Origin: Fodinicurvata sp. EGI_FJ10296
Lineage (GTDB): Bacteria > Pseudomonadota > Alphaproteobacteria > DSM-16000 > Inquilinaceae
Reading direction: 5' to 3'
Assembly (NCBI RefSeq): GCF_040712075.1
Contig: NZ_JBFCVL010000004.1
Coordinates: 124,001-188,000 of the forward strand
DNA: 64,000 bases
The notes beneath the pieces were generated by a model that saw only the letters and a program-made list of their open reading frames with translations, was not told the origin of the DNA and did no database searches. Made by a program: the position numbers and the translations under genes. This document shows positions 1-64,000 of this stretch, one piece after another (within the stretch, counting starts at the first letter, position 1; each line of letters begins with the position of its first letter).

Positions 1-56
1 GGGGATCGGCTGGCCTGCGCCATGATTGAATAACCCGATCGATAATTCGAAAAACG

Positions 57-93
57 AAAAAGCCGGCAACGCCATCTGGGTCGCCGGCTTTTT
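57..93. terminator. Bidirectional rho-independent terminator
   Basis: An 11-bp perfect inverted repeat (AAAAAGCCGGC at 57-67, GCCGGCTTTTT at 83-93) encloses a 15-nt loop. The A tract on one side and T tract on the other let it work on both strands. It would end the SPW gene on the minus strand and whatever gene lies left of the window. Confidence 0.85.
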
Positions 94-124
94 CGCGGAC
101 ACATAGATAGCACCGCAACCATGG

Positions 125-502
125 TCAGAAGCGGCCGAGTGAGGCCTCTGACGTGCTGGACCGATGGGTTTTGGTCATAATGCCGATGCCAATTTCCAGC
201 AACCCGACAACAAGATGCGGCCAATAAACGATGTCGGCGAATCCGAACAGCCACGGCGATACCGCAAGCAGTGCACCGCCAGCGATATCCAGTCCCAGAT
301 GGGTCGGCATCGGAATTACGGCCGCAACACCATACTCATAATCCGTCATCAGGCTGTAGACGATGACAGCGATACCCAGGATCACTGGCAACCAGTGCCC
401 AATTCCTCCATAGGCGAATCCCAGCAACCACGGCGCAAGGATCAACAGAACGCCCACGATGTAGTCGATTGCGCCGTGGATTTTCGTCGGAATGAATCGC
501 AT
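125..502 (-). CDS. SPW repeat membrane protein
   Basis: Small inner-membrane protein of 125 residues with two copies of the SPW-type motif (APWLLGFA near residue 23 and SPWLFGFAD near residue 82), each followed by a hydrophobic helix, giving about four membrane segments. The family's molecular function is unknown; in alphaproteobacteria it often sits among general-stress genes, as here. The ATG at 502 has a strong AGGAGG ribosome site 8 bases upstream. It is the last gene of a probable three-gene minus-strand unit with the two small proteins upstream and ends at the bidirectional terminator. Confidence 0.85.
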   Translation of the reverse strand: MRFIPTKIHGAIDYIVGVLLILAPWLLGFAYGGIGHWLPVILGIAVIVYSLMTDYEYGVAAVIPMPTHLGLDIAGGALLAVSPWLFGFADIVYWPHLVVGLLEIGIGIMTKTHRSSTSEASLGRF

Positions 503-561
503 GGCAAATCCTCCTGTTATAATCGCACTCCAGCGCGGTCACACTGGCAGACTGGTGGGCT

Positions 562-837
562 TTACGGGTTGTAGGAAGGCGGATCGCTGGCCGGAAATGA
601 CTCGTCCGATGCCTCATCGACATCGTCCCAATCCTGCCCTTCCCGATCGATCGGCCCCCGTCCAATAGTCTCGGGGTGTCGCCCCGGGGCAGCTCTGGCG
701 TTCCGACGCCCGTTCCCCGGTGGTTTCCGCAATGCCAGGGCGGTGGCGAATGTCACACCCGCCAGCACGAAAACCAGCCACCCGGGGCCATGTCGATGCC
801 TCATTTGCTGCTCCATCGTCGTCACACGCCCTGACAT
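562..837 (-). CDS. Small membrane-anchored protein with acidic DEASDESFPASDPPS tail
   Basis: A 91-residue protein with one hydrophobic segment (about residues 20-36), a basic Pro/Arg-rich middle and an acidic C-terminus ending DEASDESFPASDPPS plus three residues. From memory, this tail recurs in short alphaproteobacterial proteins near stress genes; its function is unknown. The start is uncertain: ATG at 837 lacks a clear ribosome site and ATG at 816 (MEQQMRHRHG) is equally possible. It follows the next small membrane gene by 8 bases, so co-transcription is likely. Confidence 0.65.
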   Translation of the reverse strand: MSGRVTTMEQQMRHRHGPGWLVFVLAGVTFATALALRKPPGNGRRNARAAPGRHPETIGRGPIDREGQDWDDVDEASDESFPASDPPSYNP

Positions 838-845
838 CGGTCGGG

Positions 846-1193
846 TTAGTTGGCTGTCTGCTCCTGGTCGTCGGCGGGCGCCACATCGGCTGGCGGATCC
901 ATTTCTTCCGGCTCGGTCGCCGCCGGTGGACTGTCATCCTGAGCGCCGCCAGCGTCGTCGGCAGGCGGGACATCCTGCTCGACGCCGCTTTCCTCGACGA
1001 GCGCATCGTCGCCGTCTTGCCCGCCCATCATGAACAAAAGATAGAGGGCAACGAGGATGACCGCTGCGATGGCGACCCACACCACCGGCCGGGACATCCA
1101 TCCGCGCTGCTCCGGCGGTTTGCCCCCGGCCGAGCCAGGGCGCGCCGGGTCGGGGCGCGCCGGGTCAGGGCGCCGATTTCGATCCGTAGCCAT
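846..1193 (-). CDS. Hypothetical single-span membrane protein with acidic Pro-rich tail
   Basis: A 115-residue protein. It has a basic N-terminus with a DPARP repeat, one strong transmembrane helix (about residues 36-56) and an acidic Pro/Ala/Asp-rich tail of about 55 residues that should be disordered. The topology suggests a tail outside the membrane. The ATG at 1193 has an AAGGAG site. It is first in a unit running 1193 to 125, and an EcfG-like promoter lies 34-59 bases upstream. No known family was recognised. Confidence 0.6.
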   Translation of the reverse strand: MATDRNRRPDPARPDPARPGSAGGKPPEQRGWMSRPVVWVAIAAVILVALYLLFMMGGQDGDDALVEESGVEQDVPPADDAGGAQDDSPPAATEPEEMDPPADVAPADDQEQTAN

Positions 1194-1226
1194 TTTTCCT
1201 GCTCCTTAGATCCTTCGGGCCGCCAT

Positions 1227-1252
1227 AACGCGCAGACCGGGCATTTTGTTCA
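1227..1252 (-). promoter_or_regulatory. EcfG-like promoter (TGAAC-N17-CGTT)
   Basis: On the minus strand the sequence reads TGAAC, 17 bases, CGTT, against the general-stress sigma EcfG consensus GGAAC-N16/17-CGTT: one mismatch in the -35 and a perfect -10. It lies 34 bases before the ATG at 1193 and could drive the three small genes down to position 125. This is inference from motif and position only. Confidence 0.5.
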
Positions 1253-1295
1253 ATTGACAAACGCGGACGAAGGGCGCGGCTACTGCCGTTGGTAC

Positions 1296-2435
1296 TCAGT
1301 ACCGAAAGATGGCGGCAATTTCCGGAAAAGACCCGATGCCATCCGGTTGTGAAAACACGATGCCGCCCCTGAGCAAGGTCTCGCGGATCGCGGTCTCGAC
1401 AAGGTCTTCCGGTTCGGCATCACCCGTGGCCGTTCCCGTCCCGGCCTGATTGGCGGCAGCAGGAACCTCGCCTGCGGACGGCCTGCGACCGGTAGCCACA
1501 AACAGGGTTTCGACCCTGCCGTCTGCAGCCGCCGAAGCGATCGTTTCCGCGTCGTCCGACGCGGTGTCGTCACCCTCGCCCATCCGCATCCGGAACCGCT
1601 CCATCGCGGCCCGCCGCCCTTGATCCAGCCGGGCTTCGACCAGATCATACGCGCGGGCATGCAGCGTTTTTTCGTCCATCGACGTGGGATGTTCGCTGAT
1701 CGCCGCTTCCATCAGGCCACCATGGCCGATGTGGCGCCGTAGCAGACCAAGCAGGAATTCGTCGGCTGCAAGAACCAGCGGCGCCGTGTCCCCGGCGAGA
1801 ATCTTGTCAACGGCGGATGCAATGCGCCGCACGAACTGCTCGATCTGCTCGCGCTGTTCGTCCTGGGGATCCTGACCGTGGTACAGGATAGTCTCTGCCC
1901 CCCTCCCGGTCGCGTGATAGCGCAGCGCGTTCTCGAATTCGGTGCGGTTCAGAAATTCCGCTGCCGTGCGCTGAAGACGCTCGTCATGGATCTCTTCCAT
2001 AGCGAACCTGTGTGCCCGATAGAGCCGCACACCATCTTGCGATGCCGCCAGCACGTGGAAGCGGCCGTCCCTGGAGAACAGTTCCAGCAGCGGCTTGATC
2101 ACGAAGCGGTCCGATACATGCGCGCCGGGTTCCAATTCGAGCGGAACCGAGTTCACGTCGGTCCCCTCTTCGGATATGAAAAGCGCCAGAGAATCAATCG
2201 GCGGCCAGAAGGATTCGTCGTCGATGAAACGCCGCGCTTCGGCAAACAACGTGTCGATGTCGCGTTCACTCAGGCCACGCTGCTCCAGCGCTGCGGCCGC
2301 ATCGCGCAGCAGGTTCTTGAACAGGATCGGATCCTGGCGGAGCTCGGGGCCGCCCTTGTGGGTGGGCATGAAGATCGAGATGCGCGGAAAGCCTTCGGAT
2401 TCCGCCAATCCGCGCAACCTGGATTCATTAATCAT
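1296..2435 (-). CDS. baeRF family eRF1-like protein
   Basis: A 379-residue protein recognisable as a member of the bacterial/archaeal eRF1-like (baeRF, eRF1_3) group: N-terminal SIFMPTHKGG motif, a central Rossmann-like domain (HVLAASQDGVRLYRA near residue 128) and a C-terminal L7Ae-like region with VETLFVATG and ETLLRGGIVF. The family was proposed to act on stalled ribosomes or stress translation; its activity is not established here. The start was set at 2435 (MINESRL) because GAGAG lies about 7 bases upstream; the in-frame ATG at 2450 has no ribosome site. It sits among stress genes with no co-directional overlap. Confidence 0.75.
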   Translation of the reverse strand: MINESRLRGLAESEGFPRISIFMPTHKGGPELRQDPILFKNLLRDAAAALEQRGLSERDIDTLFAEARRFIDDESFWPPIDSLALFISEEGTDVNSVPLELEPGAHVSDRFVIKPLLELFSRDGRFHVLAASQDGVRLYRAHRFAMEEIHDERLQRTAAEFLNRTEFENALRYHATGRGAETILYHGQDPQDEQREQIEQFVRRIASAVDKILAGDTAPLVLAADEFLLGLLRRHIGHGGLMEAAISEHPTSMDEKTLHARAYDLVEARLDQGRRAAMERFRMRMGEGDDTASDDAETIASAAADGRVETLFVATGRRPSAGEVPAAANQAGTGTATGDAEPEDLVETAIRETLLRGGIVFSQPDGIGSFPEIAAIFRY

Positions 2436-2666
2436 GGCAATCTCTCGCATCTGGTTTCGCCGGGACCCGGCCGACCCCCTGCGCCTGAAGCTGGTCGTCC
2501 AGGAGGTCCGGGGGCAGTGCTGGCAACCACGCCCTGGGAGATGGAGAAGGCGCGGTCACGGCACCTTTGCTCCAGTCCCCATCCAGAACGCCGCCTACAA
2601 CCCTGATGCCAGCGAAACGTGGATCAGAGGTGCCGACGGCGTCCGGATGAAGCGGCTTGGCGCGGC

Positions 2667-3164
2667 CTAGGCTTTCGATTTGGCCTTGGTGTTGACGCGG
2701 TCCTCACCCAGCTTGGTGAGCAGAGCGTCCGTCTTCTTTTCTTCCTCCAGCGTCTTCTTCAACTGGGTACTGGCTTTGGAAAGCCCCAGTTCGTCGGCCC
2801 ATGCGATCAACGTGCCGTAACGCGTGATCTCGTAATGCTCCACGGCCTGGGCGGCCGCTATGATCGCAGCATCGCGCGTGTTGGCATCCTTGATCTCGCC
2901 CATCATCTCTTCGGCTTCCTTGATGATGCCGTCGATCGCCGGGCAGGTTTCTCCAGAGGGTTTCTGATTGACGAGTTGGAAAACCTCTTCCAGCCGTTCC
3001 AGGTGGTGTTTCGATTCCTCCAGATGCTTTTCCATCGACTGCTTCAGCTTTGCCTCGCCCACTTTGCTCGCCATCTTGGGCAGAGACTTCACGATCTGCT
3101 TTTCTGCATAATAGACGTCTTTGAGCATATGCAGGAACAGTTCGTTCATGTTCTGGATAGCCAT
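2667..3164 (-). CDS. DUF892 / YciE-YciF ferritin-like protein
   Basis: A 165-residue, almost entirely helical protein of the YciE/YciF ferritin-like family (LFLHMLKDVYYAEKQIVKSL near the start, then EHYEITRYGTLIAWADELG near residue 112). The conserved Glu/His positions fit a di-iron four-helix bundle. Its role is unproven but linked to osmotic and oxidative stress. ATG at 3164 is preferred because GAGG lies 11 bases upstream; the TTG at 3173 that overlaps the CBS stop has too short a spacing. It is the third gene of the DUF326-CBS-DUF892 unit. Confidence 0.85.
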   Translation of the reverse strand: MAIQNMNELFLHMLKDVYYAEKQIVKSLPKMASKVGEAKLKQSMEKHLEESKHHLERLEEVFQLVNQKPSGETCPAIDGIIKEAEEMMGEIKDANTRDAAIIAAAQAVEHYEITRYGTLIAWADELGLSKASTQLKKTLEEEKKTDALLTKLGEDRVNTKAKSKA

Positions 3165-3169
3165 CTGAC

Positions 3170-3664
3170 TCAATCCTCTTGAATGGTGCGTGATGAAACG
3201 CGGCCGGTCGTGTTGGCAACGCTCGCGGCCGGTGATCGCGCTTCCTGGATCGTCGCTTCAAACGCTGAACGCCGGGGATTGTTCCCTCGTCCCTGTCCCG
3301 ATAGACTGCGGGGCGCGTCGGACAGCGAAATAACGCCGACGAGACGCTTGCTTCTGTTGACGACCGGCAGACTTCGGACCTGCAGCTCGCCCATGTTGGC
3401 GACGATCTGGTCGATATCCTCGTCATCGAAGCAGTATTTCACATCCCGGGTCATGATCTCTCCGACCCTGACAGACGGATCTCGACCTTCGACAATGACG
3501 CGCGTGACAATGTCGCGGTCGGTCAGGGTTCCGACGAGCTTGTCGCCCGACCCCACAGGCAAATAGCCAATACCGTCGGACAGCATCTTCCTGGCGGCAT
3601 CCTGCACGGATTCGTCGGGATCGGCGATCTTGACGTTGCTGCTCATCACTTCAGAGACTTGCAT
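3170..3664 (-). CDS. Tandem CBS domain protein
   Basis: A 164-residue protein made of two CBS domains: MQVSEVMSSNVKIADPDESV (residues 1-55 region) with GTLTDRDIVTRVI, then VGEIMTRDVKYCFDDEDI with LVGVISLSDA. CBS pairs bind adenosyl nucleotides and sense energy or stress state; the C-terminal 40 residues look disordered. The start is the ATG at 3664, placed by a GGAGGA site six bases upstream; the frame stays open to 3892 but that part is antisense to the DUF326 gene. It lies between the Cys-rich protein and the ferritin-like gene, probably in one operon. Confidence 0.85.
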   Translation of the reverse strand: MQVSEVMSSNVKIADPDESVQDAARKMLSDGIGYLPVGSGDKLVGTLTDRDIVTRVIVEGRDPSVRVGEIMTRDVKYCFDDEDIDQIVANMGELQVRSLPVVNRSKRLVGVISLSDAPRSLSGQGRGNNPRRSAFEATIQEARSPAASVANTTGRVSSRTIQED

Positions 3665-3702
3665 TGCATTCCTCCAACGGAACATCTCGGAAGAACAAGC
3701 AT

Positions 3703-4035
3703 TTATCCGCTCATCTGCCGACAACTCGCGGCACATCGCCGGCAGGCATCGACACAGGATTGCATGTCGCCGAGGCGCTCGCAGTCGTCGGCGCATTCGC
3801 CACAAATCTCGGCACATTCGGAACATACATGCTTGTGATGCCTGGAACCGATCAGCATGAAATGAGCGGCCGTCCGGCAGATTTCGGCACAAGCCATCAT
3901 CAGTCGGAAATGCCCGGGTTCGGTATGTTTGCCGCCCGCCTCAAGGCAATGACCCATGGCCGTTGCGGTACAGGCTTGATAGCAGGCAAGGCAGTCATCG
4001 ATGCAGGACTGCATCGTCGGATCGACGGTCGGCAT
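3703..4035 (-). CDS. Cys-rich four-helix-bundle copper-binding protein (DUF326 type)
   Basis: A 110-residue protein with 16 cysteines spaced on helices (SCIDDCLACYQAC, ACAEIC, CSECAEICGECADDC, SCVDACRRCAASC), the pattern of the DUF326/Csp copper-storage four-helix bundles that hold Cu(I) inside the bundle. No signal peptide is visible, so it should be cytosolic (Csp3-like). ATG at 4035 follows a GGGAGAG site. It leads a three-gene unit with CBS and DUF892 genes and has a GGAAC-N17-GGTT element upstream. Copper binding is inferred from the family, not shown. Confidence 0.85.
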   Translation of the reverse strand: MPTVDPTMQSCIDDCLACYQACTATAMGHCLEAGGKHTEPGHFRLMMACAEICRTAAHFMLIGSRHHKHVCSECAEICGECADDCERLGDMQSCVDACRRCAASCRQMSG

Positions 4036-4072
4036 AGGGCTCTCCCCTGGGTTGGGTATTGGATGCCATTCA

Positions 4073-4098
4073 AACCGTGGCCCCCGCCCCATGGTTCC
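4073..4098 (-). promoter_or_regulatory. EcfG-like promoter (GGAAC-N17-GGTT)
   Basis: Minus strand: perfect GGAAC -35, 17-base spacer, GGTT -10 (three of four to CGTT; GTT is the conserved core). It ends 38 bases before the DUF326 start at 4035 and would serve the DUF326-CBS-DUF892 unit. Confidence 0.6.
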
Positions 4099-4155
4099 CA
4101 CCCTTCTCGCCCTCTCGTCCCGGACCAGCGGCGCCCCGGATCGGCGATTCTTTTT

Positions 4156-4180
4156 TGAACCTTCGATCCGTTTGAAAGTT
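4156..4180 (+). promoter_or_regulatory. Weak EcfG-like promoter (TGAAC-N16-AGTT)
   Basis: Plus strand TGAAC, 16 bases, AGTT, 76 bases before the BON gene. One mismatch in each box, so this is only a candidate; its placement in the divergent region opposite the 4073-4098 element makes it worth listing. Confidence 0.3.
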
Positions 4181-4256
4181 GGACGGGCCACCACGCCAGG
4201 GCCGCCAACACTGACGACCGGCGTCGAGAGAGAGATTCAAGACGAGGAGACGACCA

Positions 4257-4970
4257 ATGGCAGGCGACAGGCATCGGTCCCGCGATTTCGGCACCGACCC
4301 CGATTTCCCCTATCGCGACGAGGACGATCGGCACCCCGGCGATGATTATCGCCATCGACCGCAAGCCGGCCGGGACCCGCGGCGCGAGGATCCGCACCGC
4401 GGCCGGGACCGTTGGTCGGAGGAAGAGCGGCCGGGAGCGGGCGGCAGGTCCCATGGCGCGCCACGGGGTGGATATGGCCAGGATCCGGACTATGCACATC
4501 GAGGCGGGCATCCCGTTCGCGGCGGCCGAGGTCGCCGTGATGACCGGGATGACGGGCGGAATCAGGACCGGGGAATGCTGGATCGAGCCGCCGACGAAGT
4601 GTCTTCGTGGTTCGGCGACGATGAGGCCACCCGCCGGCGGGAGGAAGACCACCGCGGCAAGGGCCCAAGAGGCTATCGACGTTCGGATCAGCGCATCGAA
4701 GAGGACTGCAACGATCGTCTGACGGACGATCCGTTCGTCGATGCACGGGACATCCAGGTTTCGGTTTCAAATGGCGAGATCACCCTGTCCGGCGAAGTCG
4801 ACTCCAAGCGCGCGAAACGCCACGCTGAAGACTGCGCCGATTCCGTGTCCGGCGTTACACATGTTCAGAACAATCTGCGAATACGGCAACCGGATCAGAC
4901 AGCCGGTCAAACGCCGACCTCAGCCGGAAGCCCGAGCAGCACACCATCGTCCGGCGGGAACACCATTTAG
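4257..4970 (+). CDS. BON domain protein with long charged N-terminus
   Basis: A 237-residue protein. Residues 1-105 are Arg/Asp/Gly/His-rich and probably disordered. Then comes a conserved DEVSSWFGDDEA segment, and a BON domain at about residues 140-205 (IEEDCNDRLTDDPF, VSVSNGEITLSGEVDSKRAK, GVTHVQNNLRI). BON domains bind membranes or lipids and occur in osmotic-stress proteins such as OsmY. No signal peptide is present, so the usual periplasmic site is not supported. It diverges from the DUF326 unit and precedes otsA, a typical stress-regulon setting. The tail is Ser/Thr/Pro-rich. Confidence 0.8.
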   Translation: MAGDRHRSRDFGTDPDFPYRDEDDRHPGDDYRHRPQAGRDPRREDPHRGRDRWSEEERPGAGGRSHGAPRGGYGQDPDYAHRGGHPVRGGRGRRDDRDDGRNQDRGMLDRAADEVSSWFGDDEATRRREEDHRGKGPRGYRRSDQRIEEDCNDRLTDDPFVDARDIQVSVSNGEITLSGEVDSKRAKRHAEDCADSVSGVTHVQNNLRIRQPDQTAGQTPTSAGSPSSTPSSGGNTI

Positions 4971-5132
4971 CTATATCGGTGCTTGCCACCAGCCGGCCCG
5001 TTCGATCGGGCCGGTGACCCGGGACCCGAAGGACGGGCCCGGGTCCGGTTCCCGGCACAGGCGGAGCACCCCTCATAAGAGAACGATGCCGACCCGCTTC
5101 ACACTTCTCTCCGTCTGTCAGAGGACCACGAA

Positions 5133-6530
5133 ATGGCCAGACTTGTCGTCCTCTCCAATCGGGTCGCCGATCTCAATCAGCAAACACAAACGGGCGGATT
5201 GGCGGTCGGCCTCGCCGACGCCATCAAAAGTCGCGGGGGACTGTGGTTCGGTTGGAACGGCAGCATCGAGGCCGAGCCTTCGGATACGCCGGACGTCAGC
5301 GGCACCGAAACCGTAAAAATGGCGTCGTTGTCGCTCAGCGACCGCGAATATAAACAATATTACACGTGCTTTTCAAATTCATTTCTCTGGCCGCTACTGC
5401 ACTACAGGGCTGACCTGCTACGCTATCACGAAATCTGCTTTTCCTGTTACCGCAAGGTCAATGCCCGTTTCGCAGCCAGCGCCGCAGATCTTCTCAGGAG
5501 CGACGATCTCGTCTGGGTCCACGATTATCATCTGATACCCCTTGGCCGGGAACTGCGCGAACGCAGCTGCCGTCAGCGCATCGGCTTCTTCCTTCACACG
5601 CCGTTTCCGCCGCCCGATCTTTTCGCCGTCGCCCCCGACGGCGAATGGCTGGCCCGATCCATGCTTGCCTATGACGTTGTCGGGTTTCAGACTCGGGCGG
5701 ACGCTGAGCATTTCATCCACTATGTCACCGATCTCGACGATATCGACGCCACGTCAGATGGCGTGCGCCACGCGGGACGTGACATTAAGGTTGGCGCATT
5801 TCCGATCGGAATCGACGTCGATGCCGTAGCGGACATGTCCCGTCAGACGGCAGACGATGAACTGGTCGAGCATGTCAAACCTGACGTGCCAGAGATGAAA
5901 ACCATCATCGGCGTCGATCGCCTGGACTACTCCAAGGGGCTTCCGGATCGCATGAAGGCATTTCAGACGCTTCTGGAGACGGAGCCGGCGCTTCGTGGTG
6001 CGGTCACCTATCTGCAGATCGCGCCGCCGTCGCGGGAGGATGTACCGGCGTATGTCGATATCAGAGAGGAACTCGAACGGGTTGCCGGGTCGATAAACGG
6101 CGACTGGGGCGAGTTCAACTGGACGCCGATACGCTACATTCATCGCAACATCCCACGCGAAACGGTGGCATTCCTGTTTCGGCAAAGCGACGTCGGCTTC
6201 GTCGCTCCGCTGCGGGACGGCATGAACCTGGTGGCAAAGGAGTTCGTGGTCGCCCAGAACCCCGACGATCCGGGCGTTCTCGTGCTGTCGAAATTCGCTG
6301 GCGCCGCTGAGGACCTGGTCGACGCGGTGATCGTCAATCCGTTCGACCCCGAGGCCACGGCGAGGAGCCTCCGTGATGCACTGTTTATGCCACTCGACGA
6401 GCGGCAGGACCGACATGCGGCGCTGCTCGCCCGCGTTCGCAAGCGCGACAACCACGCCTGGCTGTCCGCATTTCTGGATGCGTTATCCGGTCCGGCGAGT
6501 GCCGATGCCACCGGCCCGCCCCCCGGATGA
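5133..6530 (+). CDS. otsA: Trehalose-6-phosphate synthase
   Basis: A 465-residue GT20 enzyme making trehalose-6-phosphate from UDP-glucose and glucose-6-phosphate. The N-terminal donor loop (SNRV, then TGGLAVGL), the WVHDYHLIPL motif (about residue 130), DRLDYSKGLPDRM (about 265) and RDGMNLVAKEFVV (about 360) are all present, and the length is normal. Trehalose is a desiccation and osmotic protectant, which fits the surrounding stress genes. No otsB phosphatase gene is next to it, so the phosphatase must be elsewhere. A poor GGAAC-N16-GGTG element at 4957-4981 is the only promoter hint. Confidence 0.95.
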   Translation: MARLVVLSNRVADLNQQTQTGGLAVGLADAIKSRGGLWFGWNGSIEAEPSDTPDVSGTETVKMASLSLSDREYKQYYTCFSNSFLWPLLHYRADLLRYHEICFSCYRKVNARFAASAADLLRSDDLVWVHDYHLIPLGRELRERSCRQRIGFFLHTPFPPPDLFAVAPDGEWLARSMLAYDVVGFQTRADAEHFIHYVTDLDDIDATSDGVRHAGRDIKVGAFPIGIDVDAVADMSRQTADDELVEHVKPDVPEMKTIIGVDRLDYSKGLPDRMKAFQTLLETEPALRGAVTYLQIAPPSREDVPAYVDIREELERVAGSINGDWGEFNWTPIRYIHRNIPRETVAFLFRQSDVGFVAPLRDGMNLVAKEFVVAQNPDDPGVLVLSKFAGAAEDLVDAVIVNPFDPEATARSLRDALFMPLDERQDRHAALLARVRKRDNHAWLSAFLDALSGPASADATGPPPG

Positions 6531-6604
6531 ACAATGCCGGCGGCCGGAACCCGGCGGGAGCCGGTATAATGCTCACCTATCCATTACTTCTATCCATCAG
6601 TTAA

Positions 6605-6862
6605 CTATTCTTTCGATGGATCTTTCTTTCCTGACTCTCGCCGCGCACACTCGTGCTTGTCCATCTTTTCCAACCCCTCGATGATGTCGTCGGTTTTCGT
6701 TTTCTCGTCGGGAACGGCGTGGCGCTGATTGTGCACATTGTGCTGATCGTCGCCCTGCAGGCTGTTTTCACCCATTTTCCTGCCGGCGAGATCAGTCTCC
6801 GTTACATTGCGCGGATTATTTCCATCGCGGGCATTCCCGCCCTTTTTCCCATTTTCGGCCAC
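6605..6862 (-). CDS. Small hydrophilic protein of unknown function
   Basis: An 85-residue, very hydrophilic protein rich in Lys, Asp, Asn and Gly, with a conserved-looking core MGENSLQGDDQHNVHNQRHAVPD (two halves, residues about 30-52) and a Lys/Asp/Glu-rich end. It looks intrinsically disordered, like small alphaproteobacterial stress proteins, but no named family was recognised. GTG at 6862 is chosen because a GAAGGGAGA site lies about 6 bases upstream; an in-frame GTG at 6889 has none. It follows the CinA-like gene by 81 bases and may share its promoter. Confidence 0.65.
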   Translation of the reverse strand: MAENGKKGGNARDGNNPRNVTETDLAGRKMGENSLQGDDQHNVHNQRHAVPDEKTKTDDIIEGLEKMDKHECARRESGKKDPSKE

Positions 6863-6943
6863 TGTCGATCTCCCTTCATTGATTGGCACAACGCTTCGTG
6901 CCAGGCGATTGTCAGTACGGGGACCGGCGTCCCCGCAACTCGG

Positions 6944-7474
6944 CTATCGTTGTCGGATCGCCACCGTTGCGCTCAGCATATCCACCGCAACCCGAGTGGC
7001 GGCAAGGCGAACCGCCCCGCGCCCGATATCCCCGAACCGCTCGACCCGATGGCTGGTGTCAGCGAAGCGGCTGGCGCTGGCGAAATGAACCAGGCCGGGC
7101 TCGCCGCTGCGGCCGGCCGGTCCGGCATATCCCGTAATGGCTACGGTGACATCCGCCGACGAGCGCGCCAGCGCCCCCTCGGCAAGAGCGATCGCCGTCT
7201 TCTCCGAGACGGCGCCATGGCGGTCCAGTATCCCGCGCGGCACGCCGAGGAGTTCTTCCTTCGATCTGCTCGAATAGACGATGAATCCGCGCTCGAACGC
7301 GTGTGAACACCCGGGCACGTCGGTCAGCAGCGACGATAGCAATCCTCCCGTGCAACTTTCCGCGACCGCCAGACGCAAGCCGCGATCGCAGGTCGCTTCG
7401 AGCAGTTCGCGAACGGCCCGCGCCAGCGCCGCGGGCACCGTGGTGGATAACATTTCGATATCGGGATCATTCAC
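6944..7474 (-). CDS. CinA C-terminal family nicotinamide-nucleotide amidohydrolase
   Basis: A 176-residue stand-alone CinA C-terminal domain, the PncC type that deamidates NMN to nicotinate mononucleotide in NAD recycling. The LAVAESCTGGLLSSLLTD motif (about residue 32), the YSSRSKEELLGV segment and TVAITGYAGPAG are visible. Competence or DNA-damage roles belong to the longer CinA form. GTG at 7474 is set by a GGAGGG site 6-7 bases upstream. An EcfG-like element lies 27 bases before it, divergent from the one serving the 262-residue membrane protein. Confidence 0.85.
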   Translation of the reverse strand: MNDPDIEMLSTTVPAALARAVRELLEATCDRGLRLAVAESCTGGLLSSLLTDVPGCSHAFERGFIVYSSRSKEELLGVPRGILDRHGAVSEKTAIALAEGALARSSADVTVAITGYAGPAGRSGEPGLVHFASASRFADTSHRVERFGDIGRGAVRLAATRVAVDMLSATVAIRQR

Positions 7475-7500
7475 AGCTGGTCCCTCCGTGGCAGTCGCCA

Positions 7501-7526
7501 AACATGGAACTACCGCCGCATGTTCC
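7501..7526 (-). promoter_or_regulatory. EcfG-like promoter (GGAAC-N17-TGTT)
   Basis: Minus strand perfect GGAAC, 17-base spacer, TGTT (three of four). It ends 27 bases upstream of the CinA-like start at 7474 and is back-to-back with the perfect element at 7535-7560. Confidence 0.5.
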
Positions 7527-7534
7527 GTTATTCA

Positions 7535-7560
7535 GGAACAGTATGTGGGCGGCGGACGTT
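7535..7560 (+). promoter_or_regulatory. EcfG-type promoter, perfect match
   Basis: Plus strand GGAAC at 7535-7539, 17-base spacer, CGTT at 7557-7560, a perfect match to the general-stress EcfG consensus, 53 bases before the ATG of the 262-residue membrane protein. Confidence 0.75.
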
Positions 7561-7613
7561 CAGGAGCGGGCTGGCGGGCACCGCTTCAGGCCGGGCAACG
7601 AGGAGCATTCACT

Positions 7614-8402
7614 ATGGATCTGTGGGCATTGCTCATCGAATACAGCGATGCGATCAACACCATCGTCAACTTTCTGATACTGGTCGTCTGGGCATCGTAT
7701 TTTCAGCTCTTGCTGAGCACCCACTGGCAACAGCGGCAGGCCAAAATCCTGATCAATCGCGGTGCCGGTCATGAGATCACCGCCAATTGCCTGATTTCCA
7801 ACATGAGCGCAGAGCCGATCTATGTGGATTCCATCGTTGTCATCATCGATCCCGACGGACAATCGATACAAAGATCGCTGACCGACTTGAATTCTCTGTC
7901 GAAGAAGCCAAGTACCGACGCGCGTTCATCCTGGTTCCAGGGACCGGTCGCCAAAGGTGACTACATCAATATCGGCACCTTCGAATCGCTGCTCCAACAA
8001 GCTCTTCTCGGCGATTCCGGCGTTGCTACCGACGAACCGGACAGCCGCAACCTCCCTTCCGGCACGCCGCCGCGAGACCAGTCCCCGGACAAGAGCCAGG
8101 AACATACCGTACCGACGGATGCTCCGCTTTCAAGCAGGCAACAGCCAGACCAGCGGCCCGAGAGCGCCACACCTGGCCGTCAGCCGAAGGAAACGACCAC
8201 GTCGGTGGATCAGATCAGCGCGTTCGACATCATGGTGGTCGCAATCTATGGGCCAGAGAAATACCCGGTTGCCGCAAAACGCTGCTTCCGTTTCAATCCC
8301 GATAAAACCAGAGGCAACCGCTGGCGGGCGTCGGACAGCCGCCAGATCAGCAAACGGTCAGAACGCCGCCGCCTGAAGCAGGTCATGAACGAAATTACAT
8401 GA
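7614..8402 (+). CDS. Hypothetical membrane-anchored protein
   Basis: A 262-residue protein with an N-terminal transmembrane helix (NTIVNFLILVVWASYFQLLL, about residues 13-35), a folded stretch to about residue 125, a Ser/Pro/Gln-rich disordered linker (about 130-200) and a C-terminal piece with FDIMVVAIYGPEKYPVA and a basic tail. The soluble part should be cytosolic or periplasmic depending on insertion; neither can be settled. ATG at 7614 follows GAGGAG. No family was recognised. A perfect EcfG-type promoter lies just upstream, so it is probably stress-induced. Confidence 0.65.
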   Translation: MDLWALLIEYSDAINTIVNFLILVVWASYFQLLLSTHWQQRQAKILINRGAGHEITANCLISNMSAEPIYVDSIVVIIDPDGQSIQRSLTDLNSLSKKPSTDARSSWFQGPVAKGDYINIGTFESLLQQALLGDSGVATDEPDSRNLPSGTPPRDQSPDKSQEHTVPTDAPLSSRQQPDQRPESATPGRQPKETTTSVDQISAFDIMVVAIYGPEKYPVAAKRCFRFNPDKTRGNRWRASDSRQISKRSERRRLKQVMNEIT

Positions 8403-8449
8403 GTGCCGCGCGCCCGGCTCGCGTGAATCGGTTCGCTCGTCGAGAAACG

Positions 8450-8839
8450 TCATTCGGCGGCGGATGCCGTGGTTCCCCGTGAATTCGCCCTGTTCACTGC
8501 ATTATCGTCGGCCAGGCGGTTGGGCTCGTGCGCCAGTCCTTCCCGGCCGACGCCGCTTTCCCGCGCAGCCGCGCATAGCCGCGTGGCCACTTCCAGGCAT
8601 TGCTCGCGGCACCTGGTCCTGACGTTCGCTTCCTCCGACAGTGTCGCGAATTGAAGGTGCAAATAGGCCATATTCAACTCTCGGACCAGCTTTCGCGCCG
8701 AAGCCCGGTCGTCGATAAACGTCGCCACATGAAGCGCCAATGCCCGTGTCTTCAGTATACGGTCTTTATCGGGCCCGGTGGTCGATTTGATCTGCTTGAA
8801 GAGTTCCTCAGTGGGAATCATGGGGGCGATGCCTTTCAT
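8450..8839 (-). CDS. Hypothetical helical protein
   Basis: A 129-residue protein, mostly predicted helix (IPTEELFKQIKS, KTRALALHVATFIDD, LVRELNMAYLHLQFATLSEE) with a short polar tail. No family was recognised. The start at 8839 is chosen because its ATG overlaps the stop of the preceding small gene as ATGA, a sign of translational coupling; ATGs at 8821 and 8875 are alternatives. It is transcribed towards the 262-residue membrane protein gene. Confidence 0.55.
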   Translation of the reverse strand: MKGIAPMIPTEELFKQIKSTTGPDKDRILKTRALALHVATFIDDRASARKLVRELNMAYLHLQFATLSEEANVRTRCREQCLEVATRLCAAARESGVGREGLAHEPNRLADDNAVNRANSRGTTASAAE

Positions 8840-9057
8840 TTGCCATTGCATGGCCCGGGATCGGCCAACCACCATTCCCTATTCACCAAGCCAGCTTCAA
8901 TAACACAAGTTACCGTCGCGTCTTGCCGCCTGGGGTCCGGGAACCTTTCCATCACCGAGGTCGTTTCCACACTCTCACATATGAGGTGTCGGGACGCGTC
9001 TACCAACAGGATCAGCGCAAATGCCCCCAACACGACACTGAAATCTTTGACGGCCAC
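8836..9057 (-). CDS. Possible small membrane or secreted protein
   Basis: A 73-residue reading frame with an N-terminal hydrophobic segment (VVLGAFALILLVDA, residues 7-20) followed by a soluble part with three cysteines. The GTG at 9057 has no clear ribosome site, which lowers confidence; the ATGA overlap with the next gene raises it. An EcfG-type promoter pointing the other way lies inside it at 8940-8965. No family was recognised. Confidence 0.4.
   Translation of the reverse strand: MAVKDFSVVLGAFALILLVDASRHLICESVETTSVMERFPDPRRQDATVTCVIEAGLVNREWWLADPGPCNGK
8940..8965 (+). promoter_or_regulatory. EcfG-type promoter, perfect match
   Basis: GGAAC at 8940-8944, 17-base spacer, CGTT at 8962-8965. 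It points at the SDR gene at 9211, leaving a leader of about 240 bases, and lies antisense within the possible 73-residue gene. Confidence 0.65.
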
Positions 9058-9210
9058 AGAAAGGTCATCGACGGATCGAATGCGCGCGCATTTTTCCGGA
9101 AGATTGGGCAGGCGGGTGTATCGATCCAGTCATCATCCGGATGGCCGTTCACCAATCAACCCGGCAGTAACATCGGATATGCACGCCGGAGACGCGAGGA
9201 CCATTCTTCC

Positions 9211-10074
9211 ATGGCTGACGAAACGGACCCGCCGGTAGGCCAGCACCAGAAGCACCAGCCCGGCAGCGAAGCGGCAATGTATCCCCATCCGGAATATGCG
9301 CCCCGTTTTCCCGGTTCAGGCCGGCTCAAGGGGAAGACCGCAATCATCACCGGCGCCGATTCCGGCATTGGTCGGGCGACCGCGATCCTGTTTGCGCGGG
9401 AAGGCGCCAGGGTCGCCATCCTCTACAAGGATGCCACGGAACAGAACGATGCCGAGGAAACAGCGCGGCTCGTGGAACAGGAAGGCGGCGAATGCCTGTT
9501 GAAGTCCGGGGATGTCGGCGAACGGGCGGTTGCCGACGCCTTCATCGCCGGGACCATCGACCGGTTCGGCGGTATCGATGTCGTCGTCAACAATGCGGCC
9601 GAGCAGCATTATCGCGAAGCTCTGACTGACATCCCCGAGGAGCAGCTGGTGCGGACGTTTCGTACCAATATCTTCGGCTATTTCTTCATCACTCAGGCAG
9701 CCCTGCCCCATTTGCGACGCGGTGCCTCGATCATCTGCACGACATCGGTCACCGCCTATCGGGGTCAGCCGACACTGCTGGATTACTCGTCGACGAAGGG
9801 GGCGATCCTGGCCTTCGTCCGCGCGCTTTCGTCCAACCTCGCCGACAAGGGTATACGCGTCAACGGCGTCGCGCCCGGTCCAATCTGGACGCCGCTTATC
9901 CCGGCCTCGTTCCCGGCCGAACACGTCGCCGAGTTCGGCAAAGGGTCACCACTGGGCCGCCCGGGCCAACCCAACGAGGTCGCGCCGGCCCTGCTTTTCC
10001 TGGCGTGTGACGATGCATCGTACATGACGGGCCAGGTTCTGCACCCCAATGGCGGCGATCTCATCGGGGGGTAG
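9211..10074 (+). CDS. SDR family oxidoreductase (general stress protein 39 / YghA type)
   Basis: A 287-residue classical short-chain dehydrogenase with the extended N-terminus typical of the GSP39/YghA group. The NAD(P) motif TGADSGIGRA is near residue 48, NNAAEQH near 125, the catalytic Ser in ICTTSVTAYRG and the Tyr-Lys pair in YSSTKGA near 190, and the C-terminal GQVLHPNGG. The substrate is unknown. ATG at 9211 follows GCGAGGA; the frame runs upstream to 8923 but that part does not look coding. Its EcfG-type promoter and family membership both point to stress induction. Confidence 0.85.
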   Translation: MADETDPPVGQHQKHQPGSEAAMYPHPEYAPRFPGSGRLKGKTAIITGADSGIGRATAILFAREGARVAILYKDATEQNDAEETARLVEQEGGECLLKSGDVGERAVADAFIAGTIDRFGGIDVVVNNAAEQHYREALTDIPEEQLVRTFRTNIFGYFFITQAALPHLRRGASIICTTSVTAYRGQPTLLDYSSTKGAILAFVRALSSNLADKGIRVNGVAPGPIWTPLIPASFPAEHVAEFGKGSPLGRPGQPNEVAPALLFLACDDASYMTGQVLHPNGGDLIGG

Positions 10075-10134
10075 GACGGCAATAGTCGGGTCCGGATCTG
10101 AAGGCAACGCCCTCTACACCTGCTGAAGCGGGCG

Positions 10135-11151
10135 CTACTCGGCTGCCATACCGGCGCGAGCCTGAGATTTGCTGACCGGCGTTGGCTGAACGACGCTGGT
10201 GGCGATCGTCGGCTGCGTCTGCCCGGCGAGCCATTGAACGGTTCTGCCCAACCCGTCGGGGAATGCGATCTTCGGCTCCCAGCCCAGCAGCTCGCGGGCA
10301 CGGGAAATGTCCGGGCAGCGACGCCGCGGATCGTCGGTCGGGAGCGGCCGGTGCACGATGCGCGAACGCCCCGGTACGGCGCGCAGAACCTCCGCCACCA
10401 TATCGTTGATCGAAACCTCATCCGGGTTGCCCAGATTGATCGGGCGATCGATCGGCGTCCCGCATTCCATCAGCGCCATCAGTCCTGCCACCAGATCGTC
10501 GATATAGCAGAATGACCGCGTCTGCGTACCGTCGCCGTAGACGGTGATATCATGCCCCGCAAGGGCCTGACAGACGGCGTTGGTGACGACACGCCCGTCA
10601 TCGGGCGACATGAAGGGACCATAGGTATTGAAGATCCGCGCGATGCGCACGTCGACGCCGCGTTGGCGATAGTCGCAGCACAGCGTTTCAGCAGCACGCT
10701 TGCCTTCGTCGTAGCAGGCGCGCGGGCCGTTGGGATTGACGTTGCCGAAATAGCCCTCGGGCTGCGGATGGGTCAGCGGATCGCCATAGACCTCGCTGGT
10801 CGACGCCATGAGAAAGCGCGCGCCGCAGGCTTCGGCCAGCGCCAGAAGGTTGTGGGTGCCATTGACACAGGTCGGCAAGGTGTCGACGGGGTCGGATTGA
10901 TAGTGAACGGGCGACGCCGCGCAGGCGAGATTATAGATCTTGTTGAAAGAACCGAGATCGCCCGGCGGATCGTTGATGTCGCCATGACGAAAGACAAGGC
11001 GACCGCTGGTGGTCAGGGCATCCAGATTGACCGTCCGCCCCGTGCGCAGGTTATCCAGCACGACCACGTCATAACCCTGGTCCAGCAGGGCGGCGGTAAG
11101 GTTGGTTCCTATGAACCCGGCCCCACCGGCAACGAGAATGCGCTCGGTCAT
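10135..11151 (-). CDS. UDP-glucuronate decarboxylase-like NAD-dependent epimerase/dehydratase
   Basis: A 338-residue extended SDR. VAGGAGFIGTNL binds NAD; NLACAASPVHYQSDP (about residue 74), MASTSEVYGDP and CYDEGKRAAETL (YxxxK) closely match UDP-xylose synthase, which turns UDP-glucuronate into UDP-xylose. ARIFNTYGP is also diagnostic. It would supply an activated pentose to the glycosyltransferases of the operon. It is the last of nine minus-strand genes and overlaps the methyltransferase by 4 bases. The C-terminal 25 residues look disordered. Related 4-keto-pentose or epimerase chemistry cannot be excluded. Confidence 0.8.
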   Translation of the reverse strand: MTERILVAGGAGFIGTNLTAALLDQGYDVVVLDNLRTGRTVNLDALTTSGRLVFRHGDINDPPGDLGSFNKIYNLACAASPVHYQSDPVDTLPTCVNGTHNLLALAEACGARFLMASTSEVYGDPLTHPQPEGYFGNVNPNGPRACYDEGKRAAETLCCDYRQRGVDVRIARIFNTYGPFMSPDDGRVVTNAVCQALAGHDITVYGDGTQTRSFCYIDDLVAGLMALMECGTPIDRPINLGNPDEVSINDMVAEVLRAVPGRSRIVHRPLPTDDPRRRCPDISRARELLGWEPKIAFPDGLGRTVQWLAGQTQPTIATSVVQPTPVSKSQARAGMAAE

Positions 11152-11954
11152 TCATTGTCTCCCTGACAAACGCGGCTGCTGACGGCAATGCGGCTTGCCT
11201 GGCTATGGGCGTCGTCGATGAACGCGGGGGCGGTCCGGTCGCTGCGGTCGCTGCGGTCGCAGACATAGATTTCGTGGCCCGGCTGCCCACGCACGGCAAA
11301 TCCGGCGCTGCGCAGCATGGCGAGGACGCAGGCATGGTTCGGCACCCACCAGTTTGTAGGATCGCCGCAGAACGTCGACTCGATGAAGGCCATGGCCGGC
11401 CATGAAGAAGTCTGCAGCTTGTGCCGCGTCTGGAAATCGACATCGCTGCGGCTGTCCTCCGACACCGCTTCGTCGCCCCGTGTCAGCGTCTGTACCACCA
11501 ACAGGCCCGGATCGATTTCAGCGATCAGGTCGAGCGCCAGCAGCGGGTGCCGGAGGTGATAAAGAACACCCAAAAACAGCACGACGTCGAAATGTCCGGG
11601 CAAGGCCGTGAGCTCGTAGACCGACGCTTTCTGAAAAGAGACCCGGTCGGCGCCGGCCTTGTCGGCCGCCCATCGCGCCTGGGCCAGATAATGGTCGTCC
11701 ATGTCGATACCGACCACCTCCGCCCCGCGCCCGGCCATCGCAAGGCTGTAGAAGCCGGCATTGCAGCCGATATCCAGCACCCGCTTGCCACTGAGGTCGG
11801 ACGGCAGGTGGTCGGCGATTTCCAGCCATTTGAAGTTGGGAAAATCGCCCAGCGGATGGTCGGGCGCGGTGCAAACGCCGCCGGGGAGATGCAGATTGTG
11901 AAACCACGGCGCCAGGTCAGCGATTTCGTCGAGAATGGTTGCACCCCCGCTCAT
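11148..11954 (-). CDS. SAM-dependent methyltransferase of the glycan operon
   Basis: A 268-residue class I methyltransferase: VLDIGCNAGFYSLAMAGRG (about residue 57) with VVGIDMDDHYL, then FDVVLFLGVLYHLRHP. The Trp-rich stretch NWWVPNHACVLAMLRSAGF near residue 205 resembles tRNA CmoB-like and sugar methyltransferases. From memory it matches a family (TIGR04290) that travels with B12-radical-SAM glycan loci; this needs checking. It probably methylates a sugar or the aglycone. Four-base overlaps on both sides show tight coupling. A run of Asp-Arg-Ser triplets near residue 234 is a small local repeat. Confidence 0.75.
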   Translation of the reverse strand: MSGGATILDEIADLAPWFHNLHLPGGVCTAPDHPLGDFPNFKWLEIADHLPSDLSGKRVLDIGCNAGFYSLAMAGRGAEVVGIDMDDHYLAQARWAADKAGADRVSFQKASVYELTALPGHFDVVLFLGVLYHLRHPLLALDLIAEIDPGLLVVQTLTRGDEAVSEDSRSDVDFQTRHKLQTSSWPAMAFIESTFCGDPTNWWVPNHACVLAMLRSAGFAVRGQPGHEIYVCDRSDRSDRTAPAFIDDAHSQASRIAVSSRVCQGDNE

Positions 11955-13045
11955 GAGGCGCGCGCCCGCGCTTGCGATCCCGTCCGCGCCATTCGGCCAT
12001 GCGCGGCTTCAATCAGAGCGTCCTCGAATGCGACGGCCCGGGCAGTGGCGGTGTGATCGCGCAGAACCCGCAGATACCCCGCCCTGGCGATCCTTTCCCT
12101 GCTGGCGTCGGCCATTGCCAGACACGCCACGACATCGTCGGCGCTTCCGGCGCACAGAACCTCTGCTCCCGGCTCCAGCACCTGCGCCAACCCCGGCCAG
12201 ACATCGGTGATCACCGGCCGGGCACATCCGGCCGCTTCGAATATCCGGACGCTGGGGCTGTATCCGGCCTTCACCATATCGGCACGGGTGACATTGAGGG
12301 CGAAGACCAGAGACGCATAGAAAGCCGCGTGTTCGCTCGGCGGAAGATGCGCGATACGCTCGACATTGCCGGGCCAGGCGATGTCATCCGGATACAGGGC
12401 GCCGGCGACGATGAAGCGCCGATCCGGCATCCGGCGCGCGGGCTCGATCAGCAATTCCTCCAACGCTGGCTGCCGGCTGGGATCGTAGGTGCCCAGATAG
12501 CCGAGCGCGTAGCGGCGCGGTACTTCGATAGGCGCATAGATCCGTGTATCGACGCTGCAGGACAGCGACCGCACCATCCGTGCACCGAACTCCCGCTTCA
12601 GCCGCGTCATGATCGGGCCGCCGCTGAAAGACAGATAGACATCGAAGGCCGGCACGGTCCGCGGCTTGAGATAGGCCGCCCCACCCGCCGCCAGCCCGGC
12701 GACGGTCACCGGCGTATCGATGTCGTAATACGCCAGCGTTACCGATGTCCGGTTCGACAGCATCGCCACCAGAGCCTCGGCATCCTCGACATAGGAACCG
12801 ATGATAACGGCGTCGGGCGCTTCGTCGTCGATTTCCACGATATCGGGCAGCCGATCGTACAGGCGCAGCGTACAGAAATCGGGATCGGGCAGATCGCGAT
12901 GGGCGCGATACCATGGAACATCCCGTTCATAGAACACGATGTCGTGGCCACGATCGGCCAGGGCGCGCAGCAGGCTTCGATAGGTCGTCGCGTGGCCGTT
13001 TCCCCAGGAAGACGACAGGCTCAGACCGAAAAACACCAGTTTCAT
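11951..13045 (-). CDS. CgeB-like glycosyltransferase 1
   Basis: A 364-residue GT-B fold transferase. The N-terminus FFGLSLSSSWGNGHATTYR matches the CgeB/YkvP-type transferases, and the C-terminal half carries NVTRADMVKAGYSPSVRIFEAAGCARPVITD, the nucleotide-sugar binding region. Donor and acceptor are unknown. It is the first of three paralogues in a row, whose shared N-terminal layout and ATGA overlaps point to tandem duplication and possibly successive sugar additions. No membrane segment is present. Confidence 0.8.
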   Translation of the reverse strand: MKLVFFGLSLSSSWGNGHATTYRSLLRALADRGHDIVFYERDVPWYRAHRDLPDPDFCTLRLYDRLPDIVEIDDEAPDAVIIGSYVEDAEALVAMLSNRTSVTLAYYDIDTPVTVAGLAAGGAAYLKPRTVPAFDVYLSFSGGPIMTRLKREFGARMVRSLSCSVDTRIYAPIEVPRRYALGYLGTYDPSRQPALEELLIEPARRMPDRRFIVAGALYPDDIAWPGNVERIAHLPPSEHAAFYASLVFALNVTRADMVKAGYSPSVRIFEAAGCARPVITDVWPGLAQVLEPGAEVLCAGSADDVVACLAMADASRERIARAGYLRVLRDHTATARAVAFEDALIEAAHGRMARTGSQARARAS

Positions 13046-14151
13046 GCTGTCGTTCCCGTCGGATTGAGAAAGGTTCGGGCGGATTGCAGGGCCGCGAGCC
13101 TGGCAGTCAGAATGGCGGCCCGATCGGCATAGGTATGATCAGCCAGGATGCGCTGGCGCCCGGCCCGACCGATTTCGGCCGCCCGTTCCGGCGTCAGCGC
13201 GCTCAGCAGGTGGGCGAGATCGACCCCGTCGCGAACGGTCAGGATTTCCCGGCCCGGCTCGACGAACATCTCCAGCCCCTGCCATTCGTCGGTGATCAGA
13301 CAGGCACCGGCGCCGAGGGCTTCGAACACTCGTGTCGCCGGCGAAAAGCCGACCGCGGCCATTGCGTCGCGTGCAATGTTGACGACAGCCAGCGCCGAGG
13401 CGTTGAACGCGTTGTGATCGGCGGTGCGGACATGGCCGATATGGCGCACATTTTTCGGCAGCCGATCGGGCTCCCAACCGGACCCGGCGAGCAGGAACCG
13501 CGCGTCGGGCAGTCTCCGCGCCGCGTCGAAGAATATCGCTTCGACCCGCGCTTCACGATCGGGCAGTCGATTGCCCAGAAAGGACGCATCAGCGGCGAAA
13601 CGGGGTTCCGGCGCGACCGGGAAATGCGTCGCGGGGTCGAGTGCGTTATAGATCGGCACGCAGTCGCGCGCGCCGAGCGCCCGGTATTCCGCGACGACGG
13701 CATTTCCACCGCCATAGGTCAGAACGGCGTCGAGCGCCGGCAGCGCCTGCCTCAGCGCTGGGGCCGATGCCGATTTCAGCGCGGCAAGCGTGGCCGGGGC
13801 ATCGACATCCCAGAAGATTCTGACCGTTTCCGGCAATGCCTTTTCCAGCATGCCGGTCAGCAACAGGTCGTCATGAACGCCGACGCCACTTGCCTTGATC
13901 ATGACGTCGGCCCCGGCACCGTCGTCCAGAACCGAAGATACGCCTTCGGGGGTGGCGGGATAGACCACCACCCGCGCCCAGTCGGGGGCGTCGATATCGC
14001 GGTGCGACTGCCGGTCGAAGGCATCGGGTTCGTAAAAGGTCACCCGGTAGCCCCGGTCGTGCAGCGCCCGGATAATGCCGCGATAATAAGTTGCGGCACC
14101 ATTCCAGTAGGACGACAGCAAGCTCGATCCGTAAAAGGCGATCGTGGTCAT
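13042..14151 (-). CDS. CgeB-like glycosyltransferase 2
   Basis: A 369-residue paralogue of the adjacent transferases. It begins IAFYGSSLLSSYWNGAATYY, and has VLTYGGGNAVVAEYRALGA in the middle and the donor-site segment AVGFSPATRVFEALGAGACL near residue 265. The fold and family are clear, the sugar specificity is not. ATGA overlaps on both sides show one transcript. Divergence from its neighbours is high at residue level, so the duplication is old. Confidence 0.8.
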   Translation of the reverse strand: MTTIAFYGSSLLSSYWNGAATYYRGIIRALHDRGYRVTFYEPDAFDRQSHRDIDAPDWARVVVYPATPEGVSSVLDDGAGADVMIKASGVGVHDDLLLTGMLEKALPETVRIFWDVDAPATLAALKSASAPALRQALPALDAVLTYGGGNAVVAEYRALGARDCVPIYNALDPATHFPVAPEPRFAADASFLGNRLPDREARVEAIFFDAARRLPDARFLLAGSGWEPDRLPKNVRHIGHVRTADHNAFNASALAVVNIARDAMAAVGFSPATRVFEALGAGACLITDEWQGLEMFVEPGREILTVRDGVDLAHLLSALTPERAAEIGRAGRQRILADHTYADRAAILTARLAALQSARTFLNPTGTTA

Positions 14152-15263
14152 CCGACAACCCTTTCGGCGGCGCTTTGCGTCATTTCCTGAACCACATCCA
14201 TCAGCTCTGCCGCGCGATGGTCGCAGGTGTGCCGGGTGCGGATGGTCTCCAGGCCATTCGTGGCAAGAGCCTCGCGCAGGCCCGGCTGGTGGCGGAGATC
14301 ACGCATATGCCGCCTCATCTCGTCTCCCGTCCGGGCGACCAGGTGATCGTCGCCGGGCCGGAACAGCCCTTCGGTATCGGGCCACCACGCGCTGATCAGA
14401 GGAATGCCGCAGGCCAGTGCTTCAAACATGCGGATCGTCGGGATCCCCGGCAGGGCTTCGACATAGAACCGGCGCGGCACATGGACAGTCATCAGGAACC
14501 GGGCGAACAGGTTCGGCACATCGGCGTTGGCGACCCATCCACCATAACTGGCGCCGATATTGTTCAGCCGCCGCACCGCCGCTTCGGGATACCGGACTCC
14601 GTGGACCATCAGCGCCAGTTCCTCCGCGGCGACCGGGCTGAAGAGAAATGTCTCCAACTCCTCGGTGCGTTCCTCGTCGCCCCAGTTTCCGATCCAGACG
14701 ACATCGCCCGACGGCGCCTCTTTGCCGGAACACCGGCGAGGAAAAAAGTGGCTGACATCCGCCGCCTCGTGCCAGACGAACACCCGCGCCCCCCATTTCC
14801 GGTAGACGGCGGCCAGGCTTTCGCCGAACGCAAGAATGGCGTCGAAGCCTTCCAGCACCGCGCGGTCGACACTGTCCGGTTCGCTGACCGCCCTGTGGTG
14901 GGTATCGTGGTACAGCAGCAGAAATCGCCCGCCCTCGCGGCGCAGGCGCACCAGCCGCGCGATCACCGCCGGGTCGGTCCATTCGTGCACGATCACCAGA
15001 TCGGCGGCATCGGCAAACAGCACCGGGTCGGCGCCATCGTCGTAGGATACCGGCTCCAGATCAGGATAGGCACGGCGAAAGGGCAACAGCCCCTCATCGC
15101 CCTGGTCGTGGCGCAGATTGGTCAGACTCCAACTCCCCGCCGGTTCCAGCACGTCGACACAATGGCCGCTGCGGCGCAGCGCCCGCACCATGCCGCGCAG
15201 GAAATGCGCGTTGCCATGGTTCCAGCAGGACCGCAGGGACTGGGTGAAATAGACGATCTTCAT
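14148..15263 (-). CDS. CgeB-like glycosyltransferase 3
   Basis: A 371-residue transferase, third paralogue. It starts KIVYFTQSLRSCWNHGNAHF, with IVHEWTDPAVIARLVRLR and FLLLYHDTHHRAVSEPDS in the N-terminal half and TIRMFEALACGIPLISAWWPD as the donor-binding motif near residue 275. The ATG at 15263 is chosen because it overlaps the stop of the upstream GT4 gene by 4 bases; the frame stays open to 15521 but that is antisense-like filler inside the neighbour. The acceptor is unknown. Confidence 0.8.
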   Translation of the reverse strand: MKIVYFTQSLRSCWNHGNAHFLRGMVRALRRSGHCVDVLEPAGSWSLTNLRHDQGDEGLLPFRRAYPDLEPVSYDDGADPVLFADAADLVIVHEWTDPAVIARLVRLRREGGRFLLLYHDTHHRAVSEPDSVDRAVLEGFDAILAFGESLAAVYRKWGARVFVWHEAADVSHFFPRRCSGKEAPSGDVVWIGNWGDEERTEELETFLFSPVAAEELALMVHGVRYPEAAVRRLNNIGASYGGWVANADVPNLFARFLMTVHVPRRFYVEALPGIPTIRMFEALACGIPLISAWWPDTEGLFRPGDDHLVARTGDEMRRHMRDLRHQPGLREALATNGLETIRTRHTCDHRAAELMDVVQEMTQSAAERVVG

Positions 15264-16411
15264 GCGGGCGCCCCCACGCTTGCCAGACGACAGGCCGCCA
15301 CCCGGCCGTAAAGCGCAGCCGTCTCGGTGGCCATGGCGTCGATCCCAAAGCCACCGGCCCGCCTTGCAGCCGCGTCGGCCATTGCCAACCGCGCCGCACC
15401 ATCCGCCCGCAACCGCTCGATTTCGCGGGCGAAGCCGTACGCGTCCGAGGGCTCGACGAAGACCGCCGCCCCGTCCCATAGCTCGCGAAATGTCGGAATA
15501 TCGGACAGCACCAGCGCGCATCGGGCCTGCGCCGCCTCCAGCACCGCCAGCCCGAACGGCTCGTAAATGGCCGCCGAAACGAAAATACCAGCCTCGTCCA
15601 ACCGATCCTGCATCGCCGCCCGGTCCAGTTCACCCACAAGCCGCAAATGGTGAAAAGCAGCCGCCACAGCGCCGCGACGCGGCTCGCACACCGGCCCGGC
15701 CGCTTCGATCGGCATCGCCAACTGCGCCGCGGCCCGGTCGAGCGTTGCGACATTCTTGCCCTGATCCCACAGCCGGCCCGCCGTCAGCACCAGTCCCCCG
15801 GCTCCTGCCTGACGCCCCCCACCGTTCGAAAGGTGACGTCCATTGGGAATGACTTCGATATCGAGGCCGTGCCCGTAATGGGGTTTGATCGCGGCGGCAA
15901 ACGCATGGCTGGGGACGATGACGGCATCGGCCCTCGCCAAACCCCGCCTGACAATTGCCAACTGCCACGCCAGATCCGGCGGCAGATCAATGCCGGGAAA
16001 AACCGCCGACCACCAACTGGCCACGCACGAGTGGAGCCCAACGACAAGCGGCGTGCGCGACGCAGCCTCCTCCCGCGCCAGCGTGGCAGCAAATCCGGGG
16101 CTGTTCAGGTGAATGACGTCGGGGTCGAAAGCACGGCACTGGTTGAAGAACGCCTCGCCCGCATCGACCAGCTCACGCTCATCGCGTGCCGCCCAGTCCA
16201 GCGGCAGATCAGCGACTACCGGCGTGACACCGCCGATCGCATCCACCGACCGGCGCTGGGAGACCGAAGCCGACGGCCCAACGATCATCAGCACGACTTC
16301 GATGCCCCGGTCAGCAAGCGCGCGCGCCAGATCCAGGGCATAAGTCCAGACGCCGCCGACGGTGTCGGTGGAGATAACGATCCGGCGCGGCTCGCTCAGC
16401 ATCCGGGGCAT
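15260..16411 (-). CDS. GT4 family glycosyltransferase
   Basis: A 383-residue GT4-type transferase: STDTVGGVWTYALDLARAL near the N-terminus (donor loop), HLNSPGFAATL, VPSHAFAAAI, and the C-terminal AIYEPFGLAVLEAAQARCA EX7E segment near residue 300. GT4 enzymes use retaining NDP-sugar chemistry. ATG at 16411 has GGAGG 4 bases upstream; ATG at 16402 is an alternative. It overlaps the radical SAM gene by 16 bases. The open frame extends to 17449, which is only the shadow of the radical SAM gene. Confidence 0.8.
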   Translation of the reverse strand: MPRMLSEPRRIVISTDTVGGVWTYALDLARALADRGIEVVLMIVGPSASVSQRRSVDAIGGVTPVVADLPLDWAARDERELVDAGEAFFNQCRAFDPDVIHLNSPGFAATLAREEAASRTPLVVGLHSCVASWWSAVFPGIDLPPDLAWQLAIVRRGLARADAVIVPSHAFAAAIKPHYGHGLDIEVIPNGRHLSNGGGRQAGAGGLVLTAGRLWDQGKNVATLDRAAAQLAMPIEAAGPVCEPRRGAVAAAFHHLRLVGELDRAAMQDRLDEAGIFVSAAIYEPFGLAVLEAAQARCALVLSDIPTFRELWDGAAVFVEPSDAYGFAREIERLRADGAARLAMADAAARRAGGFGIDAMATETAALYGRVAACRLASVGAPA

Positions 16412-17694
16412 GGGGCCTCCAATTGCGCCAGAGATTTCGGATCCTGCTCCTGAATGTCGCTGAACACGCCGAATTCGCGCAGATAGTGATCGTGGGCGCG
16501 TTCCCAGGCGCAATCGTCGGGGGCGCCCCAGCGCTTGCGATAATCCGGCGAGCTGGGATAGGCGAACAGCGGCACAGGGTCGTTCGCCCAGACATCGTGA
16601 TCCCGAAGCCGGTCGCGCCAACAGGCCACGGTCGCCGGGTCGTCCGCGACCGTCGCGATCAGATTGGCCTGAACAAACGGAATGTGCCGGCGCGCCTCGA
16701 TCAGAAGATCGGCCATTTCCTCGGTGGAAAGCCGGCATCTCTTGTCCAGACTGTCCCGGCCCTCGGGCGTCAGGCTTTCCAGCCCGGCTTCGACCGAAAC
16801 GCAGCCCGCTTTGCCCAGCAGCGCGATCATTTCCGGCCTCCACAGATCGATGCGCGTCTGCACGCCGAAGCGGACGTCCCGCTCGGTCAGCGCCGCAAGA
16901 AGATCCTGGCGCGGCAGAAATATCTCGTCGATGAAGTACAGATAGGTCACGCCCTGAGCGATAAGTGCGTCGATCTCGTCCAGCAGGATCGACAGGTCGC
17001 GGCGGCGGTATTTGTCGCGATAGTCGATCTTGGCGCAGAACGAGCAATTGAAGGGACACCCGCGCGACGCCTCGACCTCGGCCCCCGGTCCGTCCGGCGC
17101 GGCATCGAACCGGTGGTGATGATGCCAGTGATCGGCCAGCCAGCGATCCGGCCATTTCAGCGCCGGATGAGACACGAACGGCGAAGCCGCATTGCCGCCG
17201 TTCAGGCGCAGCCTCCGGTCGCCCCCGAGCCAGGCGGTACCCGGAACGGCGCCGGGGTTGCCGCCGTGATTGGCCAGACCGGCCACCACCTCTTCGCATT
17301 CGCCGCGCACGACAATGTCGCAGCCGAGTTTCCTCAGCGTCGGTTCCGGCGTCACCGATCCGTGCGGACCGACGGCGACGGTGAGACCGCCACGGCCGCC
17401 AAGCAGCCCGAGGAACTGCCCCGGCACGCGCAGCTCCGGCGGCGCGCACCGCCAGAACAGATAGGTCGGCGCGGTTGCGACAACGGTCATGTCGGGCTGG
17501 AAAGCCGCCACCGCCTCGGCGAGCGCTGAATTGTCACCGCCCGACAACTGGCCGTCGAAGATTTCGGCCGTGTGACCGCCTTGCTCGGACAAGGCCCTGG
17601 AGTATCCCAGTTCCAACGGCAGATGCGCCGCGCGACAGCCGAAATAAATGCTGTTGTCGTAACGCCAGGCGGGATTGACCAGAGCGATGCGCAT
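16396..17694 (-). CDS. B12-binding domain radical SAM protein
   Basis: A 432-residue enzyme. Residues 1-150 form a cobalamin-binding-like Rossmann domain (MRIALVNPAWRYD; TVVATAPTYLFW). The radical SAM motif RGCPFNCSFCAK near residue 203 supplies the CX3CX2C cluster ligands, followed by a TIM-barrel (YLYFIDEIFLP, SVEAGLESLTPEGRD). Such enzymes methylate or rearrange unactivated carbons. From memory it resembles TIGR04295, a family tied to glycan-type loci; this is to be checked. In this operon it may modify a sugar or lipid. It follows the fusion gene with a 4-base gap. Confidence 0.85.
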   Translation of the reverse strand: MRIALVNPAWRYDNSIYFGCRAAHLPLELGYSRALSEQGGHTAEIFDGQLSGGDNSALAEAVAAFQPDMTVVATAPTYLFWRCAPPELRVPGQFLGLLGGRGGLTVAVGPHGSVTPEPTLRKLGCDIVVRGECEEVVAGLANHGGNPGAVPGTAWLGGDRRLRLNGGNAASPFVSHPALKWPDRWLADHWHHHHRFDAAPDGPGAEVEASRGCPFNCSFCAKIDYRDKYRRRDLSILLDEIDALIAQGVTYLYFIDEIFLPRQDLLAALTERDVRFGVQTRIDLWRPEMIALLGKAGCVSVEAGLESLTPEGRDSLDKRCRLSTEEMADLLIEARRHIPFVQANLIATVADDPATVACWRDRLRDHDVWANDPVPLFAYPSSPDYRKRWGAPDDCAWERAHDHYLREFGVFSDIQEQDPKSLAQLEAPCPGC

Positions 17695-17698
17695 CGTC

Positions 17699-19741
17699 TC
17701 ACCTCGCGGACGGAAAGGTGGGGGGAATCGGGGAGCCGGCCCTGCAATTCGGCATCGGCCCGACGTCGTCGGCGCGCTCGACCCGCAGCCAATTGACCAG
17801 CCGTCGAACGCCGCTCTTCCATTCTATGGCCGGCACCCATCCCAGCGCCGCGTTCAGTCGGCGCGTATCGGAAACGAAGTATTTCTGGTCGCCCTGGCGC
17901 CACGGCTCGGTGCGGGTGTCGACCGGCCCGTCGATCAGATGCTCCAGACAGGCAACCAGTTCGGCCAGGCTAACGGCATTGGCCGGTCCGCCGCCCAGAT
18001 TGAACGCCCGGCCGGAAACGGCGCCGATGTTGTCGAAGACACGCCGATAGGCGCGGACGGCGTCGTCGACATGAAGGATGTCGCGGACCTGAAAGCCGTC
18101 GCCGAAGATGGTCACGGGCCGTCCGGCGAGGGCATTGATTGCGAAATGAGCGACCCACCCCTGATCCTCGGTGCCAAACTGACGTTCGCCATACACACAG
18201 CTCATGCGCAGCACGGCCGTCGGCAACCCGAAGCTACGGCTGTAATCCAGAACATATTGATCAGCAGCGCCCTTGGAGCATCCATACGGCGTGACCAGAC
18301 TGAGGCTGCGATCCTCGCCGACGCCGGTGGCGTTCAGTGCGTCATCCGCCGGGCGATACGCCCGGTCGAGCAGCACCAGCGGCACCTCGGCCAGATCGCC
18401 GTAGACCTTGTTGGTGCTGGCAAAAACGAAGGGCATCGGATTGGGGCGTATGGCTTCCAGCAGGTTCAGCGTGCCGCACAGGTTCGAGCGGAAATCGTCC
18501 ATCGGATCGGCCAGGCTCGACGTCACGGCCACCTGCGCCGCAAGATGGATCACGCCCGATGCATCGCGGGTGACGTCGTCGACGGCGATCCGGTCGCGCA
18601 CGTCGCCAATGGTCGCGCTGATCCGGGCGGGGTGGCGGCGTCTCAGCCAGGCCAGGTTCTGTTCCACCCCGACCCGCATCAGTCCGTCGAAGACGAGAAC
18701 ATCGCGGCCATCGGCGGCCAGGCTGTCGGCCAGATTGCACCCGATGAACCCGGCCCCGCCAGTGACCAGCACCGGCTTCCGGCCGACGATCGCCGGTCCC
18801 GGACGCGCCAGATCCAGGGTCTGCTCGATACAGACCTGCCCGCCATGCGCCAGCAGGCGCGCCGTCAGTTTCGGATGGCCGCTACTGTCGAACAGCCCCA
18901 AATGATAGTGCCGCTCGTCGAAGTGATAGCCTTCCTGGCTGGCGACATCGATGGGCAGATCCTGAAGCGCGTACCAATAGACGCGGTCGGCCGGCGCGGC
19001 CGTGATCTCAAGGAACCGGCGCGCCTGTTCGGCCTCGTCGCGGCGCCAGGTCGAATACCCGGCCTCGGTGATCCAGATTTCAGCATTGTCGGTGAATGGT
19101 TCGACCGCCTCACGCGTTTCCGCAATCAGACTGCCCCACCCCGCCCAGGTTCCTTCCTCGCTCTCCCAGGTGCCGGGAAACCCGTGCACACCGATCACGT
19201 CGATGTACTGAAGCAGTCCGCGCTCGCCCATATGGCGCAGAAGGTTGGCGTCGCTCGGGCACAGCCCGCCCAGCACCGCCCGTTTGCCGCGCTGGCGCAC
19301 CCAGTTGGCGGCGGCGCCAGCCATCATGCAGAACTTTCCCCAGTCGGGGTCCAGCCGCCAATCCCAATCCAGCAGATTGTTGGGCTCGTTCCACAGTTCC
19401 ACGGCTTCGAAATGGCGTCCGTAGCGGTCGATCACGCTATCGATGAAGTCGGCGAACGCCCTCAGATCGGTCGGCGGCCCGTTCGTGCGCCCGTTCTCGG
19501 CGATCGAGGGTGGTGTGTAATGAATGCAGGGAAGCAGATCGGTTTCGGCCGCAAGTTTCGGCAGCAGCCAGTCATACCAGTCCCGGCCACCCTCGACGTG
19601 AAACTCCGCCCATGACAGATGCGTTCGCAGGCGATCGACGCCGATCATGCGCATCTGTTCCAGCGCGGCTTCAGCATGGGAATGGCACCCGGGCCGGAAC
19701 CATTCGACGACGCCGGGAGCGCATTTCCCGTTTGCCGTCAT
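17699..19741 (-). CDS. Glycoside hydrolase-epimerase fusion protein
   Basis: A 680-residue two-domain protein. Residues 1-300 are a TIM-barrel glycosidase of the cellulase/GH39-like type with the acid-base pair in ELWNEPNN (Glu119) and the likely nucleophile in WITEAGYSTW (Glu226). Residues 322-655 are an extended SDR with VTGGAGFIGCNL (326-337), FASTNKVYGD and YGCSK (Tyr486, Lys490), closest to CDP-paratose/UDP-glucose epimerases. Joining a hydrolase and an epimerase in one chain is unusual. No signal peptide is present, so it is cytosolic. ATGA overlap with the upstream epimerase shows coupling. Confidence 0.85.
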   Translation of the reverse strand: MTANGKCAPGVVEWFRPGCHSHAEAALEQMRMIGVDRLRTHLSWAEFHVEGGRDWYDWLLPKLAAETDLLPCIHYTPPSIAENGRTNGPPTDLRAFADFIDSVIDRYGRHFEAVELWNEPNNLLDWDWRLDPDWGKFCMMAGAAANWVRQRGKRAVLGGLCPSDANLLRHMGERGLLQYIDVIGVHGFPGTWESEEGTWAGWGSLIAETREAVEPFTDNAEIWITEAGYSTWRRDEAEQARRFLEITAAPADRVYWYALQDLPIDVASQEGYHFDERHYHLGLFDSSGHPKLTARLLAHGGQVCIEQTLDLARPGPAIVGRKPVLVTGGAGFIGCNLADSLAADGRDVLVFDGLMRVGVEQNLAWLRRRHPARISATIGDVRDRIAVDDVTRDASGVIHLAAQVAVTSSLADPMDDFRSNLCGTLNLLEAIRPNPMPFVFASTNKVYGDLAEVPLVLLDRAYRPADDALNATGVGEDRSLSLVTPYGCSKGAADQYVLDYSRSFGLPTAVLRMSCVYGERQFGTEDQGWVAHFAINALAGRPVTIFGDGFQVRDILHVDDAVRAYRRVFDNIGAVSGRAFNLGGGPANAVSLAELVACLEHLIDGPVDTRTEPWRQGDQKYFVSDTRRLNAALGWVPAIEWKSGVRRLVNWLRVERADDVGPMPNCRAGSPIPPTFPSAR

Positions 19742-20958
19742 GTAACCAGTCCCCGCGATTCCAGTTCGGCGCTGGCATGGGCGATGTTGTCGACCGCGCC
19801 CTCGGTCACGACCCAGTCGGCCAGTTCAGCCAAGCCGACGTCCAGATCGTATCGCGGCTCGTACTGCAGGATCCGCCTTGCATGGTCGATGTCGGCAAAG
19901 CAGTGCCGGATATCCCCCGCACGGCGCTTGCCGGCAATTACGGGTTTCAGGTCCTCGCGCGCCATTACGGCGGCAAATCGCTGGGCCAGCTGCCCGATGG
20001 AAATCGGCCGTCCACTGCCGATATTGATGACCGCCCCCGCTGCCCTGGGTGCGGTCAGTGCATCAGCGAAGGCCCTGGCGACATCTTCGACATGCACGAA
20101 ATCGCGCAGTTGCTGGCCATCCTCATAGATCATTGGCGGCCGGCCGTTCAGAAGGCGGGCGGCGAATACCGCCAGCACACCGGTATACGGATTGGACAGA
20201 GCCTGCCCCGGCCCGTAGACGTTGAAGAGACGCAATGCGACGGCCTCGGTGCCATAGGCCGGCGGCACGATCATCGCCATCTGCTCTTGCGCGTACTTGT
20301 TCAGCGCATAGATCGACGACAGCTTCGGCTCCTTTGATTCCGGCGTCGCGACCGGCGTCAGCGCCCCGCCATCGGCGCCGACCGGATCCCAGCTTGCCAG
20401 CCCGGAACTGCCGTTCGCACCCCGGGGGCGGGATGCGTCCTGAACATCCGATCCGGCGGCATCGCGATAAAGCCCCTCGCCATAAACACTCATTGATGAC
20501 GCCACGACGATGCGCTTGATCGGCAGATCGATCATCTGTTGAAGCAGGACGGCGGTGCCGAACTCGTTGACGCCGACATAGCGTTCGATTTCGTACATGC
20601 TCTGCCCGACACCGACCTCGGCGGCCAGATGGACGACGCTGTCGACGCCATCAAGTGCGCGGCGAACAGCCTCGCGGTCGCGGATGTCACCGTCGATGAC
20701 TTCACAATCGGCAACGCTGCCATTGGGCAGGGCTGTCGTCGCCGCATCCGTTCCGCACCCCGGAACATGGCCCTTGCCGGCCGGGTCGGTGTGGACCTGA
20801 TCGTTGAAGTTATCGAACACGCGAACCCGCGCGCCGCGCCGAAGCAGTTCTGCCACGACATGCCGGCCAATGAACCCGGCACCACCAGTCACAAGAACGA
20901 AGTCCGTCCTGTTTTGCCCCCCGGGCTGAGGCTGAGAATGCGGAGCCGAGCGTGACAT
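19738..20958 (-). CDS. NAD-dependent epimerase/dehydratase (UDP-glucose 4-epimerase-like)
   Basis: A 406-residue extended SDR, first gene of the operon. It has LVTGGAGFIGRHVVAELL near residue 22, VASSMSVYGEG, and YALNKYAQEQM (YxxxK); GRPPMIYEDGQQLRDFVHVEDVA is typical of the epimerase C-terminal half. An insertion of about 45 residues between the Ser and Tyr motifs carries Gly/Ser/Pro-rich sequence. The start at 20958 is set by AAGGGAAGG about 9 bases upstream and by homology beginning soon after; the frame runs on to 21135. The exact sugar nucleotide is unknown. Confidence 0.8.
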   Translation of the reverse strand: MSRSAPHSQPQPGGQNRTDFVLVTGGAGFIGRHVVAELLRRGARVRVFDNFNDQVHTDPAGKGHVPGCGTDAATTALPNGSVADCEVIDGDIRDREAVRRALDGVDSVVHLAAEVGVGQSMYEIERYVGVNEFGTAVLLQQMIDLPIKRIVVASSMSVYGEGLYRDAAGSDVQDASRPRGANGSSGLASWDPVGADGGALTPVATPESKEPKLSSIYALNKYAQEQMAMIVPPAYGTEAVALRLFNVYGPGQALSNPYTGVLAVFAARLLNGRPPMIYEDGQQLRDFVHVEDVARAFADALTAPRAAGAVINIGSGRPISIGQLAQRFAAVMAREDLKPVIAGKRRAGDIRHCFADIDHARRILQYEPRYDLDVGLAELADWVVTEGAVDNIAHASAELESRGLVT

Positions 20959-21315
20959 ATGACGACACCTTCCCTTGTTTCGTCCTACGCTCCGGAACCC
21001 CGTGCTCATGCTGATGTTCCATGGCACCGGCCACATACGCGCAATTTCCGTCGCCGAGGTGGAGTACGGTCGAAACGGGGGCGATTTTCGGCAATCACTA
21101 TTGCCCGGACACACAGCGATATCCTGTGCCGTCACGCAGAGTCGGGGATGGGAACGGGATTCAGTTGCCGATCGGGGCCGCCATGGCTGCCAGTATCGAC
21201 AGTGGGCAACGCGTCAGGTCGTATGGCTCTGCGCCCGCCAACTCAGAAGGATGGGAAGGAGCGGCGCTCAGGACGGGGCGATGGGGTCGGAGCGTTCTTC
21301 CCACCCTGGTGGCCA
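20959..21315. other. Intergenic, no gene seen
   Basis: These 357 bases separate the glycan operon from the response regulator gene, both on the minus strand. Apart from the promoter-like element at 20996-21020 no coding frame, repeat or terminator with a T tract was recognised. Open frames here overlap flanking genes and have no ribosome sites. Confidence 0.6.
20996..21020 (-). promoter_or_regulatory. EcfG-like promoter of the glycan operon (GGAAC-N16-GGTT)
   Basis: Minus strand perfect GGAAC (21016-21020), 16-base spacer, GGTT (20996-20999). It ends 38 bases before the first gene of the nine-gene operon, the same arrangement as at 4073-4098. The rest of the interval to 21315 shows no gene. 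Confidence 0.55.
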
Positions 21316-22002
21316 TCATTGTTCGGCCGCACATTTTTCGCCCGGACAGATCGCCGCGACATAACCGATTCTTACCGCTTGCAGCGCCGCATGCGTCCGG
21401 TTTCTGGCATCGAGCTTGCGGCAAATATTCTTGACGTGAAGCTTCACGGTCACTTCCTCGACGCCCAGACAGCGCGCAATCTCCTTGTTCGACATGCCCA
21501 GCAGAAGATGCCGGACGACGTCGTCCTCTTTGCGCGTCAGTGTGGAAACCGGCCGGCCCTTGGCGGAAACAGGTGAAGAATCGACTGGATACGCAGCCGC
21601 AAGTGCGCGGATCGCGGCCGCGTTGGCCGGTTCGCGGTTGCTGAAGGCTCGAACCACCTCAAGCAAGACTCCGCCGTCAATGGTTTTGGGCAGGAAACCG
21701 ACGGCGCCGACATCCATTGCGGCCTGTACATCGGCCGGCTTTGCCAGCCCCGACATTACGGCGACCGGCGATTGCGTGGCCTTCAGAACGCGCTCCAGGC
21801 CATGCAGCCCGTCCATGCCCGGCATCCAGAGATCGAGAATGATCAGCGAGAACGGCTCGGCGTGCACTGCGGCGATCGTCGACATGGCGTCGTCAACCGA
21901 AGCCGCCGTGACGACGCTCGCATCGCTGCACTGCCGCTCGATATGCGTCTTCAGCGCGTCCCGCACGAGGGCGTGATCATCGGCAATCAGCAATTTCAGC
22001 AT
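21316..22002 (-). CDS. NarL/FixJ family response regulator
   Basis: A 228-residue regulator. The receiver domain (1-120) holds IADDHALVRD, the phospho-acceptor Asp57 in LIILDLWMPGMDG and Lys in FLPKT; the C-terminal LuxR-type helix-turn-helix is at about 155-215 (LTRKEDDVVRHLLLGMSNKEIARCLGVEEVTVKLHVKNICRKL, quoted here as a region of key residues T, NKEIA, VTVK, HV). A stress-regulated target set is unknown. A histidine kinase lies 1.7 kb away, divergent, with an MFS gene between; whether they form a pair cannot be told. The ATG at 22002 opens a divergent AT-rich region. Confidence 0.9.
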   Translation of the reverse strand: MLKLLIADDHALVRDALKTHIERQCSDASVVTAASVDDAMSTIAAVHAEPFSLIILDLWMPGMDGLHGLERVLKATQSPVAVMSGLAKPADVQAAMDVGAVGFLPKTIDGGVLLEVVRAFSNREPANAAAIRALAAAYPVDSSPVSAKGRPVSTLTRKEDDVVRHLLLGMSNKEIARCLGVEEVTVKLHVKNICRKLDARNRTHAALQAVRIGYVAAICPGEKCAAEQ

Positions 22003-22308
22003 CTGCAGGAGCGCCCGGGGGTAATGGAGCTACGGTAACGATATTTCAACGCACACGACAAATCGATCGCGACACTACGAAAGTATATTAGCAAACTCCC
22101 TAATCGATTGTCATGCCATACATTCGATGTCGAATTTGTTTTTTTCTCGGCAGACCACGCAACGGCCGGCGGCCGCCTCTCCGCAGGTCCACCTGCTTAA
22201 TGCGCATAGCAGCGCATAGGTTTTGAGCGTTGTGCCGATTCTGCCGGCGCGCGATCATGCGTGCGATAACCTCTTGCGTGCTCCGCCCATTTTCGTCTGT
22301 GCAGACCA
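22003..22308. other. AT-rich divergent intergenic region
   Basis: These 306 bases between the response regulator and the MFS gene are clearly lower in GC than the surroundings (for example 22060-22145). A weak open frame on the minus strand (22100-22315) has no family resemblance and was not called. The region must carry promoters for both divergent genes, but none was identified. Confidence 0.5.
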
Positions 22309-23565
22309 GTGTCAAATTACTTCTCGTTCATTAAGAAAAATATCCGTCTGCTTTCTTTCGGATTTACGCTCACCTGTTTTTCTGCCTTCGGCCAGACGTT
22401 TTTCATTGCGCTTTTTGGCGCCGAGTTCAGAAATGAATTCGATTTAAGCAACAGTCAATTCGGTGGCGTGTATTCGATCGCAACGCTGTCAAGTGCGCTG
22501 ACCCTCATGGGAATCGGACGCCTCATCGACCGAACCAGCCATACACGATTTGCAGCGTTCGTCTGCTGCGGCCTTGCCACTGCCTGCGTGGTTGCCTCCA
22601 GCGCCTCAAACGTCCTGATGCTGGGGCTGGCGCTATATGGCCTGCGGCTGTTCGGACAGGGGCTGATGACCCATACCGCCATGACGACCATGGCGCGATG
22701 CTATGACCGCGATCGCGGAAAATCGATCAGTCTTGCCGGCACCGGTGTTCCGGCCGGCGAGGCCGTTCTGCCGTTCCTTGTCGTATCGGCTGCGGCGATC
22801 CTGGATTGGCGGACTGCATGGCTGGCGTTTGCCGGTGTGCTGGTCATTTTCGTCCTTCCCATCGTCCTCTTTACCGGTTCAGGGAAGCCGAACGAAAGCG
22901 AAAGCGACACCGACGGCCGAAGCCGGGATGGCGCCATCCAGCGGAGGGGATTCACCGCCAGTCGCGATTTTACCACCGCCGAGGTGCTCCGCGACCTCAG
23001 GTTTTTGCTGCTGTTGCCCGTGTTTCTGGCAACGCCGTTCATTACCACCGGCATCATGTTCCACCAGGTCGTGCTGGTCGAGGAAAAGGGCTGGTCGCTG
23101 GCCTGGTATGCCGCCACCTTCAGCGGTTTCGCCGCGGCGGCGACCGTCTCCGCCATCTATCTCGGCACTCTGGTCGATCGCATCGGCACCGTCAGCATTC
23201 TGCCGTTCTATCTGCTTGGCATCGCCGCAGGATGCGTGGTGCTGGCAACGGTGGATCATCCTGCGGCCGCGCTTTTGTTCATGCTGCTGGCCGGAGTGTC
23301 GGTCGGTGGGCAAATGCTGGTCACATCGGCGCTATGGCCCGAACTCTATGGCCGAAAACATATCGGCGCGATCCGGTCCATGACCACCGCCATGATGATC
23401 GTTGCAACCGCCGGAAGCCCATTCGCGTTCGGCTGGCTGATCGACGGCGCGGTCACCATGTCCACACTCGCAGGTTACTGTGCCCTCTACATCCTTGTCG
23501 CTTCCGCCGTTGCAGTCGCGGCGGTGAAGCGTCACAGAAATGCCGAGCTGCAACACGCACTATAA
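22309..23565 (+). CDS. MFS transporter
   Basis: A 418-residue major facilitator protein with about 12 membrane helices and a central hydrophilic loop (about residues 190-220). The GIGRLIDRTSH segment between helices 2 and 3 fits the conserved MFS loop. The substrate is unknown; the pattern resembles multidrug or organic-acid carriers. The GTG start at 22309 has no good ribosome site. The first 150 bases are lower in GC than the rest, hinting that the 5' end or the divergent region has a different history. The histidine kinase gene follows after 112 bases. Confidence 0.85.
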   Translation: MSNYFSFIKKNIRLLSFGFTLTCFSAFGQTFFIALFGAEFRNEFDLSNSQFGGVYSIATLSSALTLMGIGRLIDRTSHTRFAAFVCCGLATACVVASSASNVLMLGLALYGLRLFGQGLMTHTAMTTMARCYDRDRGKSISLAGTGVPAGEAVLPFLVVSAAAILDWRTAWLAFAGVLVIFVLPIVLFTGSGKPNESESDTDGRSRDGAIQRRGFTASRDFTTAEVLRDLRFLLLLPVFLATPFITTGIMFHQVVLVEEKGWSLAWYAATFSGFAAAATVSAIYLGTLVDRIGTVSILPFYLLGIAAGCVVLATVDHPAAALLFMLLAGVSVGGQMLVTSALWPELYGRKHIGAIRSMTTAMMIVATAGSPFAFGWLIDGAVTMSTLAGYCALYILVASAVAVAAVKRHRNAELQHAL

Positions 23566-23677
23566 GGAGCATACTTATAACACTATTCGCTTTATAGTTG
23601 ACTTCGGTAGCCAGAACGTCCGACAAGTGTCGTTCATCGGAATCGCGGACAGCAGCGGCAGGATCGGCTTCACATTC

Positions 23678-26350
23678 ATGCGGCAGACAGTCATCGCCAG
23701 CGCCTTCCTGTTCGCGGCAATGCTCGTACTGGTCATCGGACGGGACATAAAACGAAACTATGACGACGCGTGGAACGCAGCGGAGACGGATGCCGACGCC
23801 CTCGTGCGGATCGTTGCGGAACAGTCCGTCCGCACCCTGGCCGTTGCCGACGCTGCCCTCGACATGGCCGCCGCTGCGCTGCCGGTCGAGGACGAACGCG
23901 CCGCCGACCGGCTGGCCGCCGCGTTCCGCGACGTCGGCTTCCTGCGAGACGTCGTCGCCATTGATCTGACGGGGGAAATCGTCACCAGTCTGATGCGCCC
24001 GCCCCCGCGCCTTACCGGACCGGCGGCTTCGGCCGAAGCGTTTCCCGGTTCGACCCTTGCACGTTCGACGCGCGAAACGATTGCCGACGGGTTGGAAGCC
24101 TCGCCGGACCCCTATTCACTGGTGCAGGGCAGGAACGCGGCACTGATCGATTCGCCGGCTGCGGCACGCGATCATGACGCATTGCTGCTTGTCCGCCGGG
24201 TGACCCATGTCGACCAGACCACGCCTGTGGCATCGCTGATCGCGGTGATCGATGTCGGGCATTTGACGCAGTCGTTCGACACACTGACAATCGATTCCGA
24301 CACCTCCGTCGCCCTCGTCACGCCGTCAGGGACGATTATGGCGTACAACGCCGAGGACGCGAGCCGGTTCGATGCCTATTGGAATCCCATGGTCACCGGC
24401 GATGACCGATCACCGTCCCGGCTTTCGTCGATGATGGCCCTTATCGGCGATCCTGCCGAGAGCGAGCAGCAACCGGTCGACATGACCGAGACGCTTGTTG
24501 ATTCGTCATCGGGAGGCGAGGCGCGCATCGTCGCCGCGCGACCGGTGGGCTCCTATCCGGTCGTAGCTGTCGCCGCGATCGGCCGGGAGGGCATTCTCGG
24601 AGAATGGTCCAGCCGTTTGCCGTGGAAAATCGCCCTCTTTTTTGCGGTCATGGGCGTCATTCTGACATCCGCACGGATCATGTCGCGGCAGATCGACCAT
24701 ACGCGCGAATCCCAGCACCGGGCCATTCGGAACGAAGGCTTGTTCAAGGACTTTGCCGAGGCGGCGTCCGACTGGTTCTGGGAAACCGACCGCCAGTTCC
24801 GCCTCACCTATGTATCCGACCGTTTCTGCGAAACGATGGGGTTGTCACACGGCGATCTGATCGGAACGATCATGCCTCTGCGCACGGAACGGGTCGCGAG
24901 CCAGGGCACCAGTCGGCTCACGATATCATCGGCCGTTGCCTCGGCCGTTCGTAAACGCGAAGCTTTTCGCGATATCGAAGGAACGATCAGGAAGCCGGGC
25001 GGCAAGAGACTGCACTGTCTGCTGTCCGCCAATCCCGTGCACGACGGTGCGGGGCGGTGGACCGGGTATCGCGGGATCGGCAGAGACGTCACCACCGAAA
25101 AGGAAGCCCGCGCCGCACTGGACAGAATAAGCCTGCGCGAGCGCGATCTTCTGCGCCGCCAGAGTGCCATTCTCGATGGATTGCCGGTGCAGGTCGCATT
25201 GGTCGACAACACCGGCGACGTGATCGTATGCAATACCGGCTGGCGCGAATTCTGGGACGGCATCTTCGACGGCGATGTCGCCTGGCCGCGCAATCTGTTC
25301 GGATTGTTGCAAATCCCCGAAGTCATCGACGAGCGTGACGGACGCGCGGCCGTCGAAGGCGTGACGCGCATTCTCGATAACCCGGAAGGCAAGACCTTCT
25401 GTTATGAATACCGCATTGGCGGACCGGAATCGAACACCTGGTACCGCATGAGCGTCGTGCCCTTCGAGAGCGGGGGTGCCCTGATTGCCCAAATCGATAT
25501 CAGCGAGCGCAAATTCGCCGAAGACACGATTCTCGAAGCCAAGATTCAGGCCGAAAATGCCAATCAGGCCAAGTCGAATTTTCTGACGATGATGAGCCAC
25601 GAACTGCGCACGCCTCTGAATGCCATCATCGGCTTTTCCGAACTGCTTCAGTCGGGCGGGGCCGGCAAGGTTTCAGACAAGCAGTTCGAGTATCTCGGCG
25701 ACATAACGACCTCCGGCCGGCACCTGTTGAATCTGCTGAACGATATTCTCGATCTGTCCAAAATCGAGGCGGGCCGCCTGGAACTGGAACTGTCGAGAGT
25801 CGACCTTTCCCGCCTGATCAGGGACAGCATGCGGTTCATCGAGACCCGCGCCGCTGAAAAGGGGTTGATCGTTCACCCGCCCGACACCGAAGAACGGGTA
25901 TTCGTGATCGTCGATGAACGGCGGATGAAGCAGGTCCTGATCAACCTCCTTAGCAATGCGGTCAAGTTCAATGCCGCTGGCGGTTCGATCTCGGTCGATG
26001 TGGTCGCCCAGGGCGGGGACGAAGGCGCGGCCCTGGGAGGAACTCAGGGTAAGACCGGCAACGGCGGCGAGGAGACGGTGTCGATTGTCGTCTCCGACAC
26101 CGGCATCGGAATGAGCACGGAAGAAGCCGGCCTTGCCATGGAACCGTTCCGCCAGATCGCCAACTCGATGACGAGACAACAGGAAGGCACCGGGCTGGGC
26201 CTGCCTCTGGTGGATCGCCTCGTCAAGCTTCATGACGGTCAGTTCCGGCTGTCCAGCACGCCGGGCAAGGGTACCAGGGCCGAGATCCTGCTGCCCCGCA
26301 CCGCCCTTTATCAACACGACCGGATTCCCGACGCCCGTGCCGCAAGCTAG
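23678..26350 (+). CDS. Membrane sensor histidine kinase with PDC-like sensor and two PAS domains
   Basis: An 890-residue kinase. Membrane helices are at about 4-21 and 316-335, enclosing an extracytoplasmic PDC/dCache-like sensor of about 290 residues. Two PAS domains follow (about 355-480 and 490-620), then HisKA with MSHELRTPLNAIIGFSE (His641), the N-box NLLSNAVKFN (about 756) and GTGLGLPLV (about 838). It should sense a small periplasmic ligand and phosphorylate a response regulator. No receiver domain is attached and no partner is certain. ATG at 23678 is chosen as it starts directly before the first helix; the frame runs on to 23540. Confidence 0.9.
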   Translation: MRQTVIASAFLFAAMLVLVIGRDIKRNYDDAWNAAETDADALVRIVAEQSVRTLAVADAALDMAAAALPVEDERAADRLAAAFRDVGFLRDVVAIDLTGEIVTSLMRPPPRLTGPAASAEAFPGSTLARSTRETIADGLEASPDPYSLVQGRNAALIDSPAAARDHDALLLVRRVTHVDQTTPVASLIAVIDVGHLTQSFDTLTIDSDTSVALVTPSGTIMAYNAEDASRFDAYWNPMVTGDDRSPSRLSSMMALIGDPAESEQQPVDMTETLVDSSSGGEARIVAARPVGSYPVVAVAAIGREGILGEWSSRLPWKIALFFAVMGVILTSARIMSRQIDHTRESQHRAIRNEGLFKDFAEAASDWFWETDRQFRLTYVSDRFCETMGLSHGDLIGTIMPLRTERVASQGTSRLTISSAVASAVRKREAFRDIEGTIRKPGGKRLHCLLSANPVHDGAGRWTGYRGIGRDVTTEKEARAALDRISLRERDLLRRQSAILDGLPVQVALVDNTGDVIVCNTGWREFWDGIFDGDVAWPRNLFGLLQIPEVIDERDGRAAVEGVTRILDNPEGKTFCYEYRIGGPESNTWYRMSVVPFESGGALIAQIDISERKFAEDTILEAKIQAENANQAKSNFLTMMSHELRTPLNAIIGFSELLQSGGAGKVSDKQFEYLGDITTSGRHLLNLLNDILDLSKIEAGRLELELSRVDLSRLIRDSMRFIETRAAEKGLIVHPPDTEERVFVIVDERRMKQVLINLLSNAVKFNAAGGSISVDVVAQGGDEGAALGGTQGKTGNGGEETVSIVVSDTGIGMSTEEAGLAMEPFRQIANSMTRQQEGTGLGLPLVDRLVKLHDGQFRLSSTPGKGTRAEILLPRTALYQHDRIPDARAAS

Positions 26351-26384
26351 TCCGCGGCACCGGCGGTACTGGTCGGAATTCGCG

Positions 26385-27140
26385 TCAGACGCAGCGCCCG
26401 CCATCGACCTCCAGGCAAACGCCGGTCAGGAAAGCGGCCTCGTCCGACGCCAGAAACAACGCCGCATTGGCGACGTCGAGCGGCGTGCTGAGCCGGCCAA
26501 GCGGGATGCCTTCGATGACTTTCGCACGCTTTTCCGGGCTGTCGCCGCCGATGAAATCGTCGGTCAGACCGGTTTCGCCCATCACCGGATTGATCGCCAC
26601 GACCCGGATATTGTCCTTGCCCAATTCGGCGGCCATACCCTTGGTCGCCGTGATCGCCGCGCCCTTGGTCGCATTATACCAGACAAGCCCCGGACGCGGC
26701 CGGATGCCGGCGGTCGATGCGATGTTGACGAACACGCCGCTTCCGGCCTTGCGGAATACGGGAATGGCGAATTTCGCCGTCAGATACAGGCTCTTGACGT
26801 TGACGTCGAAGACCCGGTCGAACTGTTCCTCGGTGATATCGAGGATCGGGCCGTTGCGATGTGTGGTACCGGCATTATTGACCACGATGTCGAGGCCGCC
26901 GAAAGCCGCAAGTGTCTCATCGATCATACGCTCGACATCGGCGCTGACCGCGACATTGGCGGTGACGGCAACTGATGTGCCGCCCTTCGCCGCGATATCG
27001 GCGGCCACACGGCCCGCAGCATCGCCATTGATGTCCGCGACCACAACCCGGGCGCCCTCGTCGGCATAGCGCCGCGCGATTCCCTCACCGAAGCCACCGC
27101 CACCGCCGGTGACGATCGCAACCTTGTCTTTCAATCTCAT
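26385..27140 (-). CDS. SDR family oxidoreductase of the TRAP operon
   Basis: A 251-residue classical short-chain dehydrogenase: VTGGGGGFGEGIARR cofactor loop, NNAGTTHRNG, catalytic Ser-Tyr-Lys in NIASTAGIRPRPGLVWYNATKG, C-terminal GVCLEVDGGRCV. It is related to glucose 1-dehydrogenase and other polyol or hydroxy-acid dehydrogenases; the substrate is unknown. It follows the aldehyde dehydrogenase by 42 bases, so an alcohol-to-aldehyde-to-acid pathway for the TRAP-imported compound is a fair inference. The start has a GGGGAG site. Confidence 0.85.
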   Translation of the reverse strand: MRLKDKVAIVTGGGGGFGEGIARRYADEGARVVVADINGDAAGRVAADIAAKGGTSVAVTANVAVSADVERMIDETLAAFGGLDIVVNNAGTTHRNGPILDITEEQFDRVFDVNVKSLYLTAKFAIPVFRKAGSGVFVNIASTAGIRPRPGLVWYNATKGAAITATKGMAAELGKDNIRVVAINPVMGETGLTDDFIGGDSPEKRAKVIEGIPLGRLSTPLDVANAALFLASDEAAFLTGVCLEVDGGRCV

Positions 27141-27182
27141 ACTGCATGCTCCCCTTCAGGCGAAATCATCCGCCGACAGCCG

Positions 27183-28628
27183 TCATCCGTGGCGAATGGT
27201 CACCGTTTTGACAGTGGTAAAGCTGACCATGCCGTCGAAGCCTTTTTCACGGCCGAATCCGGACTTCTTCACGCCACCGAAAGGCAGTTCGATGCCGCCT
27301 CCGGCGCCATAACTGTTGATGAAGACCTGGCCGGACCTGACGCCACGGGCAAGGCGCATCTGACGGCCGCCATCAGCTGTCCATATACCCGCACACAGAC
27401 CGAAATCGGTACCGTTGGCCGCCTCCAGCGCATCGACCTCGTCTTCGAATGGCATCGCCGCCAGGACCGGGCCGAACACCTCCTGCTGGGCAAGGAAGTG
27501 ATCGCGCGGCACATTGCCGAAGACCATGGGAGCCTGAAAGAAACCGCCCCGGTCGGCACCGGTGGCCAGTTTGCCCGTTGCCGCAACGGCAATTCCGTCG
27601 CCGCGGGCCCGCTCCAGAAACGAATCCACCCGCGCCTTCTGCTTTGCGCTGATCAGCGGCCCGCAGTTGGGGTCGTCGGCGGCATCGACCGGACCGGCGA
27701 TCATGCCGGAAACACGATCACAGACCGCGCCCAGCACACGGTCATAGGCGCTGCGTTCGACCAGCAGCCGGCTGCCGGCTGAACAGGTCTGGCCGGCGTT
27801 CTGGATGAAAGCGTTGGTCAGGATCGGCAGAGCCGCTTCGAGATCGACGTCGCCAAAGACGATCTGCGGTGATTTTCCGCCCAGTTCCATGGTGACCGGC
27901 CGGTTGTTCGCGGCTGCCGCCGTCTGGACCAGCGCCCCGGTTTCCGGCGAGCCCGTGAACGAGATGTGGTCGACATCCGGATGGGCCGACAGCCGCGCGC
28001 CCGCCTCGGCGCCAAAACCGGTGACGATGTTCAGGGCGCCGGTCGGCAAGCCCGCCTCCAGTGCCAGTTCGGCCAGCCGCAGGATCGACAGGCAGGCATC
28101 TTCGGCCGGTTTGACGACGCAGGCATTGCCGGCGGCCAGGGCGGCGCCGACCGAGCGGCCGAAGATCTGCATGGGATAGTTCCATGGCACGATATGGCCG
28201 GTCACGCCGTGCGGCTCGCGCAGGGTCAGCACCGTATAGCCGTCCTGGAACGGTATCGTCTCGCCGTGCAGCTTGTCGGCGGCGCCGGCATAGTATTCGA
28301 AATACCGGTGGCAACAAACGGCGTCTACGCGTGCGGCCGGGCGCGGCTTGCCGCAATCGCGGCTCTCCAGCGCGGTCAGTTCATCAAGATGGGCGTCGAT
28401 CAGATCTGCCCAGCGGCGCAGCACGCGGCTGCGCTCGACAGCCGTCATGCGGCCCCAGGCGCCGTCGAAGGCGCCGCGTGCCGCGACGACTGCATCATCG
28501 ATATCCGCCGCGTCACCGCGCGCCAGGGACTCGAAAACCTGGCCGGTCGAGGGATCGACGACGTCGATGGTTTCATGCGTTTTGGCGGCACGCCAGGCGG
28601 CGCCGATCAGCAGGGATCGGTCGGGCAT
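27183..28628 (-). CDS. NAD(P)-dependent aldehyde dehydrogenase
   Basis: A 481-residue ALDH superfamily enzyme, normal length. VPWNYPMQIF (about 146), the general base Glu in MELGGKSPQIVF (about 246) and the nucleophile Cys in FIQNAGQTCSAGSRLL (about 281) are intact, followed by QEVFGPVLAAMPFEDE. Resembles betaine/aldehyde dehydrogenases of broad range. It sits between the TRAP permease and the SDR, 75 bases after DctM, and presumably oxidises an aldehyde derived from the imported substrate. AGGAAG lies just before the ATG. Confidence 0.9.
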   Translation of the reverse strand: MPDRSLLIGAAWRAAKTHETIDVVDPSTGQVFESLARGDAADIDDAVVAARGAFDGAWGRMTAVERSRVLRRWADLIDAHLDELTALESRDCGKPRPAARVDAVCCHRYFEYYAGAADKLHGETIPFQDGYTVLTLREPHGVTGHIVPWNYPMQIFGRSVGAALAAGNACVVKPAEDACLSILRLAELALEAGLPTGALNIVTGFGAEAGARLSAHPDVDHISFTGSPETGALVQTAAAANNRPVTMELGGKSPQIVFGDVDLEAALPILTNAFIQNAGQTCSAGSRLLVERSAYDRVLGAVCDRVSGMIAGPVDAADDPNCGPLISAKQKARVDSFLERARGDGIAVAATGKLATGADRGGFFQAPMVFGNVPRDHFLAQQEVFGPVLAAMPFEDEVDALEAANGTDFGLCAGIWTADGGRQMRLARGVRSGQVFINSYGAGGGIELPFGGVKKSGFGREKGFDGMVSFTTVKTVTIRHG

Positions 28629-28703
28629 CGTCTTCTTCCTTGTGCAATCGGTCGAGCAGCAATCTTCGGACGGATGACCCGGCCCGCGTGCGTGCAGGAC
28701 CGG

Positions 28704-29984
28704 TCATCCGCCGTAAAGCAGGTCCCGGAATACCAGCGTAACGAACGGAATGTAAGTGATGATCATCAGGCAGGCCAGCATGACGAGCACGAAAGGCAGC
28801 AAAGGGATGATGAACCGGTCTACCGGCAGTCGCGCGACCTGCGACGCGGCGAACATGTTGACGCCCAGCGGCGGGGTGAACATGCCCAGTGCCAGATTGA
28901 CGACCATGATCATGCCGAAATGGACCGGGTCCAGGCCGAACGACACCGCGATCGGCAGCAGGATCGGCGCCAGCACGATGATCGCCGCCGACGTCTCGAT
29001 GAACATTCCGACCAGCAGCAGAACGACATTGACCGCCAGCAGGAATGTCCAGCCCTCGTTGAAGACCTGCGTCACCCAGCGCGCGATTTCCGCCGGAACT
29101 CCGGCCCGGGTCAGCACGAAGCTGAACAGCGCCGCCGCCGCTATGATCAGCATGATGACCGATGTCGCGACCATGGAATTTCGCAGGATTTCCGGCAGGT
29201 CCCGGGGCTTGAGCCGCCGATAGACGAACATCCCGACGATCAGCGCGTAGAAGACGGCAACCGCCGATGCCTCGGTCGGCGTGAAGACGCCGCCATAGAT
29301 GCCGCCAATGACCACGAACGGCATGATCAGCGCCCACAGCGCCCGCTTGAAGGCGGTCCATACGCCCAGCCGGTCCTCGGCCGGACGCTCCCCGTATCCC
29401 TTGATGCGGGCGACGATATGAACGAACACCATCAGCGCGATACCGACGACCAGCCCGGGTCCGATGCCGGCAATGAACAACTGCCCGATCGAAGTCTCGG
29501 TCGCGACGCCGTAAAGGATCAGCGGTATCGACGGCGGGATCAGCACGCCCAGGCTGGCGGACGAGGCCTGGACCGAGGCCGCGAAAGGCTTGGGATAGTC
29601 GTCCCTGACCATCGCCGGGATCAGGATCGCGCCGATCGCAAAGGTCGTCGCCACGCTCGATCCCGAGACGCTGGCGAAAATCATGCAGGTCAGCACGCAG
29701 GTGCAGGCCAGGCCGCCGCGCACGCCGCCCACGATGGATTTGGCGAAATCGACCAGACGTTCCGATATTCCGCCGGCGGACATCAGATTGCCGGCCAGGA
29801 TGAAAAACGGAATCGCCATCAGCGTGAAGCTGTCGATGCCGGTGAACATGCGCTGCGCCACCAGCAACAGCGGCAACCGGGTGAAATATTCGATCGCCAC
29901 CACCGCCGCCATGGCGATGCCCACTGCGATCGGGACACCCAGCATGAACAGGATGCCCATGGTCAGGGCCATTGCTGCGTTCAT
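28704..29984 (-). CDS. dctM: TRAP transporter large permease (DctM type)
   Basis: A 426-residue integral membrane protein with about 11-12 helices, the ion-coupled translocation subunit of a tripartite ATP-independent transporter. The motifs SVSGSSVATTFAIGAILIPAM and ASSASLGVLIPPSIPLILYG (about residues 105-165) are the characteristic cavity region. The ATG overlaps the small permease stop by one base (TGATG), so expression is coupled. The substrate is set by DctP and remains unknown. Confidence 0.95.
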   Translation of the reverse strand: MNAAMALTMGILFMLGVPIAVGIAMAAVVAIEYFTRLPLLLVAQRMFTGIDSFTLMAIPFFILAGNLMSAGGISERLVDFAKSIVGGVRGGLACTCVLTCMIFASVSGSSVATTFAIGAILIPAMVRDDYPKPFAASVQASSASLGVLIPPSIPLILYGVATETSIGQLFIAGIGPGLVVGIALMVFVHIVARIKGYGERPAEDRLGVWTAFKRALWALIMPFVVIGGIYGGVFTPTEASAVAVFYALIVGMFVYRRLKPRDLPEILRNSMVATSVIMLIIAAAALFSFVLTRAGVPAEIARWVTQVFNEGWTFLLAVNVVLLLVGMFIETSAAIIVLAPILLPIAVSFGLDPVHFGMIMVVNLALGMFTPPLGVNMFAASQVARLPVDRFIIPLLPFVLVMLACLMIITYIPFVTLVFRDLLYGG

Positions 29985-30502
29985 CAGGTAGCGCTCGCTT
30001 TGGGATCGACGATCAGCAGATGGCCTTCCGGGTCGCGCCAGACATCGATGGCGCGGCTGATAACACTGAAGATGCTGAGCACCGCCCCGACCGGTATCGC
30101 CGCGTAGACATAGGCAATACTGATGAACAACCCGGCCAGGTTCTGGTTCTGAACGCGCAGCATCATGCTATAGCCCTGCCACGCCAGGACGACCAGGAAC
30201 ACCACACAGACGACGGACACGAGAAGATAGATGCCGATCATCATGCCACGCGGCACCAGACGATAAATCAGCTCGACGCCGATCATCGCGCCGGTCTTGA
30301 AGGCATAGGGCGCCGTCAGAAACACGGCCCAGATCATCATCGAACGGATCGCCACTTCCGACCATGTCGACGGCATCCCGGCCACATAACGCGTCCAGAC
30401 CTGATATATCGCCAATGCCGCCGAAACGGCCAGCAGCAGCGCGGCGACCGCAATTGCCGCACGGGTCACTGCGGACTCGATCCGCTGAAACCAGACTATC
30501 AT
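29984..30502 (-). CDS. dctQ: TRAP transporter small permease (DctQ type)
   Basis: A 172-residue membrane protein with four helices, the small TRAP subunit that pairs with DctM. The Trp-Thr-Arg-Tyr segment YQVWTRYVAGMPSTWSEVAIR is the conserved DctQ signature after helix 1. It lies 98 bases after dctP with a strong hairpin between, and its stop overlaps the dctM start. Confidence 0.95.
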   Translation of the reverse strand: MIVWFQRIESAVTRAAIAVAALLLAVSAALAIYQVWTRYVAGMPSTWSEVAIRSMMIWAVFLTAPYAFKTGAMIGVELIYRLVPRGMMIGIYLLVSVVCVVFLVVLAWQGYSMMLRVQNQNLAGLFISIAYVYAAIPVGAVLSIFSVISRAIDVWRDPEGHLLIVDPKASAT

Positions 30503-30548
30503 CCGAATATTCGCCCCGCGTCGGCCGTCAGGTCGGTTTCATCCGGCC

Positions 30549-30572
30549 CGCCCCGGCAGAAAGGCCGGGGCG
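30549..30572 (-). terminator. Intercistronic hairpin between dctP and dctQ
   Basis: A 9-bp perfect GC stem (CGCCCCGGC 30549-30557, GCCGGGGCG 30564-30572) with a 6-base loop lies between the binding-protein and permease genes, without a T tract. Such hairpins usually stabilise the upstream binding-protein message or attenuate the permeases; either role is inference. Confidence 0.55.
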
Positions 30573-30600
30573 AAGCCGTTGGAGTAAGCGCTGCTCGGGA

Positions 30601-31584
30601 TCAGTCGAGACCCCAGTTCTGAATGCGCTCGATCAGATCCTGATCGAAACGGTCGGCAAAGACCTCGTAGGCCGGAGAAACAGCCTCCTGAAAGGCTGCC
30701 TTGTCGACTTCCTCGACCACCTCGACGCCCAACTCGCGCAGTTGATCGACGCCGTCGCGCTCTTCGCTCAGAACACGCTCGCGGGTGGCTTCGGCGGACG
30801 CTTTCGCCGCTTCGCGGAACCAGCCCTTCTGCTCGTCGTTCAACTGATCCCACGAGAACGGCGACATCAGAACGATGGCCGGCGAATAGACATGACCGGT
30901 CAGCGTCAGATAATCCTGAACCTCGTGAAAATTGGCCGCCGTGATCACGGCGATCGGGTTTTCCTGGCCATCGACCGTGCCCTGCTGCAGGGCCGTGAAG
31001 ACCTCCGGCCACGCCATGGGCGTCGGCGCCACGCCGGCGGCTTCGAACGCGCGCATATGGACTTCGTTCTCCATTGTCCGGATCTGCAGGCCCTGCATGT
31101 CCTCCGGCGTTTCGACCGGGCGCACCGAATTGGTCAGGTGGCGGAAACCGTTCTCGGACCATGCCAGACCGATCAGATCCTGCTCGGCCATGCCGTCGAG
31201 CATTTCCTGGCCGATTTCGCCGTCGAGCACGCCGCGCGCATGGTCATAGTCGCGGAACAGGAAAGGCAGGTCGAGCACCAGGACATCCGGCACGAAATTG
31301 CCCAGCGGACCGCTGGAGGTGATGACAAGATCGACCGATCCGATCTGAAGCCCCTCGATCATGTCACGCTCGCCGCCAAGGGCGCTGGCGGGCTGCTCGA
31401 CGATCTCGATGCTGCCGTCGCTCAATTCGGCGATGGTATCGGCGAAAGCCTGATACCCGTCTCCGTAATGGCTATCCGAGGCGAGCGAATGGCCGAGATC
31501 GAAGGTCAGGTCCTGTGCCGCGGCACCACTGGACAAAAGGGCGATGGCGGCGGCTCCGCCAAGTGCGGTACGCAAGATGGTCAT
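30601..31584 (-). CDS. dctP: TRAP transporter solute-binding protein (DctP type)
   Basis: A 327-residue periplasmic binding protein. The signal peptide (residues 1-24, ending SSGAAAQ) is clear. The conserved Arg that binds substrate carboxylates is probably in GLQIRTMENEVHMRAFEAAGV near residue 147, followed by PTPMAWPEVFTALQQGTVDGQENP, the family signature. The ligand is most likely an organic acid. ATG at 31584 has a GGGAGGATCG site. It is the first gene of the dctPQM-ALDH-SDR unit; the 170 bases upstream must hold its promoter. No regulator gene adjoins. Confidence 0.95.
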   Translation of the reverse strand: MTILRTALGGAAAIALLSSGAAAQDLTFDLGHSLASDSHYGDGYQAFADTIAELSDGSIEIVEQPASALGGERDMIEGLQIGSVDLVITSSGPLGNFVPDVLVLDLPFLFRDYDHARGVLDGEIGQEMLDGMAEQDLIGLAWSENGFRHLTNSVRPVETPEDMQGLQIRTMENEVHMRAFEAAGVAPTPMAWPEVFTALQQGTVDGQENPIAVITAANFHEVQDYLTLTGHVYSPAIVLMSPFSWDQLNDEQKGWFREAAKASAEATRERVLSEERDGVDQLRELGVEVVEEVDKAAFQEAVSPAYEVFADRFDQDLIERIQNWGLD

Positions 31585-31754
31585 GTAATCGATCCTCCCG
31601 TTTTTGACGTCGCGCCGGTGACTGTCGGCACGTTGATCACTTTTGGCAAATGGTCATACCAGAATGCCCTGCGATGTGTACCGTCATTCCGGCGACAGGC
31701 GCAAGCCGACCGTGCGTCGATCGACACTTCCGGCATCGGCGCCGCAAGCCTGGT

Positions 31755-32774
31755 CTACCCTGCGGCGACGGCAAGGAACCGATCGACATCGGTGTCGGTG
31801 ATCGCGAACGAGGTCACAAGGCGCACCGAGCCATCGCCCCACCGATAGAACAGGATACCGGCGGATTCCACCCGGTCGGCCATGGGGTCGGGCAGCACGG
31901 CGAAGATTTCATTCGCTTCCACCGGATGCTGCAACCGGACACCCGGCAACGCTTCCAGCCCGTCGGCCAGCCGCCGCGCCGCGCCGTTCGATTGCCGGGC
32001 GAGCCGCAGCCACAGGCCGTCGGCCAGCCACGTATTCAATTGCGCCGACAGAAACCGCATCTTGGAGAACAGGTGACCGGCCCGTTTGCGCCGAAACCGC
32101 GTATCTGCCGCCAGGTCAGGATCGAAGAAAACGACCACCTCGGCGGCGATACAGCCATTCTTGGTCGCGCCCAGGCTGAGAACGTCGACGCCCGCGCGCC
32201 ATGTCAGGTCGGCGGGGCTGCTCCCGGTCGAAACGACCGCATTGGCGAACCGGGCACCGTCCATATGAACCCGAAGCCCGCGTGAACGGGCGATTTCCGC
32301 GATCGCCGCGACGGCCTCGGGCCGGTAGACGGTTCCAGCCTCGGTCGCTTGCGTCAGGCTGACGACGCTGGGCTGCACGCGGTGGACGTTGCCGGAACCG
32401 GCAGCGTCGATCGCGGCCGCCACCGTCCCGGCGTCCAGGCGGCCATGCTCGCCGTCCAACGCAATCAGCTTGGCGCCGCCGGTAAACATTTCCGGTGCAC
32501 CGCACTCGTCGACGTTGATGTGACTGCCCCGGTGGCAAAGGATGCTGCCCCAGGGCGGGCACAGTGTGGCCAGCGCCAGCGAATTGGCCGCCGACCCGGT
32601 CGCGACGGGGAAGACCGCCAGCCGATCGGTCTCGAAAACCTCCGCCAGCGCCGACTCCAACTGCCGTGTCGCCGCGTCGTTGCCATAGGGCATCGCGGCA
32701 CCGGACAGTGCCGGCCCCAGGGCTTCGAGGATTTCCGGCGCCGCGCCGGCCGTATTGTCGCTGCAGAAATTCAT
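31755..32774 (-). CDS. Low-specificity threonine aldolase
   Basis: A 339-residue PLP enzyme of the fold-type I threonine aldolase family (LtaE), cleaving threonine or related beta-hydroxy amino acids to glycine and an aldehyde. MNFCSDNTAGAAPEIL at the start, YGNDAATRQLE, the VHMDGARFANAV Asp that binds PLP, and the Schiff-base Lys in LSLGATKNG (about 207) are present. The ATG overlaps the stop of the upstream membrane-protein gene (ATGA). The link to the TRAP unit downstream is uncertain because 170 bases separate them. Confidence 0.9.
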   Translation of the reverse strand: MNFCSDNTAGAAPEILEALGPALSGAAMPYGNDAATRQLESALAEVFETDRLAVFPVATGSAANSLALATLCPPWGSILCHRGSHINVDECGAPEMFTGGAKLIALDGEHGRLDAGTVAAAIDAAGSGNVHRVQPSVVSLTQATEAGTVYRPEAVAAIAEIARSRGLRVHMDGARFANAVVSTGSSPADLTWRAGVDVLSLGATKNGCIAAEVVVFFDPDLAADTRFRRKRAGHLFSKMRFLSAQLNTWLADGLWLRLARQSNGAARRLADGLEALPGVRLQHPVEANEIFAVLPDPMADRVESAGILFYRWGDGSVRLVTSFAITDTDVDRFLAVAAG

Positions 32775-33166
32775 TCGGTTTCTCCCGGTACCGGTGCCAG
32801 CCCCGGCACGGAGCGGGCGCCCGTGTCGCCAGTCGGCAAGGCGGCGGGCACGCCGACGGTGCCGATCTCGTCGCCGGTGCGCAGATCGACGACCTTGAAC
32901 AATGTGGTCGCGTCAGGCATCTGAAGGATGAGGATCAGGTGGTCCGCCGTTGCCTCGGTCCCGGCCAGCGCGGCGCCGGCCGGTATCTCGACCGATGCGG
33001 CAAAGGCTTCGCCCGATGCCGGCCTGACGGAAGCAGTGACCGGAGCAGCGTCAGGGGACGCCGGATCGGGGCTTTGTGTCCGGTGAATGAGTTCGACGAT
33101 GATGATCGAAACGCCGAGGAGGATCATCACCCCCATGACGGCGGTCAGAATTTTGAGTGCTTTCAA
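32771..33166 (-). CDS. Single-span membrane protein next to rluD
   Basis: A 131-residue protein with an N-terminal membrane helix (about residues 5-28) and a soluble C-terminal part containing HLILILQMPDATTLFKVVDL. It resembles short uncharacterised alphaproteobacterial proteins found beside RluA-type genes, but no firm family is claimed. The start is unclear: TTG at 33166 is chosen, TTG at 33175 and ATG at 33136 are alternatives. Its start region nearly meets that of the divergent rluD gene. The stop overlaps the threonine aldolase start by 4 bases. Confidence 0.6.
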   Translation of the reverse strand: MKALKILTAVMGVMILLGVSIIIVELIHRTQSPDPASPDAAPVTASVRPASGEAFAASVEIPAGAALAGTEATADHLILILQMPDATTLFKVVDLRTGDEIGTVGVPAALPTGDTGARSVPGLAPVPGETE

Positions 33167-33168
33167 AG

Positions 33169-34299
33169 ATGCCAATTCCGATTGAAGTCGACGACGACGA
33201 TGATTATGACCCGGACGGGTCGGCTGGAGCCATCGATCGGGCAGAGCGCGACCCATCCATCCGCCAGGGCGACATCCCTGAAGAACGGCGCGGCGAGCGG
33301 ATCGACCGCGTGCTGGCCGGTCTGGTCGACGATATTTCGCGCAGCCGCCTGCAATCGCTCATTGCCGACGGCGCCTTTACTCTGGACGGGCAAACGATAG
33401 CCGACCCCGCATACAGGGTCAAACAAGCTGCGGCATGGCGGATCAAGATCCCTGCGCCGGACGATCCGGTACCTCAGGGTCAGCCGATCGATCTCCCCAT
33501 CGTGTTCGAGGACGCGCACCTGATCGTCATTGACAAACCGGCCGGCATGGTCGTGCACCCCGCCGCCGGTCATCCGGACGGTACATTGGTCAATGCGCTG
33601 ATCCATCACTGCCGGGGCAGCCTGTCGGGCATCGGCGGCGTCGCACGGCCGGGGATCGTTCATCGGCTCGACCGCGACACCAGCGGCCTGATGGTCGCGG
33701 CCAAGACAGACGCTGCCCACGCCGCGCTTTCCGCCCAGTTTGCCGACCGCACCCTGTCGCGGACCTATTGGGCGGTCGTGCGCGGCGTACCGATTCCAGG
33801 AGAAGGCCGTATCGACGCTCCGATCGGACGCAGCCGCTTCGACCGGAAGAAGATGGCCGTCGTCACCGGACAGACCGGGCGCCGGGCAGTGACCAACTTT
33901 CGGACCATTGGCGTTGGAATGCCGGGCGGCGCCGGAAGCGACAAGGCGGGCGTGCGATCCGGCGGCGTGGCGCTGCTGGAATGCCGGCTCGAAACCGGCC
34001 GGACCCACCAGATCCGCGTCCACCTGGCGCATATCGGCCACCCCCTGATTGGCGACCCTGTCTATGGAAGGGCGAACCGGAGATCCGGCAGCACCCACGC
34101 GGGCGATTTGCCGCCGCGATTTCGCCCGGTGGTCGCCACATTCCCGCGTCAGGCTCTTCATGCTTCTGGGCTGAAGTTCGTCCATCCGGCGTCCGGCGAG
34201 TCGGTTATGTTTCACGCTCAGGCCCCGGCTGATCTGCGCGATCTCGTCGCCGAACTGGGAATGACCTTTCCCGAGCCGACGGCGGCTTGTTCAACCTGA
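33169..34299 (+). CDS. rluD: RluD-family 23S rRNA pseudouridine synthase
   Basis: A 376-residue RluA/RluD-type enzyme. An acidic N-terminal leader (residues 1-20) precedes an S4 RNA-binding domain (about 25-85: RIDRVLAGLVDDISRSRLQSLI) and the catalytic domain with HRLDRDTSGL (catalytic Asp168) and ETGRTHQIRVHLAH. RluD isomerises uridines in helix 69. In alphaproteobacteria it is commonly beside rpoH, as here. ATG at 33169 gives the usual N-terminus; GTG at 33157 is possible. Its start lies 3 bases from the start of the divergent membrane-protein gene. Confidence 0.9.
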   Translation: MPIPIEVDDDDDYDPDGSAGAIDRAERDPSIRQGDIPEERRGERIDRVLAGLVDDISRSRLQSLIADGAFTLDGQTIADPAYRVKQAAAWRIKIPAPDDPVPQGQPIDLPIVFEDAHLIVIDKPAGMVVHPAAGHPDGTLVNALIHHCRGSLSGIGGVARPGIVHRLDRDTSGLMVAAKTDAAHAALSAQFADRTLSRTYWAVVRGVPIPGEGRIDAPIGRSRFDRKKMAVVTGQTGRRAVTNFRTIGVGMPGGAGSDKAGVRSGGVALLECRLETGRTHQIRVHLAHIGHPLIGDPVYGRANRRSGSTHAGDLPPRFRPVVATFPRQALHASGLKFVHPASGESVMFHAQAPADLRDLVAELGMTFPEPTAACST

Positions 34300-34364
34300 C
34301 GGCGAAAACCGAAGCCTTCGGCACGATCGTCGACCGACTGGGGAAATCCGCTATAGCCGACCGT

Positions 34365-34390
34365 GGAACTAAGGTATTAGTCTGGTAGTT
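34365..34390 (+). promoter_or_regulatory. EcfG-like element upstream of rpoH (GGAAC-N17-AGTT)
   Basis: Perfect GGAAC at 34365-34369, 17-base spacer, AGTT (three of four) at 34387-34390, 82 bases before the rpoH start. EcfG control of an rpoH gene is known in some alphaproteobacteria, so the candidate is plausible but unproven. Confidence 0.4.
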
Positions 34391-34472
34391 AGTCAGGGAC
34401 GCGAGGCGTGGTGGACAATCAGGTCCGGGCGCCGAAGTCGTCGCCACTTTTAAATCGAGAGGCTGTCCAACG

Positions 34473-35357
34473 ATGGCTCAAGTGCCAAGCGCACCGGCGA
34501 TAGGGCCGGAAAGCAATCTTTCCCGGTATCTTCAGGAAATCCGCAAGTTTCCGATGCTGCCGCAGGAAGAAGAATACATGCTTGCCAAGGCGTGGCGGGA
34601 ACATGACGACACCCAGGCGGCGCACAAGCTCGTCACCAGCCATCTGAGACTGGTGGCCAAGATCGCGATGGGATATCGCGGTTATGGGCTTCCGCTCGCT
34701 GAACTCATCTCAGAAGGCAATGTCGGCATGATGCAGGCCGTCAAGCGCTTCGATCCGGAGCGTGGTTTCCGGCTGGCGACCTATGCGATGTGGTGGATCA
34801 GGGCCGCCATTCAGGAATACATCCTTCACAGCTGGTCGCTGGTGAAGATCGGCACGACGGCTGCACAGAAAAAGCTCTTCTTCAATCTGCGCCGGCTGAA
34901 GGGCCAGCTTCAGGCGATCGATGACGGCGATCTGCCCAAGGAAACCGTCGAGAAGATCGCTACTGAGCTGAGCGTCCCGGAGCAGGACGTCATCAACATG
35001 AACCGCCGGCTGGCCAGCCCCGACAACTCGCTCAACGCACCGCTCAAGGCGGATGGCGATGGCGAATGGCAGGATTGGCTGGTCGACGATACCGAGAACC
35101 AGGAAATCCAGCTCGCCGACCGGCAGGAGCTGTCGAACCGACAGCGGCTGCTGAAGAACGCCATGTCGGCGCTGAACGACCGCGAGCAGCACATCCTGAC
35201 CGAGCGTCGGCTCAAGGACCAACCGTCGACGCTGGAAGATCTGAGCCAGGAGTACGGCATCAGCCGGGAACGGGTGCGCCAGATCGAGGTCCGAGCCTTC
35301 GAGAAACTTCAAAAGGCCGTCAAGAACGCGGCTATGGACGAGAAGCTGGCCGACTGA
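34473..35357 (+). CDS. rpoH: Heat-shock sigma factor RpoH (sigma-32)
   Basis: A 294-residue sigma-70 family factor. Region 2 contains LRLVAKIAMGYRGYGLPLAELISEGNVGMM and FDPERGFRLATYAMWWI, the RpoH-specific box QKKLFFNLR is near residue 132, and region 4.2 ends in GISRERVRQIEVRAFEKL. It directs heat-shock promoters and is normally controlled by mRNA structure and by DnaK/FtsH turnover. The upstream 173 bases hold an EcfG-like element; no convincing thermosensor could be folded by eye. Confidence 0.95.
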   Translation: MAQVPSAPAIGPESNLSRYLQEIRKFPMLPQEEEYMLAKAWREHDDTQAAHKLVTSHLRLVAKIAMGYRGYGLPLAELISEGNVGMMQAVKRFDPERGFRLATYAMWWIRAAIQEYILHSWSLVKIGTTAAQKKLFFNLRRLKGQLQAIDDGDLPKETVEKIATELSVPEQDVINMNRRLASPDNSLNAPLKADGDGEWQDWLVDDTENQEIQLADRQELSNRQRLLKNAMSALNDREQHILTERRLKDQPSTLEDLSQEYGISRERVRQIEVRAFEKLQKAVKNAAMDEKLAD

Positions 35358-35382
35358 CGCGAGACTTCTCCGACGGCACGTG

Positions 35383-35420
35383 CGGCCCCGCCCTGGCCCC
35401 ACCCGGGAGCCGCGGGGCCG
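35383..35420. terminator. GC-rich hairpin after rpoH
   Basis: A 9-bp perfect stem (CGGCCCCGC 35383-35391, GCGGGGCCG 35412-35420) with a 20-base loop lies 25 bases after the rpoH stop. There is no T tract, so termination is possible but not assured. Confidence 0.4.
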
Positions 35421-35488
35421 TCTGAACGCTGTCGGCCACGCAATGTTGGCGTCGCGCCAGCTTCGTGCTACCAGATCACCGTGGTTGA

Positions 35489-36547
<1,059 letters not shown>

Positions 36548-36924
36548 TGAACGAATAGAGCGGGCCGCCGGTTCGGCAAAAATTGGGGTCTCAGTTCCGG
36601 GGCCCGGTTCGGGGGCACCGTTGGCGGGCGGAGGCCGGGGAACGCCTCTCGACGTCTTCAGGGCTAGGTGTCATTGTCCTTTCAGGGTAAGTAAGCATTC
36701 TTTACCGGAACCGGGTTATGGTGGACCGAGTTGGCGCTGGGGGCAGGAATTGGCCCGCCGGGGTGTATGATGCTATGCCATCCCCTCCGACAGTGACCGG
36801 CCGGAAGTGACTGGCCACGCCGATAAAGGTTTCGGGAATTTTGGGGGGCCTGCATTGAAAAGAGCCGCGCGGCGCCAAATGATTGGCCGGCAATGCCGAC
36901 GCCGCTGACTGTACTGGGGGGATC
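36548..36924. other. Intergenic between trxB and LysR gene
   Basis: No gene was recognised in these 377 bases. They include G-rich runs (36584-36650). A GGAAC-N17-AGTT match at 36707-36732 is probably chance. The frames open here have no ribosome site and no family resemblance. Confidence 0.6.
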
Positions 36925-37815
36925 ATGGACTGGGACAAACTTCGGGTGTTTCATGCGGTGGCAGAAGCGGGAAGCTTTACGCATGCCGGTGAAAAACTCA
37001 ATCTGAGCCAATCGGCCGTCAGCCGCCAGATCAGCGCCCTGGAGGAAAGCCTGAACGTCGCTTTGTTCCACCGGCACGCGCGGGGTCTTATCCTGACCGA
37101 GCAGGGGGAATTGCTGTATCGAACGGCCCGGGATGTCTTCTCCCGCCTTTCGATGACCGAGGCACAGCTCTCGGAAAGCAAGGAAAAGGCACAAGGGCCG
37201 CTGAAGGTGACGTCGACAGTGGCTTTCGGATCGACATGGCTCACGCCCCGGATTCGGGAGTTCCTGCAACAACACCCGGAAATCAATCTAACGCTGCTGA
37301 TCGATGACAACGAACTCGACCTGTCCATGCGTCAGGCGGACATCGCGATCCGGATGACGGTGCCCAGACAGCCGGATCTGATACAGCGCCATCTCATGAC
37401 AGTCCGCTTTCACATCTATGGCTCGGTCGACTACCTGAAACGGCACGGGATTCCCGAAACCGTCGACGATCTGGCTGATCACGATCTGATTATCTATGGT
37501 GAAGACGTCAAAGCCCCCGTCCAGAACGTCAACTGGCTCATGGGGCTGGGCGGCGGCACGGCCGCCAATCGCAAGGTGATCCTGCGCGTCAACAATCAGT
37601 ATGCCATTTATCGCGCGGTGCGCAGCGGGCTCGGACTTGCCGCCCTGCCCGACTATATGGTCGACACCAATCTGAACGTAGTCAAGGTTTTGCCGGAGGT
37701 TGCGGGTCCGACGGTGGAGACGTATTTCGTATATCCGGAAGAGCTTCGCCACTCGAAGCGGATTTCAGTGTTCCGCGACTTTCTGATCAAAAAGGTGGCA
37801 AGCGCCAAATTTTGA
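36925..37815 (+). CDS. LysR family transcriptional regulator
   Basis: A 296-residue regulator. The N-terminal winged helix (WDKLRVFHAVAEAGSFTHAGEKLNLSQSAVSRQISALEESL as a region, key residues AGSFT, SQSAVSRQI) spans 1-60; the periplasmic-binding-like effector domain follows (ADIAIRM, GLGLAALPDYM). The effector is unknown. ATG at 36925 comes right after a GGGGGG-type site. A LysR gene after trxB recurs in Rhodospirillales, so it is likely a core gene. Confidence 0.9.
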   Translation: MDWDKLRVFHAVAEAGSFTHAGEKLNLSQSAVSRQISALEESLNVALFHRHARGLILTEQGELLYRTARDVFSRLSMTEAQLSESKEKAQGPLKVTSTVAFGSTWLTPRIREFLQQHPEINLTLLIDDNELDLSMRQADIAIRMTVPRQPDLIQRHLMTVRFHIYGSVDYLKRHGIPETVDDLADHDLIIYGEDVKAPVQNVNWLMGLGGGTAANRKVILRVNNQYAIYRAVRSGLGLAALPDYMVDTNLNVVKVLPEVAGPTVETYFVYPEELRHSKRISVFRDFLIKKVASAKF

Positions 37816-38034
37816 CGCGATGCCGTTGATACGCATGTCGAAAGCCGCGGTCAGGCAGGCAGAGCCGTGTTCCAGGAACCCTTTGTGCCCTGCTTGGCCT
37901 GCAGGCTGATTAACAATTTACTAAGCGCGGATACGTTCGTGAGCTATGCAAGGTGTGCATGTTTGAGTTCGCATATTGTGCATAGTAAAACATCACACAG
38001 CGACTATTTTATAGACATGACGCGGTGCTGTGAA

Positions 38035-38155
38035 CCGGGTCAACGAAATCCGGGTTTCGACCCGGATGGGGCTTCGTTTTCGAAGTCCTACGTCTCCCAG
38101 ACGTGAAGCCTCCCTGTTCAACTCGCCGGATCGTTTACGATCCGGCGTTTTTTTT
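38035..38155 (+). ncRNA. Candidate small RNA: four hairpins ending in a terminator
   Basis: Four inverted repeats follow each other with almost no spacing: ATCCGGGT-TTCG-ACCCGGAT (38048-38067, a UUCG tetraloop), GGGCTTCG-TTTT-CGAAGTCC (38069-38088), ACGTCT-CCC-AGACGT (38090-38104), then the terminator hairpin (38124-38147) and T tract. An anti-ribosome-binding CCTCCC sits single-stranded at 38109-38114. No reading frame explains this. It begins 220 bases after the LysR gene and ends about 60 bases before the insertion sequence. The 5' end is a guess; the first hairpin can also extend upstream by pairing CCGGGT at 38035-38040. Confidence 0.55.
38124..38155 (+). terminator. Strong rho-independent terminator
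   Basis: A 10-bp perfect stem (CGCCGGATCG 38124-38133, CGATCCGGCG 38138-38147), TTTA loop and an 8-base T tract. It ends the hairpin-array RNA candidate on the plus strand. Confidence 0.9.
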
Positions 38156-38217
38156 GGCTCACGCTTCGAAAATCTCCGTTTCCCGCACAACATTTCCTGA
38201 TCGCCCCTGACTTGAAG

Positions 38218-38231
38218 GTGTGGACGGCCCC
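38218..38231 (+). repeat. Left subterminal inverted repeat of the IS
   Basis: GTGTGGACGGCCCC, complementary in 13 of 14 bases to the right copy at 39566-39579. It also pairs with GCCGTCCAC directly upstream of the transposase ATG, forming a large hairpin over the left end. Confidence 0.75.
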
Positions 38232-38299
38232 ACCCCTAACGGCATCGCAATGTGCCAATGTGGTTGTGGTCCAACCGCATACGAGAGGAGCCGTCCACG

Positions 38300-39329
38300 A
38301 TGGAAGTCAAGCTGATCGGGCTGGATATTGCCAGGCGCGTTTTTCAGGTTCAGGGCGTCGACGATACTGGAGAGGCTTTGCTGATCAAACGGTTGCGGCG
38401 CGATGCTGTGATTCGATTTTTCGCGGCCCTGCCTGCGACCACTGTTGCGATGGAGGCCTGCGCCACGGCGCACCACTGGGCGCGGGAGCTGATGGCCTTG
38501 GGCCATGAGGTTCGCCTGCTGGCGCCGCGCTACGTGAAGAGCTATGTCTGGCGCAACAAGACGGATGCGGCCGATGCCGCGGCGATCTGCGCGGCGAGCC
38601 GCGACCCGCGCATTCACGCGGTGCTGGTGAAGACGGCGGATCAGCAGGCCCTGCTGGCCGTGCACCGGGTGCGTGAATTGCTGGTGCGCCAGCGCACGAC
38701 GCTGGGCAACGCCCTGCGGGCACACTTGGCCGAATTTGGCCTCGTGCCCCCCCTCCCAGGGCCAGGCCGGATTGGGCCGGTTACGCGAGGCTGTCGGCGA
38801 GGGTGAAGCCATGGGCGTGCCGAGCGTTGCCCTGCCGGCACTCCAAGCCCTGGTGGCTCAGTGGAGCGCCCTGAACGATCGGATCAAAGAGCTCGAGCGG
38901 GCCATCTTGCGCCAACACAGGGCCGACGAGGCGAGCCGGCGGCTGGCGACGATACCGGGCATCGGTCCGATCACAGCCACGGCCCTGGTGGCGACCATTG
39001 GTGATGCCCGCAACTTCAAGACCGGGCGCCACCTCGCCGCCTGGCTGGGGCTCACACCCAGAGAACACGCCAGCGGCCTGAAACGCCGCCAGGGCGCCAT
39101 CAGCAAGCGCGGAGATGCCTACCTGAGGCGGTTGCTGACCCTGGAAGCGCAATCGTGGCTGCGCCATCACAAGACAAGCCAAGGCGGCACCGACCCCTGG
39201 CTTGCCGCCTTGCAGCAGCGCCGGCCAACCCCCGTTGCGGCGACCGCTCTGGCCAACAAGACTGCCCGCATAGCCTGGGTTGTCATGAGCCGGGGAGAGA
39301 CCTACCGGCCGCGCCCGGCCCGCGCCTGA
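38300..39329 (+). pseudogene. IS1111-group DEDD transposase, frameshifted in a C7 run
   Basis: The N-terminal part has the RuvC-like DEDD site (LIGLDIARRVFQ, MEACATAHHWARE, KTDAADAAAIC) and the C-terminal part the Transposase_20 domain (LATIPGIGPITATALVATIGD, HLAAWLGLTPRE). The two lie in different frames: frame one stops at 38804-38806 and the second continues to 39329. One extra C in the seven-C run at 38747-38753 explains it; six would restore VPPSQGQ. It could be an inactivating mutation, a programmed slip, or a sequencing error. ATG at 38300 has GAGGAG upstream. Confidence 0.85.
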
Positions 39330-39565
39330 AGCCGGCGCGGCCGCTGAGATTGCGAGGGAAGATGACAGTATGGCGGTCACGTGCATCGCGCCACGACGCG
39401 GGCCAAACCCGACCGGATCAACGCTCAGCCAGAGCGATGACTTGAATGGGACCCATGTCGCGGCCGCCTTATTGGCCAGCGGTCATTCCGACCGCACAAA
39501 CAGGCCGGATACATGACCGCAAGCGAATGCCTCGACAAAGCCATGATGCAGAAAACCCTTGCAAC
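39330..39565 (+). ncRNA. Predicted guide (seek/bridge) RNA region of the IS
   Basis: IS110-family elements encode a structured RNA in a non-coding end that guides the recombinase; in the IS1111 group it lies after the transposase. These 236 bases between transposase stop and right repeat have no gene, so they should hold it. The assignment is by position only; the boundaries and target-binding loops were not resolved. Confidence 0.4.
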
Positions 39566-39579
39566 GGGGCCGTCCATAC
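39566..39579 (+). repeat. Right subterminal inverted repeat of the IS
   Basis: GGGGCCGTCCATAC, complementary in 13 of 14 bases to the left copy at 38218-38231. It marks the right end of the element to within a few bases. The 150 bases between here and the SPOR gene contain no gene, only a GGGGCGGC/GCCGCCCC hairpin near 39685-39715. Confidence 0.75.
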
Positions 39580-39736
39580 ATGATCGGGGCACGTAGCCGG
39601 GGGAGCGAACGGGGACCTGGAGCAGGGATGACCGGTATCAGCGGCGACCGGGGGTCGCCAGAGTCGGAGCAGAAGGAGTTGGGGCGGCCGCCGCATCAAT
39701 GAACGCGCCGCCCCGAACGCTATCCCGGAAATAGGT

Positions 39737-41050
39737 TCAGCTCGGCGTGACGAGCATGCAGGCGCCACCCTGCCTGTTCAGCCGCACGCACGCGTCGGCG
39801 GCACTTTCGGGCGTCAGTCCGATCAGCCGGGCCCGGTATAGGGAACTGCCATCAGCGGTGGTCACCGCGCTGACCTGTTCGAAAGCGCCGCCCAGTCCGG
39901 GTACCGACCGTGCCGCATCCTGCAGCGCCTGAAGACTCTGTTCCTCCGTGCGGAAGGCGCCAACCTGGACGCCCCAATCGGGTCCCGATACGCTGCCGAG
40001 ATTGGATCGCGCCGCTGAACCGCCCCGGTCCGACCCGGTTTGAGCGGTGGCCGATGCGGTGCTGGAATTATTGGCCCACCGATTAACGACGTCGCCGCTG
40101 CTTGTGCCGGCGGCGGAGCTTTCGAGCGAGGCAACAAGCACGCGACCGTCACCGCTGACGTCCTGATACCCGTTGTCACTCGTCCCCGCCGACGCATTGC
40201 TGGTCGCGACAGCAGGCGTAACGGCCGGCGCCGATGATCCACTGTCAGTTGCGGATCGATTGCCGGTCGTCGGTACCGAAGATGCAGACCAATAGGGCCG
40301 GCTATCGCTGGAGGCCGATGCGGTGCTAACAGCCGAATCGGTCGCACTTGATGATGTCGAACCGGACTCGGATCGCGATGACGATGTTGCGGATGCCGTC
40401 GCGGTTGATGCGGTGGCCGGGGCGGGGGATGATGCCCGTGCCGCAGACGTCGAAGCCTGAGCCAACTGGCTGCGGCTCCCGCTGTCATAATCATACCGAT
40501 CGGGGTGGGGAATATGTGCGATCTGCGGCTCTATCCGGGCCATGTAATTGCGGGTTTCCCGCGGCAGACCGCGACCACGGTTGACGTGATCGCCATAGCG
40601 GCCGGGCCCCGCGTTATAAGCGCCGAGGAAGCCGGGGAATCCATAGATCTCATACATCTGGCGGAGATAGGCGGTACCGGCGAGGATGTTGTCGCGCGGG
40701 TTATGGGGATCGGGGCCGAGATTGTGGGCGCGGCGCAGTTCCTGGTAGGTTGCCGGCATGACCTGCATCAGCCCCATGGCGCCCGCGTGACTCGTGATCG
40801 GTCGGCCACGCAAATGGGTGCGACCACCGCTTTCAACCTCCATAACGGCCCTTATCCATTCCTCGGGAACGCGAAACCGCTGCGAAGCTTCGGCAATGTG
40901 ACCGTCCCAACCGCCGGGCGCAGCAGTCACCTGGACCTCGTTGTCCGGCTGCGACCCGCCGCAGGCGGACAGAACACCGACGATCAGCGCCAGAAGGGCG
41001 GTTCTGAACCCGCGCGGAAATCGCCAACATTCGATCGACCCGTCTGTCAC
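39737..41050 (-). CDS. Lytic transglycosylase lipoprotein with SPOR domain
   Basis: A 437-residue envelope protein. A lipobox (VLSACGG, Cys30) follows a hydrophobic signal. The SLT domain is at about 50-170 with catalytic Glu in VMEVESGG and the GAMGLMQVMPATY and FLGAYNAGPGRY motifs. A Ser/Ala/Thr-rich linker of about 150 residues follows, then a C-terminal SPOR domain (WGVQVGAFRTEEQSLQAL to the end) that binds denuded glycan at the division site. It should cleave peptidoglycan in the periplasm. GTG at 41050 is the start. The IS lies downstream. Confidence 0.9.
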   Translation of the reverse strand: MTDGSIECWRFPRGFRTALLALIVGVLSACGGSQPDNEVQVTAAPGGWDGHIAEASQRFRVPEEWIRAVMEVESGGRTHLRGRPITSHAGAMGLMQVMPATYQELRRAHNLGPDPHNPRDNILAGTAYLRQMYEIYGFPGFLGAYNAGPGRYGDHVNRGRGLPRETRNYMARIEPQIAHIPHPDRYDYDSGSRSQLAQASTSAARASSPAPATASTATASATSSSRSESGSTSSSATDSAVSTASASSDSRPYWSASSVPTTGNRSATDSGSSAPAVTPAVATSNASAGTSDNGYQDVSGDGRVLVASLESSAAGTSSGDVVNRWANNSSTASATAQTGSDRGGSAARSNLGSVSGPDWGVQVGAFRTEEQSLQALQDAARSVPGLGGAFEQVSAVTTADGSSLYRARLIGLTPESAADACVRLNRQGGACMLVTPS

Positions 41051-41245
41051 CCTGCACCCCCGTGCCAGAATAGTTAAACCGATATCTGAGCCGCGAGCGG
41101 CAACCTACAGATTTGCTTGATTTCTTTAAAAACGCAAGCCGGAATCGCTTTAATCGGGTGGAGCCGGATTGGTTGCGCCTCCCCTGCCCGACGCTGACAC
41201 TAGCAGCACAAGGGTGAAGAAACTCTTCCTTCTTGGCCGAGGCAC

Positions 41246-41275
41246 AAAAAAATCGCCCCGGCGGATGCCGGGGCG
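41246..41275 (-). terminator. Rho-independent terminator of msrP
   Basis: Nine-bp perfect stem (41254-41262 with 41267-41275) with a 4-base loop, followed on the minus strand by a run of seven T. It lies 38 bases after the msrP stop. Confidence 0.85.
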
Positions 41276-41313
41276 TGGAACGAATTGGACATCTGCGGCC
41301 TTGCCGCGCTGGC

Positions 41314-42315
41314 CTACATGAACAACGCTTCATCCTGCCGATTCTCGTACAAGCCCTCAACGAATTCTGCATAGCCATTATAGAGCTGGGTCGGAATCAT
41401 CTCGTCCGTGGCGATGTCGCGTTCCCGGGCCTGGGACCAGCGCCTGTGCGGGACTTCCGGATTGACGTTGGCCCAGAAGCCATACTCATTGCTCGCCACT
41501 TCTTCCCAGAACGTAAGTGGCCGCTCGTCGGTGAAGGTTATCCGCACGATGGATTTCAACGATTTGAATCCGTATTTCCAGGGTGCGTGAATGCGAAGTG
41601 GCGCGCCGTTCTGCCGAGTGACCGGCTGCCCGTACATGCCGGTGACCATGAACGCCAATTCGTTCATCGCTTCGTCCATGGTCAGGCCTTCAACATACGG
41701 CCACGGATACCATGCCTGCTGCTGCCCGCTGGCCATGTCCGGATCGAGGAACGTTTCCATTCGAACATACCGGGCACTGCTCAGCGGCCGTGCGTAATCG
41801 ATCAGATGCGACATCTGGAATCCGCTCCACGGCACGACCATGGACCAGGCCTCGACGCATCTCAGCCGATAAATGCGCTCCTCCAGCGGCATCGCGCGGA
41901 TCAACTGGTCGATATCGATCTCACGCTCTTCCTCGACCATGCCATCAAATCGGACCGTCCACGGCCGGATCTCCAGATCCTGCGCAGCACGCCAGATCTC
42001 CTTATGCGACCCGAACTCGTAGAAATTGTTATAGGTCGTAGCGAATTCGGCGTCCGTGACCGGCCGGTCGACAGTATATGCCGGGTTTCGGGTAACCGGA
42101 TAAAGGTCTGCCGTCGGGTCGCCTTCCGACGCCCCCCGGACCGTTCCCCAATCCTGTTGGGCGGCCGCAAATCCCGGGGCGATCAGGCCCGCGCCGGCTG
42201 CCGTCAATAGCCCGCCGCCGGCCGCCTTCATCAGATTTCGCCGATTGAGGTAGATATGCTCGGGCGTCACCGCCGATTCCGGCAGTTCCCAACCGCGTTT
42301 GCGTTTGATCAACAT
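41314..42315 (-). CDS. msrP: Periplasmic methionine-sulfoxide reductase catalytic subunit
   Basis: A 333-residue molybdoenzyme (YedY/MsrP) that repairs oxidised methionines in periplasmic proteins. The Tat signal RRNLMKAAGGG is near residue 25, the molybdenum ligand Cys lies in YRLRCVEAWSMVVPW (about residue 150), and GQPVTRQNGAPLRIHAPWKYGFKSLK matches the family. The membrane haem partner MsrQ is normally adjacent, but the neighbours here are a peptidoglycan gene and dps, so MsrQ must be elsewhere or replaced. Confidence 0.95.
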   Translation of the reverse strand: MLIKRKRGWELPESAVTPEHIYLNRRNLMKAAGGGLLTAAGAGLIAPGFAAAQQDWGTVRGASEGDPTADLYPVTRNPAYTVDRPVTDAEFATTYNNFYEFGSHKEIWRAAQDLEIRPWTVRFDGMVEEEREIDIDQLIRAMPLEERIYRLRCVEAWSMVVPWSGFQMSHLIDYARPLSSARYVRMETFLDPDMASGQQQAWYPWPYVEGLTMDEAMNELAFMVTGMYGQPVTRQNGAPLRIHAPWKYGFKSLKSIVRITFTDERPLTFWEEVASNEYGFWANVNPEVPHRRWSQARERDIATDEMIPTQLYNGYAEFVEGLYENRQDEALFM

Positions 42316-42481
42316 AGCGAGTCCTCACCCTTCTTGCCGCCGACGACGAGGCCAATACACTTCGGTACAGCCACGCCGTCGGTTGGATGGCCAGCAGCCA
42401 TTATCGAATATCAGGACAGCAAACTGTATCCGCAGGAACCGTAATCAATACGGCACCGATGAGAACCCGCGGCGAGCCCGG

Positions 42482-42955
42482 TCATTCCAGACTGCTGCGC
42501 AGCATCCAGGCCGTTTTCTCGTGTACCTGCATCCGCTGGGTCACCAGATCCGCCGTCGGCTGATCTCCGCATTTTTCCGCTGCCGGGAAAACCTCCCGCG
42601 CGGTTTTCACGACCGATTCCTGCCCCTTGACCAAATTTGCGATCATCTCCTGGGCCGTCGGTATCCCCTCTTCTTCAGGAATGGACGTCAGTTCCAGAAA
42701 CTGCTTGTAGCTGCCGGGCGCCGGCATGCCGAGAGCGCGGATGCGCTCAGCCAGTTCGTCAACGGCGGTGGCGAGCTCGGTGTACTGCTCCTCGAACATT
42801 GTGTGGAGCGTATTGAACATCGGCCCTGTAACGTTCCAGTGGTAATTGTGCGTCTTCAGGTAAAGGGTATAAGTGTCGGCAAGCAGACGCGAAAGGCCTT
42901 CTGCGATTTCCTGGCGGTCCTCGTGCGGAATTCCAATATCAATTTTCATTGCCAT
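42482..42955 (-). CDS. dps: Dps family DNA starvation / ferritin-like protein
   Basis: A 157-residue Dps protein that stores iron and protects DNA. The ferroxidase ligands are in [27 protein letters not shown] (residues about 33-60) and the C-terminal helix [14 protein letters not shown]. The ATG at 42955 has GAGGAG upstream. No basic N-terminal tail is present, so DNA binding is likely weak. A GGCAACGG/CCGTTGCC hairpin lies between it and the aminotransferase gene. Confidence 0.95.
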
Positions 42956-43095
42956 ATCGCTTGCTCCTCAATTTGGGCTGCTGTGGCGGCAACGGCTCAG
43001 GAACCGTTGCCCCACAACAAGGAGATGGTAGCATCCACGATCCGATGGAAGGGGGTGCCGCGATATCCGGTTCCGCCACTTCGGACGGATGATCG

Positions 43096-44331
<1,236 letters not shown>

Positions 44332-44595
44332 TTAACAATCGGACAAAAAGTTCGACACGGAAACTACGCCGCCCCCGGCCGGCTTGCAAGCGCCCGCCCC
44401 GAAGGACGCGCCGTTCGGCCTTAAAGGCTGGGCAGAATCTGCCGCCCTCTCCGGCAGAGATTTCCCGACGATGGATGGGCCACCGACACATTCTCGCAAT
44501 ACGCACCACGACAATCGTTGCCTCGCCTCGATCCCACTTTTGGCACAGCCTTTGCTTCCCAACCGTCGAACAGAGCAATTGCGGATTCGGATGCC

Positions 44596-45675
44596 ATGGC
44601 GCTTACCCACCAGATCGGTTCCTATGCGGTATCGGACGAAGTCCTGAGCGGCATTCGCAATGCCAGCAGGACAACGGGCGTCGATTTCTCGTACATGATG
44701 GCAAAAGCCGCCCGCGAGAGCAGTTTCCGACAGGATGTCCGTGCCGGCACTTCCAGCGCCACGGGGCTGTACCAGTTCATCGACCAGACATGGTTGGGCA
44801 TGGTCCACAATCATGGCGAACGTCATGGTCTGGGACACTACGCCGCCAGAATCCAGGAAGAAAACGGTCGATTCAGTGTTGCCGATCCCGGTCTGCGCCG
44901 TGAAATTCTGGATCTCCGCCTCGACGCCGGGCTCAACGCCACAATGGCCGGCGAATATGCAAACGACAACCGCGCGCATCTGGAACGGACGACATCACAA
45001 CGGATCGGGCCGACGGAACTCTATCTCGCCCATTTTCTGGGCGCCGGGGGCGCTTCGGAATTCCTGAACGCAATGGACCAGGCGCCCGGACGTTCCGGCG
45101 CTGCCCTTTTCCCCGCCGCTGCCCGCGCCAACCAGGCGATCTTTTACGACGCCGGCGGCTCGGCACGAAGCCTCGGTGAAATTCACGAGCGATTCGCGAC
45201 CCAGGTGCGACGGGACATGGCGCTTGCGGCCGATCTGCCGGACGGTATTTCAGGTGGCCGCCGCGACGGCGGCTTCCTCGACACCGGAAGCGCCCGCGCA
45301 AGAGACCTGTGGACGGGTGGCTCGGGCCAGGGTGCCATGTTCGGCACCGGCCGCGTTTCGAATGGACAGATGTCAGGCGGTCAGCCGGCGATGCTCGGCC
45401 AGGTGGGTGACAGCGACAGCATCGCCAATGCCGCATATTGGCTTCAGATGGCAGGCGGCGAGGAAATCAGTCGGGATTCCGGTGGGCAATATGGCGGCCG
45501 GGATCTGTCGCTCTGGACCGTGCTCGCGCTTTCATCAATGAGCAGTACCGGTACAGGCATTCCAGGAGAAGCGTCCTTTACCGGTAGCCGCACTGACTCT
45601 GTGAGCGACCCCGAAGACGACGGCTATCGCCGCAACGACGATGCCGCGCCCGAATCCCGTTCCAGCGGTCGGTAA
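44596..45675 (+). CDS. Transglycosylase SLT domain protein with long linker
   Basis: A 359-residue protein. SLT-like motifs are at residues 25-140 (FSYMMAKAARESSF with catalytic Glu, SATGLYQFIDQTWLGMV, LYLAHFLGAGGASEFL); the rest is Gly/Ser-rich and low complexity. No signal peptide is present. This form resembles the flagellar rod-associated lytic transglycosylases of alphaproteobacteria, but no flagellar gene is in the window. ATG at 44596 is preferred over the in-frame TTG at 44518; neither has a strong ribosome site. Confidence 0.75.
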   Translation: MALTHQIGSYAVSDEVLSGIRNASRTTGVDFSYMMAKAARESSFRQDVRAGTSSATGLYQFIDQTWLGMVHNHGERHGLGHYAARIQEENGRFSVADPGLRREILDLRLDAGLNATMAGEYANDNRAHLERTTSQRIGPTELYLAHFLGAGGASEFLNAMDQAPGRSGAALFPAAARANQAIFYDAGGSARSLGEIHERFATQVRRDMALAADLPDGISGGRRDGGFLDTGSARARDLWTGGSGQGAMFGTGRVSNGQMSGGQPAMLGQVGDSDSIANAAYWLQMAGGEEISRDSGGQYGGRDLSLWTVLALSSMSSTGTGIPGEASFTGSRTDSVSDPEDDGYRRNDDAAPESRSSGR

Positions 45676-45852
45676 TATCCCCTGCGGATGCAGGCAAAAT
45701 TTTCCCAGTGAAGCGTGTTCCCTGCCCATCCGGGCGTCACCGGCGGCGGCCGTGACAACCCGCGCGCGCCGGATTCCGGCGATGCCCGGCTTTGCGCGCA
45801 TCTCACTGCATGATTTACCTACAATTTGTTGAAATTTGCGATCTTGGCGTGT

Positions 45853-45866
45853 ATCACGTTAGTGAT
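45853..45866. promoter_or_regulatory. Palindrome in the pilin leader region
   Basis: ATCAC-GTTA-GTGAT is a short perfect inverted repeat 104 bases before the DUF4402 gene. It could be an operator; nothing else supports it. A second imperfect hairpin (CACCG/CGGTG with an inner CCCG/CGGG) lies at 45885-45913. Confidence 0.25.
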
Positions 45867-45969
45867 TGAGTAACTTTTGGGTGCCACCGTTCACCCGTAA
45901 TGCGGGAGCGGTGTTCTTCATATTCATCGTTTTCCGATACATCAACCCGATGGACGGAGGTCTCTATCC

Positions 45970-46464
45970 ATGAGAAACATTCTTAAGATTACCGCTGCCG
46001 CGACGGCCGTCGTGGCGTTTTCCGGTTCGGCCGCTCTGGCCCAGGTCAGCGCCGACGGCGATGCCAGCATCACCATTCAGGAAGCGCTGACGATCACGGC
46101 TGTTGACGAACTGCTGTTCGGCACCGTCGTCGCCCCGGCGACCGGTGACGGCTCCCTCGCCGTGACGGTCGATCCGGCCGCCCCCACCGGCGACCAGCAG
46201 GCCGGCACCTTCGACCTCACCGGTGAAGAAGGCGAAGCCGTCAACATCAACCTGCCGGCTGACGGCGTGGTTGATCTCACCCGCGACGGCGGCGTCGAGA
46301 CCATTGCGGTTACGGCATTCACGAGCGACCAGGCCGGTGAAACGCTCACGCTGGGCGCAGGCGGCGACACCATCGCCATCGGCGCCACCGCGACCGTCGC
46401 CGAAGAGCAGGTTGCCGGTCTCTACGAAGGCACTTACACGGTCGAAGTCGAATACGCTCCCTGA
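45970..46464 (+). CDS. DUF4402 pilus-subunit-like protein
   Basis: A 164-residue secreted protein. The signal peptide (residues 1-24, ending SAALAQ) precedes a beta-rich DUF4402 domain with ALTITAVDELLFGTVVAPA at about residue 38. It is acidic and Ala/Thr/Gly-rich, as major subunits often are, and lacks cysteine. The C-terminal strand YTVEVEYAP fits donor-strand type assembly. It leads a three-gene pilus operon. A perfect 13-bp hairpin after it probably sets the subunit-to-machinery ratio. Confidence 0.8.
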   Translation: MRNILKITAAATAVVAFSGSAALAQVSADGDASITIQEALTITAVDELLFGTVVAPATGDGSLAVTVDPAAPTGDQQAGTFDLTGEEGEAVNINLPADGVVDLTRDGGVETIAVTAFTSDQAGETLTLGAGGDTIAIGATATVAEEQVAGLYEGTYTVEVEYAP

Positions 46465-46492
46465 TCATTGATCGACGCAAGTCGAGTCAATG

Positions 46493-46522
46493 GGCGCCCG
46501 CCTTCTTTCGAAGGCGGGCGCC
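46493..46522 (+). terminator. Intercistronic hairpin after the pilin gene
   Basis: A 13-bp perfect stem (46493-46505 with 46510-46522) with a TTTC loop and no T tract, between the subunit and chaperone genes. It probably acts as a partial terminator or 3' stabiliser giving excess subunit message. Confidence 0.6.
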
Positions 46523-46561
46523 GCTTCGCCAAGCGAGCTCGCGATACAATGAGAGTTTAAA

Positions 46562-47080
46562 ATGGCCGCCATACTGAGACACGACGTAAAGTTCTATTTC
46601 CGTACAATTGCTACCCTATTTTTGTTTTTAACCGTATTTTCCGCCCTCGCGCCAGTCGCAGACTCTCACGCACAGGGCATCACCGGTAGCGGCCTTGCCG
46701 TTGCACCCACGCGACTTGCGATCGACCCCAATGAGCGGGGCGCGGAACTGCGTCTGCAGAACCGGAGCGCGACGGAAGCAACCTATCGCATCACCCTTAC
46801 CCAGGTCCAACCCGGCCCCGGTGGCCACAGAGCGGATGAAATGATTCGCTTCTCGCCACGACAGGTGACGGTGGCCGGAAACGGCAATCAGACCGTGCGA
46901 GTCGCCGTGCGGCGACCGGCTGATTTACCCCCGGGGGAATATGCGGCGCGCATCCGATTCGAAGCGATACCAACCGGCAATCCGACTCAAGCTTTCGAAT
47001 CCGCTGGAGACGACGGCATTTCGATCCAACTCGAAGCCATCTATGCGGTGACCCTTAGCGTCGTCATCCATCAGGATTGA
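46562..47080 (+). CDS. Short PapD-like pilus chaperone
   Basis: A 172-residue protein with a signal peptide (about 1-38, ending SHAQG). The first immunoglobulin-like PapD domain is recognisable (LAVAPTRLAIDPNERGAELRLQNRS, QVTVAGNGNQTVRVAVRRP, YAARIRFEAIP). The second domain usual in this family is missing: full chaperones have about 230-250 residues. It ends just where the second domain would begin. It may work as a one-domain chaperone or be truncated. The stop overlaps a possible TTG start of the next frame. Confidence 0.7.
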   Translation: MAAILRHDVKFYFRTIATLFLFLTVFSALAPVADSHAQGITGSGLAVAPTRLAIDPNERGAELRLQNRSATEATYRITLTQVQPGPGGHRADEMIRFSPRQVTVAGNGNQTVRVAVRRPADLPPGEYAARIRFEAIPTGNPTQAFESAGDDGISIQLEAIYAVTLSVVIHQD

Positions 47081-47175
47081 ACGCCCATAGCCGGCGGCGG
47101 GAGAGTCGCAGCCAATTTTGGCGCCTCTCCCGGACTCCTCACAGACTGACCCTGGACATTTCGCTCGGGCGACAT

Positions 47176-49845
47176 TTGCGCCATACACATAAAATTATAT
47201 TCATATTCTTTATTAATGCATTCCTTTCCACCCCCGGGTTTTCGGACTCGGGGTTGGACGTCGATCAGCTGCCGCCGGTCATCGAATCGGACCCGCTGGA
47301 AGAGCTCGTGATCAACCTGCGGGCCGATGATCATCTGGCGTCGGAATATTTTCTGGCACTGGAGCGTCCCGATGGCGTCTACCTGCCGCTTGGCACCATG
47401 GCAGATGCCCTGTTGTTTGCCCTTGAAGTCTCGCCGGAGACCGGAACCGCCACCGGCTGGATTATCAACGAGCAGACGACATTCGACCTGGATCTTGCCT
47501 CCGGGACACTTGCCCTCGAAGGTCGGCAATCCACCATTCCTGACGGTGCAGCAGAACGTCATGTAGACGACATCTATGTTTCAATAGACTGGCTGTCCGA
47601 GGTCACGCCGCTTCACGTCGAAATGGATTGGCCGACGCTGTCGATGGTCGTCTCATCCGAGGGCTCACTCCCCGTTGAACGACTGTTGGAGCGCCGGAAC
47701 CGATGGGCGTCATGGCGCCCGCCCCGGGACCCTACGGTCCGTCAACCCATTGCCTATCCATTTCGCGCCGTCAGCCCGCCTGCGATCGATGTCTCCGCCG
47801 CCACCGAATACAGCACCGACGGCATCGGCAACAGTGAGTTCTCCACGGATCTCAATCTCAGGGCGGCTGCCGATCTGGGTTGGCATACAGGACAACTGTT
47901 CATTCAGGCTGACAATCATGACGGCCTCAAATCCGCCAGGCTCACGCTGTCGCGGGAGGATCCCGCCGGCGGTCTGCTCGGGCCACTGCAAGCAACCGGG
48001 TACCAGATCGGCGACGTCAGCATTCCGGCACTCAGTCATTCGACCCGGCAGGAATTCGCAACCGGCGTCACGGTCACCAACCGCGTGAACGGCAACAGGC
48101 GGTCCTTCACCGATCGCACATTCACCGGCACGACGCAGCCGGGTTGGGCGGTGGAACTCTATCGGAACGGCGTTCTGCTGGCATTCACCGAGGAGACCGA
48201 AGACGGGCGGTACGTCTTCGAGGATGTGGATGTACTGCCCGGTTTCAACGATTTCATCGTATTGGAACTCGGCCCTCTGGGCGAGGTACGCCAGACATCG
48301 GATCGCATCCACATCGGCAGTGGCATGGTGCCGCCGGGGACGGTGGAGTATGCCGCTGCCGTCGGCCATCCGACAGCGATGGTCGATGCCGTCAGCGGCA
48401 AAGGATTCTCATCGGATGAAACCGTTGCCGGGACGGCGACCGTCGATATCGGTCTTCTGACCTCGATGACAGTGTCGGCGTCGATCGCCGCATCCGACGG
48501 CAACGACGGGGAGATTTTCGGCTCTTTGGCAGGGCGCCTGGCTCTGGGGCCGGTCTTCGTCGACGCGACGATGACGGTCGATCGCGCCGGCGGACGTCAC
48601 TATGCGCTCGTCTCCCGGCTTCCACTGGACGATATGTCCTTCTCCGCCGAAATCGACATTGATGACGGCCTTGAATCACCGCATTTTTCCGCGCGGCCGG
48701 ATCAATGGTCCGCGACACTTTCAGGGAACTGGAATCTGGCGCAATGGGCACGGCTGGCGTTCGACTACAGTTACGTCCGCGATGCGGCAGGCATCGATCA
48801 GGACACGCTGGAAACCCGATGGCGGGGGGCCGCCCGATACCTCTCCTGGTCGAACACGATGCGCGTCAACGACGTCGCCACCGGCGCCGACGAGCCCTTT
48901 GTCATAGCCGGATCGCTGAACGCGAATATCAGGTCGCTGCGGATCGCCCCGAGGCTCGCGCTCGATTACCAAATCGACACCATGGGCGTCCGTGCACGGT
49001 CGGCATCGGCGTCGTTCAACTGGCGGCTCGATGGCGGCTATCGCGGTCGGCTGACTGCTGCCCACGATTTTCGTGGCGCGGGCCTCACCAGTCTGTCCAT
49101 CGGCGCAGGCAGGACCTTCGGCCCCCTCACCCTGGGCGCCTCGGCCGGCATCGACACCGATGGCGCCTTCGAAGTCGGCCTGACGCTTTCGACGGGTGCC
49201 GCCTGGGACCCGTGGAACGGCGGATACCGGACGGCCCCCAGTGGCATCGCCCGCAACGGTACGGCGGCCGCGCGGGTCGTTCTCGATGACGGCACGGCGC
49301 GCGGGCCCCAACCGCTGGACCGGGTCCGTGTCAGGTCGGGAAGCCGGTCCGGCCGCACCGACGAAAGTGGGGTGGCGATGATCCCGCCGCTTACGTCGGG
49401 GCGAGTATCGCCGATCGATATCGTCGGCGGATCGCTTGACGATCCATTCCTGCTGATCGAAAGCCAGGACACCGCCGTGACCAGCCGCCCCGGCGTCGTG
49501 CAGCCGGTGACCATGGTCGTTCGTCCCGGCGGCGAGGCCGAGGGAACCATCAGGGCGACCCGCGTATCCGGCGAAGAAGTCACGCTTTCCGGCGCGACAT
49601 TGCTGGCGATCGACGATCAGGGAGAGGTTGCGTCGCGCGCGGTAGCGGCTTTCGACGGATTCTACATCCTGAATGACCTGCTGCCGGGCGATTATACGCT
49701 CACCCCTGATCCGGATCAGGTGGAAAGCCTTGGTTATGCCATGCCCGAGACCACCTCGTTCACCGTTCCCTTGACCGGCGGCGTGGTCAATCTCGGCACC
49801 ATGCATCTGTTTCCGGCCGACCGGGCCGGTGCCCTGGAGCCGTAA
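47176..49845 (+). CDS. Usher-like outer-membrane beta-barrel protein
   Basis: An 889-residue protein with a signal peptide (KIIFIFFINAFLSTPGFS) and a large beta-rich middle resembling pilus ushers: GDVSIPALSHSTRQEFATG, WAVELYRNGVLLAF, GRYVFEDVDVLPGFNDF near residues 275-350. The C-terminal 200 residues contain carboxypeptidase-regulatory-like beta domains. It should form the secretion pore for the DUF4402 subunit. TTG at 47176 is chosen to place the signal peptide at the start; a TTG at 47077 overlaps the chaperone stop. Family membership is by motif resemblance only. Confidence 0.65.
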   Translation: MRHTHKIIFIFFINAFLSTPGFSDSGLDVDQLPPVIESDPLEELVINLRADDHLASEYFLALERPDGVYLPLGTMADALLFALEVSPETGTATGWIINEQTTFDLDLASGTLALEGRQSTIPDGAAERHVDDIYVSIDWLSEVTPLHVEMDWPTLSMVVSSEGSLPVERLLERRNRWASWRPPRDPTVRQPIAYPFRAVSPPAIDVSAATEYSTDGIGNSEFSTDLNLRAAADLGWHTGQLFIQADNHDGLKSARLTLSREDPAGGLLGPLQATGYQIGDVSIPALSHSTRQEFATGVTVTNRVNGNRRSFTDRTFTGTTQPGWAVELYRNGVLLAFTEETEDGRYVFEDVDVLPGFNDFIVLELGPLGEVRQTSDRIHIGSGMVPPGTVEYAAAVGHPTAMVDAVSGKGFSSDETVAGTATVDIGLLTSMTVSASIAASDGNDGEIFGSLAGRLALGPVFVDATMTVDRAGGRHYALVSRLPLDDMSFSAEIDIDDGLESPHFSARPDQWSATLSGNWNLAQWARLAFDYSYVRDAAGIDQDTLETRWRGAARYLSWSNTMRVNDVATGADEPFVIAGSLNANIRSLRIAPRLALDYQIDTMGVRARSASASFNWRLDGGYRGRLTAAHDFRGAGLTSLSIGAGRTFGPLTLGASAGIDTDGAFEVGLTLSTGAAWDPWNGGYRTAPSGIARNGTAAARVVLDDGTARGPQPLDRVRVRSGSRSGRTDESGVAMIPPLTSGRVSPIDIVGGSLDDPFLLIESQDTAVTSRPGVVQPVTMVVRPGGEAEGTIRATRVSGEEVTLSGATLLAIDDQGEVASRAVAAFDGFYILNDLLPGDYTLTPDPDQVESLGYAMPETTSFTVPLTGGVVNLGTMHLFPADRAGALEP

Positions 49846-49942
49846 GCCGGACACGAAGGACCCGCGAGATGTTCCGATACCGTCTTGCCCTGTTTTCCTG
49901 CATCGGCCGGGCTAACGCTTGAGATTACACAGTATAATATCG

Positions 49943-49961
49943 CTGTCATGAAATCTTTACA
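49943..49961 (+). promoter_or_regulatory. Weak PHO-box-like element
   Basis: CTGTCAT (perfect half of the PhoB consensus) followed by GAAAT and CTTTACA (four of seven), spaced one base too far. It lies about 100 bases before the 5'-nucleotidase gene, which would suit phosphate control. Confidence 0.25.
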
Positions 49962-50062
49962 AATGACCGTGAAAAACATTTTCCGTGATTCCCCAAGTCG
50001 GTGGTACCTTCACCCGGCATCAGCGATGCCACCCCCGATGACGACCAGCGGAGATCACGACA

Positions 50063-51580
50063 ATGAATTCGAAACGCGCGACGATCCGCGCGACCGGCGC
50101 CGCGGCGCTGTCGGTCGCAACGGCCGCCCTGCTTGCCGCCTCACCGGCGCTGGCACAGGACAGCACAACTTTTACGTTCCTGCATGTCAACGACTTCGAC
50201 CGCATGGAAGGCTCCGGGGATCGCGGCGGCTATGCCCGGCTGGCGGCCATCCTGGCCGACGAGGAATCCCGAAGCGACAACGTCTTCATGGTCCATGGCG
50301 GCGACTCAATCTCGCCCTGTCTCCTGTGCGGCTTCGATCAGGGCGCTCACCATTTTGACCTGATGAACCAGCTCGGCGTCGACTTCTACGCCCTGGGCAA
50401 CCACGAATTCGATTTCGGGCCGGATGTGGCCGAAGAACGGGTGGCCGAAGCCGATTTCCCGGTGGTCAACTCCAACGTCGTCCGGGGCGGTGAACTTCTG
50501 GACGGCACCGTCGAATCCGCCACCATTGATGTCGATGGATTTACGGTCGGCATCCTCGGCCTTACCACGCCCAGCACGGCCGACATCGCCAGCCCCGAAG
50601 ATGCGGAATTTCTGCCGATCCTCGACGTGACAGCCGATACGGCCTCGGCGTTGCGCGAAGACGGCGCCGACCTCGTGGTCGCCATCGCGCACACCGGCGT
50701 CAGCGAGGACATGTCCCTGATCAACCAGCACGCCGTGGATCTGATCCTGGGCGGGCATGATCACTTCCTCTTCACTTACTGGGACGACAGCACAGCCTTC
50801 GTCGAAGCTGATGAGCAAGCCAACTACGTCGTGGCCGTCGATGTCACGATGACGCGCGACGAAGACGGTTCGGTCGAATGGGAACCCGCCTTCCGCATCA
50901 TCGACAGCGCCGATTTCGAGCCGGACGCCGACATGGCCGCAGCCGTACAGACTTATGAGGATCAGCTTTCCGATCAGCTGGACGTCGATATCGGAACGAC
51001 GGCCACCGAACTGGACAGTCGTCGCTCCTTTGTGCGGAGCCGGGAAACGACTTTTGGCAATCTGGTTGCCGACGCCATTCGCGACGCCGTGGATGCTGAT
51101 GTCGCGATCACCAATGGCGGCGGGATCCGGGGCGACACGACTTACGCAGCCGGAACCGTTCTGACGCGCCGCGACATCCAGACCGAACTGCCATTCGGCA
51201 ACACGACGGTCAAACTCGAAGTCACGGGCGCAGATATCGTCGAGGCGCTGGAAATCGGAGTCGGCACCGTCGAAGAGGGTCAAGGCCGGTTCCCGCAGGT
51301 GTCGGGCCTTTCCTTCACCTATGATCCGTCCGCAGAGCCGGGCAACCGTGTGGTTGAGGTAATGGTCGATGGCGAGCCGATCGACCGGGACGCCACATAT
51401 TCCCTGGCCACCAACAACTTCATGGCGGACGGCGGCGACGCCTATACCGTCTTCGTCGATGCCCCGCGCATCATCGACCCCCTTGCCGCTCAGTTCATGG
51501 CAGCTCAGGTCACCGATTATATCGCCGAAATGGGCGAAGTCGCGCCAGAGGTGGAAGGCCGCATTTCAACCGTCGACTGA
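50063..51580 (+). CDS. Periplasmic 5'-nucleotidase / UDP-sugar hydrolase family
   Basis: A 505-residue secreted enzyme. The signal peptide ends ASPALAQ (about residue 32). The metallophosphatase domain has VHGGDSISP, LGNHEFDFG, AIAHTG and LGGHDHFLF. The first motif reads LHVNDFDRME, with Asp where many members have a metal-binding His; variants are known in the family. The C-terminal substrate domain (GGGIRGD, LPFGNTTVKLEVTGADIVEAL, NNFMADGGDAY) is intact. It releases phosphate from nucleotides in the periplasm. A hairpin follows at 51607-51635. Confidence 0.9.
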   Translation: MNSKRATIRATGAAALSVATAALLAASPALAQDSTTFTFLHVNDFDRMEGSGDRGGYARLAAILADEESRSDNVFMVHGGDSISPCLLCGFDQGAHHFDLMNQLGVDFYALGNHEFDFGPDVAEERVAEADFPVVNSNVVRGGELLDGTVESATIDVDGFTVGILGLTTPSTADIASPEDAEFLPILDVTADTASALREDGADLVVAIAHTGVSEDMSLINQHAVDLILGGHDHFLFTYWDDSTAFVEADEQANYVVAVDVTMTRDEDGSVEWEPAFRIIDSADFEPDADMAAAVQTYEDQLSDQLDVDIGTTATELDSRRSFVRSRETTFGNLVADAIRDAVDADVAITNGGGIRGDTTYAAGTVLTRRDIQTELPFGNTTVKLEVTGADIVEALEIGVGTVEEGQGRFPQVSGLSFTYDPSAEPGNRVVEVMVDGEPIDRDATYSLATNNFMADGGDAYTVFVDAPRIIDPLAAQFMAAQVTDYIAEMGEVAPEVEGRISTVD

Positions 51581-51606
51581 TTTGGCGTCAGGACGTCGGG
51601 AAAATC

Positions 51607-51635
51607 GGGCCGCTCCGGCGATACGGGGGCGGCCC
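51607..51635. terminator. Hairpin between convergent genes
   Basis: GGGCCGC (51607-51613) pairs with GCGGCCC (51629-51635) between the 5'-nucleotidase and matB stops. The T content on either side is low, so it is only a possible bidirectional terminator. Confidence 0.4.
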
Positions 51636-51650
51636 ATTCTACTTCGAAGG

Positions 51651-53234
51651 CTAACCCCCGACAGACTGTCCGTTGAACAGGCTGTTGAACCGCTCCCGCA
51701 GCACCGATTTCTGCACCTTGCCCATGGTGTTCCTTGGGATTTCCGCGATCGGCTCGATATGCTTGGGCTGTTTGAAGCGGGCAACTCCGGCATTCAACGC
51801 GTCGCGGATGGCAGTCTCCGGTGGCAAGCTGTTCGTGCCGTCCGTCGGAACGGCCACGGCGACCACCGCCTCGCCGAAATCGGGATGCGGCACACCGAAC
51901 ACGGCCGATTCCTTGATACCGTCCAGGGCGTCGAGGACCTGTTCGACTTCCTTGGGATAGACGTTGAGCCCGCCACTGATGATCATGTCACTGTCACGGC
52001 CGACGATGGTGACATAGCCGTCGTCGCTTTGCCGTGCCAGATCACCGGTGCGGAAGAACCCGTCGTCAGTAAAGGCCGCCGCCGTCTTCTCGGGCTTTCC
52101 CCAGTATTCCTTGCAGACATTGGGGCCCCTGACCTGCAGCAGCCCGACCTTCCCGGGCGGCAGTTCATCACCGGTGTCGGGGTCGGTCACCCGGACATCG
52201 ATGCCCGGAAGCGCGGGCCCGACGGTGCCGGCGCGGCGGTCTCCGTTTAGGGGGTTGGAGCATGCCATGTTGATTTCGGTCATGCCATAGCGTTCCAGGA
52301 TCGTGTGGCCCGTCCGCTCGCGGAAGGCCTCGAACGTCTCTTCTCTCAGCGGTGCTGACCCCGAGACGAACAGCCTCATGCCGCTGCATCGATCATGTGT
52401 CAGATCCGGATGGTCGACCAGCCGCGTATAGTGGGTCGGCACGCCCATAAGGGCGGTCGCATTCGGCAGGTGACGGATGACGGTATCGGCGTCGAATTTC
52501 GGCAGATAGATCAGCCGCCCGCCGCTCAGCAGGGCGCAAAAGGTGGCCACGAACAAACCGTGGGTATGATAGATTGGCAGGCTGTGGATCAGCACGTCAT
52601 GCTCGGTAAAGCCCCAGGCGCCGATCAATGTCGCTGCGTTCGAAGCAAGATTGCGATGGGTGAGCACGGCACCCTTTGGCTGGCCGGTTGTGCCCGAAGT
52701 ATAGAGAATGGCCGCCGGATCGTCGGGCGCAACAGGTGGGTCCAGAACGCCGTCCTGGTGAAGCCCGGCGCCATCGGACAGGCTGCCCCGGCCGTCGGCA
52801 TCAAGGGTGAAAATCTCCACGCCGCCGCCGGTGCCGGCACCCAGTATGCGGCGCCCGCGATCGGCCATCGCCGTGGCCTCGGCGGGATCGCAGACAATAA
52901 TCTTCGGGCGGGCATCGCCGACGAAATAGTCAAGTTCCGCCGGCGCATAGGCCGTGTTCAGCGGCTGATAGACGAAACCACTGCGCACGCAGGCGAGAAC
53001 CAGGGACACCAGCGCCGGCGATTTTTCCACGCGCACGGTAACGCGGTCGCCGCGCCGGGCGCCCGCCGAACGCAGAAGCGCCGCGAACCGACCGGCAAGC
53101 CGGTCGATATCGCCATAGGCCAATTCGCGACCGTCGTCGCATATCAACGCGGTGTTGTCGCGCGAGGCAGCCAGCCGGGCGGCCCACGCCGACTGCAGCG
53201 TCAAACTTTTCTCCGTCGCGTCCGGTGCACTCAT
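51651..53234 (-). CDS. matB: Malonyl-CoA synthetase
   Basis: A 527-residue acyl-AMP-forming ligase activating malonate to malonyl-CoA. The AMP loop LYTSGTTGQPKGAVLTH (about 182), RYGMTEINMACSNPL (about 322), the DGFFRTGDLA Asp and the C-terminal Lys in PRNTMGKVQKS are intact. The MatB assignment rests on similarity and on the adjacent malonyl-CoA decarboxylase. ATG at 53234 is taken with AAAGGGG about 11 bases upstream. The gap to matA is 94 bases. Confidence 0.85.
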   Translation of the reverse strand: MSAPDATEKSLTLQSAWAARLAASRDNTALICDDGRELAYGDIDRLAGRFAALLRSAGARRGDRVTVRVEKSPALVSLVLACVRSGFVYQPLNTAYAPAELDYFVGDARPKIIVCDPAEATAMADRGRRILGAGTGGGVEIFTLDADGRGSLSDGAGLHQDGVLDPPVAPDDPAAILYTSGTTGQPKGAVLTHRNLASNAATLIGAWGFTEHDVLIHSLPIYHTHGLFVATFCALLSGGRLIYLPKFDADTVIRHLPNATALMGVPTHYTRLVDHPDLTHDRCSGMRLFVSGSAPLREETFEAFRERTGHTILERYGMTEINMACSNPLNGDRRAGTVGPALPGIDVRVTDPDTGDELPPGKVGLLQVRGPNVCKEYWGKPEKTAAAFTDDGFFRTGDLARQSDDGYVTIVGRDSDMIISGGLNVYPKEVEQVLDALDGIKESAVFGVPHPDFGEAVVAVAVPTDGTNSLPPETAIRDALNAGVARFKQPKHIEPIAEIPRNTMGKVQKSVLRERFNSLFNGQSVGG

Positions 53235-53328
53235 GCGGCTGCCCACCCCTTTGCAGTTCGTTCGATTGCGATGGACAGCATAGGGCCACGCTGCCAACTG
53301 GTCCATGGCCGGCAACGTTGCGCGAATT

Positions 53329-54642
53329 CTATGTCTTCAACAGGGACTCGACGCTCTTGCCGGTAACGATGTGGCCGGTATTGACGTGCATCTCGTGATT
53401 GCCCTCGATATCCGACGGCTTATAGAGATAGTTGGCCAGAATTCCCGCACTCTGCCGCAGCCCTTTGGGCGAGGTGTCGCCCATCCAGTTGAGGCGCTCC
53501 AGCCTTGCGCCGTTGCCGAGATGGAATCGGGCCACGGCATCCAGCGGCCGCGCGCCGCGCTTCTCCCGCACCAGGTAATTAGCGCAGGCGGCGCACAGCG
53601 ATTTGCGCACCGGGTCCAGCTTGGCGGGATCGCCGATCCACCCGTCGGCGTCGATGGCATTGCGCGCGGCATCGATATGCGCACGCAGCTTTTCCGGCAC
53701 CACATCGCGGTCGACAGCGCGGAGCCACGCCAGAAACCCCGGCACCGGCGAAAGGGTCGCAAACGTCCTGATCCCCGGCCAGTCGCGCTGCAGATCCGCG
53801 ATGACCTGCTTCAGCAGGAAACTGCCGAACGAAATGCCGCGCAGGCCCTCCTGGCAGTTGGTAATGGAGTAGAATATCGCCGTATCCGCAACCGCGGTAT
53901 CGCCCACGGGCGCGTCACGGGCCAACAGCGGTTGGACCTGCCCGGCCATACCCTTGACCAGCGCGACCTGAACGAAGATGACCGGCTCGTCCTTAAGCGC
54001 CGGATGGAAGAAAGCATAGCAACGGCGGTCGCGGGCCAGACGGCGTCGCAGATCGTCCCAGCCCGGCACTTCGTGGACGGCCTCGTACTGGATCAGCTTT
54101 TCCAACACTACGGCCGGGGTCGACCAGTCGATCCGCTTCAGCACCAGGAACCCACGGTTGAACCAATCGCTGAGGACCGCCTTCATGTCGGCGTCGAGAC
54201 TGCGCAGATCCCGGTGATCGGCCAGATGCCGGCCGAGATCGCGGCGCATCTCGATGATCGTGGCGGTGCCTTCGGGCGCCATGTTGATGCGCCGGAACAA
54301 CTCGTGCCGTGGCGATTCGACCGCTTTCGCAAGGCGCATCAGACTGTCGGAATCGCGGAGTTCGCGATAGGCATCGGCAGCGGCGATGACCTCGTCGGGC
54401 TCGGGGTCAAAATCACGCGCCAATGCCTTGAAAAACGCCAGCTTGTTGGCCTCATCCATCGCCCTGTAGGTGTTTACGACTTCCCGGGCCAGCGCGACGC
54501 CCGACGCCTCTCCGCGCTGCGAAATCAGGTCGACCGACAGGGCGGCAAGGCCGGTCGCCAGCGAGCGTTCACGCCGAAGCGTCAGGAGTTCCAGGCCGCG
54601 GTCCGCCACCGAATTAAGGATCTGATAGAAGCTGTAGCTCAT
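53329..54642 (-). CDS. matA: Malonyl-CoA decarboxylase
   Basis: A 437-residue malonyl-CoA decarboxylase (MCD family), converting malonyl-CoA to acetyl-CoA. The N-terminal helical domain contains YRAMDEANKLAFFKALARDF; the GCN5-like catalytic domain has FFHPALKDEPVIFVQVALVKGM, ATLSPVPGFLAWL (catalytic Ser) and ARFHLGNGARLERLNWMGD (catalytic His). ATG at 54642 has GGGGGAG about seven bases upstream. With matB it forms the malonate-to-acetyl-CoA route. Confidence 0.95.
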   Translation of the reverse strand: MSYSFYQILNSVADRGLELLTLRRERSLATGLAALSVDLISQRGEASGVALAREVVNTYRAMDEANKLAFFKALARDFDPEPDEVIAAADAYRELRDSDSLMRLAKAVESPRHELFRRINMAPEGTATIIEMRRDLGRHLADHRDLRSLDADMKAVLSDWFNRGFLVLKRIDWSTPAVVLEKLIQYEAVHEVPGWDDLRRRLARDRRCYAFFHPALKDEPVIFVQVALVKGMAGQVQPLLARDAPVGDTAVADTAIFYSITNCQEGLRGISFGSFLLKQVIADLQRDWPGIRTFATLSPVPGFLAWLRAVDRDVVPEKLRAHIDAARNAIDADGWIGDPAKLDPVRKSLCAACANYLVREKRGARPLDAVARFHLGNGARLERLNWMGDTSPKGLRQSAGILANYLYKPSDIEGNHEMHVNTGHIVTGKSVESLLKT

Positions 54643-54819
54643 GACAGGCTCCCCCGCGCCGGATGCCCACACCGCATCGCCGGCCCGTCGCCGACTACAC
54701 AGGCATGCCCCAAGCCTGATACACCCGGTCCGAGCGTTCAAGAGCCATCATGGGTCGGTCGAAGGCAAATCCGTGAACGGATTTCTTCGGGGAGTAGGAT
54801 CCGGTCGCGGCCGATCGCG

Positions 54820-56244
54820 TCAGACGTCTTCCGCGGCCCGGGCCGGCGCAAAACCGGTCACAGTCGCGAAACGCGCCTCGATCGCTGCGGCAATGCGCAG
54901 CACGTCCGCATCCCTGCCCCGTTTGCCGCAGATCTGAATGCCGAATGGCAGCCCATGGCGATCGGTCCCGCATGGCACGACGACCACGGGATGTGCCGTC
55001 AGCGTCAGGGCATAGGCCAGGGCGATCCAGCGGTAATAGACATCCATGGCCTGACCGCCGACGGCAGCCGGATACCATTCATCCACCGGAAAGGGCGACA
55101 CGGGCGCTGCGGGACAGATCAGCACGTCGTGATCGTCCAGGAAGTCAACGAACCGGCGATAGAGACGGACGTGGCGCGCATGGGCGTCGGCCGCATCGAC
55201 CAGCGTCATGCTCAACCCCATCTCGACATTCGTGCGGACATTGGGGCCCAGTGCGTCGGGATTGCGGTCGTAAATCGCCTTGTAGCTACCGACAAAGGCC
55301 TGAGCCCGAAGAACGTCGAATACCCGATGGGCATCGGCCAGGGGCGGATCGGTGCGCCGGACGGACGCAACGGCGGGCGCCAGCGCGTCGACGGCTCCGT
55401 CGAAAGCCGCGCGAATATCGTCGTCCACCGGCGCGATGCCCAGATCCGCGCTTGCGGCTACGCGCAGAGCATTGAGGTCGGCGGGCCGGGCGTCGGCAAG
55501 ATCGCGGCGGTCGACCGGCCCGGCCATCGGATCGCGCGGGTCGTCGGCGGCCAGAACCGACAGCATCAGTGCCGCGTCACCCACGGTCCGCGCCATGGGC
55601 CCTTCGACCGCGAAGGTCGTCCAGCCGTTGCCCCGTCCCTCGTCCGCGACCAGCCCCGGTGTTGGCCGCACACCGACCACACCGCTGAAGGCCGCCGGAA
55701 CCCGCAGCGATCCGCCCGTGTCCGACCCGGTGGCCAGCGGCACCATCCGGGTTGCCAGGGCCACCGCCGATCCGCCCGACGACCCAGCGCAGGTCCTGGT
55801 CGTATCCAGCGGATTGACCGTCGCGCCGAACACGGCGTTGCGCGTATTGGCCCCGGCGCCGAATTCCGGCGTGTTCGACTTGCCGACCAGAATAGCACCG
55901 GCGGCCCGCATCCTTGCTACAAGGCCGCAATCGCGGCGGGGAACGTGGTCCTTGTACTCAAGCGAACCCCAGGTCGTCCGCACCCCTTCGGTCTCGTTCA
56001 GATCCTTGACCGCGAACGGCACGCCGTGCAGCGGTCCCAGTTTCCGGCCGGCGGCGACGGCGTCGTCTGCGGCCCCTGCTTCCTGACGGGCACGGTCCAG
56101 GCACAGTGTGACCATGGCGTTGACAGCCGGATTGCGCAGCGCGATCCGGTCGGCGGCGGCCTCCAGCGCATCCGACGCCGAAACACGCCCCGCTGCGATC
56201 CGATGCCTCAGTTCCACCGCCGACAGTCTGTCGATTTCCGTCAT
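54820..56244 (-). CDS. Amidase signature family enzyme
   Basis: A 474-residue amidase with the Ser-cisSer-Lys triad: Lys80 in FAVKDLNETEG, Ser155 in AGSSGGSAVAL and nucleophile Ser179 in GSDTGGSLRVPAA, with the 24-residue spacing seen in malonamidase E2. It hydrolyses an unknown amide. Its position before matA and matB makes malonamate or a malonic half-amide an attractive substrate, but the 177-base gap leaves co-transcription open. No signal peptide is present. Confidence 0.85.
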   Translation of the reverse strand: MTEIDRLSAVELRHRIAAGRVSASDALEAAADRIALRNPAVNAMVTLCLDRARQEAGAADDAVAAGRKLGPLHGVPFAVKDLNETEGVRTTWGSLEYKDHVPRRDCGLVARMRAAGAILVGKSNTPEFGAGANTRNAVFGATVNPLDTTRTCAGSSGGSAVALATRMVPLATGSDTGGSLRVPAAFSGVVGVRPTPGLVADEGRGNGWTTFAVEGPMARTVGDAALMLSVLAADDPRDPMAGPVDRRDLADARPADLNALRVAASADLGIAPVDDDIRAAFDGAVDALAPAVASVRRTDPPLADAHRVFDVLRAQAFVGSYKAIYDRNPDALGPNVRTNVEMGLSMTLVDAADAHARHVRLYRRFVDFLDDHDVLICPAAPVSPFPVDEWYPAAVGGQAMDVYYRWIALAYALTLTAHPVVVVPCGTDRHGLPFGIQICGKRGRDADVLRIAAAIEARFATVTGFAPARAAEDV

Positions 56245-56435
56245 TTCGCTTCCTTTTTATCTTTCTCCGGGACCTTGCTGCAGTAGCCGGAACGGGAAAA
56301 TCGGCCCTTCCCCCCCGCGGCAGTTTTCGGTACAACGCGCGCGAGCCGCGCCGCAACAGCTGACGGTCGCATGGGCTCGCGCCTCTCGAAGGTCATTACC
56401 AGTTCCGCCGGAATCAGCACGAGGATTTGAGCATC

Positions 56436-56963
56436 ATGGCGATCGGACTCGCAATCGCATTGTCGAGTATGGCCGGATTGGTCGCGGCATCGAATTTTCT
56501 CGTCCAGTATCCGATCAATGACTGGCTCACCTGGGGCGCGCTGACCTATCCACTGGCTTTTCTGGTCAACGATCTCACCAACCGGGCCTATGGACCGGCA
56601 AAGGCCCGCCAGGTCGTCTATGTCGGTTTCGCCCTGGCGGTAGTGCTGTCGATCTATCTGGCGACACCGCGCATCGCAATGGCGTCCGGCTGCGCGTTCC
56701 TGGTTGCCCAGCTGCTCGATACCTATATCTTCGACAAGCTGCGGAATACCGTGTGGTGGAAAGCCCCTCTCCTGGGGTCGGTCGTCGCGTCGTTCGTCGA
56801 TACGCTGCTGTTCTTCACCCTGGCCTTCGCTGGCGCCGGCCTGCCACTGGTCACGCTGATTGCGGGTGATTTCGCCGTCAAGGTGGTCCTGGCCCTGCTC
56901 TTCCTGATCCCGTTCCGGGCCATGATGCCGCTGACCCGTCCCGCCTCGATGCCGTCGGCGTGA
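56436..56963 (+). CDS. yhhQ: Queuosine precursor transporter (YhhQ/VUT family)
   Basis: A 175-residue integral membrane protein with about six helices and the family motifs [17 protein letters not shown] (residue 45) and [12 protein letters not shown]. YhhQ takes up queuine precursors such as preQ0/preQ1. ATG at 56436 follows GAGGA; the TTG at 56427 is too close to it. It is next to queA, tgt and queG, which supports the role. Confidence 0.9.
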
Positions 56964-57009
56964 CCGTCGCTCCGCATACGGGCGTTCCGAAGACACGCGG
57001 ACGACACGG

Positions 57010-58071
57010 ATGAAGGTCGCGGATTTCGATTTCACGTTGCCCGAGGACCGCATCGCGCAGCGCCCCTGCGAACCGCGCGATGCGGCGCGTCTGCTGCATG
57101 TCGCACCGGACGCCCTGATCGACCGGTCGGTGCACGATCTGCCCGGGCTGATGGCGCCCGGCGACGTGATGGTCTTCAACGACACGCGCGTCATCCCTGC
57201 CCGCCTGTCCGGCAAACGTGACGAGGTGTCGGTATCGGTGACGCTGATGCGCAATCTCGGCGGCGACCGGTGGTCTGTCCTGGCGAAGCCGGGCAAGCGC
57301 CTTCGCGTTGGCGACCGCGTCGACTTCGGCGACCGTTTGACGGCATCGGTCGACGACAAGGCGGCCGACGGCATGATCGCGCTGACCTTCCAATGCGCCG
57401 ATGGCCCCGTCACGGCGGCGATCGAGGCACTGGGCGCGATGCCGCTGCCGCCCTATATTCGCGGCGGCCGGGCCGAAACCGATGATCGTGACCGCTATCA
57501 GACCGTTTATGCGGCACGCGACGGCGCCGTCGCCGCGCCGACCGCCGGTCTGCACTTTACGCCCGATCTGCTGGCGGCCCTGGACGCGGCCGGGGTCGAA
57601 CGGGCTTTCGTCACGCTGCATGTCGGCGCCGGCACGTTCCAGCCGGTCAAGGTCGAGGATACCGACGACCACGCGATGCACAGCGAAACCGGCGAGATCC
57701 CGGCCGAGGTCGCGGACCGGCTGAACCAGGCAAAGGCCGCCGGCCGCCGGATCGTCGCCGTTGGCACGACCAGCCTGCGCCTCCTGGAATCGGCAGCGGC
57801 GCCGAACGGTGAGATCCGGGCCTTTGCGGGCGACACCGACATCTTCATCACGCCGGGTTACCGGTTTCGCGCCGTCGACCGGCTGATGACCAATTTCCAT
57901 CTGCCGCGCTCGACTCTGTTCATGCTGGTATGCGCGTTCAGCGGAACCGAGCGTATGAAGGCGGCTTATGCCCATGCCGTCGACACCGGCTACAGATTCT
58001 ACAGCTATGGCGACGCCTGCCTGCTCGATCCGTCGGCTCCCGCCTCAGGAAACGGTACCCAATATGAGTGA
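57010..58071 (+). CDS. queA: tRNA preQ1(34) S-adenosylmethionine ribosyltransferase-isomerase
   Basis: A 353-residue QueA, normal length, adding the ribosyl moiety of SAM to preQ1-tRNA to make epoxyqueuosine. [20 protein letters not shown] at the start, [21 protein letters not shown] and the ending [17 protein letters not shown] are characteristic. The last codons overlap the tgt start by eight bases. Confidence 0.95.
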
Positions 58072-59236
58072 AGCCGACATCACCGCCCCCCACATAACTG
58101 ACGACCCGCAGACAGCGTTCAAATACGATCTGTTCGCAACCGATGGCGCGGCACGGCGCGGCCGGATTTCCACCGCCCATGGCCCGGTCGATACGCCGGC
58201 CTTCATGCCCGTCGGCACCGCGGGCACGGTCAAGGGCATGCTGCCGGAAAACGTGGCGGATACCGGCGCCCAGATCGTTCTGGGCAATACCTATCACCTG
58301 ATGCTGCGTCCGGGCGCAGACCGGGTCGAGCGTCTGGGCGGCCTGCGCCGGATGATGGACTGGAAGGGGCCGGTACTGACCGACTCCGGCGGTTTTCAGG
58401 TCATGTCGCTGGCGGCGCTGCGCCGGATGTCCGAAGACGGCGTGACGTTTCAGTCTCATCTGGATGGCAGCCGGCACCATCTTTCGCCCGAATCGTCGAT
58501 CGGCATTCAGCACGCGCTCGGCAGCACCATCACCATGGCGCTGGACGAATGCACCGCCCACCCGGCGCCCTGGGCGACGGCAGCGGACAGCATGCGCCTG
58601 TCGATGCGCTGGGCCTTGCGCAGCAAGGACGCGTTTCAGGTGCGGCCCGGTCATGCGCTGTTCGGCATCGTTCAGGGCAGCGTCTATGACGACCTTCGTC
58701 GCGAAAGTGCCGAGGCGCTGACCGCCATCGGCTTCGACGGCTATGCGATTGGCGGATTGGCTGTCGGCGAGGGGCAGGAGGAGATGTTCCGCGTTCTGGA
58801 TGCCACTGTCGGCTTTCTGCCCGCCGACCGCCCACGCTATCTGATGGGGGTCGGCACGCCGGCCGATCTGGTCGGGGCGGTCGGGCGCGGTGTTGATATG
58901 TTCGACTGCGTCATGCCGACCCGCTCGGGGCGAACGGGCCAGGCGTTCACCCGGCACGGCAAGATCAACATCCGCAATGCCCGCCACCAGGACGACCCGC
59001 GCCCTCTGGATGCAGCCTGCGGTTGCCCCGCTTGCACCCGATTCAGCCGCGCCTATCTTCACCATCTGAATCGGTGCGGGGAAATTTTGGGTGCAATACT
59101 TATGACCTGGCATAATATTAGGTACTATCAGGATATAATGGCCGAGATGCGCGCATCGATCGAACAAGGTCGGTTCGGTGACGCGACGGCGATGATGGCT
59201 GATGGGTGGCTCCGCGGCGATATAGACCGGCTATAG
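58064..59236 (+). CDS. tgt: tRNA-guanine transglycosylase
   Basis: A 390-residue TGT that swaps guanine-34 for preQ1 in tRNA-Asp, Asn, His and Tyr. The catalytic region [34 protein letters not shown] and the nucleophile Asp in [15 protein letters not shown] are intact; zinc is held by [18 protein letters not shown] 20-residue N-terminal extension is present. ATG at 58064 is set by overlap with the queA stop and AGGAA upstream. Confidence 0.95.
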
Positions 59237-59325
59237 GTCTGTTCCGGTACGGGTCCGGCCGCCATTCGACAGAGCTCGACCCGACCGGCGATGACCCGGC
59301 CCCCAGGTTATTGAAAGCCGCAGCG

Positions 59326-60489
59326 ATGACAGTCGCCGATCCTACTACCGACGACACCGGCAGCCCGGCCGGCCTGCGGTCGTGGCTGCGCAGCCAAGCG
59401 CTGGAAATCGGGTTCGATGCCGTCGGATTCGCTCCCGCTGATGCGTTCGAGGGGCTGCGCGAGCGTCTCGACGGGTTTCTGGCGGCTGGCTACCACGGCG
59501 ATATGGGATGGCTGGCCGAAACCGCAGACCGCCGCGCAGAGCCGCGCACGCTTTGGGGCGATGCGCGGACTGTAATGTCGGTGGCGATCAACTATGGTCC
59601 GGCCGACGACCCGATGACGCTGCTGGAACAGAAATCGCGCGGTGCCGTGTCGGTATACGCCCGCAATCGCGACTATCACGACACCATGAAGAAACGTCTG
59701 AAGGCACTGGCGCGCGCTTATGCCGCCCGCACCGGCCGTCCCTTGAAGGTCTTCGTCGATACCGCGCCGGTCATGGAAAAGCCGATCGCGGAACGCGCCG
59801 GCCTTGGCTGGACCGGCAAGCATACCAACCTGGTCTCTCGACGGCTCGGCTCGTGGTTCTTCCTGGGCGAAATGTTTCTGGACATCGATCTGCCGCCCGA
59901 CGAACAGGAGCCCGATCACTGCGGATCCTGCAACCGCTGCCTGTCAGTCTGCCCGACCGATGCGTTTCCAGCGCCCTACCGACTCGACGCCACCCGCTGC
60001 ATCTCGTATCTGACGATCGAGCACAAGGGGCATATCCCGGAGGCGCTGCGCGCGCCCATGGGCAACCGCATCTATGGCTGCGACGACTGCCTGGCGGTCT
60101 GCCCGTGGAACAAGTTCGCCAGCAGGACCAACGAGAACGATTTTCTCCCGCGCGTCGAATTGAGCGCCCCGCGACTGGCCGATCTGGCCGATCTTGACGA
60201 TGCCGGATTTCGCGACGTGTTTCGAAACTCGCCGGTCAAGCGGATCGGACGGGACCGCTTCGTGCGCAATGTCATGATCGCGATCGGCAACAGCGCCATG
60301 CCGGCATTGCTGCCCACGGTGCGGGAGCGTCTGTCGGATTCCTCCACGCTGGTGCGGGCAATGGCCGTCTGGGCTTTCTCGCAGCTCGCCGACAGTGCCG
60401 AGATCGCCGCCGAGGCCGGCCGGCGCCGCGACGCCGAACCGAATGCGGAAATCCGGCAGGAATGGGATCGGGCGCTTAAAACGGGTTGA
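59326..60489 (+). CDS. queG: Epoxyqueuosine reductase
   Basis: A 387-residue cobalamin and iron-sulphur enzyme completing queuosine synthesis. CGSCNRCLSVCPTDAFPAP (about residue 199) and CDDCLAVCPWNKFA hold the two [4Fe-4S] clusters; the N-terminal domain has the B12-binding layout. The C-terminal HEAT-like region is at about 310-385. ATG at 59326 is taken by homology; no strong ribosome site is visible. It follows tgt after 89 bases. Together with yhhQ, queA and tgt it gives a salvage-plus-maturation set. Confidence 0.95.
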   Translation: MTVADPTTDDTGSPAGLRSWLRSQALEIGFDAVGFAPADAFEGLRERLDGFLAAGYHGDMGWLAETADRRAEPRTLWGDARTVMSVAINYGPADDPMTLLEQKSRGAVSVYARNRDYHDTMKKRLKALARAYAARTGRPLKVFVDTAPVMEKPIAERAGLGWTGKHTNLVSRRLGSWFFLGEMFLDIDLPPDEQEPDHCGSCNRCLSVCPTDAFPAPYRLDATRCISYLTIEHKGHIPEALRAPMGNRIYGCDDCLAVCPWNKFASRTNENDFLPRVELSAPRLADLADLDDAGFRDVFRNSPVKRIGRDRFVRNVMIAIGNSAMPALLPTVRERLSDSSTLVRAMAVWAFSQLADSAEIAAEAGRRRDAEPNAEIRQEWDRALKTG

Positions 60490-60585
60490 CCCTCGCCGCC
60501 GACCGGGCAGTATCGCCGGGAACCGATCGGCACGCTCCATCATCCGACCCGCGTGCCGCCCTGACGAAGAGGAATCCGGCGAACA

Positions 60586-61284
60586 ATGACCTTTGAGACA
60601 TCCCTGCCCGACCGCGCGCGACTGGCGATCTTTGATTGTGATGGTGTGCTGGTCGACAGCGAATGGCTGGCAAATATGGTGGTTGGGCGTGAATTGGGCG
60701 CGCTGGGTGTCGCCACCGACGAAGTCGATCTGGCACAGCGCTTTACCGGCCGGACGACACCGGAAATGGTCGCCACGCTGGCCGACGAGGCAGGCGTCAC
60801 ACTGCCGCCGGGATTTGTCATCGCCGTTGAAGACGCCATCGATCTGGCCCTGCGGTCGGAGGTAACGGAGATCGAGGGTGCGGCTGCGTTCCTGTCACGC
60901 ATGACCGGCGCGCGGGGTATCGCATCGAACAGCGGCGCGGACCGGGTCAGGGCCTCTCTGGACAAGGCCGGACTGGCCGGATATTTCGACCCGGCGACGA
61001 TCTTTGCCGCCGAACGGGTCAGCCGGCCGAAACCCGCCCCCGACATTTACAATCTTGCCTTCGAATCGCTGGGCGGCCGCCGGGACGACACGGTCGTGGT
61101 CGAAGACAGTGTCGCGGGCGTCACGGCCGCGCACCAGGCCGGGCTGCCGGTCATCGGTTTCGCCGGCGGATCCCATACGCCGCCGGGCCACGGCGAAGCC
61201 CTGCTGACGGCCGGCGCGGCACTCGTGGTCGCCGGCTACGATGCGCTGTTGCCCGTCTTCGACGACCTCGGCCTGCTGGGATGA
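60586..61284 (+). CDS. HAD family hydrolase
   Basis: A 232-residue haloacid-dehalogenase fold phosphatase, beta-phosphoglucomutase-like subgroup. The nucleophile Asp is in IFDCDGVLVDSEW (residue 17), motif II in GIASNSGADRV, the Lys in SRPKPAPDIY and the acidic motif VVVEDSVAGV. The substrate is probably a small sugar phosphate. It follows queG after 96 bases with its own ribosome site; a role in queuosine metabolism is not indicated. Confidence 0.9.
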   Translation: MTFETSLPDRARLAIFDCDGVLVDSEWLANMVVGRELGALGVATDEVDLAQRFTGRTTPEMVATLADEAGVTLPPGFVIAVEDAIDLALRSEVTEIEGAAAFLSRMTGARGIASNSGADRVRASLDKAGLAGYFDPATIFAAERVSRPKPAPDIYNLAFESLGGRRDDTVVVEDSVAGVTAAHQAGLPVIGFAGGSHTPPGHGEALLTAGAALVVAGYDALLPVFDDLGLLG

Positions 61285-61311
61285 ACCGCTGGTTCCCCCA
61301 TACCTGGGCAA

Positions 61312-62070
61312 TTATCGGAACTGGCGCTGTTCCTCGCGCGCATAGCCCCACCACGCCAGCAGGCTGAACAGAAAGAAGAACACCGCCAGCCCCGCGAACG
61401 GATACCACCCGACCGGAAAACCGAACGGGATCGGCCAGACCAGTTCGGCAACCATACGCGAGGGCATGAAGATCGAAATCTGCTGGACGAACGCTGGCAG
61501 ATCCATCGGCGGCACCCAGAGCCCACCTAGATAGGACAGCGGCAGATAGATGACATTGGCCATCGCGATCGCTGATTTCGCGCTCGTCCAATAGCCCAGG
61601 GCGATCCCGGCGACGGCGAAGGGCACAGCCCCCAGCGTCAGCGCGGCGGCCAGCAGCACCCACTGGCCAAGCGAAAATGCCAGCGGCGTTGTCGCCACGG
61701 CCACCACGGCCAGAATGGTGACGCCGACCGCCGCGACCAGAATGGCGGCGGCGATGCGGGCGACGAACTGGCTGACGGGAGAAGCCGGTAACGTCCGCAG
61801 ATAGCGCTGCCACGGCGTCGCCCGGTCCTGCGCGATGCCCACACCGAACTGATGGAACGCTACGCCCAGAACGGCAAAGACCGAAAACGAGCCGAGCATG
61901 AACCCGGCTTCGGCAGGTGTGCCGGCGTTGGGCACGCCGAAGAACACGAACAGCATCAGCGGCAGAACCGCCGTCGGAAACAGATAGGCGGGATGACGCA
62001 CCACATCCATCAGTTCAAGGCGAACGAAGGCGAGCGTCAGCTTCAGCGACGGGATCGGGATCGATTTCAT
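61312..62070 (-). CDS. ABC-2 type transporter permease
   Basis: A 252-residue membrane protein with six helices, an ABC-2 type exporter permease (YFPTAVLPLMLFVFFGVPNAG at about 30; YLPLSYLGGLWVPPMDLPAFVQ at about 175). The substrate is unknown; the set resembles drug or lipid exporters. It follows the ATPase gene by 79 bases. That gap holds a 16-base-spaced direct repeat of AGGATTATGGG (62102 and 62118). Confidence 0.85.
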   Translation of the reverse strand: MKSIPIPSLKLTLAFVRLELMDVVRHPAYLFPTAVLPLMLFVFFGVPNAGTPAEAGFMLGSFSVFAVLGVAFHQFGVGIAQDRATPWQRYLRTLPASPVSQFVARIAAAILVAAVGVTILAVVAVATTPLAFSLGQWVLLAAALTLGAVPFAVAGIALGYWTSAKSAIAMANVIYLPLSYLGGLWVPPMDLPAFVQQISIFMPSRMVAELVWPIPFGFPVGWYPFAGLAVFFFLFSLLAWWGYAREEQRQFR

Positions 62071-62149
62071 GGCGCGCTTGTCCCAGTTCGTTCGCGGCTT
62101 AAGGATTATGGGGCTTGAGGATTATGGGTCCGGGCGGCCGGCGACCCTG

Positions 62150-63034
62150 TCAGGACCCCTGGCCGGTCAGCGACAGAAAGGCTTCCTCCAGGCTGGCTCT
62201 GGCAACTTCCAGATCGCGGAATGAGACGCCGGAGGCGACCAGACGGCGGACCGCCTCGTCGGAATCCGTCGTCAGCACGTCATGTCGCGCACCATCGACC
62301 GACACGCTGCCGATGCCGTCGAGGTCGGGGGAGTGGTCCGCCAGAAAGGATATGCGGCGCGCACCGGCGCGGGCGGCGATTTCCGCAACCGTGCCGTCGG
62401 CGATGATCCGGCCCGACCGGAAGACGACGATCCGGTCGGCCAGCGCCTCGGCCTCCTCAAGGGCGTGAGTGGTGAGCAGGACGGCCCGTCCGGCCCCGGC
62501 CTGCCGCGCGATTTCCGCCCAGACGTCGCGCCGGACGCCGACATCCAGTGCCGTGGTGGGCTCGTCGAGAACCACGAGATCCGGATTGCCGATAAAGGCG
62601 CAGCCGAGCGCCAACAGCCGCTTCTGGCCGCCGCTGAAACCGCCGCTGGGCCGATCCGCCACGTCTGTCAGACCGAGCCGGCGCATCAGTGTCCCGGGTC
62701 CGATCGGGCTGGAGTAGTGACAGGCGACGAGGTGAAGGATCTCGCGCGGCGTAGCCCCCGGCGGAAAATCCGTTTGCTGGGGCGTCACGCCGACCCGTCG
62801 GCGTGACGCCGCCAGACGCGGATCGCCGCCGAACAACGACACGGTGCCATGGTCAGCGCCGCGCAGCCCGACCAGCAATTCCAGCGCCGTTGTCTTGCCG
62901 GCCCCGTTCGGACCCAGCAGCGCCGTCACCTGCCCCGACTGGATGGTCAGATCGATACCGTCCAGCGCGGTCACGTCTCCGTAGCGTTTGCTCACGTTGT
63001 CGAAGGACGCGACCCCGCTGGTTTCCGTCATCAT
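62150..63034 (-). CDS. ABC transporter ATP-binding protein
   Basis: A 294-residue ATPase of the ABC-2 (DrrA-like) class: Walker A LLGPNGAGKTTAL (about residue 38), signature FSGGQKRLL, Walker B DLVVLDEPTTALD and the switch His in TTHALEEAEAL. The C-terminal 80 residues resemble the DrrA-type regulatory part. It overlaps the fabD stop by 4 bases (ATGA), so translation is coupled to fabD. With the adjacent permease it forms an exporter. Confidence 0.9.
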   Translation of the reverse strand: MMTETSGVASFDNVSKRYGDVTALDGIDLTIQSGQVTALLGPNGAGKTTALELLVGLRGADHGTVSLFGGDPRLAASRRRVGVTPQQTDFPPGATPREILHLVACHYSSPIGPGTLMRRLGLTDVADRPSGGFSGGQKRLLALGCAFIGNPDLVVLDEPTTALDVGVRRDVWAEIARQAGAGRAVLLTTHALEEAEALADRIVVFRSGRIIADGTVAEIAARAGARRISFLADHSPDLDGIGSVSVDGARHDVLTTDSDEAVRRLVASGVSFRDLEVARASLEEAFLSLTGQGS

Positions 63035-63972
63035 TCAGGCCCAATCTGTTCGAGCGTCCTCTGGAAGAACGCCACCGACTGGGTATTGTGGGGGCGCAGG
63101 TTCCTGTCGATGCGCATGGCCAGGCCGCTCAGCACCTTACCCGGCCCGACCTCGACGAAAGTATCGATACCGGCATCCCGCATTGCCTCGACGCTGTCAC
63201 CCCACCGGACCCGTGACGTCATATGAGCGGCCAGCTCCGCGCGAATGTCGGCCGCCGTCGTCAGTGGTTCGGCGGTAATGTTCGATATCACCGGATATGA
63301 CGGATCCGCGACCTCAATCTCCGTCACCGCCCGGGCAAACGTCTCCCCCGCCTCGGCCAGCAGCGGTGTGTGGAACGACCCGCTGACCGAAAGCGGCCGG
63401 ATGGCGCCGCCCCGGCTCTGCAACGCTTCACCCGCGCGGGCGACAGCGTCCACGCGGCCGGAAATGACGATCTGCCCACCGCCATTCAGGTTGGCGGGCC
63501 AGACCGCTTCGTTCAGGTCCCCGAGAACGGCATCGATCTCGGCCTCATCCAGCCCCATGACCGAACTCATGGTACCGGGATCACGGTCGCCAGCCTCGCG
63601 CATCAGCCGCCCGCGAAGCGCGACAAGGGCGACGCCCTGTTCGAAACTCAGGGCCCCGGCGGCCGTCAACGCCGACAATTCACCCAGACTGTGACCGGCG
63701 GCAACCGCCGGCCGCACGCCTGCGGCCGCCAGTTCGGCGGCGATCGCCGTGCTCAGCGTAAAGATCGCCGGCTGCACGATATCCGTGGCATCGGCAACAT
63801 CCGGCGCCCGGTCACCCGTCAGCAGATCGACATCGATCCCCGTGATCGATGCCGCCTGCTCGAACCGTTCAGCGATACCGGCGAACGCTTCGCGATAGGC
63901 TGAGGCAACGCCCTTGGCCTGCGCGCCCTGACCGGGGAAGAGAAACGCGATTTTTCGGCTTGGGGGCGCCAT
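63031..63972 (-). CDS. fabD: Malonyl-CoA:ACP transacylase
   Basis: A 313-residue FabD that loads malonyl groups onto acyl carrier protein for fatty-acid synthesis. FLFPGQGAQAKGV at the start, catalytic Ser in AAGHSLGELSALTAAG (about 93), and His in SVSGSFHTPLLAEAG (about 200) are intact. Fatty-acid genes such as fabG or acpP are not nearby; the gene is coupled to an ABC exporter instead. Whether it is the housekeeping copy or a second one cannot be told. Confidence 0.9.
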   Translation of the reverse strand: MAPPSRKIAFLFPGQGAQAKGVASAYREAFAGIAERFEQAASITGIDVDLLTGDRAPDVADATDIVQPAIFTLSTAIAAELAAAGVRPAVAAGHSLGELSALTAAGALSFEQGVALVALRGRLMREAGDRDPGTMSSVMGLDEAEIDAVLGDLNEAVWPANLNGGGQIVISGRVDAVARAGEALQSRGGAIRPLSVSGSFHTPLLAEAGETFARAVTEIEVADPSYPVISNITAEPLTTAADIRAELAAHMTSRVRWGDSVEAMRDAGIDTFVEVGPGKVLSGLAMRIDRNLRPHNTQSVAFFQRTLEQIGPE

Positions 63973-63976
63973 GACG

Positions 63977-64000
63977 TCAGGCCCGCCCGATCAATGCGGC
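63977..64000 (-). CDS. C-terminal end of an unidentified gene (partial)
   Basis: The minus strand at the window edge reads AALIGRA followed by TGA at 63977-63979, five bases before the fabD start. The spacing suits an operon partner whose body lies outside the window. Seven codons are too few to identify it. Confidence 0.3.
   Translation of the reverse strand, partial: AALIGRA

Follow-up and report, generated by a model that had tools for sequence, protein, structure and literature searches.

Organisation of the locus

Nine open reading frames on the minus strand of the window (the whole 64,000-nucleotide stretch of DNA analysed) form a contiguous block from 20958 to 10135 (Table 1). The eight junctions comprise six 4-base overlaps, one 7-base overlap, which becomes 16 bases if the GT4 gene starts at 16411, and one 4-base gap; the tight nine-gene block described by the first-pass annotation is thereby borne out. 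Its proposed span of 10135-21020 holds at the 10135 end, but 21020 is the first base of a promoter motif and not a gene start. The likely start of g1 is the ATG at 20958, with in-frame alternatives at 21009 and further upstream. Across the nine genes, third-position GC (GC3) is 0.72-0.78 versus 0.46-0.53 for GC2. Hydropathy, taken as a 19-residue mean, reaches its maximum of 1.68 in g9 and does not exceed 1.50 in any other product. The flanking genes scanned include an MFS transporter, which is adjacent to the block on the opposite strand (22309-23565), and TRAP parts; an OtsA-like trehalose-6-phosphate synthase lies 3.6 kb from the block within the window.

Table 1. Genes, domains and promoter motif of the nine-gene block.
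Feature	Coordinates	Strand	Assignment	Basis or remark
Promoter motif	20996..21020	-	EcfG-type (general stress), GGAAC-N17-GTT	37 bases to ATG at 20958
g1, SDR1	19738..20958	-	Extended SDR, NDP-sugar epimerase/dehydratase type, 406 aa	PF01370
g2	17699..19741	-	GH39/PslG-like hydrolase domain fused to SDR, 680 aa	Sequence, predicted fold
g2 residues 1-322	18776..19741	-	TIM-barrel hydrolase domain, unpermuted	AF2 model, Foldseek, alignment
g2 residues 323-680, SDR2	17699..18775	-	CDP-tyvelose-2-epimerase-like	phmmer
g3	16396..17694	-	B12-binding-domain radical SAM protein, TIGR04295	Profile scores, CxxxCxxC
g4	15260..16402	-	GT4 glycosyltransferase (start 16402 or 16411)	PF13439, PF13579, PF13692, PF00534
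g5, GTa	14148..15263	-	PF13524 glycosyltransferase	Pfam
g6, GTb	13042..14151	-	PF13524 glycosyltransferase	Pfam
g7, GTc	11951..13045	-	PF13524 glycosyltransferase, 35.5% identical to GTb	Pfam, alignment
g8	11148..11954	-	Class I methyltransferase, TIGR04290	Profile, nearest solved chain
g9, SDR3	10135..11151	-	UDP-glucuronate decarboxylase (UDP-xylose synthase) homologue	phmmer

Sugar-nucleotide enzymes and transferases

The two sugar-nucleotide SDRs and the hydrolase-epimerase fusion that had been noted earlier are all present, and their assignments could be refined. SDR1 scored 168.8 bits with PF01370 in a Pfam scan (ORF taken from 20961), contains a YALNK motif and has as its nearest solved chains NAD-dependent epimerases including UDP-glucose 4-epimerase and MoeE5. 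The epimerase half of g2 is closest to CDP-tyvelose 2-epimerase (phmmer against solved chains, 9rl0_E 1.4e-79 and 1orr_A 1.6e-74; next chain 3e-36) and is predicted to be of the C2-epimerase type, and the hydrolase half is GH39/PslG-like. SDR3 is a homologue of UDP-glucuronate decarboxylase, matching 4gll_A (UDP-glucuronic acid decarboxylase 1) at 1.8e-90 over residues 3-314 with the next other enzyme at 4.9e-35; it has a YxxxK motif at Y147-K151 and is predicted to supply UDP-xylose.

Four glycosyltransferases were recognised in the block by GT4-type or PF13524 domains. The three transferases called CgeB-like in the first-pass annotation each contain PF13524 and share 25-36% pairwise identity. 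The methyltransferase g8 matched TIGR04290 (meth_Rta_06860) with 323.6 bits (cut-off 300), its nearest solved chain being the tRNA (mo5U34) methyltransferase CmoB, and g3 matched TIGR04295 (B12_rSAM_oligo) with 666.7 bits (cut-off 400; residues 2-426 to profile positions 1-422). Both family assignments of the first-pass annotation were confirmed by profile search. We take both families to carry the label 'rhizo-twelve system'.

The radical SAM gene and its stand-in

In g3, PF04055 (radical SAM) scored 51.2 bits (cut-off 29.5) and PF02310 (B12-binding) 22.1 bits against a gathering score of 32.1. Its CxxxCxxC motif, C213/C217/C220, is invariant in 16 of 16 aligned rows, and profile matches at 35-51 bits were obtained with TsrM, AprD4, 9ccb_A and TokK. 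In the Sinorhizobium, Rhizobium and Roseomonas cassettes examined, a zinc dehydrogenase and a Gfo/Idh/MocA oxidoreductase stand in place of this gene. Because these cassettes do without it, the B12-radical-SAM gene seems to be an exchangeable module and not the heart of the system. Both stand-in enzymes are nearest to inositol/inosose dehydrogenase families, under the cut-offs. The oxidoreductase has the clearer lead (IolG, 96.4 versus 65.9), while the best match of the zinc dehydrogenase, IolM at 89.7 bits, is nearly tied with mycothiol-dependent formaldehyde dehydrogenase at 88.5, so that its reading as an inosose enzyme is a weak hint. The exchange yields a specific, falsifiable clue to the reaction that this uncharacterised family of B12-domain radical SAM enzymes carries out.

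A hydrolase in two circularly permuted forms

The AF2 model of the g2 hydrolase domain (mean pLDDT 79.4) gave as best Foldseek match the PslG structures 5bx9/4zn2 (E 1.2e-13, TMq 0.67, 21% identity), with 5jvk also matched; by predicted fold, this half of g2 is GH39/PslG-like. No GH family was found in g2 by Pfam at 0.001, and separate hydrolase copies in relatives matched only PF11790, below its gathering score. Both glutamates expected to be catalytic are conserved in the hydrolase alignments, with those of WNEP and WITE unchanged across all 5 fused rows.

As a separate gene, the hydrolase has two segments exchanged, that is, a circular permutation, in 24 of 24 copies aligned, all selected with a pattern that covers the start of the separate gene. 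A freer search (any ORF of more than 200 residues with WNEP), which copies lacking WNEP escape, found no separate unpermuted copy. For the model of the permuted form, no GH39 entry was among the 50 Foldseek matches listed, the best of which was a designed barrel (E 2e-4); VIA-align matched the model to generic TIM barrels with Z scores of at most 13.7. The missing GH39 match is no proof of a different fold. The permutation is established at the level of sequence, and the homology of the two forms rests on their alignment. Mapped on the SDR2 tree, the fused/permuted state changed 8 times, and a single clade of fused forms was rejected. As a clean example from nature, the pair lends itself to the study of how barrel enzymes tolerate circular permutation.

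Distribution, gene order and inositol-3-phosphate synthase

Mesorhizobium, Methylobacterium and Azospirillum have the cassette, and versions lacking the radical SAM gene were found on pSymB of Sinorhizobium meliloti and p42b of Rhizobium etli. In S. meliloti 2011 the core (SDR1 to GTc) lies at about 242,480-258,000 of pSymB. The relatives in rhizobia and Methylobacterium share most of the set, with certain enzymes swapped. Core gene order was present in 68 of 72 alphaproteobacterial loci of sufficient length (65 with the core order and 3 in which the fused hydrolase separates SDR1 from SDR2), another 8 of the 80 loci having been set aside for too short a contig. Since this synteny is conserved in other genera, the block is more than a chance arrangement. 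In a class sample of 289 genomes, TIGR04295 occurred in 12 and TIGR04290 in 13, with all 12 TIGR04295 genomes also having TIGR04290 (Fisher 2e-20). The lone TIGR04290-only genome (G152) is 83% complete, and one of its contigs begins in GTa (L172).

Many relatives add an inositol-3-phosphate synthase (MIPS), detected in the flanking sequence of 53 of 80 loci, 31 of the 53 being from Mesorhizobium. Searches of the genome of the window (G000, 99.4% complete) with TIGR03450 (threshold 1e-60) and PF01658 (0.001) were both negative, and none of the 6 genomes with the fused hydrolase only, G000 included, yielded a MIPS. Among the 25 TIGR04295 genomes, none of the 6 that have just the fused form had MIPS, as opposed to 15 of the 18 having the permuted form (Fisher 0.0006; G219, which has both forms and MIPS, was counted with the 18, and G086, with MIPS and neither form detected, was excluded), a contrast that on the tree amounts to 3-4 independent pairs, too few for significance. 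These counts are suggestive of the fused hydrolase and MIPS being alternatives. An inositol core or acceptor is plausible for the larger, MIPS-carrying form only. For the form in the window, an inositol acceptor is weakened by the missing MIPS in G000 and by three genomes of the Tistrella genus with neither MIPS nor an iolG match at 1e-20. A true iolG is present in G000 (422.8 bits, cut-off 355), and environmental inositol could therefore be handled.

A general stress promoter motif upstream of the cassette

We searched the 200 nt upstream of SDR1 for GGAAC-N16-18-GTT, an EcfG-type motif as defined in passages of PMC6599016, PMC4814048 and PMC3892343, in the 80 loci (L028-L112 and the window) having 200 nt of upstream sequence. 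It was found in 54 of the 80, 37 of these matches being from Mesorhizobium, versus 172 of 8000 random windows (2.2%). At least one locus had the motif in 15 of 28 genus-level groups; the exact motif was missing from this interval in the other 13, including Azospirillum (0/4), Methylorubrum (0/5) and, at 0/1 each, Tistrella, Bradyrhizobium, Methylocystis, Alsobacter, Beijerinckiaceae and Caulobacteraceae. It was present in 3 of 9 Methylobacterium loci. The motif precedes both transcription units in R. etli NXC12 and all three in S. meliloti 2011, the latter in a stretch with 15 matches in 34 kb. The presence of the motif at the block and its enrichment upstream of homologous cassettes uphold the stress link of the first-pass annotation, and the predicted promoter suggests that the operon is probably under general stress control.

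Passages of PMC6599016 report EcfG-dependent glycosyltransferases in Sphingomonas melonis. Term searches did not find the cassette genes in the main texts of PMC3616915, PMC6180224, PMC8877191, PMC3892343, PMC3188799 and PMC11387232. In the papers searched, neither TIGR04295 nor TIGR04290 is mentioned, nor are rhizo-twelve and the short names of the two families, and searches on MIPS with radical SAM and glycosyltransferase genes, on stress regulons and on permuted hydrolases yielded nothing on the cassette. Searches by presumed locus tags of S. meliloti and R. etli, one set of them for p42a although the R. etli cassette is on p42b, gave nothing on the cassette, a silence of little weight; one hit, SMb20231, bears the name of an ABC sugar-binding protein.

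Proposed product and alternatives

We favour, at slightly better than even confidence in the whole, the reading that the block is the compact version of a cassette of alphaproteobacteria, one that is under general stress control and builds a stress-induced, small, soluble glycoside in the cytosol. The best reading of the enzymes would make this product UDP-xylose-based. SDR3 would convert UDP-glucuronate to UDP-xylose, and SDR1 and SDR2 (C2-epimerase type) would convert NDP-sugars. The GT4 enzyme may start the glycoside and the three PF13524 enzymes extend it, with the B12-radical-SAM enzyme introducing one modification of a sugar or cyclitol ring, perhaps the task of the zinc dehydrogenase and Gfo/Idh/MocA pair in rhizobial versions. 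The methyltransferase would cap the glycoside, and the GH39-like domain may trim or transglycosylate it. We infer these enzymatic steps, as well as the small size, the cellular location and a protective role of the product. With an MFS transporter next door, the product may be exported.

Sugar-nucleotide SDRs, several glycosyltransferases and a methyltransferase are also typical of surface polysaccharide, LPS or EPS side-chain loci, whose flippase, polymerase or exporter could be encoded elsewhere in the genome. PslG, to whose structure the hydrolase domain is closest, itself belongs to an exopolysaccharide locus, and a polysaccharide pyruvyl transferase gene lies beside the cassette of S. meliloti R11. 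Nevertheless, profile and Pfam scans detected no polymerase, flippase or ABC exporter among the nine genes or the scanned flanking genes, as first described for the block, and the annotation tables around seven relatives (L108-L112, L177 and L179), which are incomplete, name no polysaccharide export or polymerase gene. We regard such a locus as rather unlikely.

It is quite improbable that the product is a membrane glycolipid put together at the membrane's inner face, for instance by glycosylation of a hopanoid, ceramide or diacylglycerol. Soluble glycosyltransferases of this kind often use lipid acceptors, and the relatives of g3 include the hopanoid enzyme HpnR (44.2 bits versus a cut-off of 650), but the block contains no lipid-acting enzyme, and 53 of the 80 relatives (31 of them Mesorhizobium) have MIPS in the flank instead. 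The kinship of g3 to AprD4 of apramycin biosynthesis (40.6 bits to 6fd2_B) and of the dehydrogenase pair to inosose/inositol dehydrogenases could point to a secreted, aminoglycoside- or aminocyclitol-like specialised metabolite. We hold this very improbable: no aminotransferase, exporter or resistance gene is among the nine genes, and the wide, order-conserved distribution and general stress motif would be unlike most antibiotic clusters.

Beyond the favoured stress-induced glycoside, a doubtful extension would be an undescribed family of stress-induced alphaproteobacterial cyclitol/xylose oligosaccharides with a role like that of trehalose or mycothiol, in which the B12-domain radical SAM enzyme would perform the same ring epimerisation or oxidation as the dehydrogenase pair and the hydrolase would occur in two circularly permuted, repeatedly exchanged forms. 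Knock-outs are routine in Mesorhizobium, Methylobacterium, Azospirillum, S. meliloti and R. etli. The comparison makes an unnamed operon testable: which compound is produced, under general stress control, by alphaproteobacteria associated with soil and plants?

Comparison with known systems

The NCBIfam models TIGR04295 and TIGR04290 ('hypoth_equivalog') describe single proteins of unknown function; both marker families score over cut-off here, but the models do not include the permuted hydrolase, the stand-in dehydrogenase pair or the promoter motif. In 2-deoxystreptamine biosynthesis, the radical SAM enzyme BtrN, which is not of the B12-binding type, and a zinc dehydrogenase do the same oxidation in different pathways; the equivalence proposed for the cassette is drawn solely from gene exchange.

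Membership in a mycothiol-like pathway was rejected on scores below the MshA and Ino1 cut-offs (GT4 enzyme versus MshA TIGR03449, 25.2 bits; cut-off 462.5), and the pathway was kept as an analogy for the larger form. Like the start of actinobacterial mycothiol synthesis (Ino1, MshA and a phosphatase), the larger form has an Ino1 near TIGR03450 (512.9 of 638 bits), a GT4 enzyme and a histidine phosphatase nearest to the MSMEG_4193 family (121 of 203.85). All of these stay under the cut-offs, however, MshB, MshC and MshD are unnamed in the cassettes examined, and the form in the window has no Ino1.

PslG of Pseudomonas aeruginosa (GH39) is the best fold match of the hydrolase domain, with both glutamates in place, but the g2 domain is fused to an SDR, lacks a hydrophobic N-terminus and has a separate form that is permuted. 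GH70 versus GH13 is a parallel, since these glycoside hydrolases, too, show a circular permutation of the catalytic barrel that arose naturally; the difference is that in the present case a single kind of gene cassette makes use of both forms. The GH70/GH13 fold clan presumably differs from that of the cassette hydrolase.

Organization of the operon and relationships of its enzymes

Seven of the junctions between the nine genes are overlaps, 4 bases long in six cases and 7 in the other, and the remaining junction is a 4-base gap. The first-pass annotation had placed them at 10135-21020; the nine genes stand, and 21020 proved to be the first base of a promoter-like motif, not a gene start. Its assignments to TIGR04295 and TIGR04290 were confirmed, with the radical SAM (rSAM) protein scoring 666.7 bits against a curated cut-off of 400 and the methyltransferase 323.6 bits against 300. 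The conserved synteny that it envisaged was also found, the core gene order being kept in most judgeable homologous loci.

Features of the operon, its surroundings and the fullest relative seen (SDR, short-chain dehydrogenase/reductase-type NDP-sugar enzyme; GTa-c, PF13524 glycosyltransferases; MIPS, inositol-3-phosphate synthase)
Feature	Position	Strand	Content
Operon	20958-10135	-	Transcribed in the order SDR1, hydrolase-SDR2 fusion, B12-domain rSAM, GT4, GTa, GTb, GTc, methyltransferase, SDR3
Motif	21020 (first base)	-	GGAAC-N17-GTT
Release factor	1296-2450		Bacterial archaeo-eukaryotic release factor family 3 protein
BON and OtsA-like genes	4257-6530	Opposite to operon	BON-domain (OsmY-like) protein adjoining OtsA-like trehalose-6-phosphate synthase (TIGR02400, 542.7 bits, slightly under the cut-off of 564.85)
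Two adjoining ORFs	6653-8402		217 and 373 aa; unmatched in NCBIfam (1e-6) and Pfam (1e-5)
Just upstream of operon	21316-26350		NarL-type response regulator, MFS transporter, 936-aa histidine kinase; possibly local regulation or transport
TRAP cluster	27183-32774		TRAP transporter components DctM and DctP, aldehyde dehydrogenase, beta-eliminating lyase; probably a catabolic cluster distinct from the operon
p195_1 cassette			MIPS, histidine phosphatase, fourth GT, nucleotidyltransferase, methyltransferase, separate hydrolase, phosphopentomutase, SDR1, SDR2, rSAM, GT4, GTa-c, decarboxylase

By homology, SDR3 is classed as a UDP-glucuronate decarboxylase homologue (best match UDP-glucuronic acid decarboxylase 1, 1.8e-90; next other enzyme 4.9e-35). 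SDR2 is nearest to CDP-tyvelose 2-epimerase (1.4e-79; next 3e-36), and SDR1 is of the NAD-dependent epimerase type, its profile matches split into two stretches. The rSAM protein is distantly related to four distinct solved sequences at E ≤1e-5 (TsrM, AprD4, 9ccb_A and TokK) and its B12-binding domain scores under the Pfam gathering value, so that its chemistry is not readable from homology. A Pfam search at 0.001 assigned the hydrolase domain fused to SDR2 to no hydrolase family. Its structural model (mean pLDDT 79.4) best matched the GH39 enzyme PslG (E 1.2e-13, TMq 0.67), and both presumed catalytic glutamates are invariant.

Conservation and variants of the cassette

When each species was represented by one genome, 470 stretches encoding rSAM relatives were identified at E ≤1e-3. 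The best 80 were kept and came from Mesorhizobium, Methylobacterium, Methylorubrum, Azospirillum, Sphingomonas, Inquilinus, Acetobacteraceae, Caulobacteraceae and others. Gene order could be judged in 72 of these 80, contigs being too short in 8. The order SDR1-SDR2-rSAM-GT4-GTa-GTb-GTc on one strand was present in 65 of the 72, and three had the same core order with a hydrolase domain between SDR1 and SDR2. GT4 was missing from one locus; GTb and GTc were missing, within the stretch examined, from three, all Methylobacterium (L077, L087, L107), which may make a shorter product. Outside the 80-locus set, one locus (L164, genome G173) has the different order SDR1-GTa-GTc-decarboxylase-hydrolase-SDR2-rSAM-GT4-GTb-methyltransferase. 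Because flanks extended to 10 kb at most, the following counts for the best 80 of 470 are lower bounds: MIPS was present in at least 53 loci (31 from Mesorhizobium), the decarboxylase in at least 61 and the methyltransferase in at least 38.

The fullest form seen comprises fifteen genes on plasmid p195_1 of Bradyrhizobium sp. 195, a strain with one TIGR04295 gene on each of two plasmids (L111, NZ_CP082163.1). In a Tistrella locus (L110), a topoisomerase IB gene lies within the cassette at 22969-24045, between the decarboxylase and methyltransferase genes. Among 289 genomes drawn evenly from the class, 12 have TIGR04295 and 13 TIGR04290; all 12 are common to both, and in the thirteenth (G152) a contig end cuts the cassette in GTa. 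All 10 TIGR04295 genomes in a 398-genome draw of the phylum, for which the number of other classes drawn is not stated, belong to the window's class. The cassette is real and widespread, with the window carrying a compact variant. Its parts are of known kinds, and no description of it was found in the literature that could be searched.

A circularly permuted form of the hydrolase

SDR2 is unfused in most relatives. At 24 loci the hydrolase is a complete gene of 295-317 residues adjoining the methyltransferase gene, called beta-xylosidase in annotated records. All 24 align to the window's hydrolase domain as two exchanged segments: window residues about 111-298 correspond to 2-191 (some to 201) of the separate protein (E 2e-23 to 6e-33), and about 10-108 to 198-294 (E 9e-6 to 3e-12). 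The separate proteins start at the WNEP strand, a few residues past the start codon, and were selected by a pattern that includes this start; a freer search for separate copies, among all ORFs of more than 200 residues containing WNEP, revealed none that was unpermuted. The exchanged segments agree with predicted secondary structure, in which the fused form runs from strand 1 to 8 and the separate form begins with strands 4-8 and ends with strands 1-3. The separate form was modelled (mean pLDDT 77.1) as a complete barrel, with VIA-align Z scores reaching 13.7. Of 25 TIGR04295 genomes, 18 gave a full-length match to a profile built on the permuted form (positions 1 to 296-303 of 307) and the 6 with the fused form a partial one only; G086 had no match. 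The fused copies examined (window, L069, L082, L083, L105, L108, L110 and R. etli) are all unpermuted. One genome, G219 (L170 and L171), holds both a fused unpermuted hydrolase, cut by the contig start, and a separate permuted one with MIPS.

On an SDR2 tree built from 60 of 93 rows, 12 of them fused, the fused state is scattered with 8 changes, and a single fused clade was rejected. S. meliloti, which has the separate form, is sister to R. etli, which has the fused one (support 100/88). This distribution argues that the two hydrolase forms have probably been exchanged repeatedly.

Apparent exchange of the rSAM gene and a dehydrogenase pair

With the separate hydrolase as lead, cassettes were found on S. 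meliloti pSymB (R11, 2011), R. etli plasmids (NXC12, CFN 42 p42b) and a Roseomonas mucosa plasmid. SDR1, SDR2, GT4, GTa-c, decarboxylase and methyltransferase are present; TIGR04295 had no match within the examined stretches (CFN 42 by annotation only). Adjoining these cassettes are a zinc-binding dehydrogenase, whose copies at four loci share 71-74% identity, and a Gfo/Idh/MocA oxidoreductase (63-65%). Their NCBIfam matches are all far under cut-off. The best for the former is scyllo-inosose 3-dehydrogenase IolM at 89.7 of 450 bits, level with the 88.5 bits for mycothiol-dependent formaldehyde dehydrogenase; for the latter it is inositol 2-dehydrogenase IolG at 96.4 of 355 bits.

TIGR04295-like proteins occurred in 9 plasmid-collection records (Azospirillum 5, Bradyrhizobium 2, Geminicoccaceae 1, Tistrella 1) while 135 records encoded the oxidoreductase of the cassette (Sinorhizobium 66, Rhizobium 48, Roseomonas 9, Paracoccus 5, Ensifer 3, four single genera). 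No genus name is shared between these plasmid sets, for which neighbourhoods were read in five records. None of 26 genomes with TIGR04295 or TIGR04290 encoded the oxidoreductase at >39% identity (E ≤1e-20). The rSAM gene has the look of a module that can be replaced. Most simply, it and the dehydrogenase pair would perform either the same ring modification or an alternative one, and the two cassettes may also make two different products. A role for inositol is an idea that would draw on the MIPS, phosphatase and dehydrogenase pair of other cassette versions; because MIPS is absent from the window's genome, another acceptor or imported inositol must be assumed for the window's version.

Putative stress promoter motif and comparison with known systems

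Of the 80 loci with 200 bases of sequence available upstream of SDR1 (L028-L112 and the window), 54 carry GGAAC-N16-18-GTT in that interval. The corresponding counts were 172 among 8000 windows placed at random in these loci and 102 among 16000 upstream regions after shuffling. Mesorhizobium supplies 37 of the 54. At least one locus has the motif in 15 of 28 genus-level groups, which are not independent; it is found in none of the other 13, including Azospirillum (4 loci), Methylorubrum (5), Tistrella and Bradyrhizobium. It precedes each of three units in S. meliloti 2011, where that 34 kb holds 15 matches, and both units in R. etli NXC12; it was not found in the Roseomonas stretch. In the window, the OtsA-like synthase and the BON-domain protein are encoded near the operon.

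As judged from its bases, the motif is of the published EcfG type, given as GGAAC-N17-20-GTT for Sphingomonas melonis (PMC6599016), GAAC-N16,17-C/GGTT in Methylobacterium extorquens (PMC4814048) and GGAAC-N16-CGTT in R. etli (PMC3892343). For circular permutation occurring naturally among glycoside hydrolases, the literature searched yielded GH70/GH13 cases, which does not establish the present one as new. Together, the permuted hydrolase, the apparent rSAM gene exchange and the putative stress promoter make the cassette of greater interest than an ordinary sugar cluster.
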